Source of the DNA: Nitrospirota bacterium
GTDB lineage: Bacteria; Nitrospirota; Thermodesulfovibrionia; Thermodesulfovibrionales; JdFR-86
Assembly (NCBI GenBank): GCA_037386965.1
Contig: JARRLN010000026.1
Location: 1-43,992 of the forward strand
Reading direction: 5' to 3'
Length of the DNA: 43,992 bases
Shown here: positions 1 to 43,992 of the stretch, piece after piece
Numbering within the stretch: position 1 is the first letter of the stretch
Layout of the letters: each line of letters begins with the position of its first letter
Program-made: the position numbers and the translations under genes
Notes under the pieces: generated by a model
Databases searched by the model: none
Seen by the model: only the letters and a program-made list of their open reading frames with translations
What the model was told of the DNA's origin: nothing

Positions 1-1445
1 AGGTCCTGGGGGAGGTCCTCCAGGGTGAGGACCTCGCTCCGGGCGAGGATGACGGCGTGCTCCAGGGCGTGCTCCAGCTCCCGGACGTTCCCCGGCCAGG
101 CGTGCTCGGCGAGGAGCCTCCGGACCTCGTCGGAGACCCCCTGGACGGCCCGTTCCAGCTTGCGGTTGAAGTGCCCGGTGAAGTGCTCCACCAGCAGGGG
201 GATGTCCTCCCTCCGCTCCCTCAGGGGCGGCAGGTGTATCTCCACCACCTTGAGCCGGTAGTACAGGTCCTCCCGGAACTCCCCCTTGCGCACCTTCTCC
301 TTGAGGTCGCGGTTGGTGGCGGCCACCACCCGGACGTCCACCCTGCGGGGAGAGGGGTCGCCCACCCGCTCGAACTCCCTGTGCTGCAGCACCCTGAGGA
401 GCCGCATCTGCATCCCCGGGGAGATGTCGCCCACCTCGTCCAGGAGGATGGTGCCCCCGTGGGCCCGCTCGAACCGGCCCTCCCGGTCGGCCACCGCGCC
501 GGTGAAGGCCCCCTTGACGTGGCCGAAGAGCTCACTCTCCAGGAGGTTCTCGGCCAGGGCCGTGCAGTTGACCCTCACCAGGGGCCCCTGGGCCCTCCCG
601 CCCCGGGCGTGCAAGGCCTCGGCCACCAGCTCCTTGCCGGTGCCCGACTCCCCGGTGATGAGCACCGTGGTGTCCAGGTCGGCCAGGTCCTCCACCAGGG
701 CGTAGACCCGCTGCATGGACCTGCTCATGCCCACCATCCCCTCGAACTCCTTCCTCTGCCCGGTGTCCCGCTCCAGGAGGGCCAGGCGGGTCTCGTCCCG
801 CATCACCACCACCGCTCCGGAGAGGGCACCCCCGCCGTCCAGAAGCGGGCTTATGGTGACGTCCACCACCCGGCCCCGCTGCTTCCCCCTGAGCAGGCAC
901 TCCATCCGGTGAAGCTCCACCGTCTCCTGCCTCTCGAGGCACCGGGCGAGGGCCTCCAGGACCTTCCCCTTGCACCCCTCGAAGGGCAGCGCGTCCAGCT
1001 CCCTGCCCAGCACCTCCTCCCTCCGGAGGCCGAACAGGCGGCAGGCCGCCTCGTTGAGCTCCAGCACCCTTCGCTCCCTCTGCACCGTCACGATGCCGTC
1101 CCGCACGCTCCGGAAAACCGCCTCCAGGTTGGCGCGCCTGGGTTCCCGGGCGCACGGGTCGAGGGCGGCCGTCCCGTCGGCCTCGACGGAGCTTGTGAGC
1201 ACCGCGGAGCGCGCTTGCTTCGTGTGCATCGCTCTGAGCAGTTCCGCGTGCGAAGAGCCGTTTGCGGCGAGGTCCAGAAGGATGAGGCTCACCCGCTCGC
1301 TGGAGAGCTTCTCCAGGGCTTCCTCATATCCCCTGGCCACCGTGATGCCGTAGCCCTCGCTTCTCAGGACAGCCTCCAGGGAGGCCGCGCGCGGGCCTGT
1401 GTCCGAGATAAGAAGCACGCAGGAAGAATGTCCGCAGCTCTTCAT
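1..1445 (-). CDS. sigma-54-dependent NtrC-family regulator with PAS domain (3' end cut by window edge)
   Basis: Transcription activator for RNA polymerase carrying sigma-54. Reading the minus strand from ATG at 1445 gives [17 protein letters not shown], then a receiver-like domain with a candidate Asp in ILLDL (about residue 54) but only one acidic residue where a normal receiver has a pair. A PAS-like region follows (about 120-240), then the AAA+ domain with Walker A GESGTGKE, an intact GAFTGA loop, FREDLYYRL and WPGNVRELE. The window ends before the Fis-type DNA-binding helix-turn-helix, so the protein is incomplete here. Its domain order matches the regulator at 37196, and the two are probably paralogues. 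It lies divergent from the phospholipase-like gene and has its own promoter. Family assignment is certain; the target genes are unknown. Confidence 0.93.
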
Positions 1446-1470
1446 CGAGAGTGCCGCTCCATGTTTTATT

Positions 1471-1499
1471 CTTATAGCACCGAGTAGCACACCTGTCAA
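1471..1499 (-). promoter_or_regulatory. sigma-70 promoter for the NtrC-family gene
   Basis: On the minus strand the -35 is TTGACA (1494-1499), the spacer is 17 nt and the -10 is TATAAG (1471-1476). The expected start site near 1464 leaves a leader of about 19 nt, with GGAG placed before the ATG at 1445. Confidence 0.7.
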
Positions 1500-1586
1500 T
1501 AGCATAAAAGCAGTGTAGGACACCTCAAAAGTGCCTTAGCGGCTGGTTTCGTGACCGCGGGGACTTCTTCGCGTTTGCGAGGCTTG

Positions 1587-1615
1587 TTGACCCTGCCTGC
1601 GGAGGTTTCTATAAT
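1587..1615 (+). promoter_or_regulatory. sigma-70 promoter for the phospholipase-like gene
   Basis: TTGACC (1587-1592), a 17-nt spacer and a consensus TATAAT (1610-1615). The -10 ends only 5 nt before the ATG at 1621, so the transcript probably starts at or near the start codon (leaderless). Confidence 0.75.
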
Positions 1616-1620
1616 CAGAC

Positions 1621-2379
1621 ATGGGGAGACCCCATCGTCTTGGCTGGCCGGCCTGCTTCTTTTACGCCCTCGTCTCGCTCATCGCGCTTCCGGGCGCGTC
1701 CGCCCGGGCCTGGCACGACATGACGCATCTGGCGGTTGCCAGGGCCGCCGGCTACGAGAGATGGTACAACGCCGCCGGAGCTGATATGGCCAAGCTCAAG
1801 GCCGGAGGCCGGGAGCGATACAACCATTACTTCAACAACGCCCTGGGCGTGGATGTTACCCCGGCGCTGGTGCTCCTGCAGGCGCAGCGCTATAACGCTC
1901 CCGAGGGCATCCAGGGCCATCTCTACGGGGCCGTCCTGGGCTCTCTCAGGCGGTACCTGAGGAGCACGGAAGAGGGCAAGTACGCCGAGTACAACCTGGC
2001 CTTCTGCGCCCATTACGTCGCGGACCTCTCCCAGCCCCTGCACAACACGCCGTGGGACGATTTCAACCGGCTGCGCCATACGGCCAACGACGCCACGGTG
2101 GAGGACGACGGCCTCCCGGCCATCACGCGGAACATCCGCCTTCATATGTATGACATCTCGCTCAGGGGGGAGGATTTCGAACGGGCCGTGGCCAGGGAGG
2201 TCGCCCGCATCGCCAATCTCTCGCGCCACCTGGGGATGCGCCTCCGGGCCGAGGACAGGAACATGACGCGCGAGGAGGCGTACACCCAGTTGGGCCACAG
2301 CGCTTCTCTTCTCCGGGCCATCCTCATCCGTCTGGGGAAGGATGTCCATGTGGAGGAATCCCTCCCTGCCGCCCGGTGA
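1621..2379 (+). CDS. secreted zinc-dependent phospholipase C / S1-P1 nuclease-like protein
   Basis: 252 aa. The N-terminus is basic, then hydrophobic, and ends in ASA-R-AWHD, a signal peptide with the mature protein starting near Trp30. An N-terminal Trp used as a metal ligand is typical of the bacterial phospholipase C/P1 nuclease fold. Further possible zinc ligands are HDMTH near the N-terminus, HYFNN, and the segment FCAHYVADLSQPLHN (about 135-150), whose H-x3-D-x4-H pattern is the family signature. The length is normal. It likely hydrolyses phosphodiester bonds outside the cytoplasm; lipid or nucleic-acid specificity cannot be read from sequence. ATG 1621 is preferred because a later start would remove the signal peptide, although no Shine-Dalgarno precedes it. 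Confidence 0.75.
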   Translation: MGRPHRLGWPACFFYALVSLIALPGASARAWHDMTHLAVARAAGYERWYNAAGADMAKLKAGGRERYNHYFNNALGVDVTPALVLLQAQRYNAPEGIQGHLYGAVLGSLRRYLRSTEEGKYAEYNLAFCAHYVADLSQPLHNTPWDDFNRLRHTANDATVEDDGLPAITRNIRLHMYDISLRGEDFERAVAREVARIANLSRHLGMRLRAEDRNMTREEAYTQLGHSASLLRAILIRLGKDVHVEESLPAAR

Positions 2380-2437
2380 TATCCTGCTGCCGAAGACGTC
2401 CGAGGAAACCCTTGGCCCGCGACATCACAAGAAAAAG

Positions 2438-2493
2438 GCGGCCGGAGGCCGCGGCATCCCAACAAAAAGAAAAAGGGCGGCCGGAGGCCGCCC
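2438..2493 (-). terminator. tandem intrinsic terminators of the HU gene
   Basis: Two GC-rich hairpins with the same core lie in series: GCGGCC/GGCCGC (2438-2452) and GGGCGGCC/GGCCGCCC (2475-2493), each with a 3-nt loop. On the minus strand each is followed by a T-rich run (CTTTTTCTT). They are oriented to stop transcription leaving the HU gene; the upstream phospholipase-like gene on the other strand may share the hairpins. Confidence 0.8.
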
Positions 2494-2514
2494 CGGATAG
2501 CCAGAGGATGAAGA

Positions 2515-2787
2515 TTATCTCACGGCGTCCTTAAAAGCCTTCCCCGGAGTGAACTTCGGGGCCTTGGAAGCCTTGATCTTGATGGACTCGCCCGTCTGGG
2601 GATTCCTTCCCTTGCGGGCCTTTCTCCGGGTGGCGGCGAAAGTGCCGAATCCCACCAGGGTGACCTTCTGCCCCTTCTTGACGGACTTCACCACCCCGTC
2701 GACCATGGCGTTGAGGGCCTTTGCCGCTGAGGCCTTGGAAATCTCGGCGTCGTCGGCCATTTTGTCGATAAGCTCTGCCTTCGTCAT
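2515..2787 (-). CDS. hup: HU-family DNA-binding protein
   Basis: 90 aa, full length for the family. It starts MTKAELIDKMADD, has the conserved VTLVGFGTF segment (43-50) and the DNA-binding arm with RKARKGRNPQTGE (about 56-67), and ends in PGKAFKDAVR. HU bends and compacts DNA as a dimer. The start at 2787 is fixed by AGGAGG just upstream. It is a single-gene unit ended by tandem terminators. No convincing promoter was recognised in the 200-nt AT-richer region upstream. Confidence 0.97.
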   Translation of the reverse strand: MTKAELIDKMADDAEISKASAAKALNAMVDGVVKSVKKGQKVTLVGFGTFAATRRKARKGRNPQTGESIKIKASKAPKFTPGKAFKDAVR

Positions 2788-2990
2788 TCTTCCTCCTCCT
2801 TTTTGATGGGTTTGTCTCCCCCACAAATAGTATGAATTGAGATTACCGGCGAAAACTTTGAAAGAGTATAACCCAAAGTCTTCATCAAAGGGAATAGAAA
2901 ATGTGAGGGAGGGGAAATTTTTTCCTTGTCTTTGAAACCGCGCAAAGACAGGCTTTCCCGGTGCAGGCGGAACGCATCTCAATAGAGCTC

Positions 2991-3716
2991 TCAGCGTTCG
3001 GTCCGGAGTGTCTCCAGGGCGGTCAGGCGGCCGTAGATGACCAGCCTGTCTCCCGCCTGTATGACTTCCCTGTGGCGCGGTACGGGCAGCCACTGCCCCT
3101 CGCGCTCGATGCCGAGGATTATGGCGCCCTTTATCGCCGACCTGAAGTCCATGACGGTCTTTCCCTCGTGGGCAGAGCCCTCCTGCACGATGAGCTTCAC
3201 CAGGCCGTGGCCTTCCAGAAGGTGCAGGAGGTCCTCCACCGGCGCTTCCTCCATGGCCCTGGACTTCACGAGCTTGTCCTCGATGAACTGTTCCCACCGC
3301 TTGATGAACCCCCGGTGGGTGGCTATCTTGTAAATGACCAGCAGGCCCGCCACGAGGATGATGACGTTGATGGGAATCTGGACGCCCTCCACGGCCACCA
3401 GCGAGGAGGTGGCCGTGACCATGACGGCGACGATGCCGGCGTTGCCGAGGATCATGAGCCTGCTTATGATCTTGCGGCGCTGAGGGTGGTTGATGACGCT
3501 TTCGGCCTCCCGCGTGGTGAAGCCCGTTCCCGTGAAGGCCGAGAGGGCCTGGAAAACGGCCCTTCTCCTGTCGAGCCCGGTCATCATCAGGGCGATGGCG
3601 GCCGCCCTGACCACCAGGAGGGAGACGAGTATCGCAAGGAGGGTGGGAAAGAGATAGTACAGTCCTTTCACGGGGCGCCGTCCATTCTTTCGGTTCCTTT
3701 TGCCAGAGCGCGGCAC
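2991..3716 (-). CDS. membrane protein: one TrkH-like P-loop unit fused to a TrkA_C (RCK_C) domain
   Basis: 241 aa from a GTG at 3716. Hydrophobic segment 1 (about 19-45) is followed by QALSAFTGTGFTTREAE (about 56-72), which resembles the selectivity-filter loop of TrkH/KtrB potassium channels. Next come a segment ending RLMILGNAGIVAVMVTA (86-102) and a third hydrophobic segment (112-132). The C-terminal 80 residues are a TrkA_C ligand-binding domain (VKLIVQEGSAHEGKTV ... GDRLVIYG). TrkH itself has four such M1-P-M2 units in one chain; here only one is present, so a working channel would need to be a multimer. It lies 25 nt after corA and is probably cotranscribed with it. The role in cation flux is inferred; ion selectivity is unknown. 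Confidence 0.65.
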   Translation of the reverse strand: MPRSGKRNRKNGRRPVKGLYYLFPTLLAILVSLLVVRAAAIALMMTGLDRRRAVFQALSAFTGTGFTTREAESVINHPQRRKIISRLMILGNAGIVAVMVTATSSLVAVEGVQIPINVIILVAGLLVIYKIATHRGFIKRWEQFIEDKLVKSRAMEEAPVEDLLHLLEGHGLVKLIVQEGSAHEGKTVMDFRSAIKGAIILGIEREGQWLPVPRHREVIQAGDRLVIYGRLTALETLRTER

Positions 3717-3741
3717 GGGCGCGCTCCGGTCCCTTTTTCTT

Positions 3742-4812
3742 TTAAAAGAACCCCTTCTTCCTGAAGAACAGCAGGAGGGCCGCGCCGAGCCCGGCCATCA
3801 CGCCGAGGACGGCGAAGTACCCCCACTTCCAGTGCAGCTCCGGCATGTAGGCGAAGTTCATCCCGTAGATTCCCGTGATGAACGTCAGGGGAATGAACAG
3901 CGAAGCAAAGACGGTGAGCACTTTCATCACTTCGTTGAGCTTGTTGCTGACCCCGGAGAGATAGACGTCCAGCAGCGCCGAGGTCATGTCCCGGAAGGCT
4001 TCGATGGTCTCGATGACCTGCACGGCGTGGTCATGGATGTCCCTCAAGTAGGGCTCCATGGCCGCCGAGATGACGGCGGACTCCTCCCGGGTGAGCCCCA
4101 CCGCGATGTCCCGCATGGGCCAGACGATGCGGGAGAGGGTGACCACCTGGCGTTTCACCACGTGCAGCCTCGCCAGGGTCTGCGGGCCGGCCGCATCGCC
4201 GGTCACCTCCTCCTCCACCTCCGCGATGATGTCGTCCAGCTTCTCCAGCACAATGAAAAGCCCATCGACGATGGAGTCCAGGAGGACATACGCCAGATAG
4301 TCCATCCCGGCCCTCCTGACGATGCCCCGGGCGTTTCTGACGCGCGTCCGGACGTGCGCGAAAAGGTCTCCCCGCCCGTCCTGGAACGTGAGCAGAAAGT
4401 TCTTCCCGAGCACGAGGCAGACGTGGTCGACCTCCAGGGCGTCCATCGTCTCGGAAAACCGCACCGCTTTGGCCACGATGAAGACGTAGTCGTCAAAGAC
4501 CTCGGTCTTGGGCCGCTGCTCGGTGTTGAGGATGTCCTCGGTGACCAGGGGGTGCACATCGAAGCCACGGCCCAGTGCTTCGATGGCCTCGACGTCCTGG
4601 AAGCCTTCCACGTGCACCCAGGTGCGCGAGGGCGTGTCCTTCAGGGCCAGGCACTCGTCGACGGAGCGGGCTTCCCACGCCTGGACGTGCTCCTCGTCAT
4701 AATCCATGACGGTGATGCGCGTCTCCTCGGCTTTCTTCTCCCCCACGAAGACCGGTGTTCCCGGAGGAAGCCCGGCCTTCTCGGACATGCTTCTCAAGGA
4801 ACGACGTTTCAC
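3742..4812 (-). CDS. corA: CorA-family divalent cation (Mg2+/Co2+) transporter
   Basis: 356 aa. A long cytoplasmic alpha/beta domain and helical stalk precede two C-terminal membrane helices. The signature GMN sits at the end of the first helix in TGIYGMNFAYMPE, and a basic tail RKKGFF follows the second helix, as in CorA. Family members form pentamers that import Mg2+ or Co2+. The start is a GTG at 4812 with GGAGG about 10 nt upstream; the ATG at 4790 is an alternative. It is the first gene of a two-gene unit with the TrkH-like/RCK_C protein. Cobalt uptake would suit a corrinoid-dependent organism, but specificity cannot be told from sequence. Confidence 0.92.
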   Translation of the reverse strand: MKRRSLRSMSEKAGLPPGTPVFVGEKKAEETRITVMDYDEEHVQAWEARSVDECLALKDTPSRTWVHVEGFQDVEAIEALGRGFDVHPLVTEDILNTEQRPKTEVFDDYVFIVAKAVRFSETMDALEVDHVCLVLGKNFLLTFQDGRGDLFAHVRTRVRNARGIVRRAGMDYLAYVLLDSIVDGLFIVLEKLDDIIAEVEEEVTGDAAGPQTLARLHVVKRQVVTLSRIVWPMRDIAVGLTREESAVISAAMEPYLRDIHDHAVQVIETIEAFRDMTSALLDVYLSGVSNKLNEVMKVLTVFASLFIPLTFITGIYGMNFAYMPELHWKWGYFAVLGVMAGLGAALLLFFRKKGFF

Positions 4813-4914
4813 AGGTTCCGCCCTCCTCGGCCCCGTGCGGCGTGCGCCGTCACGCCGTCATGCGGCCTTCTGCCTGCATTATACAGAAGGCGGCGGGGCC
4901 GGGGAAACCTCTCT

Positions 4915-4945
4915 CCGACAAATTCCTCCCCGGAACATTTATAAT
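4915..4945 (+). promoter_or_regulatory. candidate sigma-70 promoter for the diguanylate cyclase
   Basis: A consensus -10 TATAAT (4940-4945) stands 12 nt before the ATG at 4958. The -35 candidate is CCGACA (4915-4920) with a long 19-nt spacer, so only the -10 is convincing. Confidence 0.45.
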
Positions 4946-4957
4946 AGCGGCCAGGCG

Positions 4958-6970
4958 ATGGGAAGAGTCCTGCGCAGCCCATGGGGGGCAGGGGGTGGCG
5001 GACCATGGGCGAGGAGCCTTGCGGTCTTTCTTGACGCGGCCGCCGTGCTTTTCCCCGTGGCCCTGTACGTTGCGCTCTTCATGGGTGGGCCCCGGCGGTG
5101 GGCCTCCTGGTGGTTTCCCCTGGCATCTCTGGGCTTTCTTTTTACCTTCCTCTATTTTTTCTTCCGGGGCGGCGCGAACCGGGGGCGGACGGCATTGGCC
5201 ATGGCGGGCCTTCTCGTTGCGGGGGTGGCGGCGCTTCCCGGATGGGAGGGAGCGCGGACGGCTTTTGTGCTTCTGCCCCTGGCTTCGGCCCTCTTTTTTG
5301 ACGCCGCCACCGCGCTTCTGGCCCTGGCCCTGGTTGTTGCCTTTATGCTTCCACCGCTCATGGCCGGGGAGTTTCGGGCGGGCCTCATCCTGCTTGGGGC
5401 CGCCGCTTCGGCCTTCTGCCTGGGCACGGGGGCCCGGCGCATAAGGGAACGCGAAGCCGTCCGGGGAAGGCACCGCGCGGCGCGACGGCGCGACGACCGG
5501 CTCTCCGACGGCCTTTGGGGCGAGCGGGACCCCGAGGTGCGGGACATCCTGAAAGGCGCATCGTTCACCCTCGCGCCGGAGGCGGTGAGCCTCTTCCTCC
5601 TTCAAGAGGGAGAGCTCACCCTGCGCTCATCCACCAACGAGGCCGTCACACTCGCGCCCCGGGGGCTCATCCACGAGGTCCTGGAAGAGGGCAGGCCCCT
5701 TCTGGGGGATGCCGGAAGGGGAGAAGGCTTCTCTCCGGGATACGTCCGCCGGGGGAGGGTCACCTCGCTTGCGGCTGCCCCGGTCAAGGACGGAGGGTTC
5801 ACCCTGGGCGTCCTTGCAGCGGACAGCAGGAGCCCGGGGGCCTTCGGGGCTGCGGACCTCGAGGCGCTGGGGCTCTTTGCGGGGCAGGTCGCCCGGGCGC
5901 TTCTCAGGAAGCGCATCCAGGCCGAGACCGAAAGGACGAACCTCAAGCTCGAGGCCCTGCGGGCCCAAAGCTCCAGGCTCCTTTCCTCCCTGGAGACCGA
6001 GACCGTCCTGGACCTCATCATGGAGGCCGTCTCCGAGATGGTCTCCCTGGAGGCGGCCTTCTTCTTGAAGGATACCAGGGGCTTCAAGCTCGTCAGGACC
6101 GAGGGCTACGCCCCGCCCCGGAAGCTTCGGTTCGCCCTGGGGGGCTCGCTGGCGGGCATGGCCCTGGAGAACGCCCAGTGCCTGTACATCTCCAACATGA
6201 CGCTGGGGCACGGACAGCGGGCCCTGCCCTTCGAGGGGCCGGAGGTGGGCTCGGCCCTAGCCGTGCCGGTCCTCTACGGCGAGGAGCCCCTGGGCGTCAT
6301 CGTCCTGACCTCGCCCCGGACGGACACCCTCACCCCGGAGCAGATAGAGATACTTTCCATCGTCGTCAACCAGGCGGCCCTGTCCCTGAAAAACAGCATG
6401 CTCCACGGCGAGATTACGGCCAAGGCCATCACCGACGGCCTCACCGGGCTTTACAACCACCGGCACTTCCAGGAGCTCCTGGAAAAGGAGCTGGCCCGCG
6501 TCCTGAGAAGCGGGGGCTCCCTTGCGCTCCTTCTGCTGGACATCGACCATTTCAAGCAGATAAACGACACCTGCGGCCATCCCGCCGGGGACGCCGTGTT
6601 GAGGAAGCTGGCCACCATCCTCCGGCGGACCGTCCGCAGCGTGGACGTCCCCGCCCGATACGGGGGCGAGGAGTTCGCGGCCATCCTGGTGGACGTGGAC
6701 CCGCAAGGGGCCAGGCGGACGGCGGAGCGCATTCGGGGCAAGGTAGAGGGAGCGGCCTTCCGGGTGGACGGGCGGGAGATACCCGTTACTCTCAGCGTCG
6801 GGGTGGCCTCCGCCCCCAGGGATGCCCGGCGCAAGGCCGACCTCATCGAGCGGGCGGACCGGGCGCTCTACCATGCCAAGGAGAGCGGCAGAAACAGGGT
6901 GGCCGCCTGGGAGACGGGGGGTGCGAGGTGCCTTGTCATGCCTTCTTCTCAAAGCCCGCTGATTCGCTGA
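4958..6970 (+). CDS. membrane diguanylate cyclase with two GAF-like domains
   Basis: 670 aa. Five to six hydrophobic segments (about 25-165) are followed by a divergent GAF (about 195-325), a short coiled stretch, a second GAF (about 345-480) and a GGDEF domain (about 495-660). The active-site motif is GGEEF (569-573), and RSVD (560-563), five residues before it, matches the inhibitory I-site, so c-di-GMP synthesis with product feedback is expected. The substrate-binding segment DIDHFKQINDTCGH is intact. The start at ATG 4958 is chosen because a TATAAT box lies just upstream; the same frame stays open further upstream but overlaps corA on the other strand. The signal sensed is unknown. Confidence 0.9.
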   Translation: MGRVLRSPWGAGGGGPWARSLAVFLDAAAVLFPVALYVALFMGGPRRWASWWFPLASLGFLFTFLYFFFRGGANRGRTALAMAGLLVAGVAALPGWEGARTAFVLLPLASALFFDAATALLALALVVAFMLPPLMAGEFRAGLILLGAAASAFCLGTGARRIREREAVRGRHRAARRRDDRLSDGLWGERDPEVRDILKGASFTLAPEAVSLFLLQEGELTLRSSTNEAVTLAPRGLIHEVLEEGRPLLGDAGRGEGFSPGYVRRGRVTSLAAAPVKDGGFTLGVLAADSRSPGAFGAADLEALGLFAGQVARALLRKRIQAETERTNLKLEALRAQSSRLLSSLETETVLDLIMEAVSEMVSLEAAFFLKDTRGFKLVRTEGYAPPRKLRFALGGSLAGMALENAQCLYISNMTLGHGQRALPFEGPEVGSALAVPVLYGEEPLGVIVLTSPRTDTLTPEQIEILSIVVNQAALSLKNSMLHGEITAKAITDGLTGLYNHRHFQELLEKELARVLRSGGSLALLLLDIDHFKQINDTCGHPAGDAVLRKLATILRRTVRSVDVPARYGGEEFAAILVDVDPQGARRTAERIRGKVEGAAFRVDGREIPVTLSVGVASAPRDARRKADLIERADRALYHAKESGRNRVAAWETGGARCLVMPSSQSPLIR

Positions 6971-7013
6971 GTCCCGCGCGGCGGGAAGGACGGCACGGCC
7001 CGGGAAGCGGCTT

Positions 7014-7628
7014 TCATGCGGAGCGGGCGAGGGTCTTGAGCCGCTCGTAGTCCGCCGGGGTGTCCATGTCCAGGACCACTCCCTCGTCCGGCACGTCCAC
7101 GGCCTGCACGTCTCCGGCGTTTTGCCGAAGCACGTCCCTCAGCGTAAGCCCCGGCGAGAGCCCCCGAAGCAGGGACTGTGGAAACAGGGTGGGATGTCCC
7201 CTCCGGCCCCCGTAGGTGGGCATCAGGATGCGGCCGGGAATGCTCCGGTGAAGGGTGCACAGGGTGTGGACGGTCCCGGCGGAGACCAGGGGATGGTCTG
7301 CCGGGGCGATGAGCACGCCGGTGGCCCCGGAGTCGACCTCGGAGAGACCGATGCGAACGGAGTCGGCCATCTCGCTTCTGGGGATGGCGTTGTGCACAAG
7401 GATGACCGGAAGGCCCGCCAGGACGTTTTCCATCTCCGGGCTTTCGGGGGGCAGGACGGCCACGGCCCTCGTTATGCCGCCTTGTACCAGAGCCTCAATG
7501 GTGCGTCTGAGGGCGGGTTTCCCCCGGAGGGGAAGAAGCTGCTTCGGGGTGCCCATCCGCTCCGAGCGCCCCGCCGCAAGCACCACCGCCCACACCTCTG
7601 TCCCGGCCCTCGGCATGGGGGAGGCCAC
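7014..7628 (-). CDS. mocA: MocA-like molybdenum cofactor nucleotidyltransferase
   Basis: 204 aa. N-terminal VVLAAGRSERMGTPKQLLPL is the nucleotide-binding signature of the MobA/MocA family, followed by APADHPLV (metal-binding Asp) and a C-terminal VVLDMDTPADYERL. MocA transfers CMP to molybdopterin to give the dinucleotide cofactor used by xanthine-oxidase-family enzymes, which fits the hydroxylase genes upstream. The start is a GTG at 7628 because a strong AAGGAGG lies 4-5 nt before it; ATG 7616 has none. The gene overlaps the 3' end of xdhC by about 134 nt. It is the last gene of the minus-strand operon that begins at 10996. Confidence 0.88.
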   Translation of the reverse strand: MASPMPRAGTEVWAVVLAAGRSERMGTPKQLLPLRGKPALRRTIEALVQGGITRAVAVLPPESPEMENVLAGLPVILVHNAIPRSEMADSVRIGLSEVDSGATGVLIAPADHPLVSAGTVHTLCTLHRSIPGRILMPTYGGRRGHPTLFPQSLLRGLSPGLTLRDVLRQNAGDVQAVDVPDEGVVLDMDTPADYERLKTLARSA

Positions 7629-8379
7629 TTTTCCTCCTTGTCTCTATCATCTGGGCCACGATGCTTATGGCTATCTCCTCGGGGGTGGCCGCCCCGATGG
7701 GAAGCCCCACGGGGGTGAGGACCCGGCCCATGTCCTCCTCCGAAAACCCGTCCCTTTTCAGGTGCCGGAAGAGGAGGGCGCGCTTCCGGCGGCTTCCCAG
7801 AAGCCCCACGTACCGCGCCGGGGTGCGCAGGGCGGCCGTGAGGGCCGCAAGGTCGTGCGTATGCCCGCGGGTGGCCACCACCACGTAGGTGTCGGCATCG
7901 GCGGGAAGCGTCCGGAAAGCCTCCGAGAAGTCCCGGACAACGGCCGTCCGGGCCTGGGGGAGGTCGCCCAGGAACTCCTCCCGGTCGTCCGCCACGGTGA
8001 CCCGAAAGCCCGCAAAGCGGGCCGCATGGGCCAGGGCGCGGCCCACGTGGCCGGCCCCAAGGACGAGCAGATGAGGCTCGGGGATGACCGGCTCGATATA
8101 GACCAGGACCTTTCCGCCGCAGACCAGCCCGCCCTGTTCATCGGTAAGGGCGAACCGGGCCGTCCGGGGCTCCCCGTCCTTCAAGGCCATGAGGGCGGCC
8201 TGCCGCACCTCGGCCTCCAGGCACCCGCCCCCCACCGTGCCCGCCGTGGAGCCGTCGGCCCTGACCAGCATCTTGGCGCCCTCCCGCTGCGGGGAGGAGC
8301 CCTCCCTCTGCACCACGATGGCCAGGGCGCAGGGAAGGCCCTGGGCCTTCATGCGGGCGAGGGCCGAGAAGACGTCCAT
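7495..8379 (-). CDS. xdhC: XdhC/CoxI-family Mo-cofactor insertion protein
   Basis: 294 aa. The N-terminal XdhC/CoxI domain ([14 protein letters not shown] ... GTVGGGCLEAEVR) is followed by a Rossmann-type domain with VLGAGHVGRALAHAA (about 117-131), and conserved ATRGHTHDL and YVGLLGSRRK. The family binds the molybdenum cofactor, promotes its sulfuration and delivers it to xanthine-oxidase-type enzymes. The start ATG shares a base with the stop of the large subunit (TGATG), so the two are translationally coupled. Recognisable conservation ends around ETRRKSG; about 40 more residues of low-complexity character run on over the start of mocA. Confidence 0.9.
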   Translation of the reverse strand: MDVFSALARMKAQGLPCALAIVVQREGSSPQREGAKMLVRADGSTAGTVGGGCLEAEVRQAALMALKDGEPRTARFALTDEQGGLVCGGKVLVYIEPVIPEPHLLVLGAGHVGRALAHAARFAGFRVTVADDREEFLGDLPQARTAVVRDFSEAFRTLPADADTYVVVATRGHTHDLAALTAALRTPARYVGLLGSRRKRALLFRHLKRDGFSEEDMGRVLTPVGLPIGAATPEEIAISIVAQMIETRRKSGLPHAEGRDRGVGGGACGGALGADGHPEAASSPPGETRPQTHH

Positions 8380-10544
8380 CAGGTGGCCTTTCCGGCCCGC
8401 TTCATTTCTTCCTTTACGCGCTGGGGGTTCATGGGCAGGGTCCGGAAGCGGATGCCCGCGGCCGCGAAGACCGCGTTGGAAACGGCCGGGGCGATAGGGG
8501 GGACACCGGGCTCCCCGATGCCGCCCAGGGGGCCGCCGCCGGGGGTGACCTCGACCTCTATCTCCGGGACCGCGCCCATCCTCAGGATGGGGTAGGTGTC
8601 GAAGTTGCCTGACCGGGGGCCTCCGTCCTTGAAGGCCACCTCCTCCATGAGGGCGGCGCTGAGCCCCATGATGATGCCTCCGCGCATCTGGGCCTTCACG
8701 ATGGCGGGGTTGATGACCTTGCCCGAGTCCACGGCGCACCAGACCCGATGCACCGTGACGCCGGTTTCGCTGTCCACAGAGACCTCCGCCGCCTGGGCCA
8801 CCGTGCTGCCGAAGGACGCGTGCACGGCCACGCCCAGGGCTCGCCCGTCGGGGCGGGGACGCCCGTAATCGGACATCTCGGCCACCGTGGAGAGGACCCG
8901 CCGCGCATCGGGGTTATTCTTCAGGTTATCGAGCCTCAGGGCGAGGGGGTCCCTGCCTGCGGCCTCCGCCAGCTCGTCGACGAAGCTCTCCACGGTAAAG
9001 GCGTTGTGCGAATGCCCCACCGAGCGCCAGAATCCCACCGGCACGGGCGTTTCCACCCGCACGTATTCCACATACAGGTTCTCGACGTCGTAGATGAGGT
9101 CCTTCACGCCCTCCACGGCCGCCGGGTCCACGCCGCCTTTCATCATCTCGGGAATGGCCCGGGCGAAGATGGAAGGCGCGGCCACCTTGTGGGCCCAGCC
9201 CGTTATCCTGCCGTCCTGGTCCACGCTCCCGCGTATGCTGGCGGCATTGGCCGGACGGTAGAAGTCGTAGTGGATGTCCTGCTCGCGGCTCCAGATGAGC
9301 TTGACCGGCTTGCCGCAAGTCTTGGATGCCTCCAGGGCCTCCCGGGTGAAGTCCCTCTCGTATCGCCTGCCCAGGCCGCAGCCCAGGAAGGTGGTGTGCA
9401 CCTGGATTTTCTCGGGAGGAAGGCCGCTTATCTTTCCGGCCTCTTCGAGCACCCCCGTCTGGTTCTGGGTGGGCACCCAGACCTCGCACCGGTCCGCCTG
9501 CACGTGGGCGGTGGCGTTCATGGGCTCCATGGTCACGTGGGCCAGGTAGGGAAGCAGATAGGTGGACTCCACCCTCGCGTCGGCCTTCACGACGGCCTGG
9601 GCTGCGTCTCCCCTGTTCTCTGCAATCACGCCTTTTTTCGCCAGGCTCTCGTGGAACGTCTCGGCCAGGGAGGCGCTGCTCAGGGAAGGCTCGGTCCCCC
9701 GGCTCCACTTTGCGTTCAGGGCGTCGCGGCCCCTTTGGGCCGCCCAGATGCTCTCCGCACAGACGGCCACCCCATGTGAGAGGGGGGCCACGGCCTTTAC
9801 GCCCGGGACCTTGCGGGCGGCGACTTCGTCAAAGGAAAGAAGCCCGGCCCCGTAGGCGGGAGGGCGGGCCATGGCGGCATAGAGCATGCCTTCGACGAAG
9901 ACGTCGATGCCGAAGCGGGCCCTTCCGGCCACTTTCGCGGGCACGTCCAGTCGGTCCAGGGGCTTGCCCCTCAGGGTGAAGTTGGCCGGCTTTTTGAGGG
10001 GAGGGCTCTCCGGCACCGGGAGGGCGGCGGCTTTCGCGGCCAGCTCGCCGTAAGAGAGGCTCCTTCCGCTTTCGGGATGCCTTACCATCCCCTGCTCCGC
10101 CCGGCACTCGCCTGCGGGGACGCCCCACGTGGCTGCTCCGGCCTGAAGGAGCATCTGCCGGGCGGATGCGGCGGCCTTCCGCAGGGGCTCTTCCATATGC
10201 CGCACGCTGGTGCTGCCGCCGGTCGCCTGCTGGTCCCAGACGGGGTCCTTGTACTCTTTCCCCGCCGGGGCCACCCGAAGCTCCACCGTCTCCCACGGGG
10301 TGTCAAGCTCATCGGCCATAATCATGGGCAGCGAGGTATAAACCCCTTGGCCCATCTCGGACTTGTTCACGACGGTCAGCACGCTGCCGTCGGTGCGGAC
10401 CTTGAGCCAGACGGCGGGGCTGAGCACGCTTTCTTCCTTCGCATGGGCAACGGCCGGCCCCCACGGGCCCACGCCGGCCACCAGGGTGAGGCCGGCCCCG
10501 GCCAGGGACGCCTGGAGGAATTCGCGCCTGGAAAGGGGGGTCAT
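8379..10544 (-). CDS. Tat-exported molybdenum hydroxylase large subunit (isoquinoline/aldehyde oxidoreductase type)
   Basis: 721 aa. The start [18 protein letters not shown] carries a twin-arginine signal (SRREFLQ) followed by a hydrophobic stretch and AHAK, so the folded enzyme is exported. The rest matches the Mo-binding subunit of the xanthine oxidase family, IorB type: [29 protein letters not shown], and near the C-terminus [13 protein letters not shown], whose Glu is the expected catalytic base. It hydroxylates a carbon substrate using water-derived oxygen; the natural substrate (aldehyde, N-heterocycle) cannot be told. It overlaps the iron-sulfur subunit by ATGA. No FAD subunit is encoded, so electrons probably leave to a cytochrome or other periplasmic acceptor. 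Confidence 0.9.
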
Positions 10545-10996
10545 TTCTTTTTCCTCTCCCTGGCCGCGCGGCGAATGGCCCGCCTGATGTCGGGGTAGGT
10601 GCCGCACCGGCAGAGGTTCCCCTCCATGAAATGCCGTATCGTCTCGTCCGAGGGGTCGGGGTCCCGGGCGAGCAGGGCTGTGGCCTGCATTATCTGGCCG
10701 GGCTGGCAGTAGCCGCACTGTGGGACCTGCTCGGCCACCCAGGCGCGCTTGACCGGGTGGTCCTCGGGAAGGCCCTCGATGGTGAGGACCTTCTTGCCCT
10801 CGGCCTCCCCGGCCGCGAGCATGCAGGAGCGCGTGACTATTCCGTCCACGTGCACCGTGCAGGAGCCGCACAGGCCGATGCCGCATCCGAACTTGGTGCC
10901 CCAGAGGCCCAGGCGCTCGCGGAGCACCCAGAGCAGCGGGACATCCGCCGGGGCCTGGACGCTGTAACTCTTTCCGTTTACGTTCAGGTGTATCAT
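10541..10996 (-). CDS. 2[2Fe-2S] iron-sulfur subunit of the molybdenum hydroxylase
   Basis: 151 aa. The plant-type ferredoxin cluster is bound by C38, C43, C46 and C58 ([11 protein letters not shown] ... SC) and the second cluster by C94, C97, C129 and C131 (QCGYCQPG ... NLCRCGTYP). This is the standard small subunit (CoxS/IorA type) that carries electrons from the Mo centre. It has no signal peptide and probably crosses the membrane bound to the Tat-tagged large subunit. It is the first gene of the operon, with its own promoter upstream. Confidence 0.95.
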
Positions 10997-11011
10997 GGCG
11001 ATATACGTCCA

Positions 11012-11040
11012 TACATACTCCTTTCCCCCGGGCTTGTCAA
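11012..11040 (-). promoter_or_regulatory. sigma-70 promoter of the molybdenum hydroxylase operon
   Basis: On the minus strand a consensus TTGACA (11035-11040), a 17-nt spacer and TATGTA (11012-11017) lie 15 nt upstream of the start codon at 10996. Only a weak Shine-Dalgarno fits in the leader. Confidence 0.65.
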
Positions 11041-11090
11041 GAAGCCCGTGCTACCATAGGGATAAAAAACCGCGAAAAGGAGACCGGGAG

Positions 11091-11609
11091 ATGGCAGGAC
11101 CGGAAGACCTCAAGGAAATCGTCCAGAAGCGGATGGAACTCATGAAGCGCAAACCCGAGGCGGCTCTCTACCGCCCGCGGGTGACGTCGCGGCACGTGCG
11201 GGGCCTGTACACCGAAAGCAGGGCCCGCCGGCACGTGATGAAAAGCGATTACCCGCCGCCGGCCGGGGGCGAGGACCTGGGCCCCAACCCCATCGAGATG
11301 CTCCTGGGCGCCTTTGCCGCCTGCATCGAGGCGTCCTTCTACGAGTTTGCCGCCCACCGGGGCTACAGGGTGGACGCCGTGAGCGTGGAGGTGGAGGGCA
11401 CGCTGGACCTGAGGGGGCTTTTCATGATAGGGGACGTCCCGGCCTCCTTCAAGGACATCCGTTACACCTTCTCCATAGAGTCTCCGGAGGACGGGGACAG
11501 GATACGGGAGCTTGCCAACGAGGTGCTCTGCCACTGTCCCGTGGTGGCGAGCCTCTCCACCCCCGTGCCCGTTACGGGCGAGGTCAACGTCAAAAAGACG
11601 GGCGGGTAA
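11091..11609 (+). CDS. OsmC/Ohr-family protein
   Basis: 172 aa. It contains GPNPIEMLLGAFAACIEASF (about 63-82), where the Cys is the first of the two redox cysteines of OsmC-like proteins, and LCHCPVVASLSTPVP (about 144-158) with the second. The family reduces organic hydroperoxides or acts as a thiol-active protein of unknown substrate. ATG 11091 has an AAGGAG region and GGGAG just before it; the reading frame is open further upstream but overlaps the divergent promoter region, so the later start is preferred. It is divergent from the Mo hydroxylase operon. Confidence 0.85.
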   Translation: MAGPEDLKEIVQKRMELMKRKPEAALYRPRVTSRHVRGLYTESRARRHVMKSDYPPPAGGEDLGPNPIEMLLGAFAACIEASFYEFAAHRGYRVDAVSVEVEGTLDLRGLFMIGDVPASFKDIRYTFSIESPEDGDRIRELANEVLCHCPVVASLSTPVPVTGEVNVKKTGG

Positions 11610-11630
11610 GTCTTCTTGCGGCGGCCGCCA

Positions 11631-11661
11631 TTGCCGGACGGAAGGGCCGCTCTGATATAAT
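11631..11661 (+). promoter_or_regulatory. candidate sigma-70 promoter for the PAS/GAF kinase
   Basis: TATAAT (11656-11661) ends 6 nt before ATG 11668; the -35 candidate TTGCCG (11631-11636) has a 19-nt spacer. The transcript is probably leaderless or nearly so. Confidence 0.5.
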
Positions 11662-11667
11662 GAATAT

Positions 11668-14142
11668 ATGGGAGTCTCCCCACAAAAAAAGACGAATTCC
11701 CTTCTTGAGACCCTCGAACACCTGGACATTCCCGCAGCGCTCTATGACGCCGATGGCACCCTCGTCGCGGGCAATGCCGCCTGGGCCGGGCTGCTGGAGG
11801 ACCGCCCCTGGGAGGGGAAGCGTCTCCGGGACGTCTTCCCGGGGGCGCTGCCTGATGGAGCCTGTTTCCCCGCGGGAGAGCATGCCCGTCCGCTCAGGGC
11901 CCGGACAACGCTTCCGGGCAGGGACGGCGCCGGCCATGCCCTGGAGCTGACCCTCTCGGCCGCCGGAGAGCCTGGGGTGGGGCTTCTGGTTGTCAAGCGG
12001 TCCCCTCAGGAGCCGTCCCCGGCCCAGATGGCCAAGGAGCTTACGCTTTTTCATACCTTCGCCGGCATTCTGAGCGAGCACTCCCGGACGGAAGACATCC
12101 TGGAGGCCCTCATCAAGCACATGCCGCCCATCATGGGCGTGGAGGCCGGATGGGTGCACCTGGTGGAGCAGAAGACGGGGAAGTTGACGCTCCGGGCCGA
12201 GATGGGCACCGACAGGGCCCTCCTGGGCGAGTCCGAGGTGCTCCGGCCCGGGGAGTGCCTGGCCGGGAAGGCCCTTTCCCTGGATAACCCCCTCGTGGTG
12301 GGCAACGCCTCCCAGGACCCCCGCCTCTGCCGGGCCGGGCAGAGCATGACCGGAATCGAGAGCCTGGCCGCCGTCCCCATCCGGAGCAAGGGCGTCACCT
12401 GGGGCGTTCTGACGGTGGCAAGCAGAAAGCCCGAGTACTTCAGCCGGGAGGACCTGGGGCTCCTTACGGTCATCGCCGGACAGCTCGGCGTGGCCATAGA
12501 GAACGCGCGCCTCATCGAGCAGCTCAGGGAGAAGATGCGGGAGATCGAGCTCATCAACGAGCTGAGCGGCACGGTGAACTCGAGCCTGAGCATCGGCACC
12601 GTCTTCCGCATCATGGTCTCCGAGATACGCAAGATTTTCCAGTACGACCGGGCGAGCCTCCTTCTGTACCAGGAGGACACGGACAACCTCCTTATCTTCG
12701 CCCTGGACACCCAGATGAAAACCGTCATGCCCAAGGGCGTCACCGCCCCCGTCGAGGGGACCAGCGCGGGCTGGGTCGTCCGCAACAACAGGCCCTGGAT
12801 AAACGGAGACCTTGCGAAGGACGTCCCCTTCGCCCTGGACCGGAAGCTCCGCGACGAGGGCATACGCTCCACCATCAGCATCCCCCTCTGGCAGGACAAG
12901 ATGCTCGGGGTCTTCAACCTCGACTCCACGCGCCCCGGCGCCTACGGCGAGGAGGACCTAGAGCTTCTGCTTCCGGTAAGCAAGCACATCGCCATCGCCC
13001 TGGAGAACTCCCTTCTCTTCGAGGAGATATCCCGTGACAAGAAGGAATGGGAGAAGACCTTCGACGCCATAACCGACATGGTCTGGATAGAGGACATGGG
13101 GCGCAGCGTGCTCCGGGCCAACCAGGCCCTCCTGGCGCGCACCGGCCTCTCGGCGCGGGAGGTCGGGGGGCTCCGGTGCGAAGAGCTCCTCGGGCGCATC
13201 GGCGTGCGGGTGGAGGGACGGCTCTGCGCAAACGCCGTACAGGCGCGTCGAGCCGTCTCCCTGGAGCTCAAGGGAGAGGACGGGGGAATTTTCCATTCCT
13301 GGGCGTATCCCCTCAGCGACGACGAGGGGCGCATCTACGCCGTGGTGCATTACCTGAAGGACGTCACCGCCCAGAAGCGCCTGGAGCAGCAGCTCATCCG
13401 CGCGGACAAGCTGGCTTCCCTGGGCACCCTGGTGGCCGGCATCGCCCATGAGATTAACAACCCCCTGGGCATCATCGCGGGGTACTCCGAGGCCCTCCTG
13501 GACAGGGCCAAGGACGAGGGCCTGAGCGGCTCACCGGCCTTCGAGGACTTCCCCGAGTACCTGAAGACCATCCACGGGGAGATATTCCGCTGCAAGGCCA
13601 TCCTGGGGAGCCTCCTGGAGTTCTCCCGCCCTCACCGGGGGCAGTTCCGGGAGCTGGACGTCAACGAGCTTCTGAAGGAGGTCATCCTCCTGGTGAACCA
13701 CCGGGCCAAGCGCCTGAACTGCCAGATGGAGTTCGACCTCAACCGCGACCTTCCCAAGGTCCAGGCCGAGCCCGGCGCACTCAGGCAGCTTTTCATGAAC
13801 ATCATCATAAACGCCATGTACTACACCCCCGACGGGGGTACCATCCTGATACGAAGCGGCTATCCCCGGGGCGCCGAGCCCGGCGAGGAAGACAGGGGGA
13901 CGGTATCCGTATCGATATCGGATTCGGGCCCGGGTATTCCCGCCGGCATCCTCGAGAAGATATTCGACCCGTTCTTCACCACCAAGCCTCCGGGGGAGGG
14001 CACGGGCCTGGGCCTGAGCATCTGCCACAAGATAGCCCAGGAGCACGGAGGGGTTGTGGACGCCGAGAGCGCCCCGGGCAGGGGCAGCACCTTCACGGTG
14101 AGGCTCCCGGCCAAGAAACCGGCCGGGAAAGGGGTCCGGTGA
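11668..14142 (+). CDS. PAS/GAF sensor histidine kinase of an NtrB/NtrC-type pair
   Basis: 824 aa, no membrane segments, so cytoplasmic. The order is a PAS-like region (about 12-95), GAF 1 (about 115-275), GAF 2 (about 300-450), PAS (about 458-570) and HisKA with GIAHEINNPLG, where His594 is the phosphorylated residue. HATPase_c follows (about 690-815) with DSGPGIP and GTGLGLSICHKIA. The stop overlaps the start of the next gene (GTGA), so kinase and regulator are made together. A gene cluster with a sigma-54 promoter follows directly, suggesting that this kinase controls the methyltransferase genes. Its signal is unknown; the GAF domains could bind a small molecule or redox cofactor. Confidence 0.93.
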   Translation: MGVSPQKKTNSLLETLEHLDIPAALYDADGTLVAGNAAWAGLLEDRPWEGKRLRDVFPGALPDGACFPAGEHARPLRARTTLPGRDGAGHALELTLSAAGEPGVGLLVVKRSPQEPSPAQMAKELTLFHTFAGILSEHSRTEDILEALIKHMPPIMGVEAGWVHLVEQKTGKLTLRAEMGTDRALLGESEVLRPGECLAGKALSLDNPLVVGNASQDPRLCRAGQSMTGIESLAAVPIRSKGVTWGVLTVASRKPEYFSREDLGLLTVIAGQLGVAIENARLIEQLREKMREIELINELSGTVNSSLSIGTVFRIMVSEIRKIFQYDRASLLLYQEDTDNLLIFALDTQMKTVMPKGVTAPVEGTSAGWVVRNNRPWINGDLAKDVPFALDRKLRDEGIRSTISIPLWQDKMLGVFNLDSTRPGAYGEEDLELLLPVSKHIAIALENSLLFEEISRDKKEWEKTFDAITDMVWIEDMGRSVLRANQALLARTGLSAREVGGLRCEELLGRIGVRVEGRLCANAVQARRAVSLELKGEDGGIFHSWAYPLSDDEGRIYAVVHYLKDVTAQKRLEQQLIRADKLASLGTLVAGIAHEINNPLGIIAGYSEALLDRAKDEGLSGSPAFEDFPEYLKTIHGEIFRCKAILGSLLEFSRPHRGQFRELDVNELLKEVILLVNHRAKRLNCQMEFDLNRDLPKVQAEPGALRQLFMNIIINAMYYTPDGGTILIRSGYPRGAEPGEEDRGTVSVSISDSGPGIPAGILEKIFDPFFTTKPPGEGTGLGLSICHKIAQEHGGVVDAESAPGRGSTFTVRLPAKKPAGKGVR

Positions 14143-15509
14143 AGGACGACGAACGGAAGATACAGGTCCTTGTCGTGGACGACGAAGAGCCCTTCCGGAG
14201 GCTCCTGAAGAAGGAGCTCACCCGCAAGGGGTTCGCCGTGGAGGTGGCCGGCGACGGGGCCGCGGCCCTTCAGAGCATGAAGGAGCACCCCTTCGACGTC
14301 GTCCTTCTGGACATCGTCATGCCCGGGGTGGACGGCATCTCCGTCATGAAGGAGATGCGGGGGGAGCACCACAAGCCGGCGGTGGTGGTGCTTACCGGCC
14401 GGGCCACCATCGAGACGGCCGTGGAGGCCATGAAAAACGGCGCGTATGATTACCTGACCAAGCCCTACAAGCTCGACGAGCTGGAGATCATCATCAACCG
14501 TGCTTATGAATACGAGCGCCTGAGCACCGAGAACCTCGTCCTGCAGCAGGAGCTGATCAGAAAGGAATCCCGGGGCGCCATTATCGGCCGGAGCCGGGCC
14601 CTCGAGGACGTCCTGGCCCTAGTCGGGAAAATCGCCGCCACCGACTCCACGGTGCTCATCACCGGGGAGAGCGGCACGGGCAAGGAGCTCATCGCCAACA
14701 CCATCTGGCAGATGAGCACCCGGCGGGACCGCCCCTTTACGGCCCTGAACTGCTCCACTTTTTCCGAAAACCTCATGGAGAGCGAGCTCTTCGGCCATGA
14801 AAAAGGGGCCTTCACCTCCGCCTACCAGAGCAAGTACGGCATCGTGGAGGTCGCGGACAAGGGCACCCTGTTCCTGGACGAGATAGCCGAGATGCCCGTG
14901 GGGCTTCAGGCCAAGCTCCTGAGGTTCCTGGACTCCGGGGAGTTCCGCCGGGTGGGAGCCACCCGGCCCCTCTCGGTGGACGTCCGCGTCCTGGCGGCCA
15001 CGAACAAGGACCTTCAGGCCCTCGTGCAGGAGGGCTCCTTCCGGGAGGACCTGTACTACCGTCTCAACGTCATCAACATAGACCTTCCTCCCCTGAGGGA
15101 GCGGAAGGAGGACATCCCGGAGCTGGCCGAGCACTTTGTGGCGAAGTACGCCTCGAAGCTCGCCAAGCCGGTCCGGGGCGTGGAGCCCGCGGCCGTGGGG
15201 AAGCTCGTGGCCTACCACTGGCCGGGCAACGTCCGGGAGCTCGAGAACGAAATGGAGCGTGCCGTCATCCTTACCGAGGGCGAAAGCATCGGCTCCGGGG
15301 ACCTTTCCATCCCCGTGACGCACGAAGAGGCTCCGGCGGGGACTTCAAACGGGGGCGGCCCCTATTTGCCCCTGGAGGAGATGGAAAAGGACTACATCCT
15401 CAAGGTCCTCCGCGAGACCGGGGGCAACCAGTCCCGGGCCAGCCAGGTCCTGGGCATCAGCAGAAAGACCCTCTACCTGAAACTCAAGAGATACGGCATC
15501 TCGGCCTGA
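14139..15509 (+). CDS. NtrC-type sigma-54 response regulator with variant GAFTSA loop
   Basis: 456 aa from a GTG overlapping the kinase stop. The receiver domain has the acidic pair VVDDE, phospho-acceptor Asp58 (LLDIVMPG), the LTG threonine and YDYLTKPY lysine. The AAA+ domain has GESGTGKE and FREDLYYRL, and the C-terminal Fis-type helix-turn-helix is GNQSRASQVLGISRKTLYLKLK. The loop that contacts sigma-54, normally GAFTGA, reads GAFTSA here (14805-14822). It is the likely activator of the sigma-54 promoter at 15616 and of the downstream methyltransferase and coenzyme M genes; this is inference from position. Confidence 0.94.
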   Translation: MKDDERKIQVLVVDDEEPFRRLLKKELTRKGFAVEVAGDGAAALQSMKEHPFDVVLLDIVMPGVDGISVMKEMRGEHHKPAVVVLTGRATIETAVEAMKNGAYDYLTKPYKLDELEIIINRAYEYERLSTENLVLQQELIRKESRGAIIGRSRALEDVLALVGKIAATDSTVLITGESGTGKELIANTIWQMSTRRDRPFTALNCSTFSENLMESELFGHEKGAFTSAYQSKYGIVEVADKGTLFLDEIAEMPVGLQAKLLRFLDSGEFRRVGATRPLSVDVRVLAATNKDLQALVQEGSFREDLYYRLNVINIDLPPLRERKEDIPELAEHFVAKYASKLAKPVRGVEPAAVGKLVAYHWPGNVRELENEMERAVILTEGESIGSGDLSIPVTHEEAPAGTSNGGGPYLPLEEMEKDYILKVLRETGGNQSRASQVLGISRKTLYLKLKRYGISA

Positions 15510-15615
15510 TTTCTCTGAGGCATTGTGTCCCCGCTGAGAAATTATTACCCGGCCCCATCGGCCCGTTCCTCCATGGAAGTACCCGATAATCAAGCATTGT
15601 ATTCTTCCTGCCCCA

Positions 15616-15631
15616 TGGCATGAAAATTGTT
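15616..15631 (+). promoter_or_regulatory. sigma-54 (-24/-12) promoter of the methyltransferase cluster
   Basis: TGGCATGAAAATTGTT fits the TGGCACG-N4-TTGC consensus. The GG pair is at 15617-15618, and the -12 element is TTGT instead of TTGC at the exact expected spacing (12 nt from G to G). Transcription would start near 15642, just before the GTG at 15646. It lies immediately downstream of an NtrC-type regulator gene. Confidence 0.65.
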
Positions 15632-15645
15632 GTTCTTCAAGTGCC

Positions 15646-16011
15646 GTGGAAAAGATTCTCCTATGTTCATACGACCCCATTTTCACCAAGGCGCTCATGG
15701 GGGTGGTGTTTCAGGAGGGCTACGGCGTAGAGGTGGTGGACCATGCCGCACTGGCGGTTCAAAAGGCGATGGCCCGCTCCTATGCCGGCGTCATCCTGGA
15801 TTCCGGCTCCATAGGGCTTCCGGCGGAGGAAGCGGCGAAAATCATCAACCTGGCCGTCGGAGACGTGCCGGTCATCGTGGCGGGCAGCACCGGCACCTCC
15901 GACGGCGGCACGTGGAGCATCCGGAGGCCGCCGGACCTTCTGGAGGTGACGCAGGTGGTCAGGGAGCTTCGCACACGCACAGAAGCGGAAAGGAGAGGCA
16001 GAGGCATATGA
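15646..16011 (+). CDS. receiver-like (pseudo-receiver) protein, first gene of the methyltransferase run
   Basis: 121 aa from a GTG at 15646. It has the length and alpha/beta pattern of a CheY-like receiver, with MEKILLCSYDPIFTKAL at the N-terminus and VILDSGSIG placing Asp52 at the phospho-acceptor position. The acidic pair is reduced to one Asp (D10), and the usual Lys-Pro near the end is Arg-Pro (SIRRPPDLLEV), so it may not be phosphorylated normally. Its stop overlaps the ATG of the next gene (ATGA), tying it to the methyltransferases. A regulatory or scaffold role is a guess. The start is within about 5 nt of the predicted sigma-54 start site. Confidence 0.7.
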   Translation: MEKILLCSYDPIFTKALMGVVFQEGYGVEVVDHAALAVQKAMARSYAGVILDSGSIGLPAEEAAKIINLAVGDVPVIVAGSTGTSDGGTWSIRRPPDLLEVTQVVRELRTRTEAERRGRGI

Positions 16012-17036
16012 AACCCAGGGACGTGATAGTGAAAGCCTTCGAAGGGGGCAGACCCAACAGGGTGCCGGCGACTCTCTTCGGGGCGGGGATGTGGAGCATC
16101 AAGGACTACGGCACGAGCTTCGAAGCGCTAGGGCACGACGCGACGAAGATGACCGACATGCTGGTGGCCGAGAGCCAACGCCTTCTTTGCGACATCGTCT
16201 ATGCCGGGAGCGGCTATAACAATTTTCATGCCGCCGCCTTCGGCGGCGGCATCAAGTACCGTGAAATGGGAGCCCCGGACCTGAAGGAGCACCTGGTTAC
16301 AAGCGAGGAGGACCTGGAGAAGCTGGACCTTGCGGCCCTGGATCGCGACGAGGTCATACGCACGGTGAAGGAAGCCCTCCGGGCCGCGAAGAAGAAGCTC
16401 GGCGACGAGTACGTGGTCACCATGACGGCCTGGGGGCCCTTCACCCTGGCGGCCCGGTTCGTGGGGGAGGAGGACATGATGAAGGCCACCTTCAAGCGCC
16501 GGGAGTTCGTCCACAAGGTCTGCGCGTTCATCACCGAGCTCCTCATACGCCTGTACGAGCCCCTGGTCAAGGACGGCACCCTCCAGGTCATAAGCCTCGC
16601 CGACCCCACCGCCAGCGGGGACCTCATCTCCAAGAAGCAGTTCAAGGACTTTGCCGTCCCCTACCTGAGGAAGTTCACCGACTGGGCCAAGTCCCAGAAC
16701 GCGCACACGCTGGTGCACATCTGCGGCAACACCACCGACAGGCTCGAGCTCATGCCGGAGACCGGGGCCAGCTGCATCAGCCTGGACCACAAGACCGACA
16801 TCGCGAAGGCCAAGGAGCTCCTGCACGGGAAGATGTGCTTCGCCGGCAACGTGGACCCCGTGGCCATCATGCTCCAGGGAACGCCGGAACAGGTGCGGGA
16901 GGTCTCCCGCAGGGTCATAGAGACCGCGGGGACGGACGGGGGCTTCGTCCTCATGCCCGGATGCGACATCCCGCCCACGGTCCCCTACGAAAACATCCAG
17001 GCCTTCATCGGGGCGGCACGGGAGTGGAAACTGTAA
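16008..17036 (+). CDS. MtaA/CmuA-type methyltransferase (URO-D family), copy 1
   Basis: 342 aa, full length. The fold is that of uroporphyrinogen decarboxylase, and the zinc motif of MtaA-type enzymes is present: His237-x-Cys239 in LVHICGN and Cys319 in LMPGCDIPP. The family moves methyl groups between a corrinoid protein and a thiol (CoM in MtaA/MtbA), or from a methylated substrate to the corrinoid protein (CmuA, MtvB, MtoB). With the corrinoid protein, MtrH-type protein and CoM genes nearby, it is either the methylcobamide:CoM step or a substrate-specific demethylase. It starts inside the stop of the pseudo-receiver gene and has GGAGAGG upstream. Which direction it works in cannot be read from sequence. 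Confidence 0.88.
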   Translation: MKPRDVIVKAFEGGRPNRVPATLFGAGMWSIKDYGTSFEALGHDATKMTDMLVAESQRLLCDIVYAGSGYNNFHAAAFGGGIKYREMGAPDLKEHLVTSEEDLEKLDLAALDRDEVIRTVKEALRAAKKKLGDEYVVTMTAWGPFTLAARFVGEEDMMKATFKRREFVHKVCAFITELLIRLYEPLVKDGTLQVISLADPTASGDLISKKQFKDFAVPYLRKFTDWAKSQNAHTLVHICGNTTDRLELMPETGASCISLDHKTDIAKAKELLHGKMCFAGNVDPVAIMLQGTPEQVREVSRRVIETAGTDGGFVLMPGCDIPPTVPYENIQAFIGAAREWKL

Positions 17037-17053
17037 AAAGCCAAGGGGAGGTG

Positions 17054-17137
17054 ATGAGAAGGACGGAGGCAGCAAGGCGCAGGCCGTTTGAAAACCTTGA
17101 AGGAGAACGGCTATGGGAACTTTGTGGGAGGAGCTGA
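17054..17137 (+). CDS. possible 27-aa peptide between methyltransferase and CMD genes
   Basis: A strong GGGGAGGTG stands right before ATG 17054, and the frame encodes a very basic 27-residue peptide (MRRTEAARRRPFENLEGERL...) before a stop at 17137. It overlaps the N-terminal part of the next gene in another frame. I do not recognise it. It could be a translated leader, a decayed gene start, or chance. Confidence 0.2.
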   Translation: MRRTEAARRRPFENLEGERLWELCGRS

Positions 17138-17640
17138 AGAGTTTCTTTGTCCGCACGGGGCCCCCGAGGCCCGTGGGACGGGGAGAGAAAGGAGAAACGA
17201 TGGAAACGAAGATGACGGCTGAGCAGGCAAACGCGTACATGAAGGAGAAATGCGGGTTCGTTCCCCGCATGTTCCAGATCATCAACACCGTCACCCCCGA
17301 GCCGGGGAAGACCTTCGCCGACTTCTACGCCAGCATATTCGGCGACGGCGCCCTCTCGAAGAAGGTCAAGGAGCTGATGTTCATGTCCGGCGGGGTGGCG
17401 TACTGTTCGCCCCGGTGCATCATCCACGTCGTCCCGGCCATCAATGCCGGGGCCACCTCGGAGGAGGTCTTCGAGGCGGCCGCCGTGGGGATGATCCTGG
17501 CGGGGTTCGTCCCGGGCGGACCGGGCATCCCCTATGCCTTCGAGTACGCGCTGAAGTGCGTGGATATCGACCAGAAGTTCAGGAAAGGCGAGGAGTGGGA
17601 GTACCTGCCTCAGCCGAAGTTCGACCACGGCATCTACTAA
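17113..17640 (+). CDS. carboxymuconolactone decarboxylase/AhpD-like protein
   Basis: 175 aa from ATG 17113 or 146 aa from ATG 17200; both have good ribosome sites (AAGGAG and AAAGGAG) and the recognisable domain begins after the second. The core KVKELMFMSGGVAYCSPRCIIHVVPAINAGATSEE has the AhpD-like pattern of cysteines followed by His (C-x3-C-x2-H) and the AGAT turn. Family members are small all-helical oligomers acting as decarboxylases or thiol-based peroxidatic/redox partners. Its place between two methyltransferase genes implies a job in methyl transfer or thiol redox chemistry, but no function is established. Confidence 0.75.
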   Translation: MGTLWEELKSFFVRTGPPRPVGRGEKGETMETKMTAEQANAYMKEKCGFVPRMFQIINTVTPEPGKTFADFYASIFGDGALSKKVKELMFMSGGVAYCSPRCIIHVVPAINAGATSEEVFEAAAVGMILAGFVPGGPGIPYAFEYALKCVDIDQKFRKGEEWEYLPQPKFDHGIY

Positions 17641-17705
17641 GGGGAGGCCGTGAGGGGGGCGGCCCCGCCGCCCCCCTCTCATAAAAAACAGGGGAAGGAG
17701 ATTCG

Positions 17706-18671
17706 ATGTTCAGGTTCCAGACGCCGCAGAAGGTTTTCGATTTTGCCGGTTTCAAGATAGGGGGGCAGCCCGGCGAGAACCCGCCGCTTCTCATCGCCTC
17801 CATGTTTCACAACAAGGACAGAATACTCCGCGACCGAAAGGGAGACTTCGACCGGGAGCGCGCCCGCGAGCTTATTCGCAGGCAGGAGGAGCTTTCCCGC
17901 TCCACCGGCATCCCGGCCATGGTGGCCATGGTGGCCAATTCTCCCGAGGAAGCGAAGATATACATCGATTTCTACCTGGAGACCACCGGCATGCCCTTCG
18001 GCATCGATATGTGGATGGCCGAGAAACGGGCAAAGGCCACGGAGTACGTGGCGAAGCTGGGGGTGCAGGAAAAGTTTCTCTACAACAGCATCACCCCGTG
18101 GGACAAGGACATAAAGGGGCAGGTGCAGAGGCTCAAGGACCTGGGCATCCGGCACGTCATCATCCAGGCCTTCGACGACCAGGACCAGAGCCCCGCCGGG
18201 AGGCTGAAGTCGCTGGAGAGCTTGCTGGGGCAGGGGGCCGACGCCTTCGACACCATCCTGGTGGACACCTCGGTGATGAACCTCCCCAGCACGAGCTTCT
18301 CCCTGGTGGCCAACAGGCTCATCAAGCAGAAGCTGGGCCTGCCCTGCGGCAGCGCGTACAGCAACGGCACCCACATGTGGAAGGAGGCCAGGGAAGCCTG
18401 GGGACTGGAGGGCTTCCGGGCGATGGACGCGGTGGCCCAGGGGATGTCCAGCGCCCTGTGGAGCGACTTCGACCTGTACGGGCCCGCCGTCACCGCCCCC
18501 AGGATCTTCCCCGCGGTGGCCACGGGCCAGATACTGCTGAGCACCCTCGCCTATGAGGAGACGGGCCGGATACCCGAGAACCCCGACCTGCCCATTCGGA
18601 GGTACTTCCCGGACTTCATCGAGAAGCTCCTGGCCGGAGGAGCCCGGAAAAAAGCCAAGGCGGCAGGCTGA
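17706..18671 (+). CDS. MtrH-family pterin:corrinoid methyltransferase
   Basis: 321 aa. It resembles subunit H of tetrahydromethanopterin S-methyltransferase, starting FRFQTPQKVFDFAGFKIGGQPGENPPLLIASMF, with conserved TGIPAMVAMVANSPEEA, DTSVMNLPSTSFSL and LPCGSAYSNGTH. The fold is a pterin-binding TIM barrel. Soluble homologues such as MtgA (glycine betaine pathway) and MtoA (methoxyl-aromatic pathway) transfer the methyl group from a corrinoid protein to tetrahydrofolate or tetrahydromethanopterin. It therefore links the corrinoid protein at 19785 to the C1-pterin pool. AAGGAG lies 8 nt before the ATG. The pterin used is not evident; folate is the default in bacteria. Confidence 0.88.
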   Translation: MFRFQTPQKVFDFAGFKIGGQPGENPPLLIASMFHNKDRILRDRKGDFDRERARELIRRQEELSRSTGIPAMVAMVANSPEEAKIYIDFYLETTGMPFGIDMWMAEKRAKATEYVAKLGVQEKFLYNSITPWDKDIKGQVQRLKDLGIRHVIIQAFDDQDQSPAGRLKSLESLLGQGADAFDTILVDTSVMNLPSTSFSLVANRLIKQKLGLPCGSAYSNGTHMWKEAREAWGLEGFRAMDAVAQGMSSALWSDFDLYGPAVTAPRIFPAVATGQILLSTLAYEETGRIPENPDLPIRRYFPDFIEKLLAGGARKKAKAAG

Positions 18672-18704
18672 CCGAGACGATAAAAAGGAGGAGAGACCGC
18701 AATC

Positions 18705-19745
18705 ATGATAGGCGAAGAAACCATGACGTCAAAGGAAAGGGTCCTGAAGCTCTTCAGGCGGGAAGAGACGGACCGCCCCGCCTGCTTCAGCGGGATGGGC
18801 AACGCCACCACCGAAGGGCTCAACCAGCTGGGCTACAGGTTCGCCCAGGTCCATCTGGACGCCGGGCAGATGGCCGAGACGGCGGCCACCACGCACAAGC
18901 TCTTCGGGTTCGACTGCTGCGTGCTGCCCTTCGACCTGTGCGTGGAGGCCGAGGCCCTGGGCTGCGAGATAAACACCTATCCGCACTCTGAGGACCTCCT
19001 GTACCCCACCATCAAGGAGAAGGTCATCCACAGCGAGGAGGAGATGGACCTCTCCATCCCCGCCGACTTGCTCTCCCGGGGCCGGGTGCCCCTCATGAAG
19101 GAGGCCATCGGCCTGGCCAGGAAGGACGTGGGCGGGGAGGCGCCCATCGGCTCCTACGTGCTGGGGCCCTTTACCTTGGCGGGGCAGGTCATGGAGCTCA
19201 ACGACCTGCTGAAGCTCAGCTTCAAGAAGCCGGACAAGGTGGGCGCCCTCATGGAGAAGCTCTCGGAGGCCATCATCCAGGTGGCCCGCGCCTATGAAGA
19301 GGCCGGCGTGGACTACCTTACCGTGCGGGAGATGGGCGCGACGAGCGACGTGTTGAGCCCGCGCGTTTTCAAGAGCCTCATCCTGCCCCACCTGAAGGTG
19401 ATATTCGAGAAAGTAAAGGTCCCCAGCGTCGTGCACATCTGCGGGAAGACCAACGACATCGTGGGCTTCATGATGGAGAGCGGGGCCGACGCCATCAGCG
19501 TGGACCAGAAAAACGACGTGGCCGAGAGCCGGAAGAAGCTGGGCGAGGACGCCCTTATCTTCGGCAACTACGACCCCTACAACGTCCTGGTTGCCGGCAC
19601 GCCGGAGCAGGTGCGCCAGACCGTCAGGACGTGCCTGGACGACGGCGTCAGCGCCGTCTGGCCCGGCTGCGACATCTGGCCCACGGTCCCCGCGGAGAAC
19701 TTCAGGGCCATGATGGACGAAGTGAAGCGGTACAAGAAGTCATAG
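18705..19745 (+). CDS. MtaA/CmuA-type methyltransferase (URO-D family), copy 2
   Basis: 346 aa from ATG 18705 (340 aa from ATG 18723, whose N-terminus MTSKERVLKLF is the common family start). The zinc ligands are His244-x-Cys246 in VVHICGKT and Cys322 in VWPGCDIWP. It is clearly diverged from copy 1 and has its own variable substrate-facing segments, so the two probably have different partners: one may demethylate a substrate, the other methylate CoM. AGGAGG lies upstream. It sits directly before the corrinoid protein gene, its expected partner. Confidence 0.88.
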   Translation: MIGEETMTSKERVLKLFRREETDRPACFSGMGNATTEGLNQLGYRFAQVHLDAGQMAETAATTHKLFGFDCCVLPFDLCVEAEALGCEINTYPHSEDLLYPTIKEKVIHSEEEMDLSIPADLLSRGRVPLMKEAIGLARKDVGGEAPIGSYVLGPFTLAGQVMELNDLLKLSFKKPDKVGALMEKLSEAIIQVARAYEEAGVDYLTVREMGATSDVLSPRVFKSLILPHLKVIFEKVKVPSVVHICGKTNDIVGFMMESGADAISVDQKNDVAESRKKLGEDALIFGNYDPYNVLVAGTPEQVRQTVRTCLDDGVSAVWPGCDIWPTVPAENFRAMMDEVKRYKKS

Positions 19746-19784
19746 GTAAGTCATAAGGCAAGGATAGAAAGGAGAGAGGGAGAA

Positions 19785-20489
19785 ATGGCTTCGGAAGAAA
19801 GGAAACAGGAGATACTGGGGCACCTGAAGGAGGCGGTCATAGAGTACGACGAAGACGCCGCCAAGGAGTGGGCCCAGAAGGCCCTGGACGAGGGCCTGAA
19901 GGCCAACGACGCCATCTTCGACGGCCTGGTGGTCGGCATGCAGGAGGTGGGCAGGCTCTTCGAGGCGCAGGAGTACTTTGTGCCGGAGCTGCTCATGTGC
20001 GCCGACGCCCTGTACGCGGGGCTGGACATCCTGAAGCCCCACGTGGAGCAGATGGACCTGGGGCTGAAGGGCTCCGTGGTCATCGGGACCGTGGAGGGCG
20101 ACGTCCATGACATCGGCAAGAACATCGTCAAGATGATGTTCGACGTGGCCGGCTTCGACGTCTACGACCTCGGGCGGGACGTGCCCCTGGATAAGTTCGT
20201 CGAGGAGCAGCTGCGCACCGACAGCGACCTGGTCTGCCTCTCGGCCATGATGACCACGACCATGCAGGGCATGAAGAAGGTCATCGAGGACCTCAAGGCG
20301 AAGAACCCCAACGTCAAGATCATGATCGGCGGAGCGCCGGTCAGCAAGGACATCGCCGAGAAGTGGGGCGCCGACGGCTTCGCCCCCGACGCGACCAACG
20401 CCCTGAAGGACGCCATCGACATGATAAGCTCCCTGAAGAAGCTCAGGGACGAGGCCGGACAGCGGGAAGAGAAGAAAGGGGCTAAGTGA
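19785..20489 (+). CDS. corrinoid (B12-binding) methyl-carrier protein
   Basis: 234 aa. A helical cap domain (about 1-90) precedes the B12-binding Rossmann domain (about 95-215). The His-on cobalamin motif GDVHDIGKN places the cobalt ligand at His108, and the other conserved loops SAMMTTT and IGGAPV are present, as in MtaC/MtbC/MtoC. It shuttles the methyl group on cobalt between the methyltransferases of this cluster. A strong purine-rich ribosome site precedes the ATG, suggesting high expression. Its stop overlaps the GTG of the next gene. Confidence 0.95.
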   Translation: MASEERKQEILGHLKEAVIEYDEDAAKEWAQKALDEGLKANDAIFDGLVVGMQEVGRLFEAQEYFVPELLMCADALYAGLDILKPHVEQMDLGLKGSVVIGTVEGDVHDIGKNIVKMMFDVAGFDVYDLGRDVPLDKFVEEQLRTDSDLVCLSAMMTTTMQGMKKVIEDLKAKNPNVKIMIGGAPVSKDIAEKWGADGFAPDATNALKDAIDMISSLKKLRDEAGQREEKKGAK

Positions 20490-21021
20490 GCGAAGCACTC
20501 AGAAGGGAGCTTCTCGGGGCCGGCGCGGCCCAGGTGGGGTTTGCCTCCCTCCGGGGGGTGCTGAGCCCGGAGCTTTCGCACCTCAGAAACGCCGTCTGCG
20601 TGGGCGTGGACAGCCGCCTCAGGGAGGAGACCCTGTCGCTCCTTCTGGCGCTCCAGAAACGGGCCGCCCGCTTCCTGAGGAAAGAGAGGCACCGGTTCTT
20701 CCCCATTCCTCCGGACTCCGACCGGGTGCGGGACAGGTTCGCCTCCCGGCTCTACCCTCTCATGACCCACAAGATGGCGGCGACCTGCGCGGGGCCATCA
20801 CCGGAGCGGAGTGGTCCCGGGAGGAGCCTTTCCCGGAGCTTCTGCTTGCGAAGCGCTGCACGGCGCACAAGGAGGGAGCGCGGTCCGTCTCCGGACGGCC
20901 CAACTGCGGCCTCTGCATCACCATATGCCCCTACGGCAGGGACCGCGGAGTCCCGCAAGGGACTGCGAAGCCCGCCCGGGGACTTCGGCCCCTGAGGGCA
21001 AGGAAGATTTCGCGACTCTGA
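20486..21021 (+). pseudogene. broken epoxyqueuosine-reductase-like Fe-S protein (internal deletion and frameshift)
   Basis: The N-terminal half reads well from a GTG overlapping the corrinoid gene stop (MSEALRRELLGAGAAQVGFA ... LYPLMTHKMAATCAG), like the QueG-type Fe-S proteins that often accompany corrinoid methyltransferases. After MTHKMAATCAG the frame turns to nonsense, but another frame entered at 20779 encodes GDLRGAITGAEW ... CTAHKEG ... NCGLCITICPYG, the family's C-terminal end with part of its ferredoxin motif, and stops at 21021. The segment normally between them, with the first cluster motif, is missing. The join lies in a GGCGACCTGCGCGGG stretch that can be read in both frames, which suggests deletion between short repeats. 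It may also be an assembly error. Confidence 0.7.
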
Positions 21022-21035
21022 AGGAGAGATAGGAT

Positions 21036-23009
21036 ATGCCGAGGTTCAAAGTGAATTTTCAGCCCTCCGGCAGGAGGGGGGATGTGGAGGAAGGCTCCAC
21101 TCTCCTTGAAGCCGCCCAGAAGCTCGGGGTGGACCTCGAGGCCATCTGCGGCGGGAAGGGCACCTGCGGGAAGTGCAAGGTGCGCGTGGAGGAGGGCTAC
21201 TTCGAAAAGGACGCCATGGACTCCCGCATGGCCCACCTGAGCCCCTTTGCGGAGGCGGAACGGAAGTTCGTCAAGCCCGAGGACGGCCCCTTCATGCGGC
21301 TGGCCTGCTCCACTGAGGTGCACGGGGACGTCAAGATATTCGTGCCGGAGAAGTCCCGCGCCGGGAAGCAGATCGTGCGAAAGGCGGCAAAGGAGATAAC
21401 CATCCCCATAAGGCCGGCCGTGCGGAAGTACTTCGTGGAGCTCAAAAAGCCCGCCCTGGACGAGCCCATCACGGGGGACCTGGAGAGGCTCAAGGCCTTC
21501 CTCGGCAGGGAATACGGCCTGGACAACCTCTCCATCGACTTCGCCGTGCTTGGCGACCTTCAGGATATCATCAGGCGCGGGGAGTGGAACGTGACGGTCA
21601 CCGTCTGGATGGGGCGGGAGATCATAAAGGTGGAGCCCGGCTTCGTGGAGGCCGCCTACGGGCTGGCCGTCGACGTCGGCACCACCACCGTGGCGGCTTA
21701 TCTCTCCGATCTTCTGACCGGAAAGGTCATAAGCACCGAGAGCATGATGAACCCCCAGGTGCCCTACGGGGAGGACGTGATGAGCCGCATCACCTACGCC
21801 ATGACCTCGGAAAACGGGCTCAGGACCATGCAGCAGGCCCTCATCGAGGGGCTCAACGAGCTCGTCGACAGGCTCACCGCCGACCTCCGGATGAACGGCG
21901 CCAGGGGCGGAAGCGCCATCCTGGACATGACGGTGGTCTTCAACACGGCCATGCACCACATCTTCCTGGGGCTGAACCCCACGTACATCGGGCGCTCTCC
22001 CTTCATACCGGCGGTGCAGAACGACATGGACATCAAGGCCCGGGACGTCGGGCTCGATATAAACCGGGCAAGCTACGTCCACGTCCTGCCCATCGAGGCG
22101 GGCTTCGTGGGGGCGGACAACGTGGGCGTGCTCATCGCCCAGGAGCCTTACAAGATGGACGAGAAGGTCCTCATCATAGACATCGGGACGAACGGCGAGC
22201 TTCTGCTGGGCAACAAGGACGCCATCTGCTCCACCTCCTGCGCCACCGGGCCGGCCTTCGAGGGAGCGCAGATAAGGTTCGGCATGCGCGCCGCCCCGGG
22301 GGCCATCGAGGCGGTGCGCATCGACCCGGAGACGAAGGAGCCCCTGTACAAGGTGATCGGGAAGGCCGACTGGCACACCCACATCAAGAAGGTGGACGCC
22401 AAGGGCATCTGCGGCTCGGGCATCATAGACGTGGTGGCCGAGATGTTCAAGGCGGGCATCATCGACAAGTCCGGGAAGTTCGTAAAGGACCTGGACACGC
22501 CCCGGGTGCGGGCAGGGGCCGATGGGAAGATGCAGTACGTGCTGGCCTGGGCCGACGAGACCAGCATCGGGCAGGACATCACCGTGACCCAGGCCGACGT
22601 GCGCGCGCTTCAGCTTGCCAAGGGCGCCCTGTACGCCGGGGCCAAGCTCATGATGAAGAAGATGGGCATCGAGAAGGTGGAGAAGGTCATCCTGGCGGGG
22701 GCCTTCGGAAGCTATATCGACAAGGAGTCGGCCATGACCCTGGGGATGTTCCCCGACTGCGACCTCGACAACGTCTATGCGGTGGGCAACGCCGCCGGCG
22801 ACGGCGCCCTCATGGCCCTGTTGAGCACGGAGAAGCGCCTGGAGGCCAGGGAGAGGGCGCGGTGGCTTGAGTTCGTGGAGATAGCCGTGGAGCCCGAGTT
22901 CGAGAAGGAGTTCATGAAGGCCATGCACATCCCGCACATGAAGGACACGTTCCCCCACGTCAAGGAGCTCCTGGCAAAGAAGGGCTCTCCGGTCCATGTC
23001 AAGGGATGA
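21036..23009 (+). CDS. RACo-type corrinoid protein reactivator (2Fe-2S ferredoxin and ASKHA ATPase)
   Basis: 657 aa. The N-terminal 2Fe-2S domain has C38, C44, C47 and C91 (C-x5-C-x2-C). A linker region is followed by an ASKHA-type ATPase with DVGTTTVAAYLSDLLTGKV, DIGTNGELLLGNKD and GICGSGIIDVVAEM, and a C-terminal LAGAFGSYIDKESAM. RACo, RamA-like and MtoD proteins use ATP to drive reduction of accidentally oxidised Co(II) corrinoid back to the active Co(I) form. The expected client is the corrinoid protein at 19785. AAGGAG precedes the ATG, and the stop overlaps the next start (ATGA). Confidence 0.95.
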   Translation: MPRFKVNFQPSGRRGDVEEGSTLLEAAQKLGVDLEAICGGKGTCGKCKVRVEEGYFEKDAMDSRMAHLSPFAEAERKFVKPEDGPFMRLACSTEVHGDVKIFVPEKSRAGKQIVRKAAKEITIPIRPAVRKYFVELKKPALDEPITGDLERLKAFLGREYGLDNLSIDFAVLGDLQDIIRRGEWNVTVTVWMGREIIKVEPGFVEAAYGLAVDVGTTTVAAYLSDLLTGKVISTESMMNPQVPYGEDVMSRITYAMTSENGLRTMQQALIEGLNELVDRLTADLRMNGARGGSAILDMTVVFNTAMHHIFLGLNPTYIGRSPFIPAVQNDMDIKARDVGLDINRASYVHVLPIEAGFVGADNVGVLIAQEPYKMDEKVLIIDIGTNGELLLGNKDAICSTSCATGPAFEGAQIRFGMRAAPGAIEAVRIDPETKEPLYKVIGKADWHTHIKKVDAKGICGSGIIDVVAEMFKAGIIDKSGKFVKDLDTPRVRAGADGKMQYVLAWADETSIGQDITVTQADVRALQLAKGALYAGAKLMMKKMGIEKVEKVILAGAFGSYIDKESAMTLGMFPDCDLDNVYAVGNAAGDGALMALLSTEKRLEARERARWLEFVEIAVEPEFEKEFMKAMHIPHMKDTFPHVKELLAKKGSPVHVKG

Positions 23010-23320
23010 CGAAGGTTCGGGTCATATCGGGCGCATGCGGCTTCGTCACCGGCATCGTGGCCCGCAAGGAAGGGGCGAAGGAGGTCGGGGTCGCCGTCAC
23101 CTCGGAGTGCGAGATGGTGGAGAAGATGGCGCCCGAGGTGGCCGTGCTCCCGGCCATGGCCGTCTTCGTCCGCCACCCGGACAACCCGGTCTACCGGGCC
23201 GCCGGCAAGCACCTGAAGCACGTGGCCTGCCCGGTGCCCTGCGGCATCCTGAAGGCCCTGGAGGTGGAGGCCGGGCTCAACGTGCCCAAAGACGCGAGCA
23301 TCGCCTTCGAAAAGGAGTAG
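23006..23320 (+). CDS. small conserved unknown of corrinoid methyltransferase clusters (DUF6951-like)
   Basis: 104 aa, soluble. It starts TKVRVISGACGFVTGIVARKEG and has a strikingly conserved-looking pattern of single cysteines: Cys at ACGF, SECEMV and ACPVPCGILKAL. I believe it belongs to the DUF6951 group found next to RACo genes, but this rests on memory of the family. Three or four spaced cysteines could bind a metal or Fe-S cluster. It starts inside the RACo stop codon (ATGA), so tight coupling suggests a shared role in corrinoid reactivation. Confidence 0.6.
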   Translation: MTKVRVISGACGFVTGIVARKEGAKEVGVAVTSECEMVEKMAPEVAVLPAMAVFVRHPDNPVYRAAGKHLKHVACPVPCGILKALEVEAGLNVPKDASIAFEKE

Positions 23321-23326
23321 CAGGAC

Positions 23327-23998
23327 ATGGGGACGCTCTTGAGCCTGGCGGCCTACGCGGCCTGGGCCTTCTTCGTGGCGCGGCTCTGCCGGCACGGCGT
23401 CCTCTGGGTGAGGCGCCGGGGAGCGGCGGAAACGGGCGAGACCACGGTTGCCGGCGTGGTGATGGCCTTCGTCGACGTGGTTTTTCTGAGGAGGCTTTTT
23501 CTGGTGAACAAGGTCCTCTGGATAGGGGAGTGGGTCTTTCACGTATCGTTCGTCCTGGTGCTGCTGAGGCACCTGAGGTTCTTCTTCGACCCGGTGCCGG
23601 GGTGGGTCGCGGCGGTGCAGACGCCGGGGGTGTATGCGGGGTACGCCCTGCCTGTTTCGCTGGCCTATATCCTTCTGGTGAGGCTCACTCTGGAAAGGCG
23701 AAAGTACGTGTCCTCGTACAATCTCTTCCTTACCGGGACGCTCTTTCTCATCGGGCTTACCGGTGTTCTTCAGCGCACCGTGCTCTGGACCGACGTGGTG
23801 GCGACGAAGGAGTTTGCGCGGGGAATCCTGGCGCTGAGCCCCGCCGGTGCTCCCCAAAACCCCGTATTCCTCGCGCATTTCGTTCTGGTCCTCGTTTTGC
23901 TGGTTACCCTGCCCACGCACATATTCACGGCCCCCTTCGTGACCTACGAGGCCTGGCGGCAGGAGGAAGGGGTCAAGAGGCTTCTCCATGATGACTGA
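23327..23998 (+). CDS. b-type cytochrome membrane subunit (HdrE/NarI-like)
   Basis: 223 aa with about five membrane helices. Two pairs of histidines stand in the right places to bind two b hemes: His72 and His82 in EWVFHVSFVLVLLRHLRF, and His184 and His198 in AHFVLVLVLLVTLPTHIF. This is the pattern of NarI, DsrM and HdrE, which pass electrons between quinols (menaquinone or methanophenazine) and a cytoplasmic Fe-S protein. The next gene, overlapping by 11 nt, encodes an HdrD-like protein, so the pair forms a membrane disulfide reductase resembling HdrDE of Methanosarcina. It starts 7 nt after the previous stop. Confidence 0.85.
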   Translation: MGTLLSLAAYAAWAFFVARLCRHGVLWVRRRGAAETGETTVAGVVMAFVDVVFLRRLFLVNKVLWIGEWVFHVSFVLVLLRHLRFFFDPVPGWVAAVQTPGVYAGYALPVSLAYILLVRLTLERRKYVSSYNLFLTGTLFLIGLTGVLQRTVLWTDVVATKEFARGILALSPAGAPQNPVFLAHFVLVLVLLVTLPTHIFTAPFVTYEAWRQEEGVKRLLHDD

Positions 23999-25190
23999 AG
24001 AAAGGTTCACGACGTGCCTCTCGGGCGCGGAGCTTCGCGAGCTGGACGCCTGCACGCAGTGCGGCGAGTGCCTGAAGTTCTGCCCCGTCCAGGAGGTCAC
24101 GGGCGACCCCACGGTCTCCCCGCCCGAGAAGATACGCATGTTCAGGGAGTTCATCCGGGCCACCGAGTCCCTGAAGGCACGGCTTTTCGGCCCGCGGGAG
24201 GTTGACCGCGAGCTCCTCGAGCACTTCGTCAAGGCCGTCTACGAGTGCACGACCTGCGGGGCCTGCGGGCAGGCCTGCACCGTGGGCATACACACGCAGC
24301 GCCTCTGGCCCATGCTGAGGCGGGAGATGGTCAGGCGCGGCCTCGGCCCCCTGGGTCCGCAGAGCGCCTTGCCCGGTGTGGTCCAACGGACGGGAAACAT
24401 CTACGAGAAACCCGCGTCGGAGCGCTATGGCTGGTTCCCCGATGGCGTAGCCGTGGCTGAGGAGGCGGAAATTGCCTATTACGCCGGCTGCACGGGCGCT
24501 TACGAGGCACAGCCCATGGTGCGGGGGGATGCGCTCGTTCTGGGGGCCGTCGGCGAGCCCTTCACGATGCTCCCGCCCGAGGAGGAGGTCTGCTGCGGCT
24601 TTCCGCTCTTCATCACCGGACAGCACGACATGCTGGAGGGCCTCGTGAAACGGCTCGTCCAGGCGTACAGGGCCAGGGGGGTTCGCACGCTCCTGTGCTC
24701 CTGTCCCTGCTGCGTGAACATGATGGCGCGGGACTGGCCCCTCTTTTACGGAGAGCGGCTGCCCTTTAAGGTCCGGCACATAAGCCAGTTCGCGGCTGAA
24801 GCGATGCGGCGGGGGAGGCTCCGGCTTGCCCGGCGGCTTCCCGATGAGAGGCTCATCTATCACGACCCCTGCTATCTGAGCCGGGGGGTGGGCGTTACCG
24901 AGGAGCCGCGTCAGGTCCTCCGGGGCATCCCGGGAGCCACACTCCTTGAGTTTGAGCGCAACCGCGAGGACTCCCGGTGCTGCGGGGCCGGCGGGGCGGC
25001 CAGGAAGATCTATCACGAAAACGCCGTAGCCATCGCGCGGCTTTCCATAGACGAAGCGGCGGCCAAAGGTGCGGACAGGCTTGTCCTGAGCTGCCCGGCC
25101 TGCTACAGCAAGCTGAACGAGGCCCTGGAGGGGCACGAGCGGCAGGTGCGGATAACCGACCTCATGGAGCTCGTGGGGAGCCTGCTGTGA
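23988..25190 (+). CDS. HdrD-like heterodisulfide reductase catalytic subunit
   Basis: 400 aa, the size of archaeal HdrD. Two ferredoxin motifs come first (C22, C25, C28, C32 and C87, C90, C93, C97). Two complete CCG domains follow, with spacing C168-x33-CC-x35-C-x2-C, and DPC-x35-CC-x36-C-x2-C near the C-terminus; both fit the CCG consensus that binds the noncubane 4Fe-4S clusters which split disulfides in HdrB/HdrD. It should reduce a mixed disulfide, for example one involving coenzyme M, using quinol electrons from the cytochrome b. DsrK, TmcB and lactate/glycolate oxidase subunits are related, but the CoM genes downstream favour the Hdr role. The start is ATG 23988 or 23991. Confidence 0.85.
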   Translation: MMTEERFTTCLSGAELRELDACTQCGECLKFCPVQEVTGDPTVSPPEKIRMFREFIRATESLKARLFGPREVDRELLEHFVKAVYECTTCGACGQACTVGIHTQRLWPMLRREMVRRGLGPLGPQSALPGVVQRTGNIYEKPASERYGWFPDGVAVAEEAEIAYYAGCTGAYEAQPMVRGDALVLGAVGEPFTMLPPEEEVCCGFPLFITGQHDMLEGLVKRLVQAYRARGVRTLLCSCPCCVNMMARDWPLFYGERLPFKVRHISQFAAEAMRRGRLRLARRLPDERLIYHDPCYLSRGVGVTEEPRQVLRGIPGATLLEFERNREDSRCCGAGGAARKIYHENAVAIARLSIDEAAAKGADRLVLSCPACYSKLNEALEGHERQVRITDLMELVGSLL

Positions 25191-26458
25191 GCCACTTCTC
25201 CATCGTATGCAGAAACTGCGGGAAGGTCCTCCCGCAGGTCTACTGTGCCTTCTGCGAGCACTGTACGGGCTCCCTCCTGGTCACCCGCTACAAGGAAGCC
25301 CGCTTCCGTGAAGGCGACAGGGCTCGGGGCGTCTGGCGGTTCAACTGGCTGCCGGTGCACTCCCCGCGGGGGATACCCCAGTCCGGGCCGGTGGTCTACC
25401 GCTCGGAGGGCCTTGCCCGGCGGCTGGGCCTCCGGGAGCTCTGGGTCGCCTTTAACGGGTACTGGCCCGAGCGCGGGGCCCTCATCGAAACCTGCACCTT
25501 CAAGGAGTTCGAGGCGGCCGTGGTGCTGGCCAACGCCCGGGAGAACGGCGTGGCGGGCCTGACGGTGGCCAGCGCGGGCAACACCGCCCGCGCCTTTGCG
25601 CATCTGTCGCAGAAGACGGGCTACCCCGTGACCATCGTGGTGCCCAGCATGTGCCTGCAGGATATGTGGTATCTGGAGACCTCCTCTCTGGTGCCCACCA
25701 TGGTCATCGAGGACGGCGACTACTCCGACGCCATCGACGTGGCCCGCCGGTTCTCCCTGATATCGGGCATGCCGTTCGAGGGTGGGGTGAAGAACGTGGC
25801 CAAGCGTGACGGGCTGGGCATCGTGATGCTGGAGGCGGTCTCGGCCATGGGCAGGATGCCCGGCCACTACGTGCAGGCCGTGGGAAGCGGCGCGGGGGCC
25901 ATAGCAGCCTGGGAGATGTCCGAGCGCTTCCTTCGGGATGGCCGCTTCGACGGCAGGCTGCCCCGGCTTCACCTGGCCCAGAACCTTCCCTTTGCCCCCA
26001 TGAGCAAGGCATGGCAAAGGGGAAACCGGGAAATGGACCCCGCGGACCTGGAGGCCTCGCTCATCGCCTGCATATCCACCCGGGTGCTCTCCTCCCGCTA
26101 CCCGGCCTACGGCGTCAGGGGAGGGGTTTACGACGCGTTGACGGCCACGGGCGGGAACATGTACGCTGTGACAAACGAAGAGATGGCCGAGGCCCGGGAC
26201 CTCTTCGAGGAGTGCGAGGGGGTGGACATCGTGCCGGCGGCGGCGGTGGCCGTGGCCGCCCTGGGGAAGGCCGTCACGCAGGGGGCCATGGGCGACGGGG
26301 AGCCCGTGCTCCTGAACATAACCGGAGGCGGGGAGAAGAGGCTCAAGGAGCAGAAGAAAACCTATGCCGTGGGAGGCGAACGCATCTCCAAGGACATCTC
26401 CGATGCGGGCATCGAGGAACTGCTGTGCGGAGCCCTGAAGAGGAACTCCTCGAGATAA
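25187..26458 (+). CDS. cysteate synthase (threonine synthase paralogue)
   Basis: 423 aa from a GTG overlapping the HdrD stop. A Cys-rich zinc-ribbon-like start (C8, C11, C20, C23, C26) precedes a fold-type II PLP enzyme. The likely PLP lysine is Lys106 in ETCTFKEFEA, and SAGNTARAFA (129-138) is the phosphate/substrate loop. Cysteate synthase of Methanosarcina makes L-cysteate from O-phosphoserine and sulfite as the first step to coenzyme M and evolved from threonine synthase. The assignment over threonine synthase rests on the AGNTARAFA-type loop and, more strongly, on the adjoining sulfopyruvate decarboxylase. The aminotransferase needed in between is not in the window. Confidence 0.8.
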   Translation: MSHFSIVCRNCGKVLPQVYCAFCEHCTGSLLVTRYKEARFREGDRARGVWRFNWLPVHSPRGIPQSGPVVYRSEGLARRLGLRELWVAFNGYWPERGALIETCTFKEFEAAVVLANARENGVAGLTVASAGNTARAFAHLSQKTGYPVTIVVPSMCLQDMWYLETSSLVPTMVIEDGDYSDAIDVARRFSLISGMPFEGGVKNVAKRDGLGIVMLEAVSAMGRMPGHYVQAVGSGAGAIAAWEMSERFLRDGRFDGRLPRLHLAQNLPFAPMSKAWQRGNREMDPADLEASLIACISTRVLSSRYPAYGVRGGVYDALTATGGNMYAVTNEEMAEARDLFEECEGVDIVPAAAVAVAALGKAVTQGAMGDGEPVLLNITGGGEKRLKEQKKTYAVGGERISKDISDAGIEELLCGALKRNSSR

Positions 26459-27564
26459 TCAAGGCCTCGGGGGTGGACCTCCTGCTGACCCTGCCCTGCG
26501 ACCGCGTGAAGGCGTTTATCGGCCTGGCCGACCGCTACCTGTCCCGCCTGCCCCTTACGCGCGAGGAAGAAGGCGTGGGCATCGCCGCGGGGGCCGCTCT
26601 GGCGGGCCGGAGGCCCGCCATGGTGGTGCAGAGCTCCGGGGTGGGAAACATGGTCAACGCCCTCCTGTCCCTCACGCGGTTCTACGAGCTGCCGCTGGCC
26701 CTCTTCATAAGCCATCGGGGGGTGTACAGGGAGGGCATCGCCGCTCAGGTGCCCATGGGCCGGGCCCTTCCGGGCCTTCTCGAGGCCATGCATATCCCCT
26801 TCTCTACCCTCAAGTCCCCCGAAGAGTTTTCCCGGGTCGGGGAGGCGCTCGAGAGCCTCTATCGCGAGGGCCGCATCCATGCCTTTCTCCTGGTCCCTTC
26901 GATCTGGGAGGGCTCGGAGGCCGAGGCCCCCGTGCGTCAGGACCGCCCGTACTGCGAGCCCGCGGAGGTCGGCGCCCGGCCCGCCTGTCCGCCTGCGGGG
27001 ATGAGGCGTTATGAGATTATCCAGGCCCTACGGCCCGCCCTGGAGGGCAACGTCGTGGTCTCGAACCTGGGGGTGCCCTCCAAGGAGCTTTACCACGTGC
27101 TGCCCCAGCCGTCGAACTTCTACATGCTGGGCAGCATGGGCATGGCCACCCCCATCGGCCTGGGGCTGGCTCTTTCCACCCCGGGGCGCGTCTTCGTGAT
27201 AGACGGGGACGGCAGCCTGCTCATGAACCCCGGCACCCTGGCCACGGCCGCCCTGGCCGCGCCGGAGAACCTCACCGTGCTCTGCGTGGACAATGCCTCC
27301 TACGGCTCCACGGGGGAGCAGCCCACCCTGACCGGGACATGCGTGGACCTGGAGGCGGTGGCCCGGGGCATGGGCATAAAGCGGACGGCTCGCGTCTGGG
27401 AGCGGGAGGGCCTCCTTGAGGCTGCGCGGAGGACCGACGGGCCGCTTTTCATCCATGCGCTGGCCCGCCCCGGTAACGCCAGGGTGCCGGACATCCCGCT
27501 TTCGGCCGGGGAGATAAAGGGCCAGCTCATGGGGTTTCTGTCCCGCACACCGAGGGCTTCCTGA
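26425..27564 (+). CDS. comDE: sulfopyruvate decarboxylase, fused alpha and beta domains (ComDE)
   Basis: 379 aa. The N-terminal half is the ComD-like thiamine-PP pyrimidine domain with the activating Glu in LTREEEGVGIAAGAALAG (about residue 48). The C-terminal half is the ComE-like PP domain with GDGSLLMN (261-268) and, 25 residues on, CVDNASYG for Mg2+. The enzyme decarboxylates sulfopyruvate to sulfoacetaldehyde, a coenzyme M precursor. The start is GTG 26425, preceded by GAGG at 7 nt and lying inside the cysteate synthase gene, so the two are coupled. Phosphonopyruvate decarboxylase is the closest alternative, but no PEP mutase gene is present. In Methanocaldococcus the two domains are separate proteins. 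Confidence 0.82.
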   Translation: MRSPEEELLEIIKASGVDLLLTLPCDRVKAFIGLADRYLSRLPLTREEEGVGIAAGAALAGRRPAMVVQSSGVGNMVNALLSLTRFYELPLALFISHRGVYREGIAAQVPMGRALPGLLEAMHIPFSTLKSPEEFSRVGEALESLYREGRIHAFLLVPSIWEGSEAEAPVRQDRPYCEPAEVGARPACPPAGMRRYEIIQALRPALEGNVVVSNLGVPSKELYHVLPQPSNFYMLGSMGMATPIGLGLALSTPGRVFVIDGDGSLLMNPGTLATAALAAPENLTVLCVDNASYGSTGEQPTLTGTCVDLEAVARGMGIKRTARVWEREGLLEAARRTDGPLFIHALARPGNARVPDIPLSAGEIKGQLMGFLSRTPRAS

Positions 27565-27576
27565 AAGAAGAAACCC

Positions 27577-28197
27577 TTACAGCCGCCCGGTTTGCCGGTA
27601 GTCCCTGACGTAGAGCTTGAGAGCGCGTGCGATGAGCCAGTCCAGGGAGACACCGTGCTCTCCAGCTATGGAGATGAGGCTGTCCAGGATTTCCTTCTCC
27701 AGTCCCTCCGGAGACGGGGCTTCCGGGGCCCCTTCTTCTTCTTTTCCTTTCCCTTCCGCGGGCTCTTCCCCGGAGCGCTTCTTCTGCTCCCGGGCCAGCA
27801 GGCGGGTAAGCTCTTGCACGTCGCCCGAGGAGGCCGCCCTCAGCAGCTCTTCGGAAGCGGGGCCCGCGGGCCTCTCTTCGCCGTCCGGCTCGCCGCGGCC
27901 CTCCTTCTTCTCCTTTTTTCCCTTCTTGTGGCCGTGGCGGTCGTGGTGCCCGGAGCCTCCGTGCGCACCGCCTGTGCCCATCACCATTTCGGCCAGCTTC
28001 CGAGCCATGGGGTTATCCGGAAGCTCCTGGTCAAGGAACTCCTCCAGCCGCCCCTGGGCCATGGCGTGGTGCATGTGCTCGGCCAGGAGGTCCGGCCGGC
28101 GGTCCTCTTCGCCCTCGAAATGGCGCTTCCTCCCGAAGGGCCCCTTGCGGGGCGGCTCCGGAAGCTTCCTTTCGCCGGGTTTGTCTTTCTTACTCAT
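27577..28197 (-). CDS. unknown charged, His-rich protein
   Basis: 206 aa. I do not recognise a family. It is dominated by Lys/Glu/Gly, with a HMHHAM segment (about 42-47) and a second basic His stretch GSGHHDRHGHKKGKK (about 81-95). A low-complexity Glu/Pro linker follows (about 140-165), then an ordered C-terminal helix pair ISIAGEHGVSLDWLIARAL. The His clusters could bind metal. It converges on the comDE gene with a 12-nt gap, and a palindrome that may be its operator abuts its start codon. The codon pattern looks like real coding sequence, but function is unknown. Confidence 0.6.
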   Translation of the reverse strand: MSKKDKPGERKLPEPPRKGPFGRKRHFEGEEDRRPDLLAEHMHHAMAQGRLEEFLDQELPDNPMARKLAEMVMGTGGAHGGSGHHDRHGHKKGKKEKKEGRGEPDGEERPAGPASEELLRAASSGDVQELTRLLAREQKKRSGEEPAEGKGKEEEGAPEAPSPEGLEKEILDSLISIAGEHGVSLDWLIARALKLYVRDYRQTGRL

Positions 28198-28211
28198 ACT
28201 AACCAGTTAGT
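28198..28211. promoter_or_regulatory. palindromic operator-like site ACTAACCAGTTAGT
   Basis: A perfect 6-2-6 inverted repeat ends exactly at the start codon of the His-rich protein gene. A TATAAA box stands about 40 nt further upstream on the minus strand. Such short symmetrical sites before one gene are typical targets of TetR-type repressors; the protein that binds here is not known. Confidence 0.45.
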
Positions 28212-28318
28212 TTTTCTTTTCGCATTGAAGCCTTGAAAAAAACTTTATACTCCATGCGCTTTAGGGCATTGATACGTAAACTATATCATGCTGCCGGTAG
28301 TAATAGTCGTTACCCCGT

Positions 28319-29278
28319 TCAGAGCTCGCCCCGCTGGGTGATGAGCCCCTCGCTGTAGTGTTCCCCCTCGCCGTGGATGCGCCTGATGAGGGAGGTATCG
28401 AAAATCTCTTCCAGGCTTGGCTCCCGGTCTATGTAGCCGAGGCGCTTCATGGCGCTTACGAACCGGGCGGTGCAGGCCATGTAGCCCTCGGTAAGCTGGG
28501 TGCAGTAGCGGGGCGAGATGGCCAGGGTCTCCATGATGAAGTTCTCGTCCACCACCCCCACGTGGCCGGCGATGGTGCGGGCGGCCAGGTCCACCTGGGT
28601 GCGGAGAAAGTCCGTTGCCTCTTCGTGGAGCCGGAGGAAGCTTTCGACCCGCTCGGGCTCGCTGGCCAGAAACTCCCCCCTGGCCAGGATGCCGTAGCTG
28701 GGGTTCTCCGGCCAGATGAGGGAAGGGGGATAGAGCACTTTTCCCCGGGCAAACACCATGACGGCCGCGGCCAGGGCCGGGGTACCGAAGGCGGCCTGTA
28801 TGTCGTCCCTGGCCAGCGCATCGACGAGGAAATCGGCCCAGGGGACGTTCTTTACCGTGACATCCTCCCGAAGTCCGTAGTGCTCCAGGGCGTCGGCCAG
28901 GATGACGTCGTGGATGGAGCCCCGTCCGGGCACCCCTATGGCCTTGCCCCTGAGCTGAACGAGCACGTCTCCCAGGTACTCCCTCTCGGGATGGCCCTCA
29001 AGGTCGGCCCGCCCCACCATGACCGTGCCCTCCTCGTGGCCTCCGGCCACGCAGAGGATGTCCGCTCCCCTGGCTATTCCCACGATGGCGGGAGGAAGGC
29101 CCACGTATCCCAGGTCGAGCTTTCCCTCTTCCATGGCCTTGACGATGGCCGGACCGGTCCCGAAGAGCTCCCACTGGGGCTCCTCGCCCAGGTGTTCGGC
29201 TAGGTCCTCCCGGGCCATGAGGAGTATCGCCGTGTGGTAGAAGGTGGAGAGATGCCCTATGCGAAGCGGCCTCGCCAT
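28319..29278 (-). CDS. solute-binding-protein-like (NMT1/SsuA/TauA type) without signal peptide
   Basis: 319 aa. It resembles periplasmic binding proteins of the nitrate/sulfonate/thiamine-precursor class, e.g. GHLSTFYHTAILLM, ELFGTGPAIVKAMEEGKLDLGYVGLPPA and LRGKAIGVPGRGSIHDVIL. The N-terminus MARPLRIGHLSTFYH begins at the first beta strand, so there is no export signal or lipobox and no transporter genes are nearby. It starts 3 nt after the stop of the cobalamin adenosyltransferase gene and is cotranscribed with it. It may be a cytoplasmic ligand-binding or enzyme version of the fold (as with MqnA); the ligand is unknown. Confidence 0.7.
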   Translation of the reverse strand: MARPLRIGHLSTFYHTAILLMAREDLAEHLGEEPQWELFGTGPAIVKAMEEGKLDLGYVGLPPAIVGIARGADILCVAGGHEEGTVMVGRADLEGHPEREYLGDVLVQLRGKAIGVPGRGSIHDVILADALEHYGLREDVTVKNVPWADFLVDALARDDIQAAFGTPALAAAVMVFARGKVLYPPSLIWPENPSYGILARGEFLASEPERVESFLRLHEEATDFLRTQVDLAARTIAGHVGVVDENFIMETLAISPRYCTQLTEGYMACTARFVSAMKRLGYIDREPSLEEIFDTSLIRRIHGEGEHYSEGLITQRGEL

Positions 29279-29281
29279 GCC

Positions 29282-29833
29282 CTAGTACTCTATCCCCTCC
29301 CGCGCCGGAACGCCCGCCCTGGAGGGGTGCTTGATATCCTTCATCTCGGTCACCTGGTCGGCCAGGGCGATGAGCTCTTCCGGTGCGCCCCGCCCCGTAA
29401 GGACCAGTTCGAGCCCCTCGGGCTTCGCCCTCAGGAACTCTTCCGCCTCCTCCATCGTGATGAGGTCCCGGGAGAGGAGGTTGTTGAACTCGTCCAGGAC
29501 GGCGAGGTCGAACCGGGGGAGCATGGCGGCAAGCTCCGCGAGGGCCTCCAGGGCCTCCCGCCGTATCTCGCCGCGGTCGGCTTCGGGGTGGAAGTGGGGG
29601 GAGAGGACCCTCTCGAACCGGATGACCTCGACGCCGATTTCTTTTAATATCTCCGTCTCTCCCCCGGGACCGCTCTTCATGAACTGGGCGAAGAGCACCC
29701 GGAGCCCCCGGCTCCGGGCGCGCACGGCCAGGCCCACGGCGCTCGTGGTCTTTCCCTTGCCGTCCCCTGTATAGACCTGGAGCAGACCCTTATGCAATAG
29801 ACCCCCTGACGTGTCCGTGACGTGCCAAATCAT
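29282..29833 (-). CDS. cobO: cob(I)alamin adenosyltransferase, CobA/CobO/BtuR type
   Basis: 183 aa. The P-loop is YTGDGKGKTTSAVGLA (21-36), followed by LFAQFMKSG, AVLDEFNN and the C-terminal LTGRGAPEELIALADQVTEM and the KHP...G motif typical of this family. It transfers the 5'-deoxyadenosyl group of ATP to Co(I) cobalamin in B12 synthesis or salvage. It is near the corrinoid methyltransferase genes but on the other strand and in a separate unit. The start at ATG 29833 has AAGGA about 14 nt upstream; a TTG about 36 nt later is an alternative. No B12 riboswitch is visible in the 96-nt divergent gap. Confidence 0.93.
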   Translation of the reverse strand: MIWHVTDTSGGLLHKGLLQVYTGDGKGKTTSAVGLAVRARSRGLRVLFAQFMKSGPGGETEILKEIGVEVIRFERVLSPHFHPEADRGEIRREALEALAELAAMLPRFDLAVLDEFNNLLSRDLITMEEAEEFLRAKPEGLELVLTGRGAPEELIALADQVTEMKDIKHPSRAGVPAREGIEY

Positions 29834-29913
29834 CGCGGCAAATCTTTTCCTTAAGGATAACAGAAACGCCGGGCTGGGGAAATGCTCCCCGGCTTCTCGC
29901 CGCGGATACTTTG

Positions 29914-29922
29914 TGATAGACT
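29914..29922 (+). promoter_or_regulatory. candidate extended -10 promoter for the PNPOx-fold gene
   Basis: TGATAGACT (TG at 29914-29915, -10 TAGACT at 29917-29922) ends 7 nt before ATG 29930; the -35 position reads TTCTCG and is weak. The mRNA would be leaderless. Confidence 0.35.
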
Positions 29923-29929
29923 ATGCTCC

Positions 29930-30328
29930 ATGGCACGCGAACCCGAACTCACCAGGGAGAAGCTGGAGGCCCTCTTCAGGGAAGGGGGCACCGGCGTCAT
30001 GACCAGCGCAAGCGCCGAGGGCAGGGTCAACGCGGCCATCTACGCACGCCCCCACGTAACCGAGGAGGGCACCCTGGCCTGGGGCATGACGGAGGGGCGC
30101 ACCCTCCGCAACGTCAAGGAGAACCCCAGCGCCCTGTTTTTGTACATGAACCCCGGCGTGGGATATGCGGGCGTCCGGGTGGCCCTCAGGAGAGAGAGGC
30201 TGGAGACCGCGGGGCCGCTTCTCGATGAGATACGCCAGAGGACGGAGGAGCTGGTGGGCCCCGAGGTGGCCCGCCGGGTGGTCTATGTGGCCTATTTCTC
30301 CGTCACCGAGGTCCGGCCCCTGGTCTGA
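29930..30328 (+). CDS. pyridoxamine 5'-phosphate oxidase-fold flavin-binding protein
   Basis: 132 aa. Sequence around VMTSASAEGRVNAAIYARPHV and LRNVKENPSALFLYMNPG matches small split-barrel FMN-binding proteins of the PNPOx family. The C-terminal half is short, as in proteins annotated only as PNPOx-like, so vitamin B6 synthesis is not implied; a flavin or F420/heme-linked reductase role is possible. The start at 29930 is chosen because a promoter-like -10 lies just before it and the residues upstream do not resemble the family. It is a single gene between divergent cobO and the msrA gene. Confidence 0.78.
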   Translation: MAREPELTREKLEALFREGGTGVMTSASAEGRVNAAIYARPHVTEEGTLAWGMTEGRTLRNVKENPSALFLYMNPGVGYAGVRVALRRERLETAGPLLDEIRQRTEELVGPEVARRVVYVAYFSVTEVRPLV

Positions 30329-30354
30329 GGGCTTCCCTTTTTGCGCGCCCGCGC

Positions 30355-30360
30355 TATAAT
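30355..30360 (+). promoter_or_regulatory. -10 box of the msrA gene
   Basis: A consensus TATAAT ends 9 nt before the ATG at 30370. No good -35 is seen in the expected place. The expected leader is only a few nucleotides long. Confidence 0.4.
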
Positions 30361-30369
30361 GAAAGTCAG

Positions 30370-30984
30370 ATGAAGACGGCAATCTTTGCCTTATTGCTCG
30401 TTGCGGGATTTTTTGCCGCGGCCCGGGCCGGAAGCGAGAAGATGGCCGAAAAGCCGAAGGAGGTCGAGACAGCCACCTTCGCCGGCGGATGTTTCTGGTG
30501 CATGCAGCCGCCCTTCGACAAGGTGCAGGGGGTGCTTTCCACCACCGCGGGCTACACCGGCGGGCAGAAGGACAACCCCACCTACGAAGAGGTCTCCTCC
30601 GGCACGACGGGGCACGCCGAGGCGGTGGAGATAAAGTACGACCCCTCCAAGGTGAGCTACGAAAAGCTGCTGGACATCTTCTGGCACAACATAGACCCTG
30701 TGGCCCGGGACCGGCAGTTCTGCGACGAGGGCTCGCAGTACCGCAGCGCCATCTTCTACCACGACGAGGAACAGAAGCGCCTGGCCGAGAAGTCCAAGGA
30801 GGAGCTTGAGCACTCCGGCCGGTTCGACCGGCCCATCGCCACCCAAATTGTCCCGGCCGGGAAGTTCTGGCCCGCCGAGGAGTACCACCAGGACTACTAC
30901 AAGAAAAACCCCATCCGCTACAAGTTCTACCGCTTCTCGTGCGGGAGGGACAGAAGGCTCAAGGAAATCTGGGGAGGGGACTGA
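30370..30984 (+). CDS. msrA: exported peptide methionine sulfoxide reductase MsrA
   Basis: 204 aa. An N-terminal signal peptide (MKTAIFALLLVAGFFAAARA) is followed by the active site GGCFWC (39-44), with Cys41 as the nucleophile. The MsrA signature continues with TTAGYTGGQKDNPTYEEVSSG, GHAEAVEIKYDPSKVSY and FCDEGSQYRS. It repairs oxidised methionine (S form) in envelope proteins. Resolving cysteines may include Cys121 (QFCDEG) or the C-terminal FSCGRD. Length is normal for a single-domain MsrA without fused MsrB. Confidence 0.95.
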   Translation: MKTAIFALLLVAGFFAAARAGSEKMAEKPKEVETATFAGGCFWCMQPPFDKVQGVLSTTAGYTGGQKDNPTYEEVSSGTTGHAEAVEIKYDPSKVSYEKLLDIFWHNIDPVARDRQFCDEGSQYRSAIFYHDEEQKRLAEKSKEELEHSGRFDRPIATQIVPAGKFWPAEEYHQDYYKKNPIRYKFYRFSCGRDRRLKEIWGGD

Positions 30985-31038
30985 GCCCTCCCGGTGCCGC
31001 TGCCCGTTTCCGTACCCCTCGCAAGCGATGACATGCCG

Positions 31039-31067
31039 TTGACTTCTCCCCGGCGCTGGGGCAGAAT
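31039..31067 (+). promoter_or_regulatory. sigma-70 promoter for the SAM methyltransferase gene
   Basis: TTGACT (31039-31044), a 17-nt spacer and CAGAAT (31062-31067); the -10 ends 9 nt before ATG 31077, which leaves room for a leader of only 2-3 nt. Confidence 0.55.
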
Positions 31068-31076
31068 AGGCGCATC

Positions 31077-31745
31077 ATGGAGAAGCCCTCCGACGAGCAC
31101 CGCGAGACCGGAAGGCGGATGGAGGAGATTTACCGGTCGCTCCCCGAGGGGGAGATCCCCTGGGTCCGGGAGGAGCCGCCGGAGCTTCTGAGAGAGCTTG
31201 TGGAGGCCCACAAGCTCGGCCCCCGCGGGGCCCTGGACATCGGGTGCGGGACCGGCTCCTACTCCCTTTACCTGGCGCGCAAGGGGTTTGACGTGACGGG
31301 GGTGGACGTCTCGTCCTCGGCTATCGAGCGGGCCAAGGAGAAGGCCGCCCAGAGCGGGCTTCCGGTGCGTTTCCTCGCGGCGGACATGGCCGGAGACGTC
31401 CCTGGCCTGACCGGCAGCTTCGATTTCATCCTGGAGTGGATGATCATGCACCACATCCTGCCCCCCGAGCGCCCCCGGTATCTGGCAAACGTCCGCGCCC
31501 TCGCCGGGAAGGGGGCCGGGTATCTCTCGGTGAGCTTCAGCGCGGAGGATACGACGTTCGGCATTCCACCGGAGGGGAAGTGGAGAAAGAGCCCCATGGG
31601 CCCCACGGTATACTGCTCGGGACTGGAGGAGCTGAAGGACTTCTTCGCCCCACAGTTCGAGATAATGGAAAGCCGCGTCGTCGGTATCCCGGGCAGGACG
31701 GACCTCCGGTTCAGGGCCAATTACCTCTGGATGAGGAGGCGCTGA
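31077..31745 (+). CDS. class I SAM-dependent methyltransferase
   Basis: 222 aa. Motif I is ALDIGCGTGSYSLYLA (about 52-67), motif II ends VTGVDVSSSAIERAK, and FDFILEWMIMHHI is the post-II region, all of the Rossmann-type methyltransferase fold. The C-terminal part (TTFGIPPEGKWRKSPMGPTVY) resembles small-molecule methyltransferases such as those acting on thiols, tellurite or polyketide-like substrates. The substrate is not identifiable. It stands alone, convergent with the photolyase gene. Confidence 0.85.
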   Translation: MEKPSDEHRETGRRMEEIYRSLPEGEIPWVREEPPELLRELVEAHKLGPRGALDIGCGTGSYSLYLARKGFDVTGVDVSSSAIERAKEKAAQSGLPVRFLAADMAGDVPGLTGSFDFILEWMIMHHILPPERPRYLANVRALAGKGAGYLSVSFSAEDTTFGIPPEGKWRKSPMGPTVYCSGLEELKDFFAPQFEIMESRVVGIPGRTDLRFRANYLWMRRR

Positions 31746-31787
31746 ACCCAGGGATGAAATGGTGAGCCGGGCAGGGAGATTTTTCCT

Positions 31788-33140
31788 TTAGCCCTCCAGG
31801 GCTTCCACGCGGCGCAGGTACGTGCTCATATCGAATTTGGCCCTCAGGCCCGCCGCGCTCATGTAGCGGACCTTTCCGTATATGGGCCGCTCCTTCCATG
31901 CCCGGTCATGGAGGCCCCCGATGCTCCAGAGAATCCCGGCATAACCGTTGGGGTCTCTGCCGTCCAGCTCGTAGGTGTCATTGAGGGAGACGGCCGTCTC
32001 GATTGCTTCGTCGGGTGATTCCGTCCATTCGAGCATCTTCTTTGCCCAGTACATTCTCATGTACCCGTGCATTTTCCCGGTATTCACCATCTCCTTTTGT
32101 GCGGCGTTCCAGAAGGGGTCGTGGGTACGGGCATTCTCGAGCTCTGCACGCGCGTAGATGTGCGGCCTCCTGTCCCTGCGGTGCTTATCCAGGCTCCGCC
32201 TGGCCCATTCAGGCAATCCGTTTAGGTTGTCGTAATCGGGGTTGTAATGACAGAAATTATCGGACAGCTCCCTCCGTACCAGAAGCTCTTCCATGAATGC
32301 GGCCCTTGCTTCGGCGGGCGCCCCGCTTTTTTGGACCTCCAGGGCGACGCGTGCAGCGGAAAGCTGGCCGAAATGGAGATACGGCGAAAGGCCCGACTGG
32401 CCCTCCTTGGAAGGGTCGTTCCTGTCCCGTTCGTAACGGGCGAGTCCGGATGCGAGAAAAGCGGCCAGGGCCTTTCTGCCGGCGTTTTCGCCGGGGGCGG
32501 GCCGGAGGAGCTCGGAAACGGACCTGTCCACATCGAGTGAGCGCGAGACTGCTTCCCACCGGATTGTCTTGAGCCTTTCCCGCCAGATATGGGGGTGCTT
32601 TTTGAGGCGGGGAAATGCGACGAGATAACGGGGGATGAGACGTTTTAGCTTGGGCCTGAAGGTATACGCCGCATATTCCTGTTTCAAAGAGGCGGCCCAA
32701 CAGGGGACGACGTTATGGGCGTCCACTACATGCAAGGGGATTTCCGTTTTGGAGGCGACCCCGCTTTCCCATTCCTTCTTGATGCGGAGGGGGTTGAAGT
32801 CGCAAACCAGGAGCCCGGCCCGTGTTCGATGCAAGAAACCGGGTAGGACGTCCGGAGGGTTGCCCCGGAGAAGAAAAAAGGGGATATTCTTCCGGCTCAG
32901 CGCGCCCTCGAGCTCTCGAAGCCCCTTGAGCATGAAGCCGTAATGCCGGAGGTTGGCCCCGAGATAATCATTCGCCAGGGAAAAAGACACCAGGAGGGGA
33001 ACCTTCTTTTTCATGGCCATGTCCTGCGCGTAGAGAAGCGCCCAGTTGTCCAAAGCCCTCTGGTCCCTGCTCATCCAATACACGACGGGACCCGCGCTCG
33101 GCTCCCCTCCTCGCATCCGCACGGCCCTATCTCTATTCAT
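31788..33140 (-). CDS. phr: class II cyclobutane pyrimidine dimer photolyase
   Basis: 450 aa. The N-terminal domain begins VVYWMSRDQRALDNWALLYAQ, typical of class II enzymes. The FAD-binding helical domain carries GQSGLSPYLHFGQLSA, EELLVRRELSDNFC, MVNTGKMHGYMRMYWAKKMLEW and LNDTYELDGRDPNGYAGILW, all conserved in class II photolyases. It uses blue light to split UV-induced CPDs. It starts 8 nt after the lipocalin gene and is cotranscribed with it. ATG 33140 gives the full N-terminus. Lipocalin and photolyase genes often share B12-dependent light regulators (LitR/CarH), though no such regulator lies in the window. Confidence 0.95.
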   Translation of the reverse strand: MNRDRAVRMRGGEPSAGPVVYWMSRDQRALDNWALLYAQDMAMKKKVPLLVSFSLANDYLGANLRHYGFMLKGLRELEGALSRKNIPFFLLRGNPPDVLPGFLHRTRAGLLVCDFNPLRIKKEWESGVASKTEIPLHVVDAHNVVPCWAASLKQEYAAYTFRPKLKRLIPRYLVAFPRLKKHPHIWRERLKTIRWEAVSRSLDVDRSVSELLRPAPGENAGRKALAAFLASGLARYERDRNDPSKEGQSGLSPYLHFGQLSAARVALEVQKSGAPAEARAAFMEELLVRRELSDNFCHYNPDYDNLNGLPEWARRSLDKHRRDRRPHIYARAELENARTHDPFWNAAQKEMVNTGKMHGYMRMYWAKKMLEWTESPDEAIETAVSLNDTYELDGRDPNGYAGILWSIGGLHDRAWKERPIYGKVRYMSAAGLRAKFDMSTYLRRVEALEG

Positions 33141-33148
33141 GAGCGGTT

Positions 33149-33676
33149 TTACTCCTGCGGGGTGAGGATGAGCCTGGATGTATCATAGCCCTGTTCCCTT
33201 AACCGGGCCAGGATTTTCCGGTAGGTTTCCGGGTCCATTTTCTTTGTCCTGCCGAGTATCCACACGTACTTCCTTTTTGGATGTCCCACGACGGCATATT
33301 CATAGGAGTCGCCGAGGTCGATTATCCAGTAATCCCCCGAAAAGGGCCAGAAGAACGATACCTTGAGCTTTGCGTTCGTTTCCCGGTCCGAAACCCGGGC
33401 CGTGCCCCTGACGGACCGCAGTTTGCCCTGAAAGGTCCTGTCGTAACATTCGTTGAGCACGGTTATTTTCCCGTCCTCCCTCACGGTGTACGTGGCCCTG
33501 CTGCCGACGCAGCCCTCCTGAAACGTGTTCGGATACCTGGCGATTTCGTACCACAGTCCCGCATAGCGATTCACATCCACAAAAGGGACCACGTCGGGAG
33601 GGTTCATGGGTCGTTCTTTCGTTTCCGCGCACGAAAAGGCCAACGCCAGGAGCAGTAAGGCGGCCGTCCTCTTCAT
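33149..33676 (-). CDS. blc: bacterial lipocalin (Blc-like lipoprotein)
   Basis: 175 aa from ATG 33676, with AAAGGA just upstream. The signal peptide MKRTAALLLLALAFSC is a lipoprotein-type signal (Cys16), with a slightly atypical Phe before the Ser-Cys. The lipocalin motif is VNRYAGLWYEIARYPNTFQ, followed by ATYTVREDGKITVLNECYD, SFFWPFSGDYWIIDLG, YAVVGHPKRKYVWILGRT and MDPETYRKIL, all typical of Blc. Blc binds fatty acids or lysophospholipids at the outer membrane. It forms a two-gene unit with the photolyase gene. Confidence 0.93.
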   Translation of the reverse strand: MKRTAALLLLALAFSCAETKERPMNPPDVVPFVDVNRYAGLWYEIARYPNTFQEGCVGSRATYTVREDGKITVLNECYDRTFQGKLRSVRGTARVSDRETNAKLKVSFFWPFSGDYWIIDLGDSYEYAVVGHPKRKYVWILGRTKKMDPETYRKILARLREQGYDTSRLILTPQE

Positions 33677-33755
33677 TTGTCCTTTACCTCGAGGAGTGCT
33701 CTGGGGCCTGGTTTTGAAATGAGCCGCGCGGTGAGGCGTCCCTCTTTGTATTTCC

Positions 33756-33773
33756 GCCCTCTCATGAGAGGGC
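33756..33773. repeat. 18-bp perfect palindrome in the lipocalin upstream region
   Basis: GCCCTCTCATGAGAGGGC is fully self-complementary. It lies between the end of the DUF1122-like gene and the lipocalin start on the minus strand. No T-run follows it, so it fits an operator, or a weak terminator of the upstream operon, equally well. Confidence 0.6.
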
Positions 33774-33811
33774 ACGCCGGAACGCAATAGACGCACGCAC
33801 GAGGAAAACGG

Positions 33812-34465
33812 CTAAGCAGGCGACACCGCGGCGTCTATCTGCTCAAGCACCCCTCGTGCCCTCCGGCCCACCCTTTCCCAATACGCGTCTGCCGGTTCGG
33901 ACTCCGGCTTCCTCTGCAGGAAATCCTCGACCTCTCTGCCAATCTTTCTGAGTTGGCGGGACCTGTTTTCCTCGTCCAGGGGTTTTTCGCCCTGCAATTT
34001 CCGGCCGCCTTCGCGGAACCCCTCGGGGTAGTACCAGTCCTTGAACCAGGTAAAACCCACCCGGAGCATCTTATAGCCAAGCCGCGTAACGGCTTCCGGA
34101 AAGCCCCGTTTCAAGCCGACCGCGGTCTCTTCGTCATGGAGGTATTCCACGAACAGCTTGCCGCCGCCGGAAAGGCTCTTCGCGAAAAACCCGAGGAGGG
34201 CGTCCTCCAGGGCGGAGTCCACATAGCCGATTTCCGTGTTTCCGAGTTTGACGCTCTCCCTGACGTTGTAAAGCTCCGTCCAGGGCCTGTAGTATTCTCC
34301 CGCACCGGAGAACATCTTGCACATCATCAGGTAGGCATCGTCCCCGCCCCTTCTTACGCGCACTTCGGCGTCGACCATCCCGGCGCCGCCCCCGTGAGCC
34401 CCGACCGCGTAGACGTGCAGGTCGCCGGCGGCGAGCCCTTCGGCCAGATCCTCATAGGCGCTCAT
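33812..34465 (-). CDS. DUF1122-like protein of unknown function
   Basis: 217 aa, soluble. The segment GFTWFKDWYYPEGFREGGRKLQGEKPLDEENR (about 137-168) recalls DUF1122, a family seen in archaea and some bacteria, but this is from memory. Earlier parts contain GYVDSALEDALLGFFAKSL and GKLFVEYLHDEETAVGLKRGFPEAVTRLGY, which resemble an acetyltransferase-like fold. It lies 56 nt after the FBP aldolase/phosphatase gene on the same strand and is probably cotranscribed. No function is proposed. Confidence 0.6.
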   Translation of the reverse strand: MSAYEDLAEGLAAGDLHVYAVGAHGGGAGMVDAEVRVRRGGDDAYLMMCKMFSGAGEYYRPWTELYNVRESVKLGNTEIGYVDSALEDALLGFFAKSLSGGGKLFVEYLHDEETAVGLKRGFPEAVTRLGYKMLRVGFTWFKDWYYPEGFREGGRKLQGEKPLDEENRSRQLRKIGREVEDFLQRKPESEPADAYWERVGRRARGVLEQIDAAVSPA

Positions 34466-34521
34466 GCTTTTCCACTCCGGGAATACCTTTCCGTTTCCGA
34501 GCCCGCCTGCTTCTTCGCGCT

Positions 34522-35610
34522 CTACTGCTTGAACCTGTCCTTGAGCTTGTCCATGAGTTTCGGCATCGTCGTGTACTCCAGGTCCTCGAGTCCCAGCCTG
34601 TGAGGCTCGAAGGGGCCGTGCCGCCTCAGGTACTCCGTAATCGTGACGGCCTGCTGCCTCGTCCCGTCAAACGCCGGGTCGTCGAACATGTCGCGCGGCC
34701 CCACCAGCTTGCCCCCGGAGAGCTGGAAGCCTGCGGCGATGACCCTCGGGGGGCCGTCGAACCTGGAAGGATGCGCCGTCTCGAACGAAACCGGCATGAG
34801 AGGACCGTGGTGGGAGCCCCTCATCCATCCCTCCACCATATGGGAGAACGAGAAGGCCTCGAGCACTTCGCCGACGGCCGGAAGGCCCGACTGGCACCGG
34901 ACGACGACCACCGGGTCGTCCTTGCCGACATAGCGCCCGGCCACCAGGCTCAGCTTCTGGGTGGACGCCGCGACGGCGACCATGCCGTCGCTTTTCCGGT
35001 ACACATTCTTCAGCATGAAGCGCCCCGGCGCGCCTATGAACATCAGCAGGTCGTACATGTCCTCGGGACAGGTCAGTTCAATCGTTTTCTGCTCCTTCAC
35101 GTCCAGCACTTCGAACCTGAAGCCCTCGTGCATCGCCGGGTCGATGACCAGTCCGGGGCTGTTGAAGGGGTCGGCGAACATCCGGAAAAGGGGCAGGTTC
35201 CACGCCCCGGGGGAGCACTTGTCCCCCATGAACACAATCACCGGCTCGCTCTTGCGCTCCTCGATTTCCATCTCGGCCACGCCCGGCCCCATTCCTTTGA
35301 CGTTGCCGCTGAAGGCGTCGGAGAGAAGGTCCTGTCCCGCGCCGTAGAGCTTGAGCCCTTTGGCCACCTCGGTGCAGGTTTCAAACGTGTCCCAGGACAG
35401 TTTGTGGACTTTTTCGTCGTCCATGCCGTGGGGGTGCGTCATGATGAGCTCGAGGTCGTCGCCGCAGTGCATGACGCGGAAGTCCGTGAGGGTCCCCGCA
35501 CCGACGGCCTCGTTCAGCTTCTCTTGGGCTTTCTTCATCAGGTCGGGATGAATCGAGGTATGGCCGACAAAACCCCCGACATCGGCCTTGATGACGCTTA
35601 GAGTAATCAT
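34522..35610 (-). CDS. fbp: archaeal-type fructose-1,6-bisphosphate aldolase/phosphatase
   Basis: 362 aa from ATG 35610, with GGAGG 6 nt upstream. The start MITLSVIKADVGGFVGHTSIHP is the signature of the bifunctional FBPA/P, followed by GDDLELIMTHPHG, VFMGDKCSPGAWNLPLFRMF (with the conserved Lys), MYDLLMFIGAPGRF and GGKLVGPRDMFDDPAFD. One enzyme condenses triose phosphates to fructose-1,6-bisphosphate and dephosphorylates it, making gluconeogenesis one-way. It occurs in archaea and deep or autotrophic anaerobic bacteria, so it suggests CO2 or C1-based growth. Confidence 0.95.
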   Translation of the reverse strand: MITLSVIKADVGGFVGHTSIHPDLMKKAQEKLNEAVGAGTLTDFRVMHCGDDLELIMTHPHGMDDEKVHKLSWDTFETCTEVAKGLKLYGAGQDLLSDAFSGNVKGMGPGVAEMEIEERKSEPVIVFMGDKCSPGAWNLPLFRMFADPFNSPGLVIDPAMHEGFRFEVLDVKEQKTIELTCPEDMYDLLMFIGAPGRFMLKNVYRKSDGMVAVAASTQKLSLVAGRYVGKDDPVVVVRCQSGLPAVGEVLEAFSFSHMVEGWMRGSHHGPLMPVSFETAHPSRFDGPPRVIAAGFQLSGGKLVGPRDMFDDPAFDGTRQQAVTITEYLRRHGPFEPHRLGLEDLEYTTMPKLMDKLKDRFKQ

Positions 35611-35648
35611 AACGGCCTCCCTGAGCGACGTACTCTTTTCCTGTACAA

Positions 35649-35677
35649 ATCTTTTCACAAAGGGCGGGGCCTGTCAA
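35649..35677 (-). promoter_or_regulatory. candidate sigma-70 promoter of fbp
   Basis: On the minus strand TTGACA (35672-35677), a 17-nt spacer and a weak -10 AAAGAT (35649-35654) precede the fbp start by about 40 nt. Confidence 0.5.
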
Positions 35678-35995
35678 TTCGGCCCGGTGCGGAAGGATTC
35701 CGAAAGGGCTTGTGGCGAAAGAGTAATCTGCCGTAAGGGATGCCCCACGATAAGGGGAGCCGACGCCCGCGGTGCCCTCGACCCTTCGGGTTCATTTTGC
35801 CCGGGGGAAATGCCGGACATCTCCCGACCGGTCTGCCGTGGCCCATGGAGGTGCCTCTTCCGGGCGTGACAGCCGCCTTCGTGCAGGGAAGCGAGAAAAA
35901 CAGTCGACAGCGCCCCTCGCCCGAACGAATTTCTCCGGGTCCGGCCTTTTTTGAAGCCGGATGATGTCTCTGTGATAGGTGTCACGGCCTGGGAG
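35678..35995. other. noncoding stretch between divergent fbp and kinase genes
   Basis: About 440 nt (35659-36101) separate two divergent genes. Short frames exist on both strands but none has a ribosome site or a protein-like composition. Visible structure: a hairpin TCCGGC/GCCGGA with a T-rich loop (35939-35961), GGACG/CGTCC (36027-36040), and promoter-like boxes at both ends. I see no known riboswitch or RNA gene. Confidence 0.4.
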
Positions 35996-36024
35996 TTGTC
36001 CTTGATGTACATTGTCCATATAGA
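35996..36024 (+). promoter_or_regulatory. candidate sigma-70 promoter of the second kinase/regulator pair
   Basis: TTGTCC (35996-36001), a 17-nt spacer and TATAGA (36019-36024), about 78 nt before ATG 36102. A small hairpin (GGACG/CGTCC) follows in the leader. Confidence 0.5.
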
Positions 36025-36101
36025 AGGACGTATTTCGTCCCTCACGGGAGAAAGTGGTGTTTTCCGAAGGGATGCGATGAACGACCGGAGGTGGACCTGA
36101 G

Positions 36102-37199
36102 ATGTTCACAGACGAGGAGCGCCGCATCCTGATGGACGTACTGGACACGTCGCAAGACGGTATCTGCATTTTCGACATGAACTTTGCGATGATAGCGGCC
36201 AACAGTGCCGTGAAGAAGTGGTACGAGCGCCACGAGCCGCTTGCGGGAAGGAAATGCCATGAGATCTTCCGCGGCAAGAGCTTACCCTGTGAAAACTGCA
36301 CTATCGGAGAGACGATGGATGGGGGGGAAGCCTACCGTCAATTCATCCAGTTTGCCCGTGAGGACGGGGGTGAGGGGTGGCTGGAGGTTCGCGCGGAAAG
36401 ATACGTGAACACCGCCAGCGGGGAGGTGAAGGGGTTTGTCACGTATTTGCGCGACGCGACGGAAAAACTGTCCCTCCAGCAGGAGACCGTCCGTTCCGCG
36501 CAACTGGCATCGGTGGGAGAGCTTGCCGCGGGCGTGGCGCATGAGATCAACAACCCCATAAACGGCATCATTAACTACGCGCAGATTTTGGCCAACAGGC
36601 TGCCCCCGGGCGAGAACAAGAGCATCGCGATGCGGGTCATCCGCGATGGGGACAGGATTTCCCGCATCGTCAGGGGCCTCCTTTCCTTTACACGGCACCA
36701 GCGGGACACGAAGCACTACGTCAGCATGCGGGACATTATCGGGGAGGTCCTCTCCCTGACCGGGGCTTACGTCAGACGGGACGGGATCGACCTGCGCATC
36801 GTCATCCCGGACGACCTGCCCGACGTCCATGTCATTCCCTACCAGGTGGAACAGGTTTTCCTCAACATCATCAATAATGCCCGCTATGCCTTGAACGAGA
36901 GATTCCCCAAGTCCGACGAAAGGAAAATCCTGGAAATACGATGCGAGCTCTGCGAAAACGCGGGAAGGACATGTGTCCGCACGGACATGTGCGACTTCGG
37001 CGTCGGCATCCCCGAAGACCTCCTCGAAAAGGTCATGACGCCTTTCTTTACGACGAAGAAAGGCGGGGAGGGAACCGGGCTCGGGCTCAGCATCAGCAAG
37101 AACATCATTCTTCACCACGGAGGGTTTTTCTCCATCGAGAGCCGGGAAGGGGAGTATACACGGGTCTCCATAGAGCTGCCGGCCGGGGAGATGCAGTGA
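36102..37199 (+). CDS. PAS sensor histidine kinase with Cys motif
   Basis: 365 aa, cytoplasmic. The N-terminal PAS domain (about 8-120) contains GRKCHEIFRGKSLPCENC, i.e. a single Cys followed by C-x2-C, a pattern seen in a group of PAS domains that may bind metal, heme or Fe-S. HisKA has GVAHEINNPINGI with His147. HATPase_c ends with GTGLGLSISKNIILHHGG. Its last codons overlap the GTG of the response regulator (GTGA). The likely signal is redox or a metal-bound ligand, from the Cys motif only. A GGAGGTGGACCTGAG region precedes ATG 36102. Confidence 0.92.
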   Translation: MFTDEERRILMDVLDTSQDGICIFDMNFAMIAANSAVKKWYERHEPLAGRKCHEIFRGKSLPCENCTIGETMDGGEAYRQFIQFAREDGGEGWLEVRAERYVNTASGEVKGFVTYLRDATEKLSLQQETVRSAQLASVGELAAGVAHEINNPINGIINYAQILANRLPPGENKSIAMRVIRDGDRISRIVRGLLSFTRHQRDTKHYVSMRDIIGEVLSLTGAYVRRDGIDLRIVIPDDLPDVHVIPYQVEQVFLNIINNARYALNERFPKSDERKILEIRCELCENAGRTCVRTDMCDFGVGIPEDLLEKVMTPFFTTKKGGEGTGLGLSISKNIILHHGGFFSIESREGEYTRVSIELPAGEMQ

Positions 37200-38881
37200 A
37201 CGAGCGCATCCTGGTCGTTGACGACGAGGAAAGCATCCGGTTTACGTTCTCGGCTTTCCTATCCGACGCGGGCTATGACGTCAGCACGGCGGCGGAGCGC
37301 GATGAGGCCTTGACCCTTCTGTCTTCCGAAACGTTCGACCTGATTTTCATGGACGTCATTCTGCCGGGCTGTTCCGGCCTGGACTTCCTCAAGGAGATAA
37401 AGGAAGCGCGCCCTCTGTGCCCCGTCGTCATCATCACGGGGGCGCCCTCGGTGGATACGGCGAGCGAGGCGGTGCGTCTCGGGGTCTACGACTACGTGAT
37501 GAAGCCCATCCGGCAGAACACTCTCCTGAGGATTACCGGCATGGCCCTCAGGCACAAGGTCCTCGTCGAGGAAAAGGAAAGAAACAGGGCCAACCTGGAC
37601 GCCATCGTCACCGGGCTCAGGGACGGCGTGCTCATGGTGGGGCCCGACACCACGGTCCTCGAGGACAACCGGGCCCTTCATTCGATTTGCGGACACTGGG
37701 ACGGCCACTTGAGAGGAGAGAGGTACGACGGGGTCATGGGCAGCCGCTGTAGGGGTTGCCTGGGCGTGATAGCGGAGACCCTTCGCACCGGCAGGCCCGT
37801 TGACACGGGGCGCATCGAGTGCACGGGGCACAAGAGGGTCGTCTCCCTGTCATGCACGCCGCTGGTCGATTTCGACCACTCGTTGCTCGGTGCGGTGCTG
37901 CTTGTGCGCGATGAGACGCGGGTGGCTGCGCTGGAGAGGAGGCTCGAGGAGCGCGACCACTGCGGCGTCATGGTCGGCAAGAGCGACCGGATGAAGGAGG
38001 TATACAGCCTCGTCGAGGCGGTTTCCACGGTGGACTCCACGGTGCTCGTCACCGGGGAGAGCGGGACGGGCAAGGAACTCGTTGCGGACGCCATCCACAG
38101 GAAAAGCGGCCGCAGGGGAAAGCCCTATATCAAGGTGAACTGCTCCTCGCTGCCGGAGAACCTCCTTGAGAGCGAGCTCTTCGGACACGTGAAGGGCTCA
38201 TTCACCGGCGCGGTCAGCGACCGCCTGGGCAGGTTCCGGGCCGCCGACGGCGGGACCATCTTCCTCGACGAAATCGGGGACATTCCCCCGGCTCTGCAGC
38301 TCCGGCTGCTGCGCGTGCTGCAGAACAGAGAAGTGCAGCCCGTGGGCGCCTCAAGGCCGGTTCCGGTCGACGTGCGCGTCATAGCGGCGACCAACAGGGA
38401 TTTGAGGACGACGGTGAAAAGGCAGACCTTCAGAGAGGACCTTTACTACCGGCTGAAAGTCGTCGAAATCCGGGCGCCGGCTCTCAGGGAGCGGCGCGAG
38501 GACATAGAGCCCCTTGTCGCCCACTTCCTCGGCAAATTGAACGACAAGCTCGGAAAACACATCGAGGGCGTTTCAGAGGACGCCCTCAGCGCGTTCACGA
38601 GCTATGACTGGCCGGGAAACGTCAGGGAGCTGGAACACGTAATCGAGCGCGCCCTGGTCATTACGAGAAACGGGATCATCACGACCGACGATCTCCCTCC
38701 CGAGCTCTGTTGCTTCAGGACGCCTCTCCTGCCCTCATCGGAAGACGAAAGAGAGAAGATACTGCACGCCCTGCGGAAGTCCGCCTGGAACAAGACCAGG
38801 GCTGCACGGCTTCTGGGCATGAGCCGGCGCACCATCTACAGGAAGCTCAGCGAACACGACATCTCGACCGCCGACGCGTAG
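37196..38881 (+). CDS. NtrC-family response regulator with inserted PAS domain
   Basis: 561 aa from a GTG overlapping the kinase stop. The receiver has ILVVDDEESI, Asp53 in IFMDVILPG and Lys in YDYVMKPI. A PAS domain (about 130-250) with a CRGC pair (about 185) sits between receiver and AAA+, an unusual position also seen in the regulator at window start. The AAA+ domain has [14 protein letters not shown] (Ser for Ala in the loop), FREDLYYRL and WPGNVRELE, and the C-terminal Fis helix-turn-helix is NKTRAARLLGMSRRTIYRKL. It is a sigma-54 activator controlled both by phosphorylation and possibly by a signal at its PAS. A strong dyad follows its stop codon. Confidence 0.94.
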   Translation: MNERILVVDDEESIRFTFSAFLSDAGYDVSTAAERDEALTLLSSETFDLIFMDVILPGCSGLDFLKEIKEARPLCPVVIITGAPSVDTASEAVRLGVYDYVMKPIRQNTLLRITGMALRHKVLVEEKERNRANLDAIVTGLRDGVLMVGPDTTVLEDNRALHSICGHWDGHLRGERYDGVMGSRCRGCLGVIAETLRTGRPVDTGRIECTGHKRVVSLSCTPLVDFDHSLLGAVLLVRDETRVAALERRLEERDHCGVMVGKSDRMKEVYSLVEAVSTVDSTVLVTGESGTGKELVADAIHRKSGRRGKPYIKVNCSSLPENLLESELFGHVKGSFTGAVSDRLGRFRAADGGTIFLDEIGDIPPALQLRLLRVLQNREVQPVGASRPVPVDVRVIAATNRDLRTTVKRQTFREDLYYRLKVVEIRAPALRERREDIEPLVAHFLGKLNDKLGKHIEGVSEDALSAFTSYDWPGNVRELEHVIERALVITRNGIITTDDLPPELCCFRTPLLPSSEDEREKILHALRKSAWNKTRAARLLGMSRRTIYRKLSEHDISTADA

Positions 38882-38897
38882 GCGCGACAGGTCCAGC

Positions 38898-38929
38898 GTG
38901 TGCCTGGCACAATTTGTGCCTTGGCACAC
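38898..38929. promoter_or_regulatory. dyad cluster with sigma-54-like promoter before the chemotaxis genes
   Basis: The core GGCACAATTTGTGCC is a perfect 7-1-7 palindrome, flanked by GTGTGCC on the left and GGCACAC on the right, so that three overlapping inverted repeats share the GTGCC/GGCAC element. TGGCACAATTTGTGCC (38905-38920) also has the GG-N10-GC spacing of a -24/-12 promoter. No T-run follows, so a terminator is less likely. It may be the binding site or target promoter of the regulator just upstream. Confidence 0.5.
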
Positions 38930-39074
38930 CGGCACCCTTCTCCCCAAACCGCAGTATTCTTTCAAGGCGGCTTAAACGCCCGTCTTTTCAGCTTTCCCTC
39001 GCCCCGCCGCGGACGTTCCGGCCATGGCATCCTTTTTGAATTGTCTCTGTGAGTGGTTTGGTGGAAAGGAAAAC

Positions 39075-39482
39075 ATGGTGAAACGTGCAACGTCCGACGA
39101 AAGGCTGGCATGCAGGGTGCTCATCATAGGTGAGGAGATACTGCGCCTGAACATTCTCAAGGAAAGCCTCAACGGCGCGGGGTACGAGGTTTATGTGACC
39201 GACTCCGTGGTACGGGCGAAATCCCTTTCCGAATTTCTGAACTTTCACGCCCTCGTCGTGGTCTTGGGGAAAAACGTCTTGAACATGGAGGCTGCATTGC
39301 GGCTTATCCGGGGAATAAAAAGTCTGCATCCCGAGATACGGACGATACTGGCCGGTGCGGAGGACGCGTGCAGGCAGCGGGGGACGGTACAGGACGTCGA
39401 TGTCTGCCTTTCCTTCCCGTGGAGATTGAGCGAGTTGCGCAATGCCCTCGAATGCCGGAACGGACGGGCCGAGGACGGCTGA
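39075..39482 (+). CDS. degenerate receiver-like protein without phospho-acceptor Asp
   Basis: 135 aa from ATG 39075, with AAAGGA upstream; ATG 39024 would add 17 residues but lacks a ribosome site. The pattern RVLIIGEEILRLNILKESLNGAGYEVYVTD followed by LVVVLGKNVL, TILAGAEDA and CLSFPWRLSELRNAL matches a CheY-like alpha/beta fold, but the acidic pair and the central Asp are replaced (GEE, LGK). It may be a phosphorylation-independent receiver acting by binding. It starts the group leading to the chemoreceptor and CheA genes. Confidence 0.6.
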   Translation: MVKRATSDERLACRVLIIGEEILRLNILKESLNGAGYEVYVTDSVVRAKSLSEFLNFHALVVVLGKNVLNMEAALRLIRGIKSLHPEIRTILAGAEDACRQRGTVQDVDVCLSFPWRLSELRNALECRNGRAEDG

Positions 39483-39635
39483 AGGAGAACCCGGCATGAG
39501 GCTTACGAGAAGAATGCAAACGCGGGCGCCTTCTCCTCCTTACGAGATGGCCGCCATCCCGGCGGCGGAGCCCCGTCTGAGGGGATGTTCTCCGTTTCCA
39601 ACATGTTCTCCCCGCCGCGGAAGGAGGGAGCTTTC

Positions 39636-40871
39636 ATGAGGAAGTCTTCGTTTCTTCCCCTTGCTCTCATTATGCTTCCCCTCTGGGCCGCCGCCTTCCT
39701 GCAAGCCGAAAACGTGCGGTTGATGGCGGCGACGGGCGCATGGGGGGTTTCGCTTCTCCTTGTGATGCGGCACGTATCGCGGCGGCACCGGGACTTTGAG
39801 GCCGCCGCCGGTGAAGAGACCAGGAAGCTTGTGGACAACGCGACGAGCAACATTCTTCCGCTGGCCGAGATTCTCGAGGAGAAGAAGGCACTGCTTCCCG
39901 TCATGACGAATCAGCTGGGCGAGATCGTGCAGCACACGGAGCGAGCCGCCACGGACATCGGAGAGAGCTTTTCGAGCATCGTCCGGCGCGCCCGCCAGCA
40001 GGCCGAAGGCGTCTCGCTGGCCTTTGACAGGATGGCCGGCGAGGAGGGCGGCGAGTCTCTCCTTTCCATGAGCGGAAACGCCCTGCGGGACGTTATCGAT
40101 AGCCTCAAGAGCATGGTGGTCGTCATCGACAGCGTACTCGCGGACATGCAATCCCTGCAGTCCCACGTCGATTCGGTCACCGACACCATGGGCGAAATAG
40201 AATACATTGCCGACCAGACGAACCTCCTTGCCCTGAACGCCGCCATCGAGGCGGCACACGCCGGCGAGCAGGGAAGAGGATTTGCCGTGGTGGCCGACGA
40301 AGTCCGGAAACTCTCGGGCAACTCCAGTGCCGCCGCAGCCAGAATCAGGCACGTCATCGCACAGATTACGGGGAGCCTGGCAACGATCCGGTCACACGCC
40401 GCCAAGAAGAACGCCGACTGCAAGGGCATATCCCACGGGGCGGAAAGCGTCGTGGACGAAGCCCTGATGCGTATCGACAACGTGCTCGGGAGGACGAAGA
40501 ACGACCTGGACTCCCTGACGGGACAATCCGAGGCTCTGGCGCGAGACATAAGCGGAATCGTCGTATCCATGCAGTTTCAGGACATAACCCGTCAACGCAT
40601 AGAACACGTGACGGGCCCTCTGGAAACCCTGACTGCGGAACTGGCGGCGATGGCCTCGGTCCTGCGCAGAGCGGGCGAGACGCCGTTGCATATGCAAGAG
40701 GGGGCCGATTTGGAGTGGCTCAAGGGCCTCTATACCATGCAGGCGGAACGGGACGTCATGGCCTCGACCGTGGGAGGAGAGGCCCCGGACGATGCGGATG
40801 AGAATACAGAGGTCGGCGCGGCGCGCAGGTACGGATTGCAGGATGCGGAAAACAACGTCACCATCTTCTGA
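39636..40871 (+). CDS. methyl-accepting chemotaxis protein-like signalling protein
   Basis: 411 aa from ATG 39636 (GGAGG 10 nt upstream). Two close N-terminal hydrophobic segments (about 5-24 and 27-45) form a hairpin with almost no external domain. The rest is coiled coil, with the conserved signalling tip [38 protein letters not shown] (about 189-227) that binds CheA and CheW. Since no periplasmic sensor is present, it must sense from the membrane or cytoplasm. The C-terminal part ([17 protein letters not shown]) is common in MCP-like proteins of non-flagellar chemosensory systems. No CheR/CheB methylation enzymes are in the window. Confidence 0.88.
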
Positions 40872-40916
40872 GCGTACACGGAAACCGCCGCTGGCACGAC
40901 AGAGGGAGGTGTCTCC

Positions 40917-41282
40917 ATGAACGGGACGATATTGATAGTGGACGACTCGGTGTCCATACGGCAGCTCATGACCTTCACTCTCCGGGACGCGGGCTACTCC
41001 GTGGTCGAAGCGGCCAACGGGCCCGACGCCCTGAGCAAGGCCGCCTCGGGGGACATCGACATGGTCATCACGGACCTTCACATGCCCGACATGGACGGCA
41101 TCGAGCTCATCACGCGGATGAAGACGTTCCCCCAGTTCCGGTACAAGCCTTTCCTCATGCTGACCACCGAGTCGCAGGAGACGAAAAAGCAGGAGGGGCG
41201 GGAGGCGGGGGCCTGCGGATGGATAGTCAAACCTTTCGCCCCCGAGCAGCTCGTGAAAGTGGTCCAGAAATTCATCAAATGA
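40917..41282 (+). CDS. cheY: CheY-type single-domain response regulator
   Basis: 121 aa. All phosphorylation-site residues are present: acidic pair VDD (Asp9-10), Asp53 in ITDLHMPDMDG, Thr in LTTES and Lys in IVKPFAPEQ. It is the output or sink for CheA phosphate. AGGGAGG lies 6 nt upstream. The stop overlaps the ATG of the STAS gene (ATGA). Confidence 0.95.
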   Translation: MNGTILIVDDSVSIRQLMTFTLRDAGYSVVEAANGPDALSKAASGDIDMVITDLHMPDMDGIELITRMKTFPQFRYKPFLMLTTESQETKKQEGREAGACGWIVKPFAPEQLVKVVQKFIK

Positions 41283-41653
41283 GCAAGGCCGGAGACATAA
41301 CGGTCGAGGCACGGGGCGGCGCCTGCACCATCGGGCTTGCCGGTGCGTTGACCATCGAAATGCGGACCCCTCTTCGCGAGGTCTTGTTGAAGGAGCTTGC
41401 GGGATGCGAGACCCTGCGCCTGCGGATGAAGGACGTCACCAAGGTCGACCTGGCCTTCATCGAGCTTCTGTGCTCCGCGACGCTGACGGCCCTTGGGATG
41501 CAGAAGGCGATTTCGATGCAGGGCCCCATGCCGGAGGTACTGGCCGAGGCTCTGGCACGCGCGGGCTACGCGCGCCCGAGGGGCTGTAAAAACATCTGTG
41601 ACGCCCGATGCATGTGGGTTCGGGCGGCTGACGGCTCCGAAGAGAAGACATGA
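41279..41653 (+). CDS. STAS-domain protein
   Basis: 124 aa from ATG 41279, overlapping the CheY stop. It follows the STAS (anti-sigma antagonist-like) pattern: VEARGGACTIGLAGALTIEMRTPLREVLL and LRLRMKDVTKVDLAFIELLCSA. The position of the phosphorylated Ser in the D-S-S/G turn is Ala here (VDLAFIE), so regulation by Ser phosphorylation is unlikely. The C-terminus has GCKNICDARC, three cysteines that may bind metal. STAS proteins are a recurring member of chemosensory clusters. Its stop overlaps the CheA start. Confidence 0.8.
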   Translation: MSKAGDITVEARGGACTIGLAGALTIEMRTPLREVLLKELAGCETLRLRMKDVTKVDLAFIELLCSATLTALGMQKAISMQGPMPEVLAEALARAGYARPRGCKNICDARCMWVRAADGSEEKT

Positions 41654-43758
41654 GGGACCGCTATATCGATATTTTCAGGGAAGAAGCCCGGGAGCTCCTG
41701 GAGATTCTGGAGGAGGCTCTCCTGGAGCTCGAAGAGACCCCTGCGGACACCGAGCCCGTAGCGCGCGCGTTCCGTGCCCTGCATACCATCAAGGGCTCGG
41801 GTGCGATGTTCGGCTTCAAGAACATAGCCGCCCTGGCGCATGAAATGGAAGCGGTCTTTCAGGCCGTCCGTGCCGGTCGCGTGGCCGTCAGCAGAAATCT
41901 CGTGGACATGGGATTGGCCGTCCGGGATTGCATGCGCACGCTTCTCGAGGACCTGGAGTCCGAGGCCCAGGAAGTCCCGGCCGACCTCTTGAACGACATG
42001 CGGAGCCTTCTGGGCACGTCGGCCGCACCCCAGGGGGGCGGCCAGCCTTCCCCTTCCGGTGAGGAGCCGCACGGCTCTTCCGGGGAGACGACCTACCGCA
42101 TCAGGTTCACACCGTCCCCGACGAGCTATACCCGCGGAGTCAATCCTGTTTTTCTCACCGACGAGCTGCGCGAAATGGGCAAGTGCTTCGTGGTGGCCCA
42201 CGCGGACAGAATTCCTTCGCTGCCGGAGTTCGACGTGGAGCGGTGCTACACCTCGTGGGACGTCATCCTTACCACGGAGAAGGGCGCGGCGGCAATCCGC
42301 GACGTCTTCATCTTCGTCGAGGACGACGCCGAGCTGGTCATCGATGCGTTGTCCGAAGTGGATTCTGGTGAAGAGTCTGCCTACAAGCGGCTCGGCGAGA
42401 TTCTCATGGAGCGCGGAAATATCTCCAGCGATGAGCTGAACGCGGTGCTCCGCGAGCAAGAACTCCTGGGTGAGATGCTCGTGGAAAGGGGCCTCGTCCG
42501 GGACGGCGCCGTGGATGCTGCATTGATGGAGCAGCACGTCATGCGCGAGAGGTTGAAGGAGCGCCGCGAACGGGACGAATCGCGCGTGGTGCGGGTGCCT
42601 TCACAAAAGCTCGACAAGCTGGTGGACCTCGTGGGAGAGCTGGTCACCGTGCAGGCGCAGCTTGCACAACACTCCACCGGAGAGGGCGCGGCGAATCTCC
42701 GCGGCGTCTCGGAGCAGATGGAAAGCCTTATCACCGAGTTGCACGACAACGCCATGAGCCTGCGGATGGTGCCCATCGGCTCGCTCTTCGGCAAGTTCCG
42801 GAGGCTGGTGAGGGACCTGTCCTCGGAGCTCGGCCGCGAGGTCGCCTTCGTCACCGAGGGGGAGGAGACGGAACTCGACAAGAACGTCATCGAGCGCCTG
42901 AACGAGCCTCTGGTGCATGTGATCCGAAACTGCATCGACCATGGCATCGAACCTCCCGACGTACGGGAAGGGAAGGGCAAGCCGCGCCAGGGCACCCTCC
43001 GCGTCCAGGCGATTCATTCCGGCTCGCACGTTGTCGTGGTTGTCGGTGACGACGGGGCGGGCCTGGATTTCGCATCCATACGGCAAAGGGCCGTCCAGGA
43101 GGGTTTGATAGCCCCGGACGCGCCGGTGCACGAGCAGGAGTTGAGCCAGTTCATCTTCGCACAGGGTTTCTCCACCGTCCGCTCCGTCAGCGAGGTCTCC
43201 GGCAGGGGGGTCGGCATGGACGTCGTCAAAAAGGGGGTGGAATCCCTGCGCGGGACCGTGGAGGTGCAAAGCGAGGAGGGAAAGGGGACGGCGTTCATTC
43301 TCAGACTGCCCCTCACCGTCGCCATAATCGAAGGGCTCCTGGTGCGGGTCGGGCCGGAGCGTTTCGTCTTTCCTCTGGCCTCGGTGGAGGAATGCATCGA
43401 AGTCAGCCAGGTGGAGATGTCCTCCGACCTGCGCCGGCTTCTGAGCCTCCGCGGACACCCGCTGCCCTATGTTGTCCTGAGGGAGGTCTTCGGCAGCAAC
43501 GGCAGTGTCCCTCTCGTTCAACAGGTCGTGGTATCGAACGTCGGAGGAGACGAGGTCGGTTTTGTGGTCGATGAAGTCATCGGCGAGCACCATACGGTCA
43601 TCAAGCCCCTGGGGGCAGCCTTCAAGAAGATGCAGGGGTTCTCGGGGGCGACGATTCTGGGAGACGGCTCCATTGCCTTGATCATAGATGCCGCACGGCT
43701 ATACGAACACCTCGATAATTCCAAAGGCGGCGCATGCGAGCGCGTCCCGTCTGGGTGA
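41650..43758 (+). CDS. cheA: CheA hybrid-free chemotaxis histidine kinase
   Basis: 702 aa. Hpt/P1 domain with His45 in RALHTIKGSGAMF. A P2-like domain follows (about 145-235, YRIRFTPSPTSYTRGVNPVFLTDEL), then a two-repeat segment (about 240-295) with LGEILMERG and LGEMLVERG. P3 dimerisation starts at VPSQKLDKLVDLVGELV. The ATPase P4 has HVIRNCIDHGIE, GDDGAGLD and GRGVGMDVVKKGVE, and P5, the CheW-like domain, is C-terminal. It phosphorylates CheY on input from the MCP. It overlaps the STAS stop (ATGA). Confidence 0.96.
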   Translation: MRDRYIDIFREEARELLEILEEALLELEETPADTEPVARAFRALHTIKGSGAMFGFKNIAALAHEMEAVFQAVRAGRVAVSRNLVDMGLAVRDCMRTLLEDLESEAQEVPADLLNDMRSLLGTSAAPQGGGQPSPSGEEPHGSSGETTYRIRFTPSPTSYTRGVNPVFLTDELREMGKCFVVAHADRIPSLPEFDVERCYTSWDVILTTEKGAAAIRDVFIFVEDDAELVIDALSEVDSGEESAYKRLGEILMERGNISSDELNAVLREQELLGEMLVERGLVRDGAVDAALMEQHVMRERLKERRERDESRVVRVPSQKLDKLVDLVGELVTVQAQLAQHSTGEGAANLRGVSEQMESLITELHDNAMSLRMVPIGSLFGKFRRLVRDLSSELGREVAFVTEGEETELDKNVIERLNEPLVHVIRNCIDHGIEPPDVREGKGKPRQGTLRVQAIHSGSHVVVVVGDDGAGLDFASIRQRAVQEGLIAPDAPVHEQELSQFIFAQGFSTVRSVSEVSGRGVGMDVVKKGVESLRGTVEVQSEEGKGTAFILRLPLTVAIIEGLLVRVGPERFVFPLASVEECIEVSQVEMSSDLRRLLSLRGHPLPYVVLREVFGSNGSVPLVQQVVVSNVGGDEVGFVVDEVIGEHHTVIKPLGAAFKKMQGFSGATILGDGSIALIIDAARLYEHLDNSKGGACERVPSG

Positions 43759-43774
43759 AGGAAAGGAGAAGCAC

Positions 43775-43992
43775 ATGGCAACTGAGACGTCAATCAGCTC
43801 TACGCAGTACCTGAGTTTTACGCTGGGCAATGAAATCTTCGCTCTGGAGATAGCGAAGGTGCGGGAGGTGCTGGACCTGACGAGCATCACGAAGGTGCCG
43901 CAGACCCCGGAGTTCATGCGGGGGGTGATCAACCTGAGGGGGGGCGTGGTGCCGGTGGTGGACCTGAGGCTGAAGTTCGGGATGCCCCGGAC
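43775..43992 (+). CDS. cheW: CheW coupling protein (3' end cut by window edge)
   Basis: The first 72 residues are visible from ATG 43775 with AAAGGAG upstream. Sequence TQYLSFTLGNEIFALEIAKVREVLD and VPQTPEFMRGVINLRGGVVPVVDLRLKFG is classical CheW, which links the chemoreceptor and CheA. It follows cheA by 16 nt in the same operon. Confidence 0.95.
   Translation, partial: MATETSISSTQYLSFTLGNEIFALEIAKVREVLDLTSITKVPQTPEFMRGVINLRGGVVPVVDLRLKFGMPR

Follow-up and report, generated by a model that had tools for sequence, protein, structure and literature searches.

A candidate coenzyme M-dependent one-carbon operon in Nitrospirota without methyl-CoM reductase

The window, that is, the whole stretch of 43,992 nucleotides analysed here, covers positions 1 to 43,992 of contig JARRLN010000026.1 from the Nitrospirota bacterium assembly GCA_037386965.1 (order Thermodesulfovibrionales, JdFR-86), a genome rated as 96.7% complete and 0.1% contaminated. 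An earlier note on this DNA described a plus-strand run of methyl-transfer, disulfide-reductase and coenzyme M synthesis genes; Pfam and family models place all of the genes that it named on the plus strand and bear out its reading of each, except for the frame of one cytochrome. To these the run adds a carboxymuconolactone decarboxylase (CMD)/AhpD-like gene, a damaged 4Fe-4S gene and a DUF6951 gene. The start that had been given for the run, 15646, is indeed the start of an open reading frame, but of a separate one of 121 amino acids with no Pfam match (15646–16011, plus strand), while the first URO-D gene occupies 16008–17036. An ORF of similar size precedes this gene in loci L165 and L166 as well. 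Upstream, also on the plus strand, Pfam identifies a GAF/PAS sensor histidine kinase (11668–14142) and its partner, an NtrC-type sigma-54 response regulator (14139–15509). Several relatives, among them L052, L055, L168–L170 and L173, have homologues of this pair next to the operon, which the kinase probably regulates. The stretch 15616–15631 resembles a sigma-54 promoter but was discarded, as such sites occur in the window at chance level (15 found, 15.6 expected).

The methyl-transfer genes, all on the plus strand, begin with MtaA1 (16008–17036), an MtaA/CmuA-like methyltransferase of the URO-D superfamily (PF01208, 212 bits) that has the conserved residues H237-x-C239 and C319 and scores below the cut-off of TIGR01463 (186 bits, cut-off 235). 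The CMD/AhpD-like gene (17200–17640; PF02627, 29.8 bits, cut-off 23) is kept between MtaA1 and MtrH in relatives. The MtrH-like methyl-corrinoid:pterin methyltransferase (17706–18671; PF02007; NF002142, 332 bits, cut-off 287) does not reach the cut-off of TIGR01114, the model for MtrH of the membrane complex (162.8 bits, cut-off 271.4), and is by its sequence a soluble MtrH-like enzyme and not a subunit of the Mtr complex. MtaA2 (18705–19745), a methylcobamide:coenzyme M methyltransferase-like protein with conserved H244-x-C246 and C322, exceeds the cut-offs of NF004889 (268.6 bits, cut-off 244) and TIGR01463 (250.8 bits, cut-off 235.4) and matches the structure 4ay7 (E value 1.8e-47). The methanogen MtaA equivalog model NF040654 is not reached (252.6 bits, cut-off 400), and family scores thus assign MtaA2 to the MtaA-like subfamily, outside the methanogen equivalog. 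It is followed by an MtaC-like corrinoid protein (19785–20489; PF02310 and PF02607; TIGR02370, 208 bits, cut-off 215), by the damaged 4Fe-4S gene (20486–20995), which tblastn with the intact L046 copy (Fer4_16) reveals to have an internal deletion and a frame change relative to its relatives, and by RACo, an ATP-dependent reductive activator of corrinoid proteins (21036–23009; PF14574, 331 bits). The DUF6951 gene comes next (23006–23320, plus strand; PF22263, 106.7 bits). Some relatives carry a FolD gene after DUF6951, and FolD lies in the operon of 11 genome-contig loci, which points to tetrahydrofolate. A second type of operon, MtaA-UROD-corrinoid-RACo, in which no MtrH was detected, is confined to genomes that have the MtaA2 operon.

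The cytochrome that had been described as HdrE-like does exist, but the longest ORF (22996–23991) is in the wrong frame; the order seen in relatives, DUF6951 and then cytochrome b, places the true gene at 23327–23998 (plus strand). This HdrE/DsrM-like cytochrome b (NF038037, 66.9 bits, cut-off 300) conserves H72, H82, H184 and H198 across 57 copies. Beside it, the HdrD-like iron-sulfur protein (23988–25190, plus strand; two PF02754 domains) has two 4Fe-4S motifs and two complete CCG motifs, conserved in 63 copies, such that the pair has the architecture of HdrDE. Its nearest models are of the TfrB, LdhH and DsrK types, and it scores below every curated cut-off.

Cysteate synthases form cysteate from O-phosphoserine and sulfite, and a gene of this family follows on the plus strand (25187–26458; TIGR03844, 465.5 bits, cut-off 324.9). 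Its scores against threonine synthase models are at most 92.5 bits, and in a phylogenetic tree it groups with archaeal cysteate synthases, apart from the threonine synthases (100% SH-aLRT split). The overlapping plus-strand gene encodes a fused sulfopyruvate decarboxylase, ComDE (26425–27564), which passes the alpha-subunit model (TIGR03845, 176.8 bits, cut-off 147.95), falls just short of the beta-subunit model for the fused protein (TIGR03846, 209.7 bits, cut-off 221.5), and is far below the cut-off of the phosphonopyruvate decarboxylase model TIGR03297 (194 bits, cut-off 312.5). The two identities that might have undone the proposal of archaeal cysteate-route genes in a bacterium, threonine synthase for the first gene and phosphonopyruvate decarboxylase for the second, were therefore dropped, the former on family scores and the tree and the latter on family scores, and these archaeal-type genes are genuine. 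ComA (PF02679), of the alternative phosphosulfolactate (ComA/Xcb) route, is absent from this genome and was found in 9 of 101 genomes of the order; since it also occurs in genomes that have cysteate synthase, a strict exchange of the one for the other was rejected. The operon of genome G059, in which cysteate synthase is reduced to its ends, includes an SsuA-type sulfonate transporter, and similar ORFs occupy this place in G050.

Dozens of Nitrospirota contigs share this gene order, far more than chance would give, and the operon is conserved across Thermodesulfovibrionales and their relatives, including three records titled 'chromosome'. ComDE adjoins cysteate synthase in 61 of 62 Nitrospirota loci, while MtaA2 and RACo lie upstream of it in 40/42 and 46/48 loci, respectively. 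Among the 101 genomes of the order, the operon MtaA2 is present in all 33 with cysteate synthase and in 2 of the 68 without it. The coenzyme M and methyl-transfer genes, which had been taken for one module from a single contig, thus stay together across the phylum. Archaeal contamination was ruled out given the dozens of Nitrospirota assemblies, the three 'chromosome' records and the low contamination rating. The lack of Mcr, first noticed in the window, extends to the whole genome and to all 101 genomes of the order, none of which has the MCR alpha subunit (mcrA, PF02249), while controls were positive. The suggested link to a membrane disulfide reductase stands in part: an HdrDE-like pair lies in the run, but HdrD, found near cysteate synthase in 50 of 56 testable Nitrospirota loci, was not found there in the other six. 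HdrDE is hence a common but not a constant part of the module.

Two minus-strand genes lie downstream. The first (27577–28197) encodes a conserved hydrophilic protein with no match in Pfam and family-model searches, a frequent companion of the module with copies 33–44% identical near cysteate synthase in many loci. The second (28319–29278) encodes an NMT1-like cytosolic protein which, like the absence of ComF, lay outside what the earlier note covered. ComF/MMP16 (PF01837, COG1900), the known enzyme for the final step of the pathway, was found neither in this genome nor in any genome of the order with cysteate synthase. The family is missing from 100 of the 101 order genomes; the exception, G050, encodes MMP16/ComF (401.7 bits, cut-off 364) and retains the MtaA2 operon, without cysteate synthase and without the NMT1-like protein. 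The latter is present in 33/33 order genomes with cysteate synthase versus 2/68 without, and in 59/62 versus 4/334 in a phylum-wide sample that partly overlaps the order set, often on a different contig from cysteate synthase. The mismatches in this sample are three genomes with cysteate synthase and no detected NMT1-like protein (G185, 74% complete; G259 and G359, >90% complete) and four of the reverse kind. Among archaea with cysteate synthase, it occurs in all seven without ComF and in none of the four with ComF. The predicted fold (pLDDT 92.8) is nearest to TauA/SsuA and also resembles Thi5, yet the cut-off of the SsuA/TauA model TIGR01728 is not reached (103.7 bits, cut-off 163.5), and many invariant His, Cys and Glu residues differ in the transport-type binding proteins. 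No transporter genes were recognised beside the gene, and a comparison with plasmid-borne coenzyme M genes gave only weak SsuA-like matches (<29% identity). These patterns suggest that the protein probably belongs to the coenzyme M pathway, where it may be a coenzyme M synthase or the partner of one, and a possible substitute for ComF.

In our best reading, these bacteria synthesise coenzyme M, which then carries methyl groups between corrinoid proteins and tetrahydrofolate. We infer from the gene set which reactions occur, in which direction they run and what the NMT1-like protein and HdrDE do. Cysteate synthase would produce cysteate from O-phosphoserine and sulfite, a general aminotransferase would convert it to sulfopyruvate, ComDE would decarboxylate this to sulfoacetaldehyde, and the NMT1-like protein would perform or enable the final insertion of sulfur in place of ComF. 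RACo would keep the corrinoid proteins reduced, and their methyl groups would be exchanged with coenzyme M via MtaA2 and with tetrahydrofolate via MtrH, so that methyl-CoM would link methyl-compound systems to the folate pathway as a soluble relay. Through HdrDE, the membrane quinone pool would probably be coupled to the thiol/disulfide state of coenzyme M or a related thiol. The soluble methyl-THF/corrinoid/CoM chemistry proposed earlier gains from the conservation of a single module and from FolD in relatives, and loses the disulfide reductase as a fixed component. We regard it as reasonably probable that the operon is a module for coenzyme M-dependent one-carbon metabolism in Nitrospirota lacking methyl-CoM reductase, with the NMT1-like protein at the last step. 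We are more tentative, at somewhat below even chances, about the joint claim that this protein is a new coenzyme M synthase on a sulfonate-binding-protein fold, common to Nitrospirota and Hydrothermarchaeota, and that the methyl metabolism of these bacteria is centred on coenzyme M in the absence of methyl-CoM reductase. The synthesis genes of Hydrothermarchaeota loci have respiratory genes as neighbours and lie away from the methyl-transfer genes, so the cofactor may have another use there.

The alternative that survives best, though we consider it unlikely, is that coenzyme M is made and used while the NMT1-like protein senses or carries sulfonates in the cytosol and the last step is non-enzymatic or catalysed by an unrecognised enzyme. 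Given its binding-protein fold, that of sulfonate-binding proteins, the protein could merely bind or sense a sulfonate; sulfide is at hand for sulfate reducers, and for Methanosarcina acetivorans a backup route to coenzyme M that depends on sulfide or proceeds uncatalysed has been discussed (PMC12068725). However, the invariant Cys, His and Glu residues that set the protein apart from transport-type binding proteins, and its occurrence, among the archaea tested, exactly where ComF is missing, speak against this alternative.

Still less probable is ordinary bacterial demethylation of the Cmu, Mec or Mto type, from substrate to corrinoid to tetrahydrofolate, in an operon merely shared with sulfonate genes that make taurine, isethionate or similar compounds. 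The URO-D, corrinoid, MtrH-like and RACo set does resemble mec cassettes (PMC9768040) and Mto systems (PMC8630106), and the FolD gene of some operons is in keeping with direct transfer to folate, but the almost invariable pairing of cysteate synthase with MtaA2 across patchy families and the score of MtaA2 above the methylcobalamin:CoM methyltransferase cut-off speak against it, as does the presence in G050 of ComF instead, MMP16/ComF being the principal coenzyme M synthase of M. acetivorans (PMC12068725). We give the least credence to the view that coenzyme M is made but works chiefly like glutathione, as a thiol for redox reactions or a carrier of sulfur that HdrDE cycles, its link to the methyl genes having some other reason: although HdrD has two complete CCG motifs, HdrDE with cytochrome c (L140) and a heme-copper oxidase (L139) lie beside synthesis genes in stretches without methyl-transfer genes, and a methanogen that overproduces coenzyme M is protected from oxidants (PMC12713407), the methyl-transfer genes are the steadier partner in Nitrospirota (MtaA2 40/42 versus HdrD 50/56) and MtaA2 accompanies cysteate synthase in 33 of 33 genomes.

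If coenzyme M indeed serves as a methyl carrier here, it is not limited to methane- and alkane-metabolising archaea and alkene-oxidising aerobes, a bacterial lineage frequent in groundwater and subsurface metagenomes uses it for one-carbon metabolism, and both coenzyme M and cysteate synthase become weaker markers of methanogenesis in metagenomes and metabolite surveys. For organisms without ComF, the NMT1-like protein also offers a testable candidate for the final step of coenzyme M synthesis. We found no description of the operon among open-licence papers, the scope of our search.

Coenzyme M is best known as the cofactor of methane-making archaea, and the operon shares parts with several known systems. 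As in the cysteate route of M. acetivorans (MA3297 cysteate synthase, MA3298 ComDE, MA3299 MMP16/ComF), cysteate synthase is followed by a fused ComDE; unlike there, the host is a bacterium of an order without Mcr, ComF is absent and an NMT1-like protein accompanies the genes, and these are linked to methyl-transfer genes. The Xanthobacter-type (ComA/Xcb) system is likewise bacterial coenzyme M synthesis but differs by its phosphosulfolactate route and its use in epoxide metabolism, and its ComA is absent here. The Mto, Mec and Cmu systems share a URO-D methyltransferase, a corrinoid protein, an MtrH-like enzyme and, in most, an activator, whereas they pass the methyl group to a pterin, work without coenzyme M and are unlinked to its synthesis or to HdrDE. 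With the HdrDE heterodisulfide reductase the operon has in common a cytochrome b and an HdrD-like protein with two CCG motifs, the latter scoring here below equivalog cut-offs. Finally, the methanogen MtaABC system and Mtr complex share with it an MtaA-type methylcobamide:CoM methyltransferase and an MtrH homologue, while the Nitrospirota run has a soluble set only, with no other Mtr subunit and no Mcr.

Contig C26, all 43,992 bases of which form the window, belongs to a 2.54-Mb genome in 137 contigs (96.7% complete, 0.1% contaminated). Family profiles bear out the earlier note's proposal that methyl-transfer, disulfide-reductase and cysteate-route genes share one plus-strand run: a URO-D/MtaA-type methyltransferase (MtaA1, 16008-17036), a CMD/AhpD-like protein (17200-17640), an MtrH-like protein (17706-18671), a second methyltransferase (MtaA2, 18705-19745), a corrinoid protein (19785-20489), RACo (21036-23009), DUF6951 (23006-23320), cytochrome b (23327-23998), an HdrD-like protein (23988-25190), cysteate synthase (25187-26458) and fused sulfopyruvate decarboxylase (ComDE, 26425-27564) are all present. 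An ORF at 22996-23991 was rejected as a false frame, the true pair of DUF6951 and cytochrome b being visible in relatives. Between the corrinoid protein and RACo, also on the plus strand, lies a damaged 4Fe-4S protein gene (20486-20995), which compared with relatives' intact copies has an internal deletion of ~45 codons and a frame change, either a true mutation or a misassembly. Elsewhere in the window are a minus-strand fructose-1,6-bisphosphatase (34522-35658, FBPase_3 family, 610 bits) and, within 36102-43758, a sensor kinase/NtrC pair (36102-38881) followed by a chemotaxis cluster with a weak B12-binding-domain match, an MCP signalling protein and a CheA-type kinase.

With a score of 465.5, the cysteate synthase exceeds its cut-off (324.9), and the top threonine synthase model reaches only 92.5. 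In a quick-mode maximum-likelihood tree, a branch with 100% support parts the cysteate synthases (17 from bacteria, 11 from archaea) from a threonine-synthase-like outgroup, on whose side this genome's own threonine-synthase-like protein falls; as several outgroup branches are very long, only this main split was used. The gene at 25187 thus stands apart from true threonine synthases. The bacterial cysteate synthases form a single group (100% support); the window's nearest neighbor in the tree (68%) lies on a contig labelled Thermoleophilia (Actinomycetota), which may reflect transfer or misbinning. By family-model scores, the gene at 26425 reads as a sulfopyruvate rather than a phosphonopyruvate decarboxylase: ComDE clears the alpha cut-off, falls just short of the beta one and scores far below that for phosphonopyruvate decarboxylase.

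The operon's named relatives are nearly all Nitrospirota (Thermodesulfovibrionia/Thermodesulfovibrionales where stated), which would also put the window genome in this lineage; the neighborhood, sought in related genomes, recurs with repeated gene order in same-order relatives and in Nitrospirota loci of a named genome collection. Counting only loci whose contig extends far enough, cysteate synthase is followed by ComDE in 61/62 and preceded by RACo in 46/48, the corrinoid gene in 42/44 and MtaA2 in 40/42; FolD lies within the operon in 11 loci (one copy identified by Pfam), and three operon-bearing records are titled 'chromosome' (CP070737, CP070788, CP070669). In the putative disulfide reductase, the HdrD-like protein has two 4Fe-4S motifs plus two CCG motifs, both complete, and the cytochrome b four conserved histidines; HdrD, which precedes cysteate synthase in 50/56 loci, is a frequent rather than constant member. 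Family models set it among TfrB, LdhH and DsrK-type proteins, under every equivalog cut-off.

MtaA2 exceeds two MtaA-type cut-offs, one for a model named methylcobalamin:coenzyme M methyltransferase; it keeps the HxC...C motif, and its top structural match is the solved enzyme of that name (4ay7/4ay8). The MtrH-like protein passes the NF002142 cut-off; the comparable MtoA of Methermicoccus uses a pterin, not coenzyme M (PMC8630106). A single corrinoid protein served by both would allow methyl exchange between coenzyme M and folate. Another MtaA (51-54% identical) is encoded in seven genomes, each of which has the MtaA2 operon; where the contig extends far enough, it lies in a second conserved operon with DUF1638, a histidine kinase and regulator, CobW, a CbbQ-type AAA protein, an 899-aa protein without Pfam match, DUF2284, a URO-D protein, a corrinoid protein and RACo. 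Blastp detected no MtrH in this second operon, an arrangement that fits methyl-CoM as a shared hub.

The lack of Mcr in the window extends to this genome and to all 101 genomes of the order that were searched for MCR alpha. In Methanosarcina acetivorans, ComDE is followed by MMP16, a COG1900 protein that genetics identifies as the principal coenzyme M synthase (PMC12068725); COG1900 (PF01837) was not found in 100 of the 101 order genomes, this one among them. A candidate for the last step is an NMT1-like protein (28319-29278, minus strand), from which ComDE is often separated in relatives by a hydrophilic protein of no assigned family (here 27577-28197, minus strand). Cysteate synthase occurs in 33/101 order genomes (32 above cut-off, one split copy). 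All 33 carry orthologues of both MtaA2 and the NMT1-like protein, each found in only 2 of the 68 others (Fisher P = 1e-24 each, kinship ignored), and positive and negative genomes are intermixed inside six families (f1, f2, f4, f7, f8, f13) and within one genus (g13). In a phylum sample of 396 genomes, overlapping the order set, 59 have both cysteate synthase and the NMT1-like gene, 3 and 4 respectively only one, and 330 neither; of the 31 genomes with cysteate synthase that this sample adds, 28 also encode the NMT1-like protein. Cysteate synthase and the NMT1-like gene are frequently on separate contigs.

Among archaea with cysteate synthase, the NMT1-like gene occurs in 0/4 with COG1900 (Methanosarcinales, Syntrophoarchaeum, Methanoregulaceae, Methanophagales) and 7/7 without it (Hydrothermarchaeota and two records labelled Euryarchaeota), lying immediately 3' of ComDE in six of the seven; in L140 its ORF overlaps the end of ComDE. 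The cluster of cysteate synthase, ComDE and NMT1-like genes adjoins an HdrDE-like pair together with a cytochrome c in L140 and a heme-copper oxidase in a second archaeal stretch (L139), both stretches being without methyl-transfer genes. The sole COG1900 genome of the order, G050, has MMP16 above cut-off (401.7 versus 364) and ComA, with no NMT1-like gene found, and is one of two genomes to retain the MtaA2 operon in the absence of an intact cysteate synthase. Its MMP16/ComF (L066:7770-9095) and a shorter second copy (10658-11578) adjoin a CCG iron-sulfur protein, a molybdopterin enzyme and a tripartite tricarboxylate transporter. G059 retains only the N- and C-terminal ends of cysteate synthase (L165:13835-14103) in an otherwise complete operon, which contains an SsuA-type sulfonate transporter whose binding protein scores 196 bits (cut-off 163.5). 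A comparable set of ORFs is present in G050, and the transporter also occurs in three genomes with cysteate synthase, suggesting that a sulfonate, possibly coenzyme M, is taken up.

Based on its association with cysteate synthase and its complementarity with COG1900, we infer that the NMT1-like protein may form coenzyme M. Of three rival readings, which overlap, the one that casts it as a sensor or carrier matches the best explanation save for this protein's role, so the confidences given to the readings do not sum to one. By eye, a signal peptide is not evident at its N-terminus (MARPLRIGHLST). Its closest family is SsuA (103.7 bits, below the 163.5 cut-off), and the folds closest to its AlphaFold model (mean pLDDT 92.8) are the sulfonate-binding proteins TauA and SsuA and the enzyme Thi5. 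Orthologues from Nitrospirota and Hydrothermarchaeota share invariant C76, H81, E83, H123, D124, W147, D149, H218, E219, C259, H302, H307 and Y308. Most of these residues are different in the secreted SsuA-type proteins encoded by the same operons. The protein thus looks like an enzyme built on a sulfonate-binding scaffold.

Follow-up and report, generated by a model that had tools for sequence, protein, structure and literature searches.

Several described systems resemble the gene pair considered here. Archaeal HdrDE is a methanophenazine- or menaquinone-linked reductase of CoM-S-S-CoB. Mycobacterial EtfD (9ojn) is a menaquinone-linked wire that carries electrons from CCG clusters to heme b; it is a single fused protein that lacks one CCG-1 cysteine, possesses a capping His in a CPHC motif, and couples to ETF. 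DsrMK of DsrMKJOP also combines a cytochrome b with a CCG protein at the quinone pool. In bacteria, coenzyme M (CoM) is known mainly from alkene epoxide metabolism in a few aerobes, which use a different synthesis route. The Type 1 mlp gene clusters of Kountz and Balskus (PMC10418091) share MtaA-like enzymes, a corrinoid protein, and a Ram/RACE activator with the locus reported here; in the passages that describe them, these clusters are without HdrDE, cysteate synthase, and ComDE, and the first cluster is without a folate methyltransferase. Neither "CoM biosynthesis" nor "Nitrospir" is found in the text of that paper. The combination of an HdrDE-like pair with CoM genes is also not described in the titles and opening abstracts of mostly non-subscription literature on Thermodesulfovibrio(nia) or Nitrospirota and coenzyme M, on HdrDE with menaquinone, bacteria, and CoM biosynthesis, or on sulfopyruvate decarboxylase with cysteate synthase or MtaA, nor in passages of two papers on Thermodesulfovibrionia.

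The pair was found in the window, a stretch of 43,992 nucleotides (contig JARRLN010000026.1) from a Nitrospirota genome of 2.54 Mb that is 96.7% complete. It belongs to a block of about 12 genes that occurs across the Thermodesulfovibrionia (Table 1), here called the island. A genome scan recovered 78 loci, 74 of which are titled Nitrospir- or Thermodesulfovibrion-, while the other four comprise two titled "uncultured bacterium", BMS3Bbin05, and one "Thermoleophilia". The bearers of the pair are a group of uncultured sulfate-reducer-like bacteria. The contig titled Thermoleophilia bacterium Kmv30 (Actinomycetota; locus L090) holds the whole island, and its copy has a tree position close to that of the window, reflecting either horizontal transfer or misbinning.

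Table 1. Genes of the island in the window (positions are those of the window)
Feature	Position	Strand	Characteristics
UroD-superfamily methyltransferase (MtaA/CmuA type)	16005..17036	+	H-x-C...C zinc ligands; TIGR01463 186 bits, below cut-off 235
Small CMD/AhpD-like protein	17113..17640	+	PF02627; conserved Cys-x3-Cys-x2-His, very highly conserved
MtrH-like methyltransferase	17706..18671	+	NF002142 332 bits, above cut-off 287; PF02007
MtaA-like methylcobamide:CoM methyltransferase (MtaA2)	18705..19745	+	NF004889 268.6, above 244; TIGR01463 250.8, above 235.4
Corrinoid protein (MtbC/MtgC type)	19785..20489	+	TIGR02370 208.4, just below cut-off 215.3; PF02310, PF02607
QueG-like Fe-S protein remnant	20486..20995	+	internal deletion and frame change against L064
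RACo-type reductive activator of corrinoid proteins	21036..23009	+	PF14574 331 bits
DUF6951 protein	23006..23320	+	PF22263; invariant cysteines
HdrE/DsrM/NarI-type cytochrome b subunit	23327..23998	+	223 aa, membrane; invariant H72, H82, H184, H198
HdrD-like reductase subunit	23988..25190	+	400 aa; two [4Fe-4S] ferredoxin motifs, two complete CCG domains, extra Cys241
Cysteate synthase	25187..26458	+	TIGR03844 466 bits, above cut-off 325; GTG start overlaps HdrD stop codon
Fused sulfopyruvate decarboxylase ComDE	26449..27564 (start approximate)	+	TIGR03845 174.9, above 148; TIGR03846 210.8, just below 221.5

The sequence-only reading had described a reductase subunit with two exactly spaced CCG domains and two ferredoxin motifs, encoded by a gene that overlaps a cytochrome gene, and all of these features are borne out. 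The ferredoxin motifs (CX2CX2CX3C) are at C22 and C87; the two CCG motifs read C168-x33-C202C203-x35-C239xxC242 and C295-x35-C331C332-x36-C369xxC372. Across 23 aligned orthologs none of the 18 Fe-S cysteines varies, and the two genes share an 11 bp overlap. The Pfam CCG family matches two stretches of the protein with 87.8 bits, which excludes chance as the origin of the motifs, and the ferredoxin domains are matched as well. An intact pair of motifs cannot be taken for granted in these genomes, as a paralogous group of HdrD-like proteins keeps one CC pair only; a motif scan finds CCG motif 1 degenerate and the second CC pair retained. In six loci (L038, L057, L061, L101, L109, L112) this second HdrD-like gene lies between DUF6951 and the standard pair, and the cytochrome b beside it, in those loci where one was seen, is larger and of another kind.

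Each subunit was modelled. The AlphaFold2 model of the reductase has a mean pLDDT of 87.6; over its whole length the closest solved structure is EtfD, with 381 residues aligned (Z 31.0; Foldseek E 7.3e-18), and the CCG half also matches HdrB chains (Z 22.8-23.3, 233-234 residues). A search of PDB sequences with the reductase likewise returns EtfD and HdrB chains, together with one weak match to a designed cytochrome fusion; none of these seven sequences is an archaeal HdrD. The model of the cytochrome is helical (mean pLDDT 90.6), and its top fold match is a weak one to NarI (1y5l_C; E 0.018, TM 0.56). Its four histidines are conserved throughout two alignments, of 69 and 24 rows, suggesting that the protein binds two b hemes and agreeing with its earlier designation as a di-heme cytochrome b. 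No Pfam family matches the cytochrome, its profile has no match among PDB sequences, and its sole NCBIfam match is DsrM, at 66.9 bits against a cut-off of 300. In a few loci its position is taken by another, larger cytochrome that matches PF02665.

The likeness to archaeal HdrDE rests on layout (two ferredoxin motifs, two CCG domains), the adjoining small cytochrome b, and the CoM gene context; the trees built here contain bacterial proteins. The pair differs from the archaeal enzyme in its bacterial host, in the lack of the methyl-CoM reductase alpha subunit (MCR_alpha) in all 61 relatives, and in an additional Cys or Sec at position 241. EtfD is the best full-length fold match, but this identity was rejected given the separate genes and the presence of C203 and C241. 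DsrK was rejected as well, as the reductase reaches 88.7 bits against a cut-off of 400 and the genome encodes a separate DsrK that scores 728.3. GlcF (30.1 versus 333), LdhH (127.6 versus 800), GlpC (80.7 versus 278), TmcB (82.8 versus 735), and HmcF (61.1 versus 750) were all rejected, and no HdrD model is among the NCBIfam matches of the orthologs. The top-ranked model is TfrB, the CoM/CoB thiol:fumarate reductase subunit, which matches 23 of 23 orthologs with the lowest best E-value; it was rejected at 171.9 bits versus a cut-off of 385, and its rank is not used to argue for CoM chemistry because the model is unspecific: other CCG proteins score 180-243 on it, and LdhH/GlcF-like controls do as well as the reductase or better. 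In a small tree built by a quick method, in which long branches and weakly supported forks are common, a single clade (support 98) unites the CoM-type proteins, and the GlcF/LdhH-like proteins of the relatives, the paralog group, and the genome's own DsrK (on a long branch) fall outside it. The reductase thus groups with none of the DsrK or GlcF/LdhH-like proteins in the tree, which had been suggested as a check on the assignment. Relatives on plasmid sequences are all below 60% identity (best 28.8% among the matches listed), and none of 38 motif-pattern matches in viral contigs is related to the reductase.

The remaining genes of the island point to corrinoid-dependent methyl transfer and CoM synthesis. 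Across the 78 loci, many of which end at contig edges, HdrD is present in 78, the cytochrome in 70, cysteate synthase in 65, ComDE in 62, DUF6951 in 61, RACo in 59, the corrinoid protein in 51, MtrH and MtaA2 in 49 each, CMD in 45, and the first methyltransferase in 43. The order cytochrome-HdrD-cysteate synthase-ComDE is conserved over the taxonomic order. Both MtaA-type enzymes possess His-Cys-Cys zinc ligands (H244, C246, and C322 in MtaA2) in 90 of 90 rows; in passages of PMC10418091 such ligands are tied to sulfur or selenium substrates. The MtrH-like protein is a candidate for the methyl-corrinoid:tetrahydrofolate step, and 10 of 78 loci have FolD inserted in the island, which ties it to C1-folate metabolism. 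In the CMD/AhpD-like protein, C102 and H105 are present in 45 of 45 rows and C98 in a fraction of 0.89. Compared with L064, the QueG-like gene of the window lacks about 54 internal codons and changes frame at 20794; it represents either a pseudogene or an assembly error. The in-frame stretch from 15627, upstream of the first methyltransferase, is probably not coding. A gene for an SsuA/NMT1-like sulfonate-type binding protein is found near the island in 17 of 78 loci (28319-29278 on the minus strand of the window); uptake of CoM or another sulfonate is a possible function.

The association of the reductase with cysteate synthase extends over the phylum. Among 61 relatives in the order, the genome of the window included, 22 encode an HdrD-like ortholog with 62-75% identity to the window protein, and cysteate synthase scores over its cut-off in 21 of these 22 genomes and in 0 of the other 39. 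The exception, which is 86% complete, has fragments of cysteate synthase between HdrD and ComDE. In a set of 395 genomes drawn across the phylum, the HdrD profile matches 70 at 1e-60, of which four weak ones (G075, G083, G105, G382) were set aside to leave 66. A CoM-type cysteate synthase is encoded by 59 of the 395, all 59 of which also encode the HdrD-like protein; seven genomes have the HdrD-like protein alone, and 329 have neither. The two genes are on the same strand, with cysteate synthase at most 500 bp downstream, in 53 of the 59; in another four (G021, G041, G009, G391) both are present on different contigs. A Fisher test of co-occurrence gives 7e-63, a value that overstates independence because the genomes are related. 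Several families carry the island, and it also occurs outside the class. The link to CoM genes made by the sequence-only reading is therefore strengthened by a gene order shared among tens of species and by the finding that, in the 395 genomes, cysteate synthase never occurs without the HdrD-like protein; its further claim, that the pair is a real CoM-disulfide reductase, reaches beyond these data.

MCR_alpha was found in 0 of 61 relatives by a search whose control recovered Methanocaldococcus jannaschii and Methanosarcina acetivorans, making CoM-S-S-CoB an unlikely substrate. The known CoM synthase family (PF01837, ComF/HcyBio) is present in one of the 61 relatives, G050, in which cysteate synthase does not score over the cut-off, and the MMP16 model has weak partial matches only in the genome of the window. 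As the known synthase is missing, CoM itself is a putative product of the island. According to parts of PMC12068725, sulfide and sulfoacetaldehyde can yield CoM non-enzymatically, and DUF6951 is a candidate for the missing sulfur-transfer step. Sulfoacetaldehyde acetyltransferase (Xsc) is over its cut-off in 0 of 61 genomes; 57 match its model at 1e-30, and these matches are probably other thiamine enzymes. PF02621 (MqnA/MqnD) is matched twice in the genome of the window, indicating menaquinone synthesis by the futalosine route. DsrA is over its cut-off in 56 of 61 order relatives and, as a marker, does not separate island-bearing from island-free genomes among them; the genome of the window encodes a DsrA as well. 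G050 (loci L125, L126) also encodes a divergent HdrD-like protein with 41% identity and CPMC replacing CPCC, in a genome without the CoM island; on a separate contig, another CCG protein lies beside HcyBio (COG1900-type) genes.

A distinctive feature of the reductase is Cys241, an extra cysteine within CCG motif 1 (CP-C-C), which aligns with His583 of EtfD in the PDB sequence alignment. Passages of PMC13083937 report that His583 completes and caps the second CCG cluster, said to render it non-catalytic, and that Thr539 replaces one CCG-1 cysteine in EtfD; in contrast, the equivalent cysteine, C203, is kept in 23 of 23 orthologs. The location of Cys241 at the place of the capping His means that disulfide chemistry at the second cluster may be blocked, and residue 241 may serve as a hemilabile ligand, a redox-active thiol, or a cap. 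In three distinct loci (L087, L102, and L122, where L122 and L014 are one gene), codon 241 is an in-frame TGA, so that the motif reads CP-U-C and not CP-C-C. All 7 genomes tested encode SelB, including those in which codon 241 specifies Cys, and the Sec assignment is drawn from these two findings together. In a SECIS test, the 50 bases 3' of the TGA in these loci form a hairpin (z-scores -0.6 to -1.5) that overlaps the codons of the conserved peptide MARDWP; Cys homologs are similar. One in-frame TGA was also found in each of the HdrD-like genes of G389 and G393, at some position along the gene. In an 86-row tree of HdrD-like copies, likewise made by a quick method with many weak forks and long branches, the sulfur-context copies form one nested clade of eight rows (support 95) inside the CoM-context copies; six lie beside ArsR, DsrE/DsrH-like, SQR-like (type III), and MMPL genes, and the context was not seen for two. 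Paralogs apart, 63 of 76 rows have the CoM context, and the sulfur context appears to be a derived state. The three loci with TGA at codon 241 fall in the sulfur-context clade, which makes this a candidate selenoprotein group. The relevant passages of a selenoprotein review (PMC13188914) list HdrA and a GlpC-like protein, and the terms HdrD and HdrB are absent from the review.

The explanation that we favor, with slightly more confidence than an even chance would warrant, is that the pair functions as a quinone-linked thiol/disulfide oxidoreductase acting on CoM or a mixed disulfide of CoM, in support of corrinoid methyl transfer that depends on CoM but involves no methanogenesis. The two genes would encode a membrane complex of HdrDE build, in which the reductase subunit would hold two cubane [4Fe-4S] clusters and two CCG-domain clusters and the small cytochrome would place two b hemes at the menaquinone pool. 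The sulfoacetaldehyde needed for CoM would come from cysteate synthase and ComDE, and methyl transfer among a methylthio compound, CoM, and tetrahydrofolate would fall to the MtaA-type, MtrH-like, corrinoid, and RACo proteins. The complex would couple menaquinol/menaquinone to the interconversion of the thiol form of CoM and a disulfide form (CoM-S-S-CoM or CoM-S-S-R). Passages of PMC9024614 give menaquinone a potential of -80 mV, making it a weaker reductant than methanophenazine (-165 mV), and model the Methanoperedens HdrDE as running towards disulfide formation. A potential near -80 mV argues against easy quinol-driven reduction of a CoM disulfide, and electron flow in the other direction, from the thiol to the quinones, is no less likely. 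CoM is an antioxidant in Methanosarcina, as stated in part of PMC12713407, so a role as redox buffer is plausible. Counted against this explanation are the missing CoM synthase, Cys241 at the place of a capping residue, the seven genomes with the HdrD-like protein and no cysteate synthase, and the derived clade of the reductase among sulfur-transfer genes without CoM genes. A rival reading is a sulfane-sulfur enzyme that would act, in the manner of DsrMK with DsrC, on a persulfide or trisulfide of either CoM or a carrier protein. The DsrE/DsrH-like, type III SQR-like, and ArsR neighbors of the clade, the DsrM match of the cytochrome, and the DsrA of most relatives are consistent with this possibility, which we nevertheless consider unlikely: the CoM context is the commoner one, the genome has its own DsrK, and DsrA does not track the island.

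It is also conceivable, if fairly unlikely, that the pair is a pure electron wire similar to EtfD, without CCG disulfide chemistry, that connects a soluble island partner (RACo, the QueG-like Fe-S protein, or another donor) to the quinone pool, for example to keep the corrinoid protein active. The whole-length similarity to EtfD, the correspondence of Cys241 to its cluster-closing His, and the presence of RACo and the QueG-like protein within the island all suit such a wire, but it does not account for the retention of C203, and a generic wire leaves the linkage to CoM biosynthesis genes unexplained. Furthermore, menaquinol is a poor electron donor for a Co(II) corrinoid. Finally, cysteate synthase and ComDE might not serve CoM at all, with sulfoacetaldehyde having another fate and the pair reducing an unrelated disulfide. 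The enzyme of the last CoM step lacks an identified gene, as this proposal would have it; however, the MtaA-type enzymes and RACo occur in the same operon, Xsc is over its cut-off in none of the genomes, and the last step can proceed without an enzyme (PMC12068725, in part), which together make this fate very unlikely.

The locking of the pair to genes apparently suited to making and using CoM, without the methane-making enzyme, hints at an undescribed bacterial use of CoM. More broadly, and as a tentative proposal that we hold at less than even strength, the Thermodesulfovibrionia may possess a CoM-dependent C1 pathway without methyl-CoM reductase, in which a corrinoid protein, CoM, and folate would hand on the methyl groups. 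Electrons would move between CoM thiols and menaquinone through a cytochrome-bound complex of the HdrDE type, whose active site would contain a novel redox-active Cys/Sec. A respiratory chain outside the archaea would in that case include the redox chemistry of CoM thiols. The occurrence of the archaeal-type route (cysteate synthase and ComDE), MtaA-type enzymes, and an HdrDE-like pair in one operon, in tens of species from a subsurface group that is widespread, would establish CoM as a cofactor of C1 metabolism and respiration in bacteria. It would also offer a testable case of HdrDE chemistry existing without methanogenesis, and a natural Cys/Sec switch at a CCG cluster.
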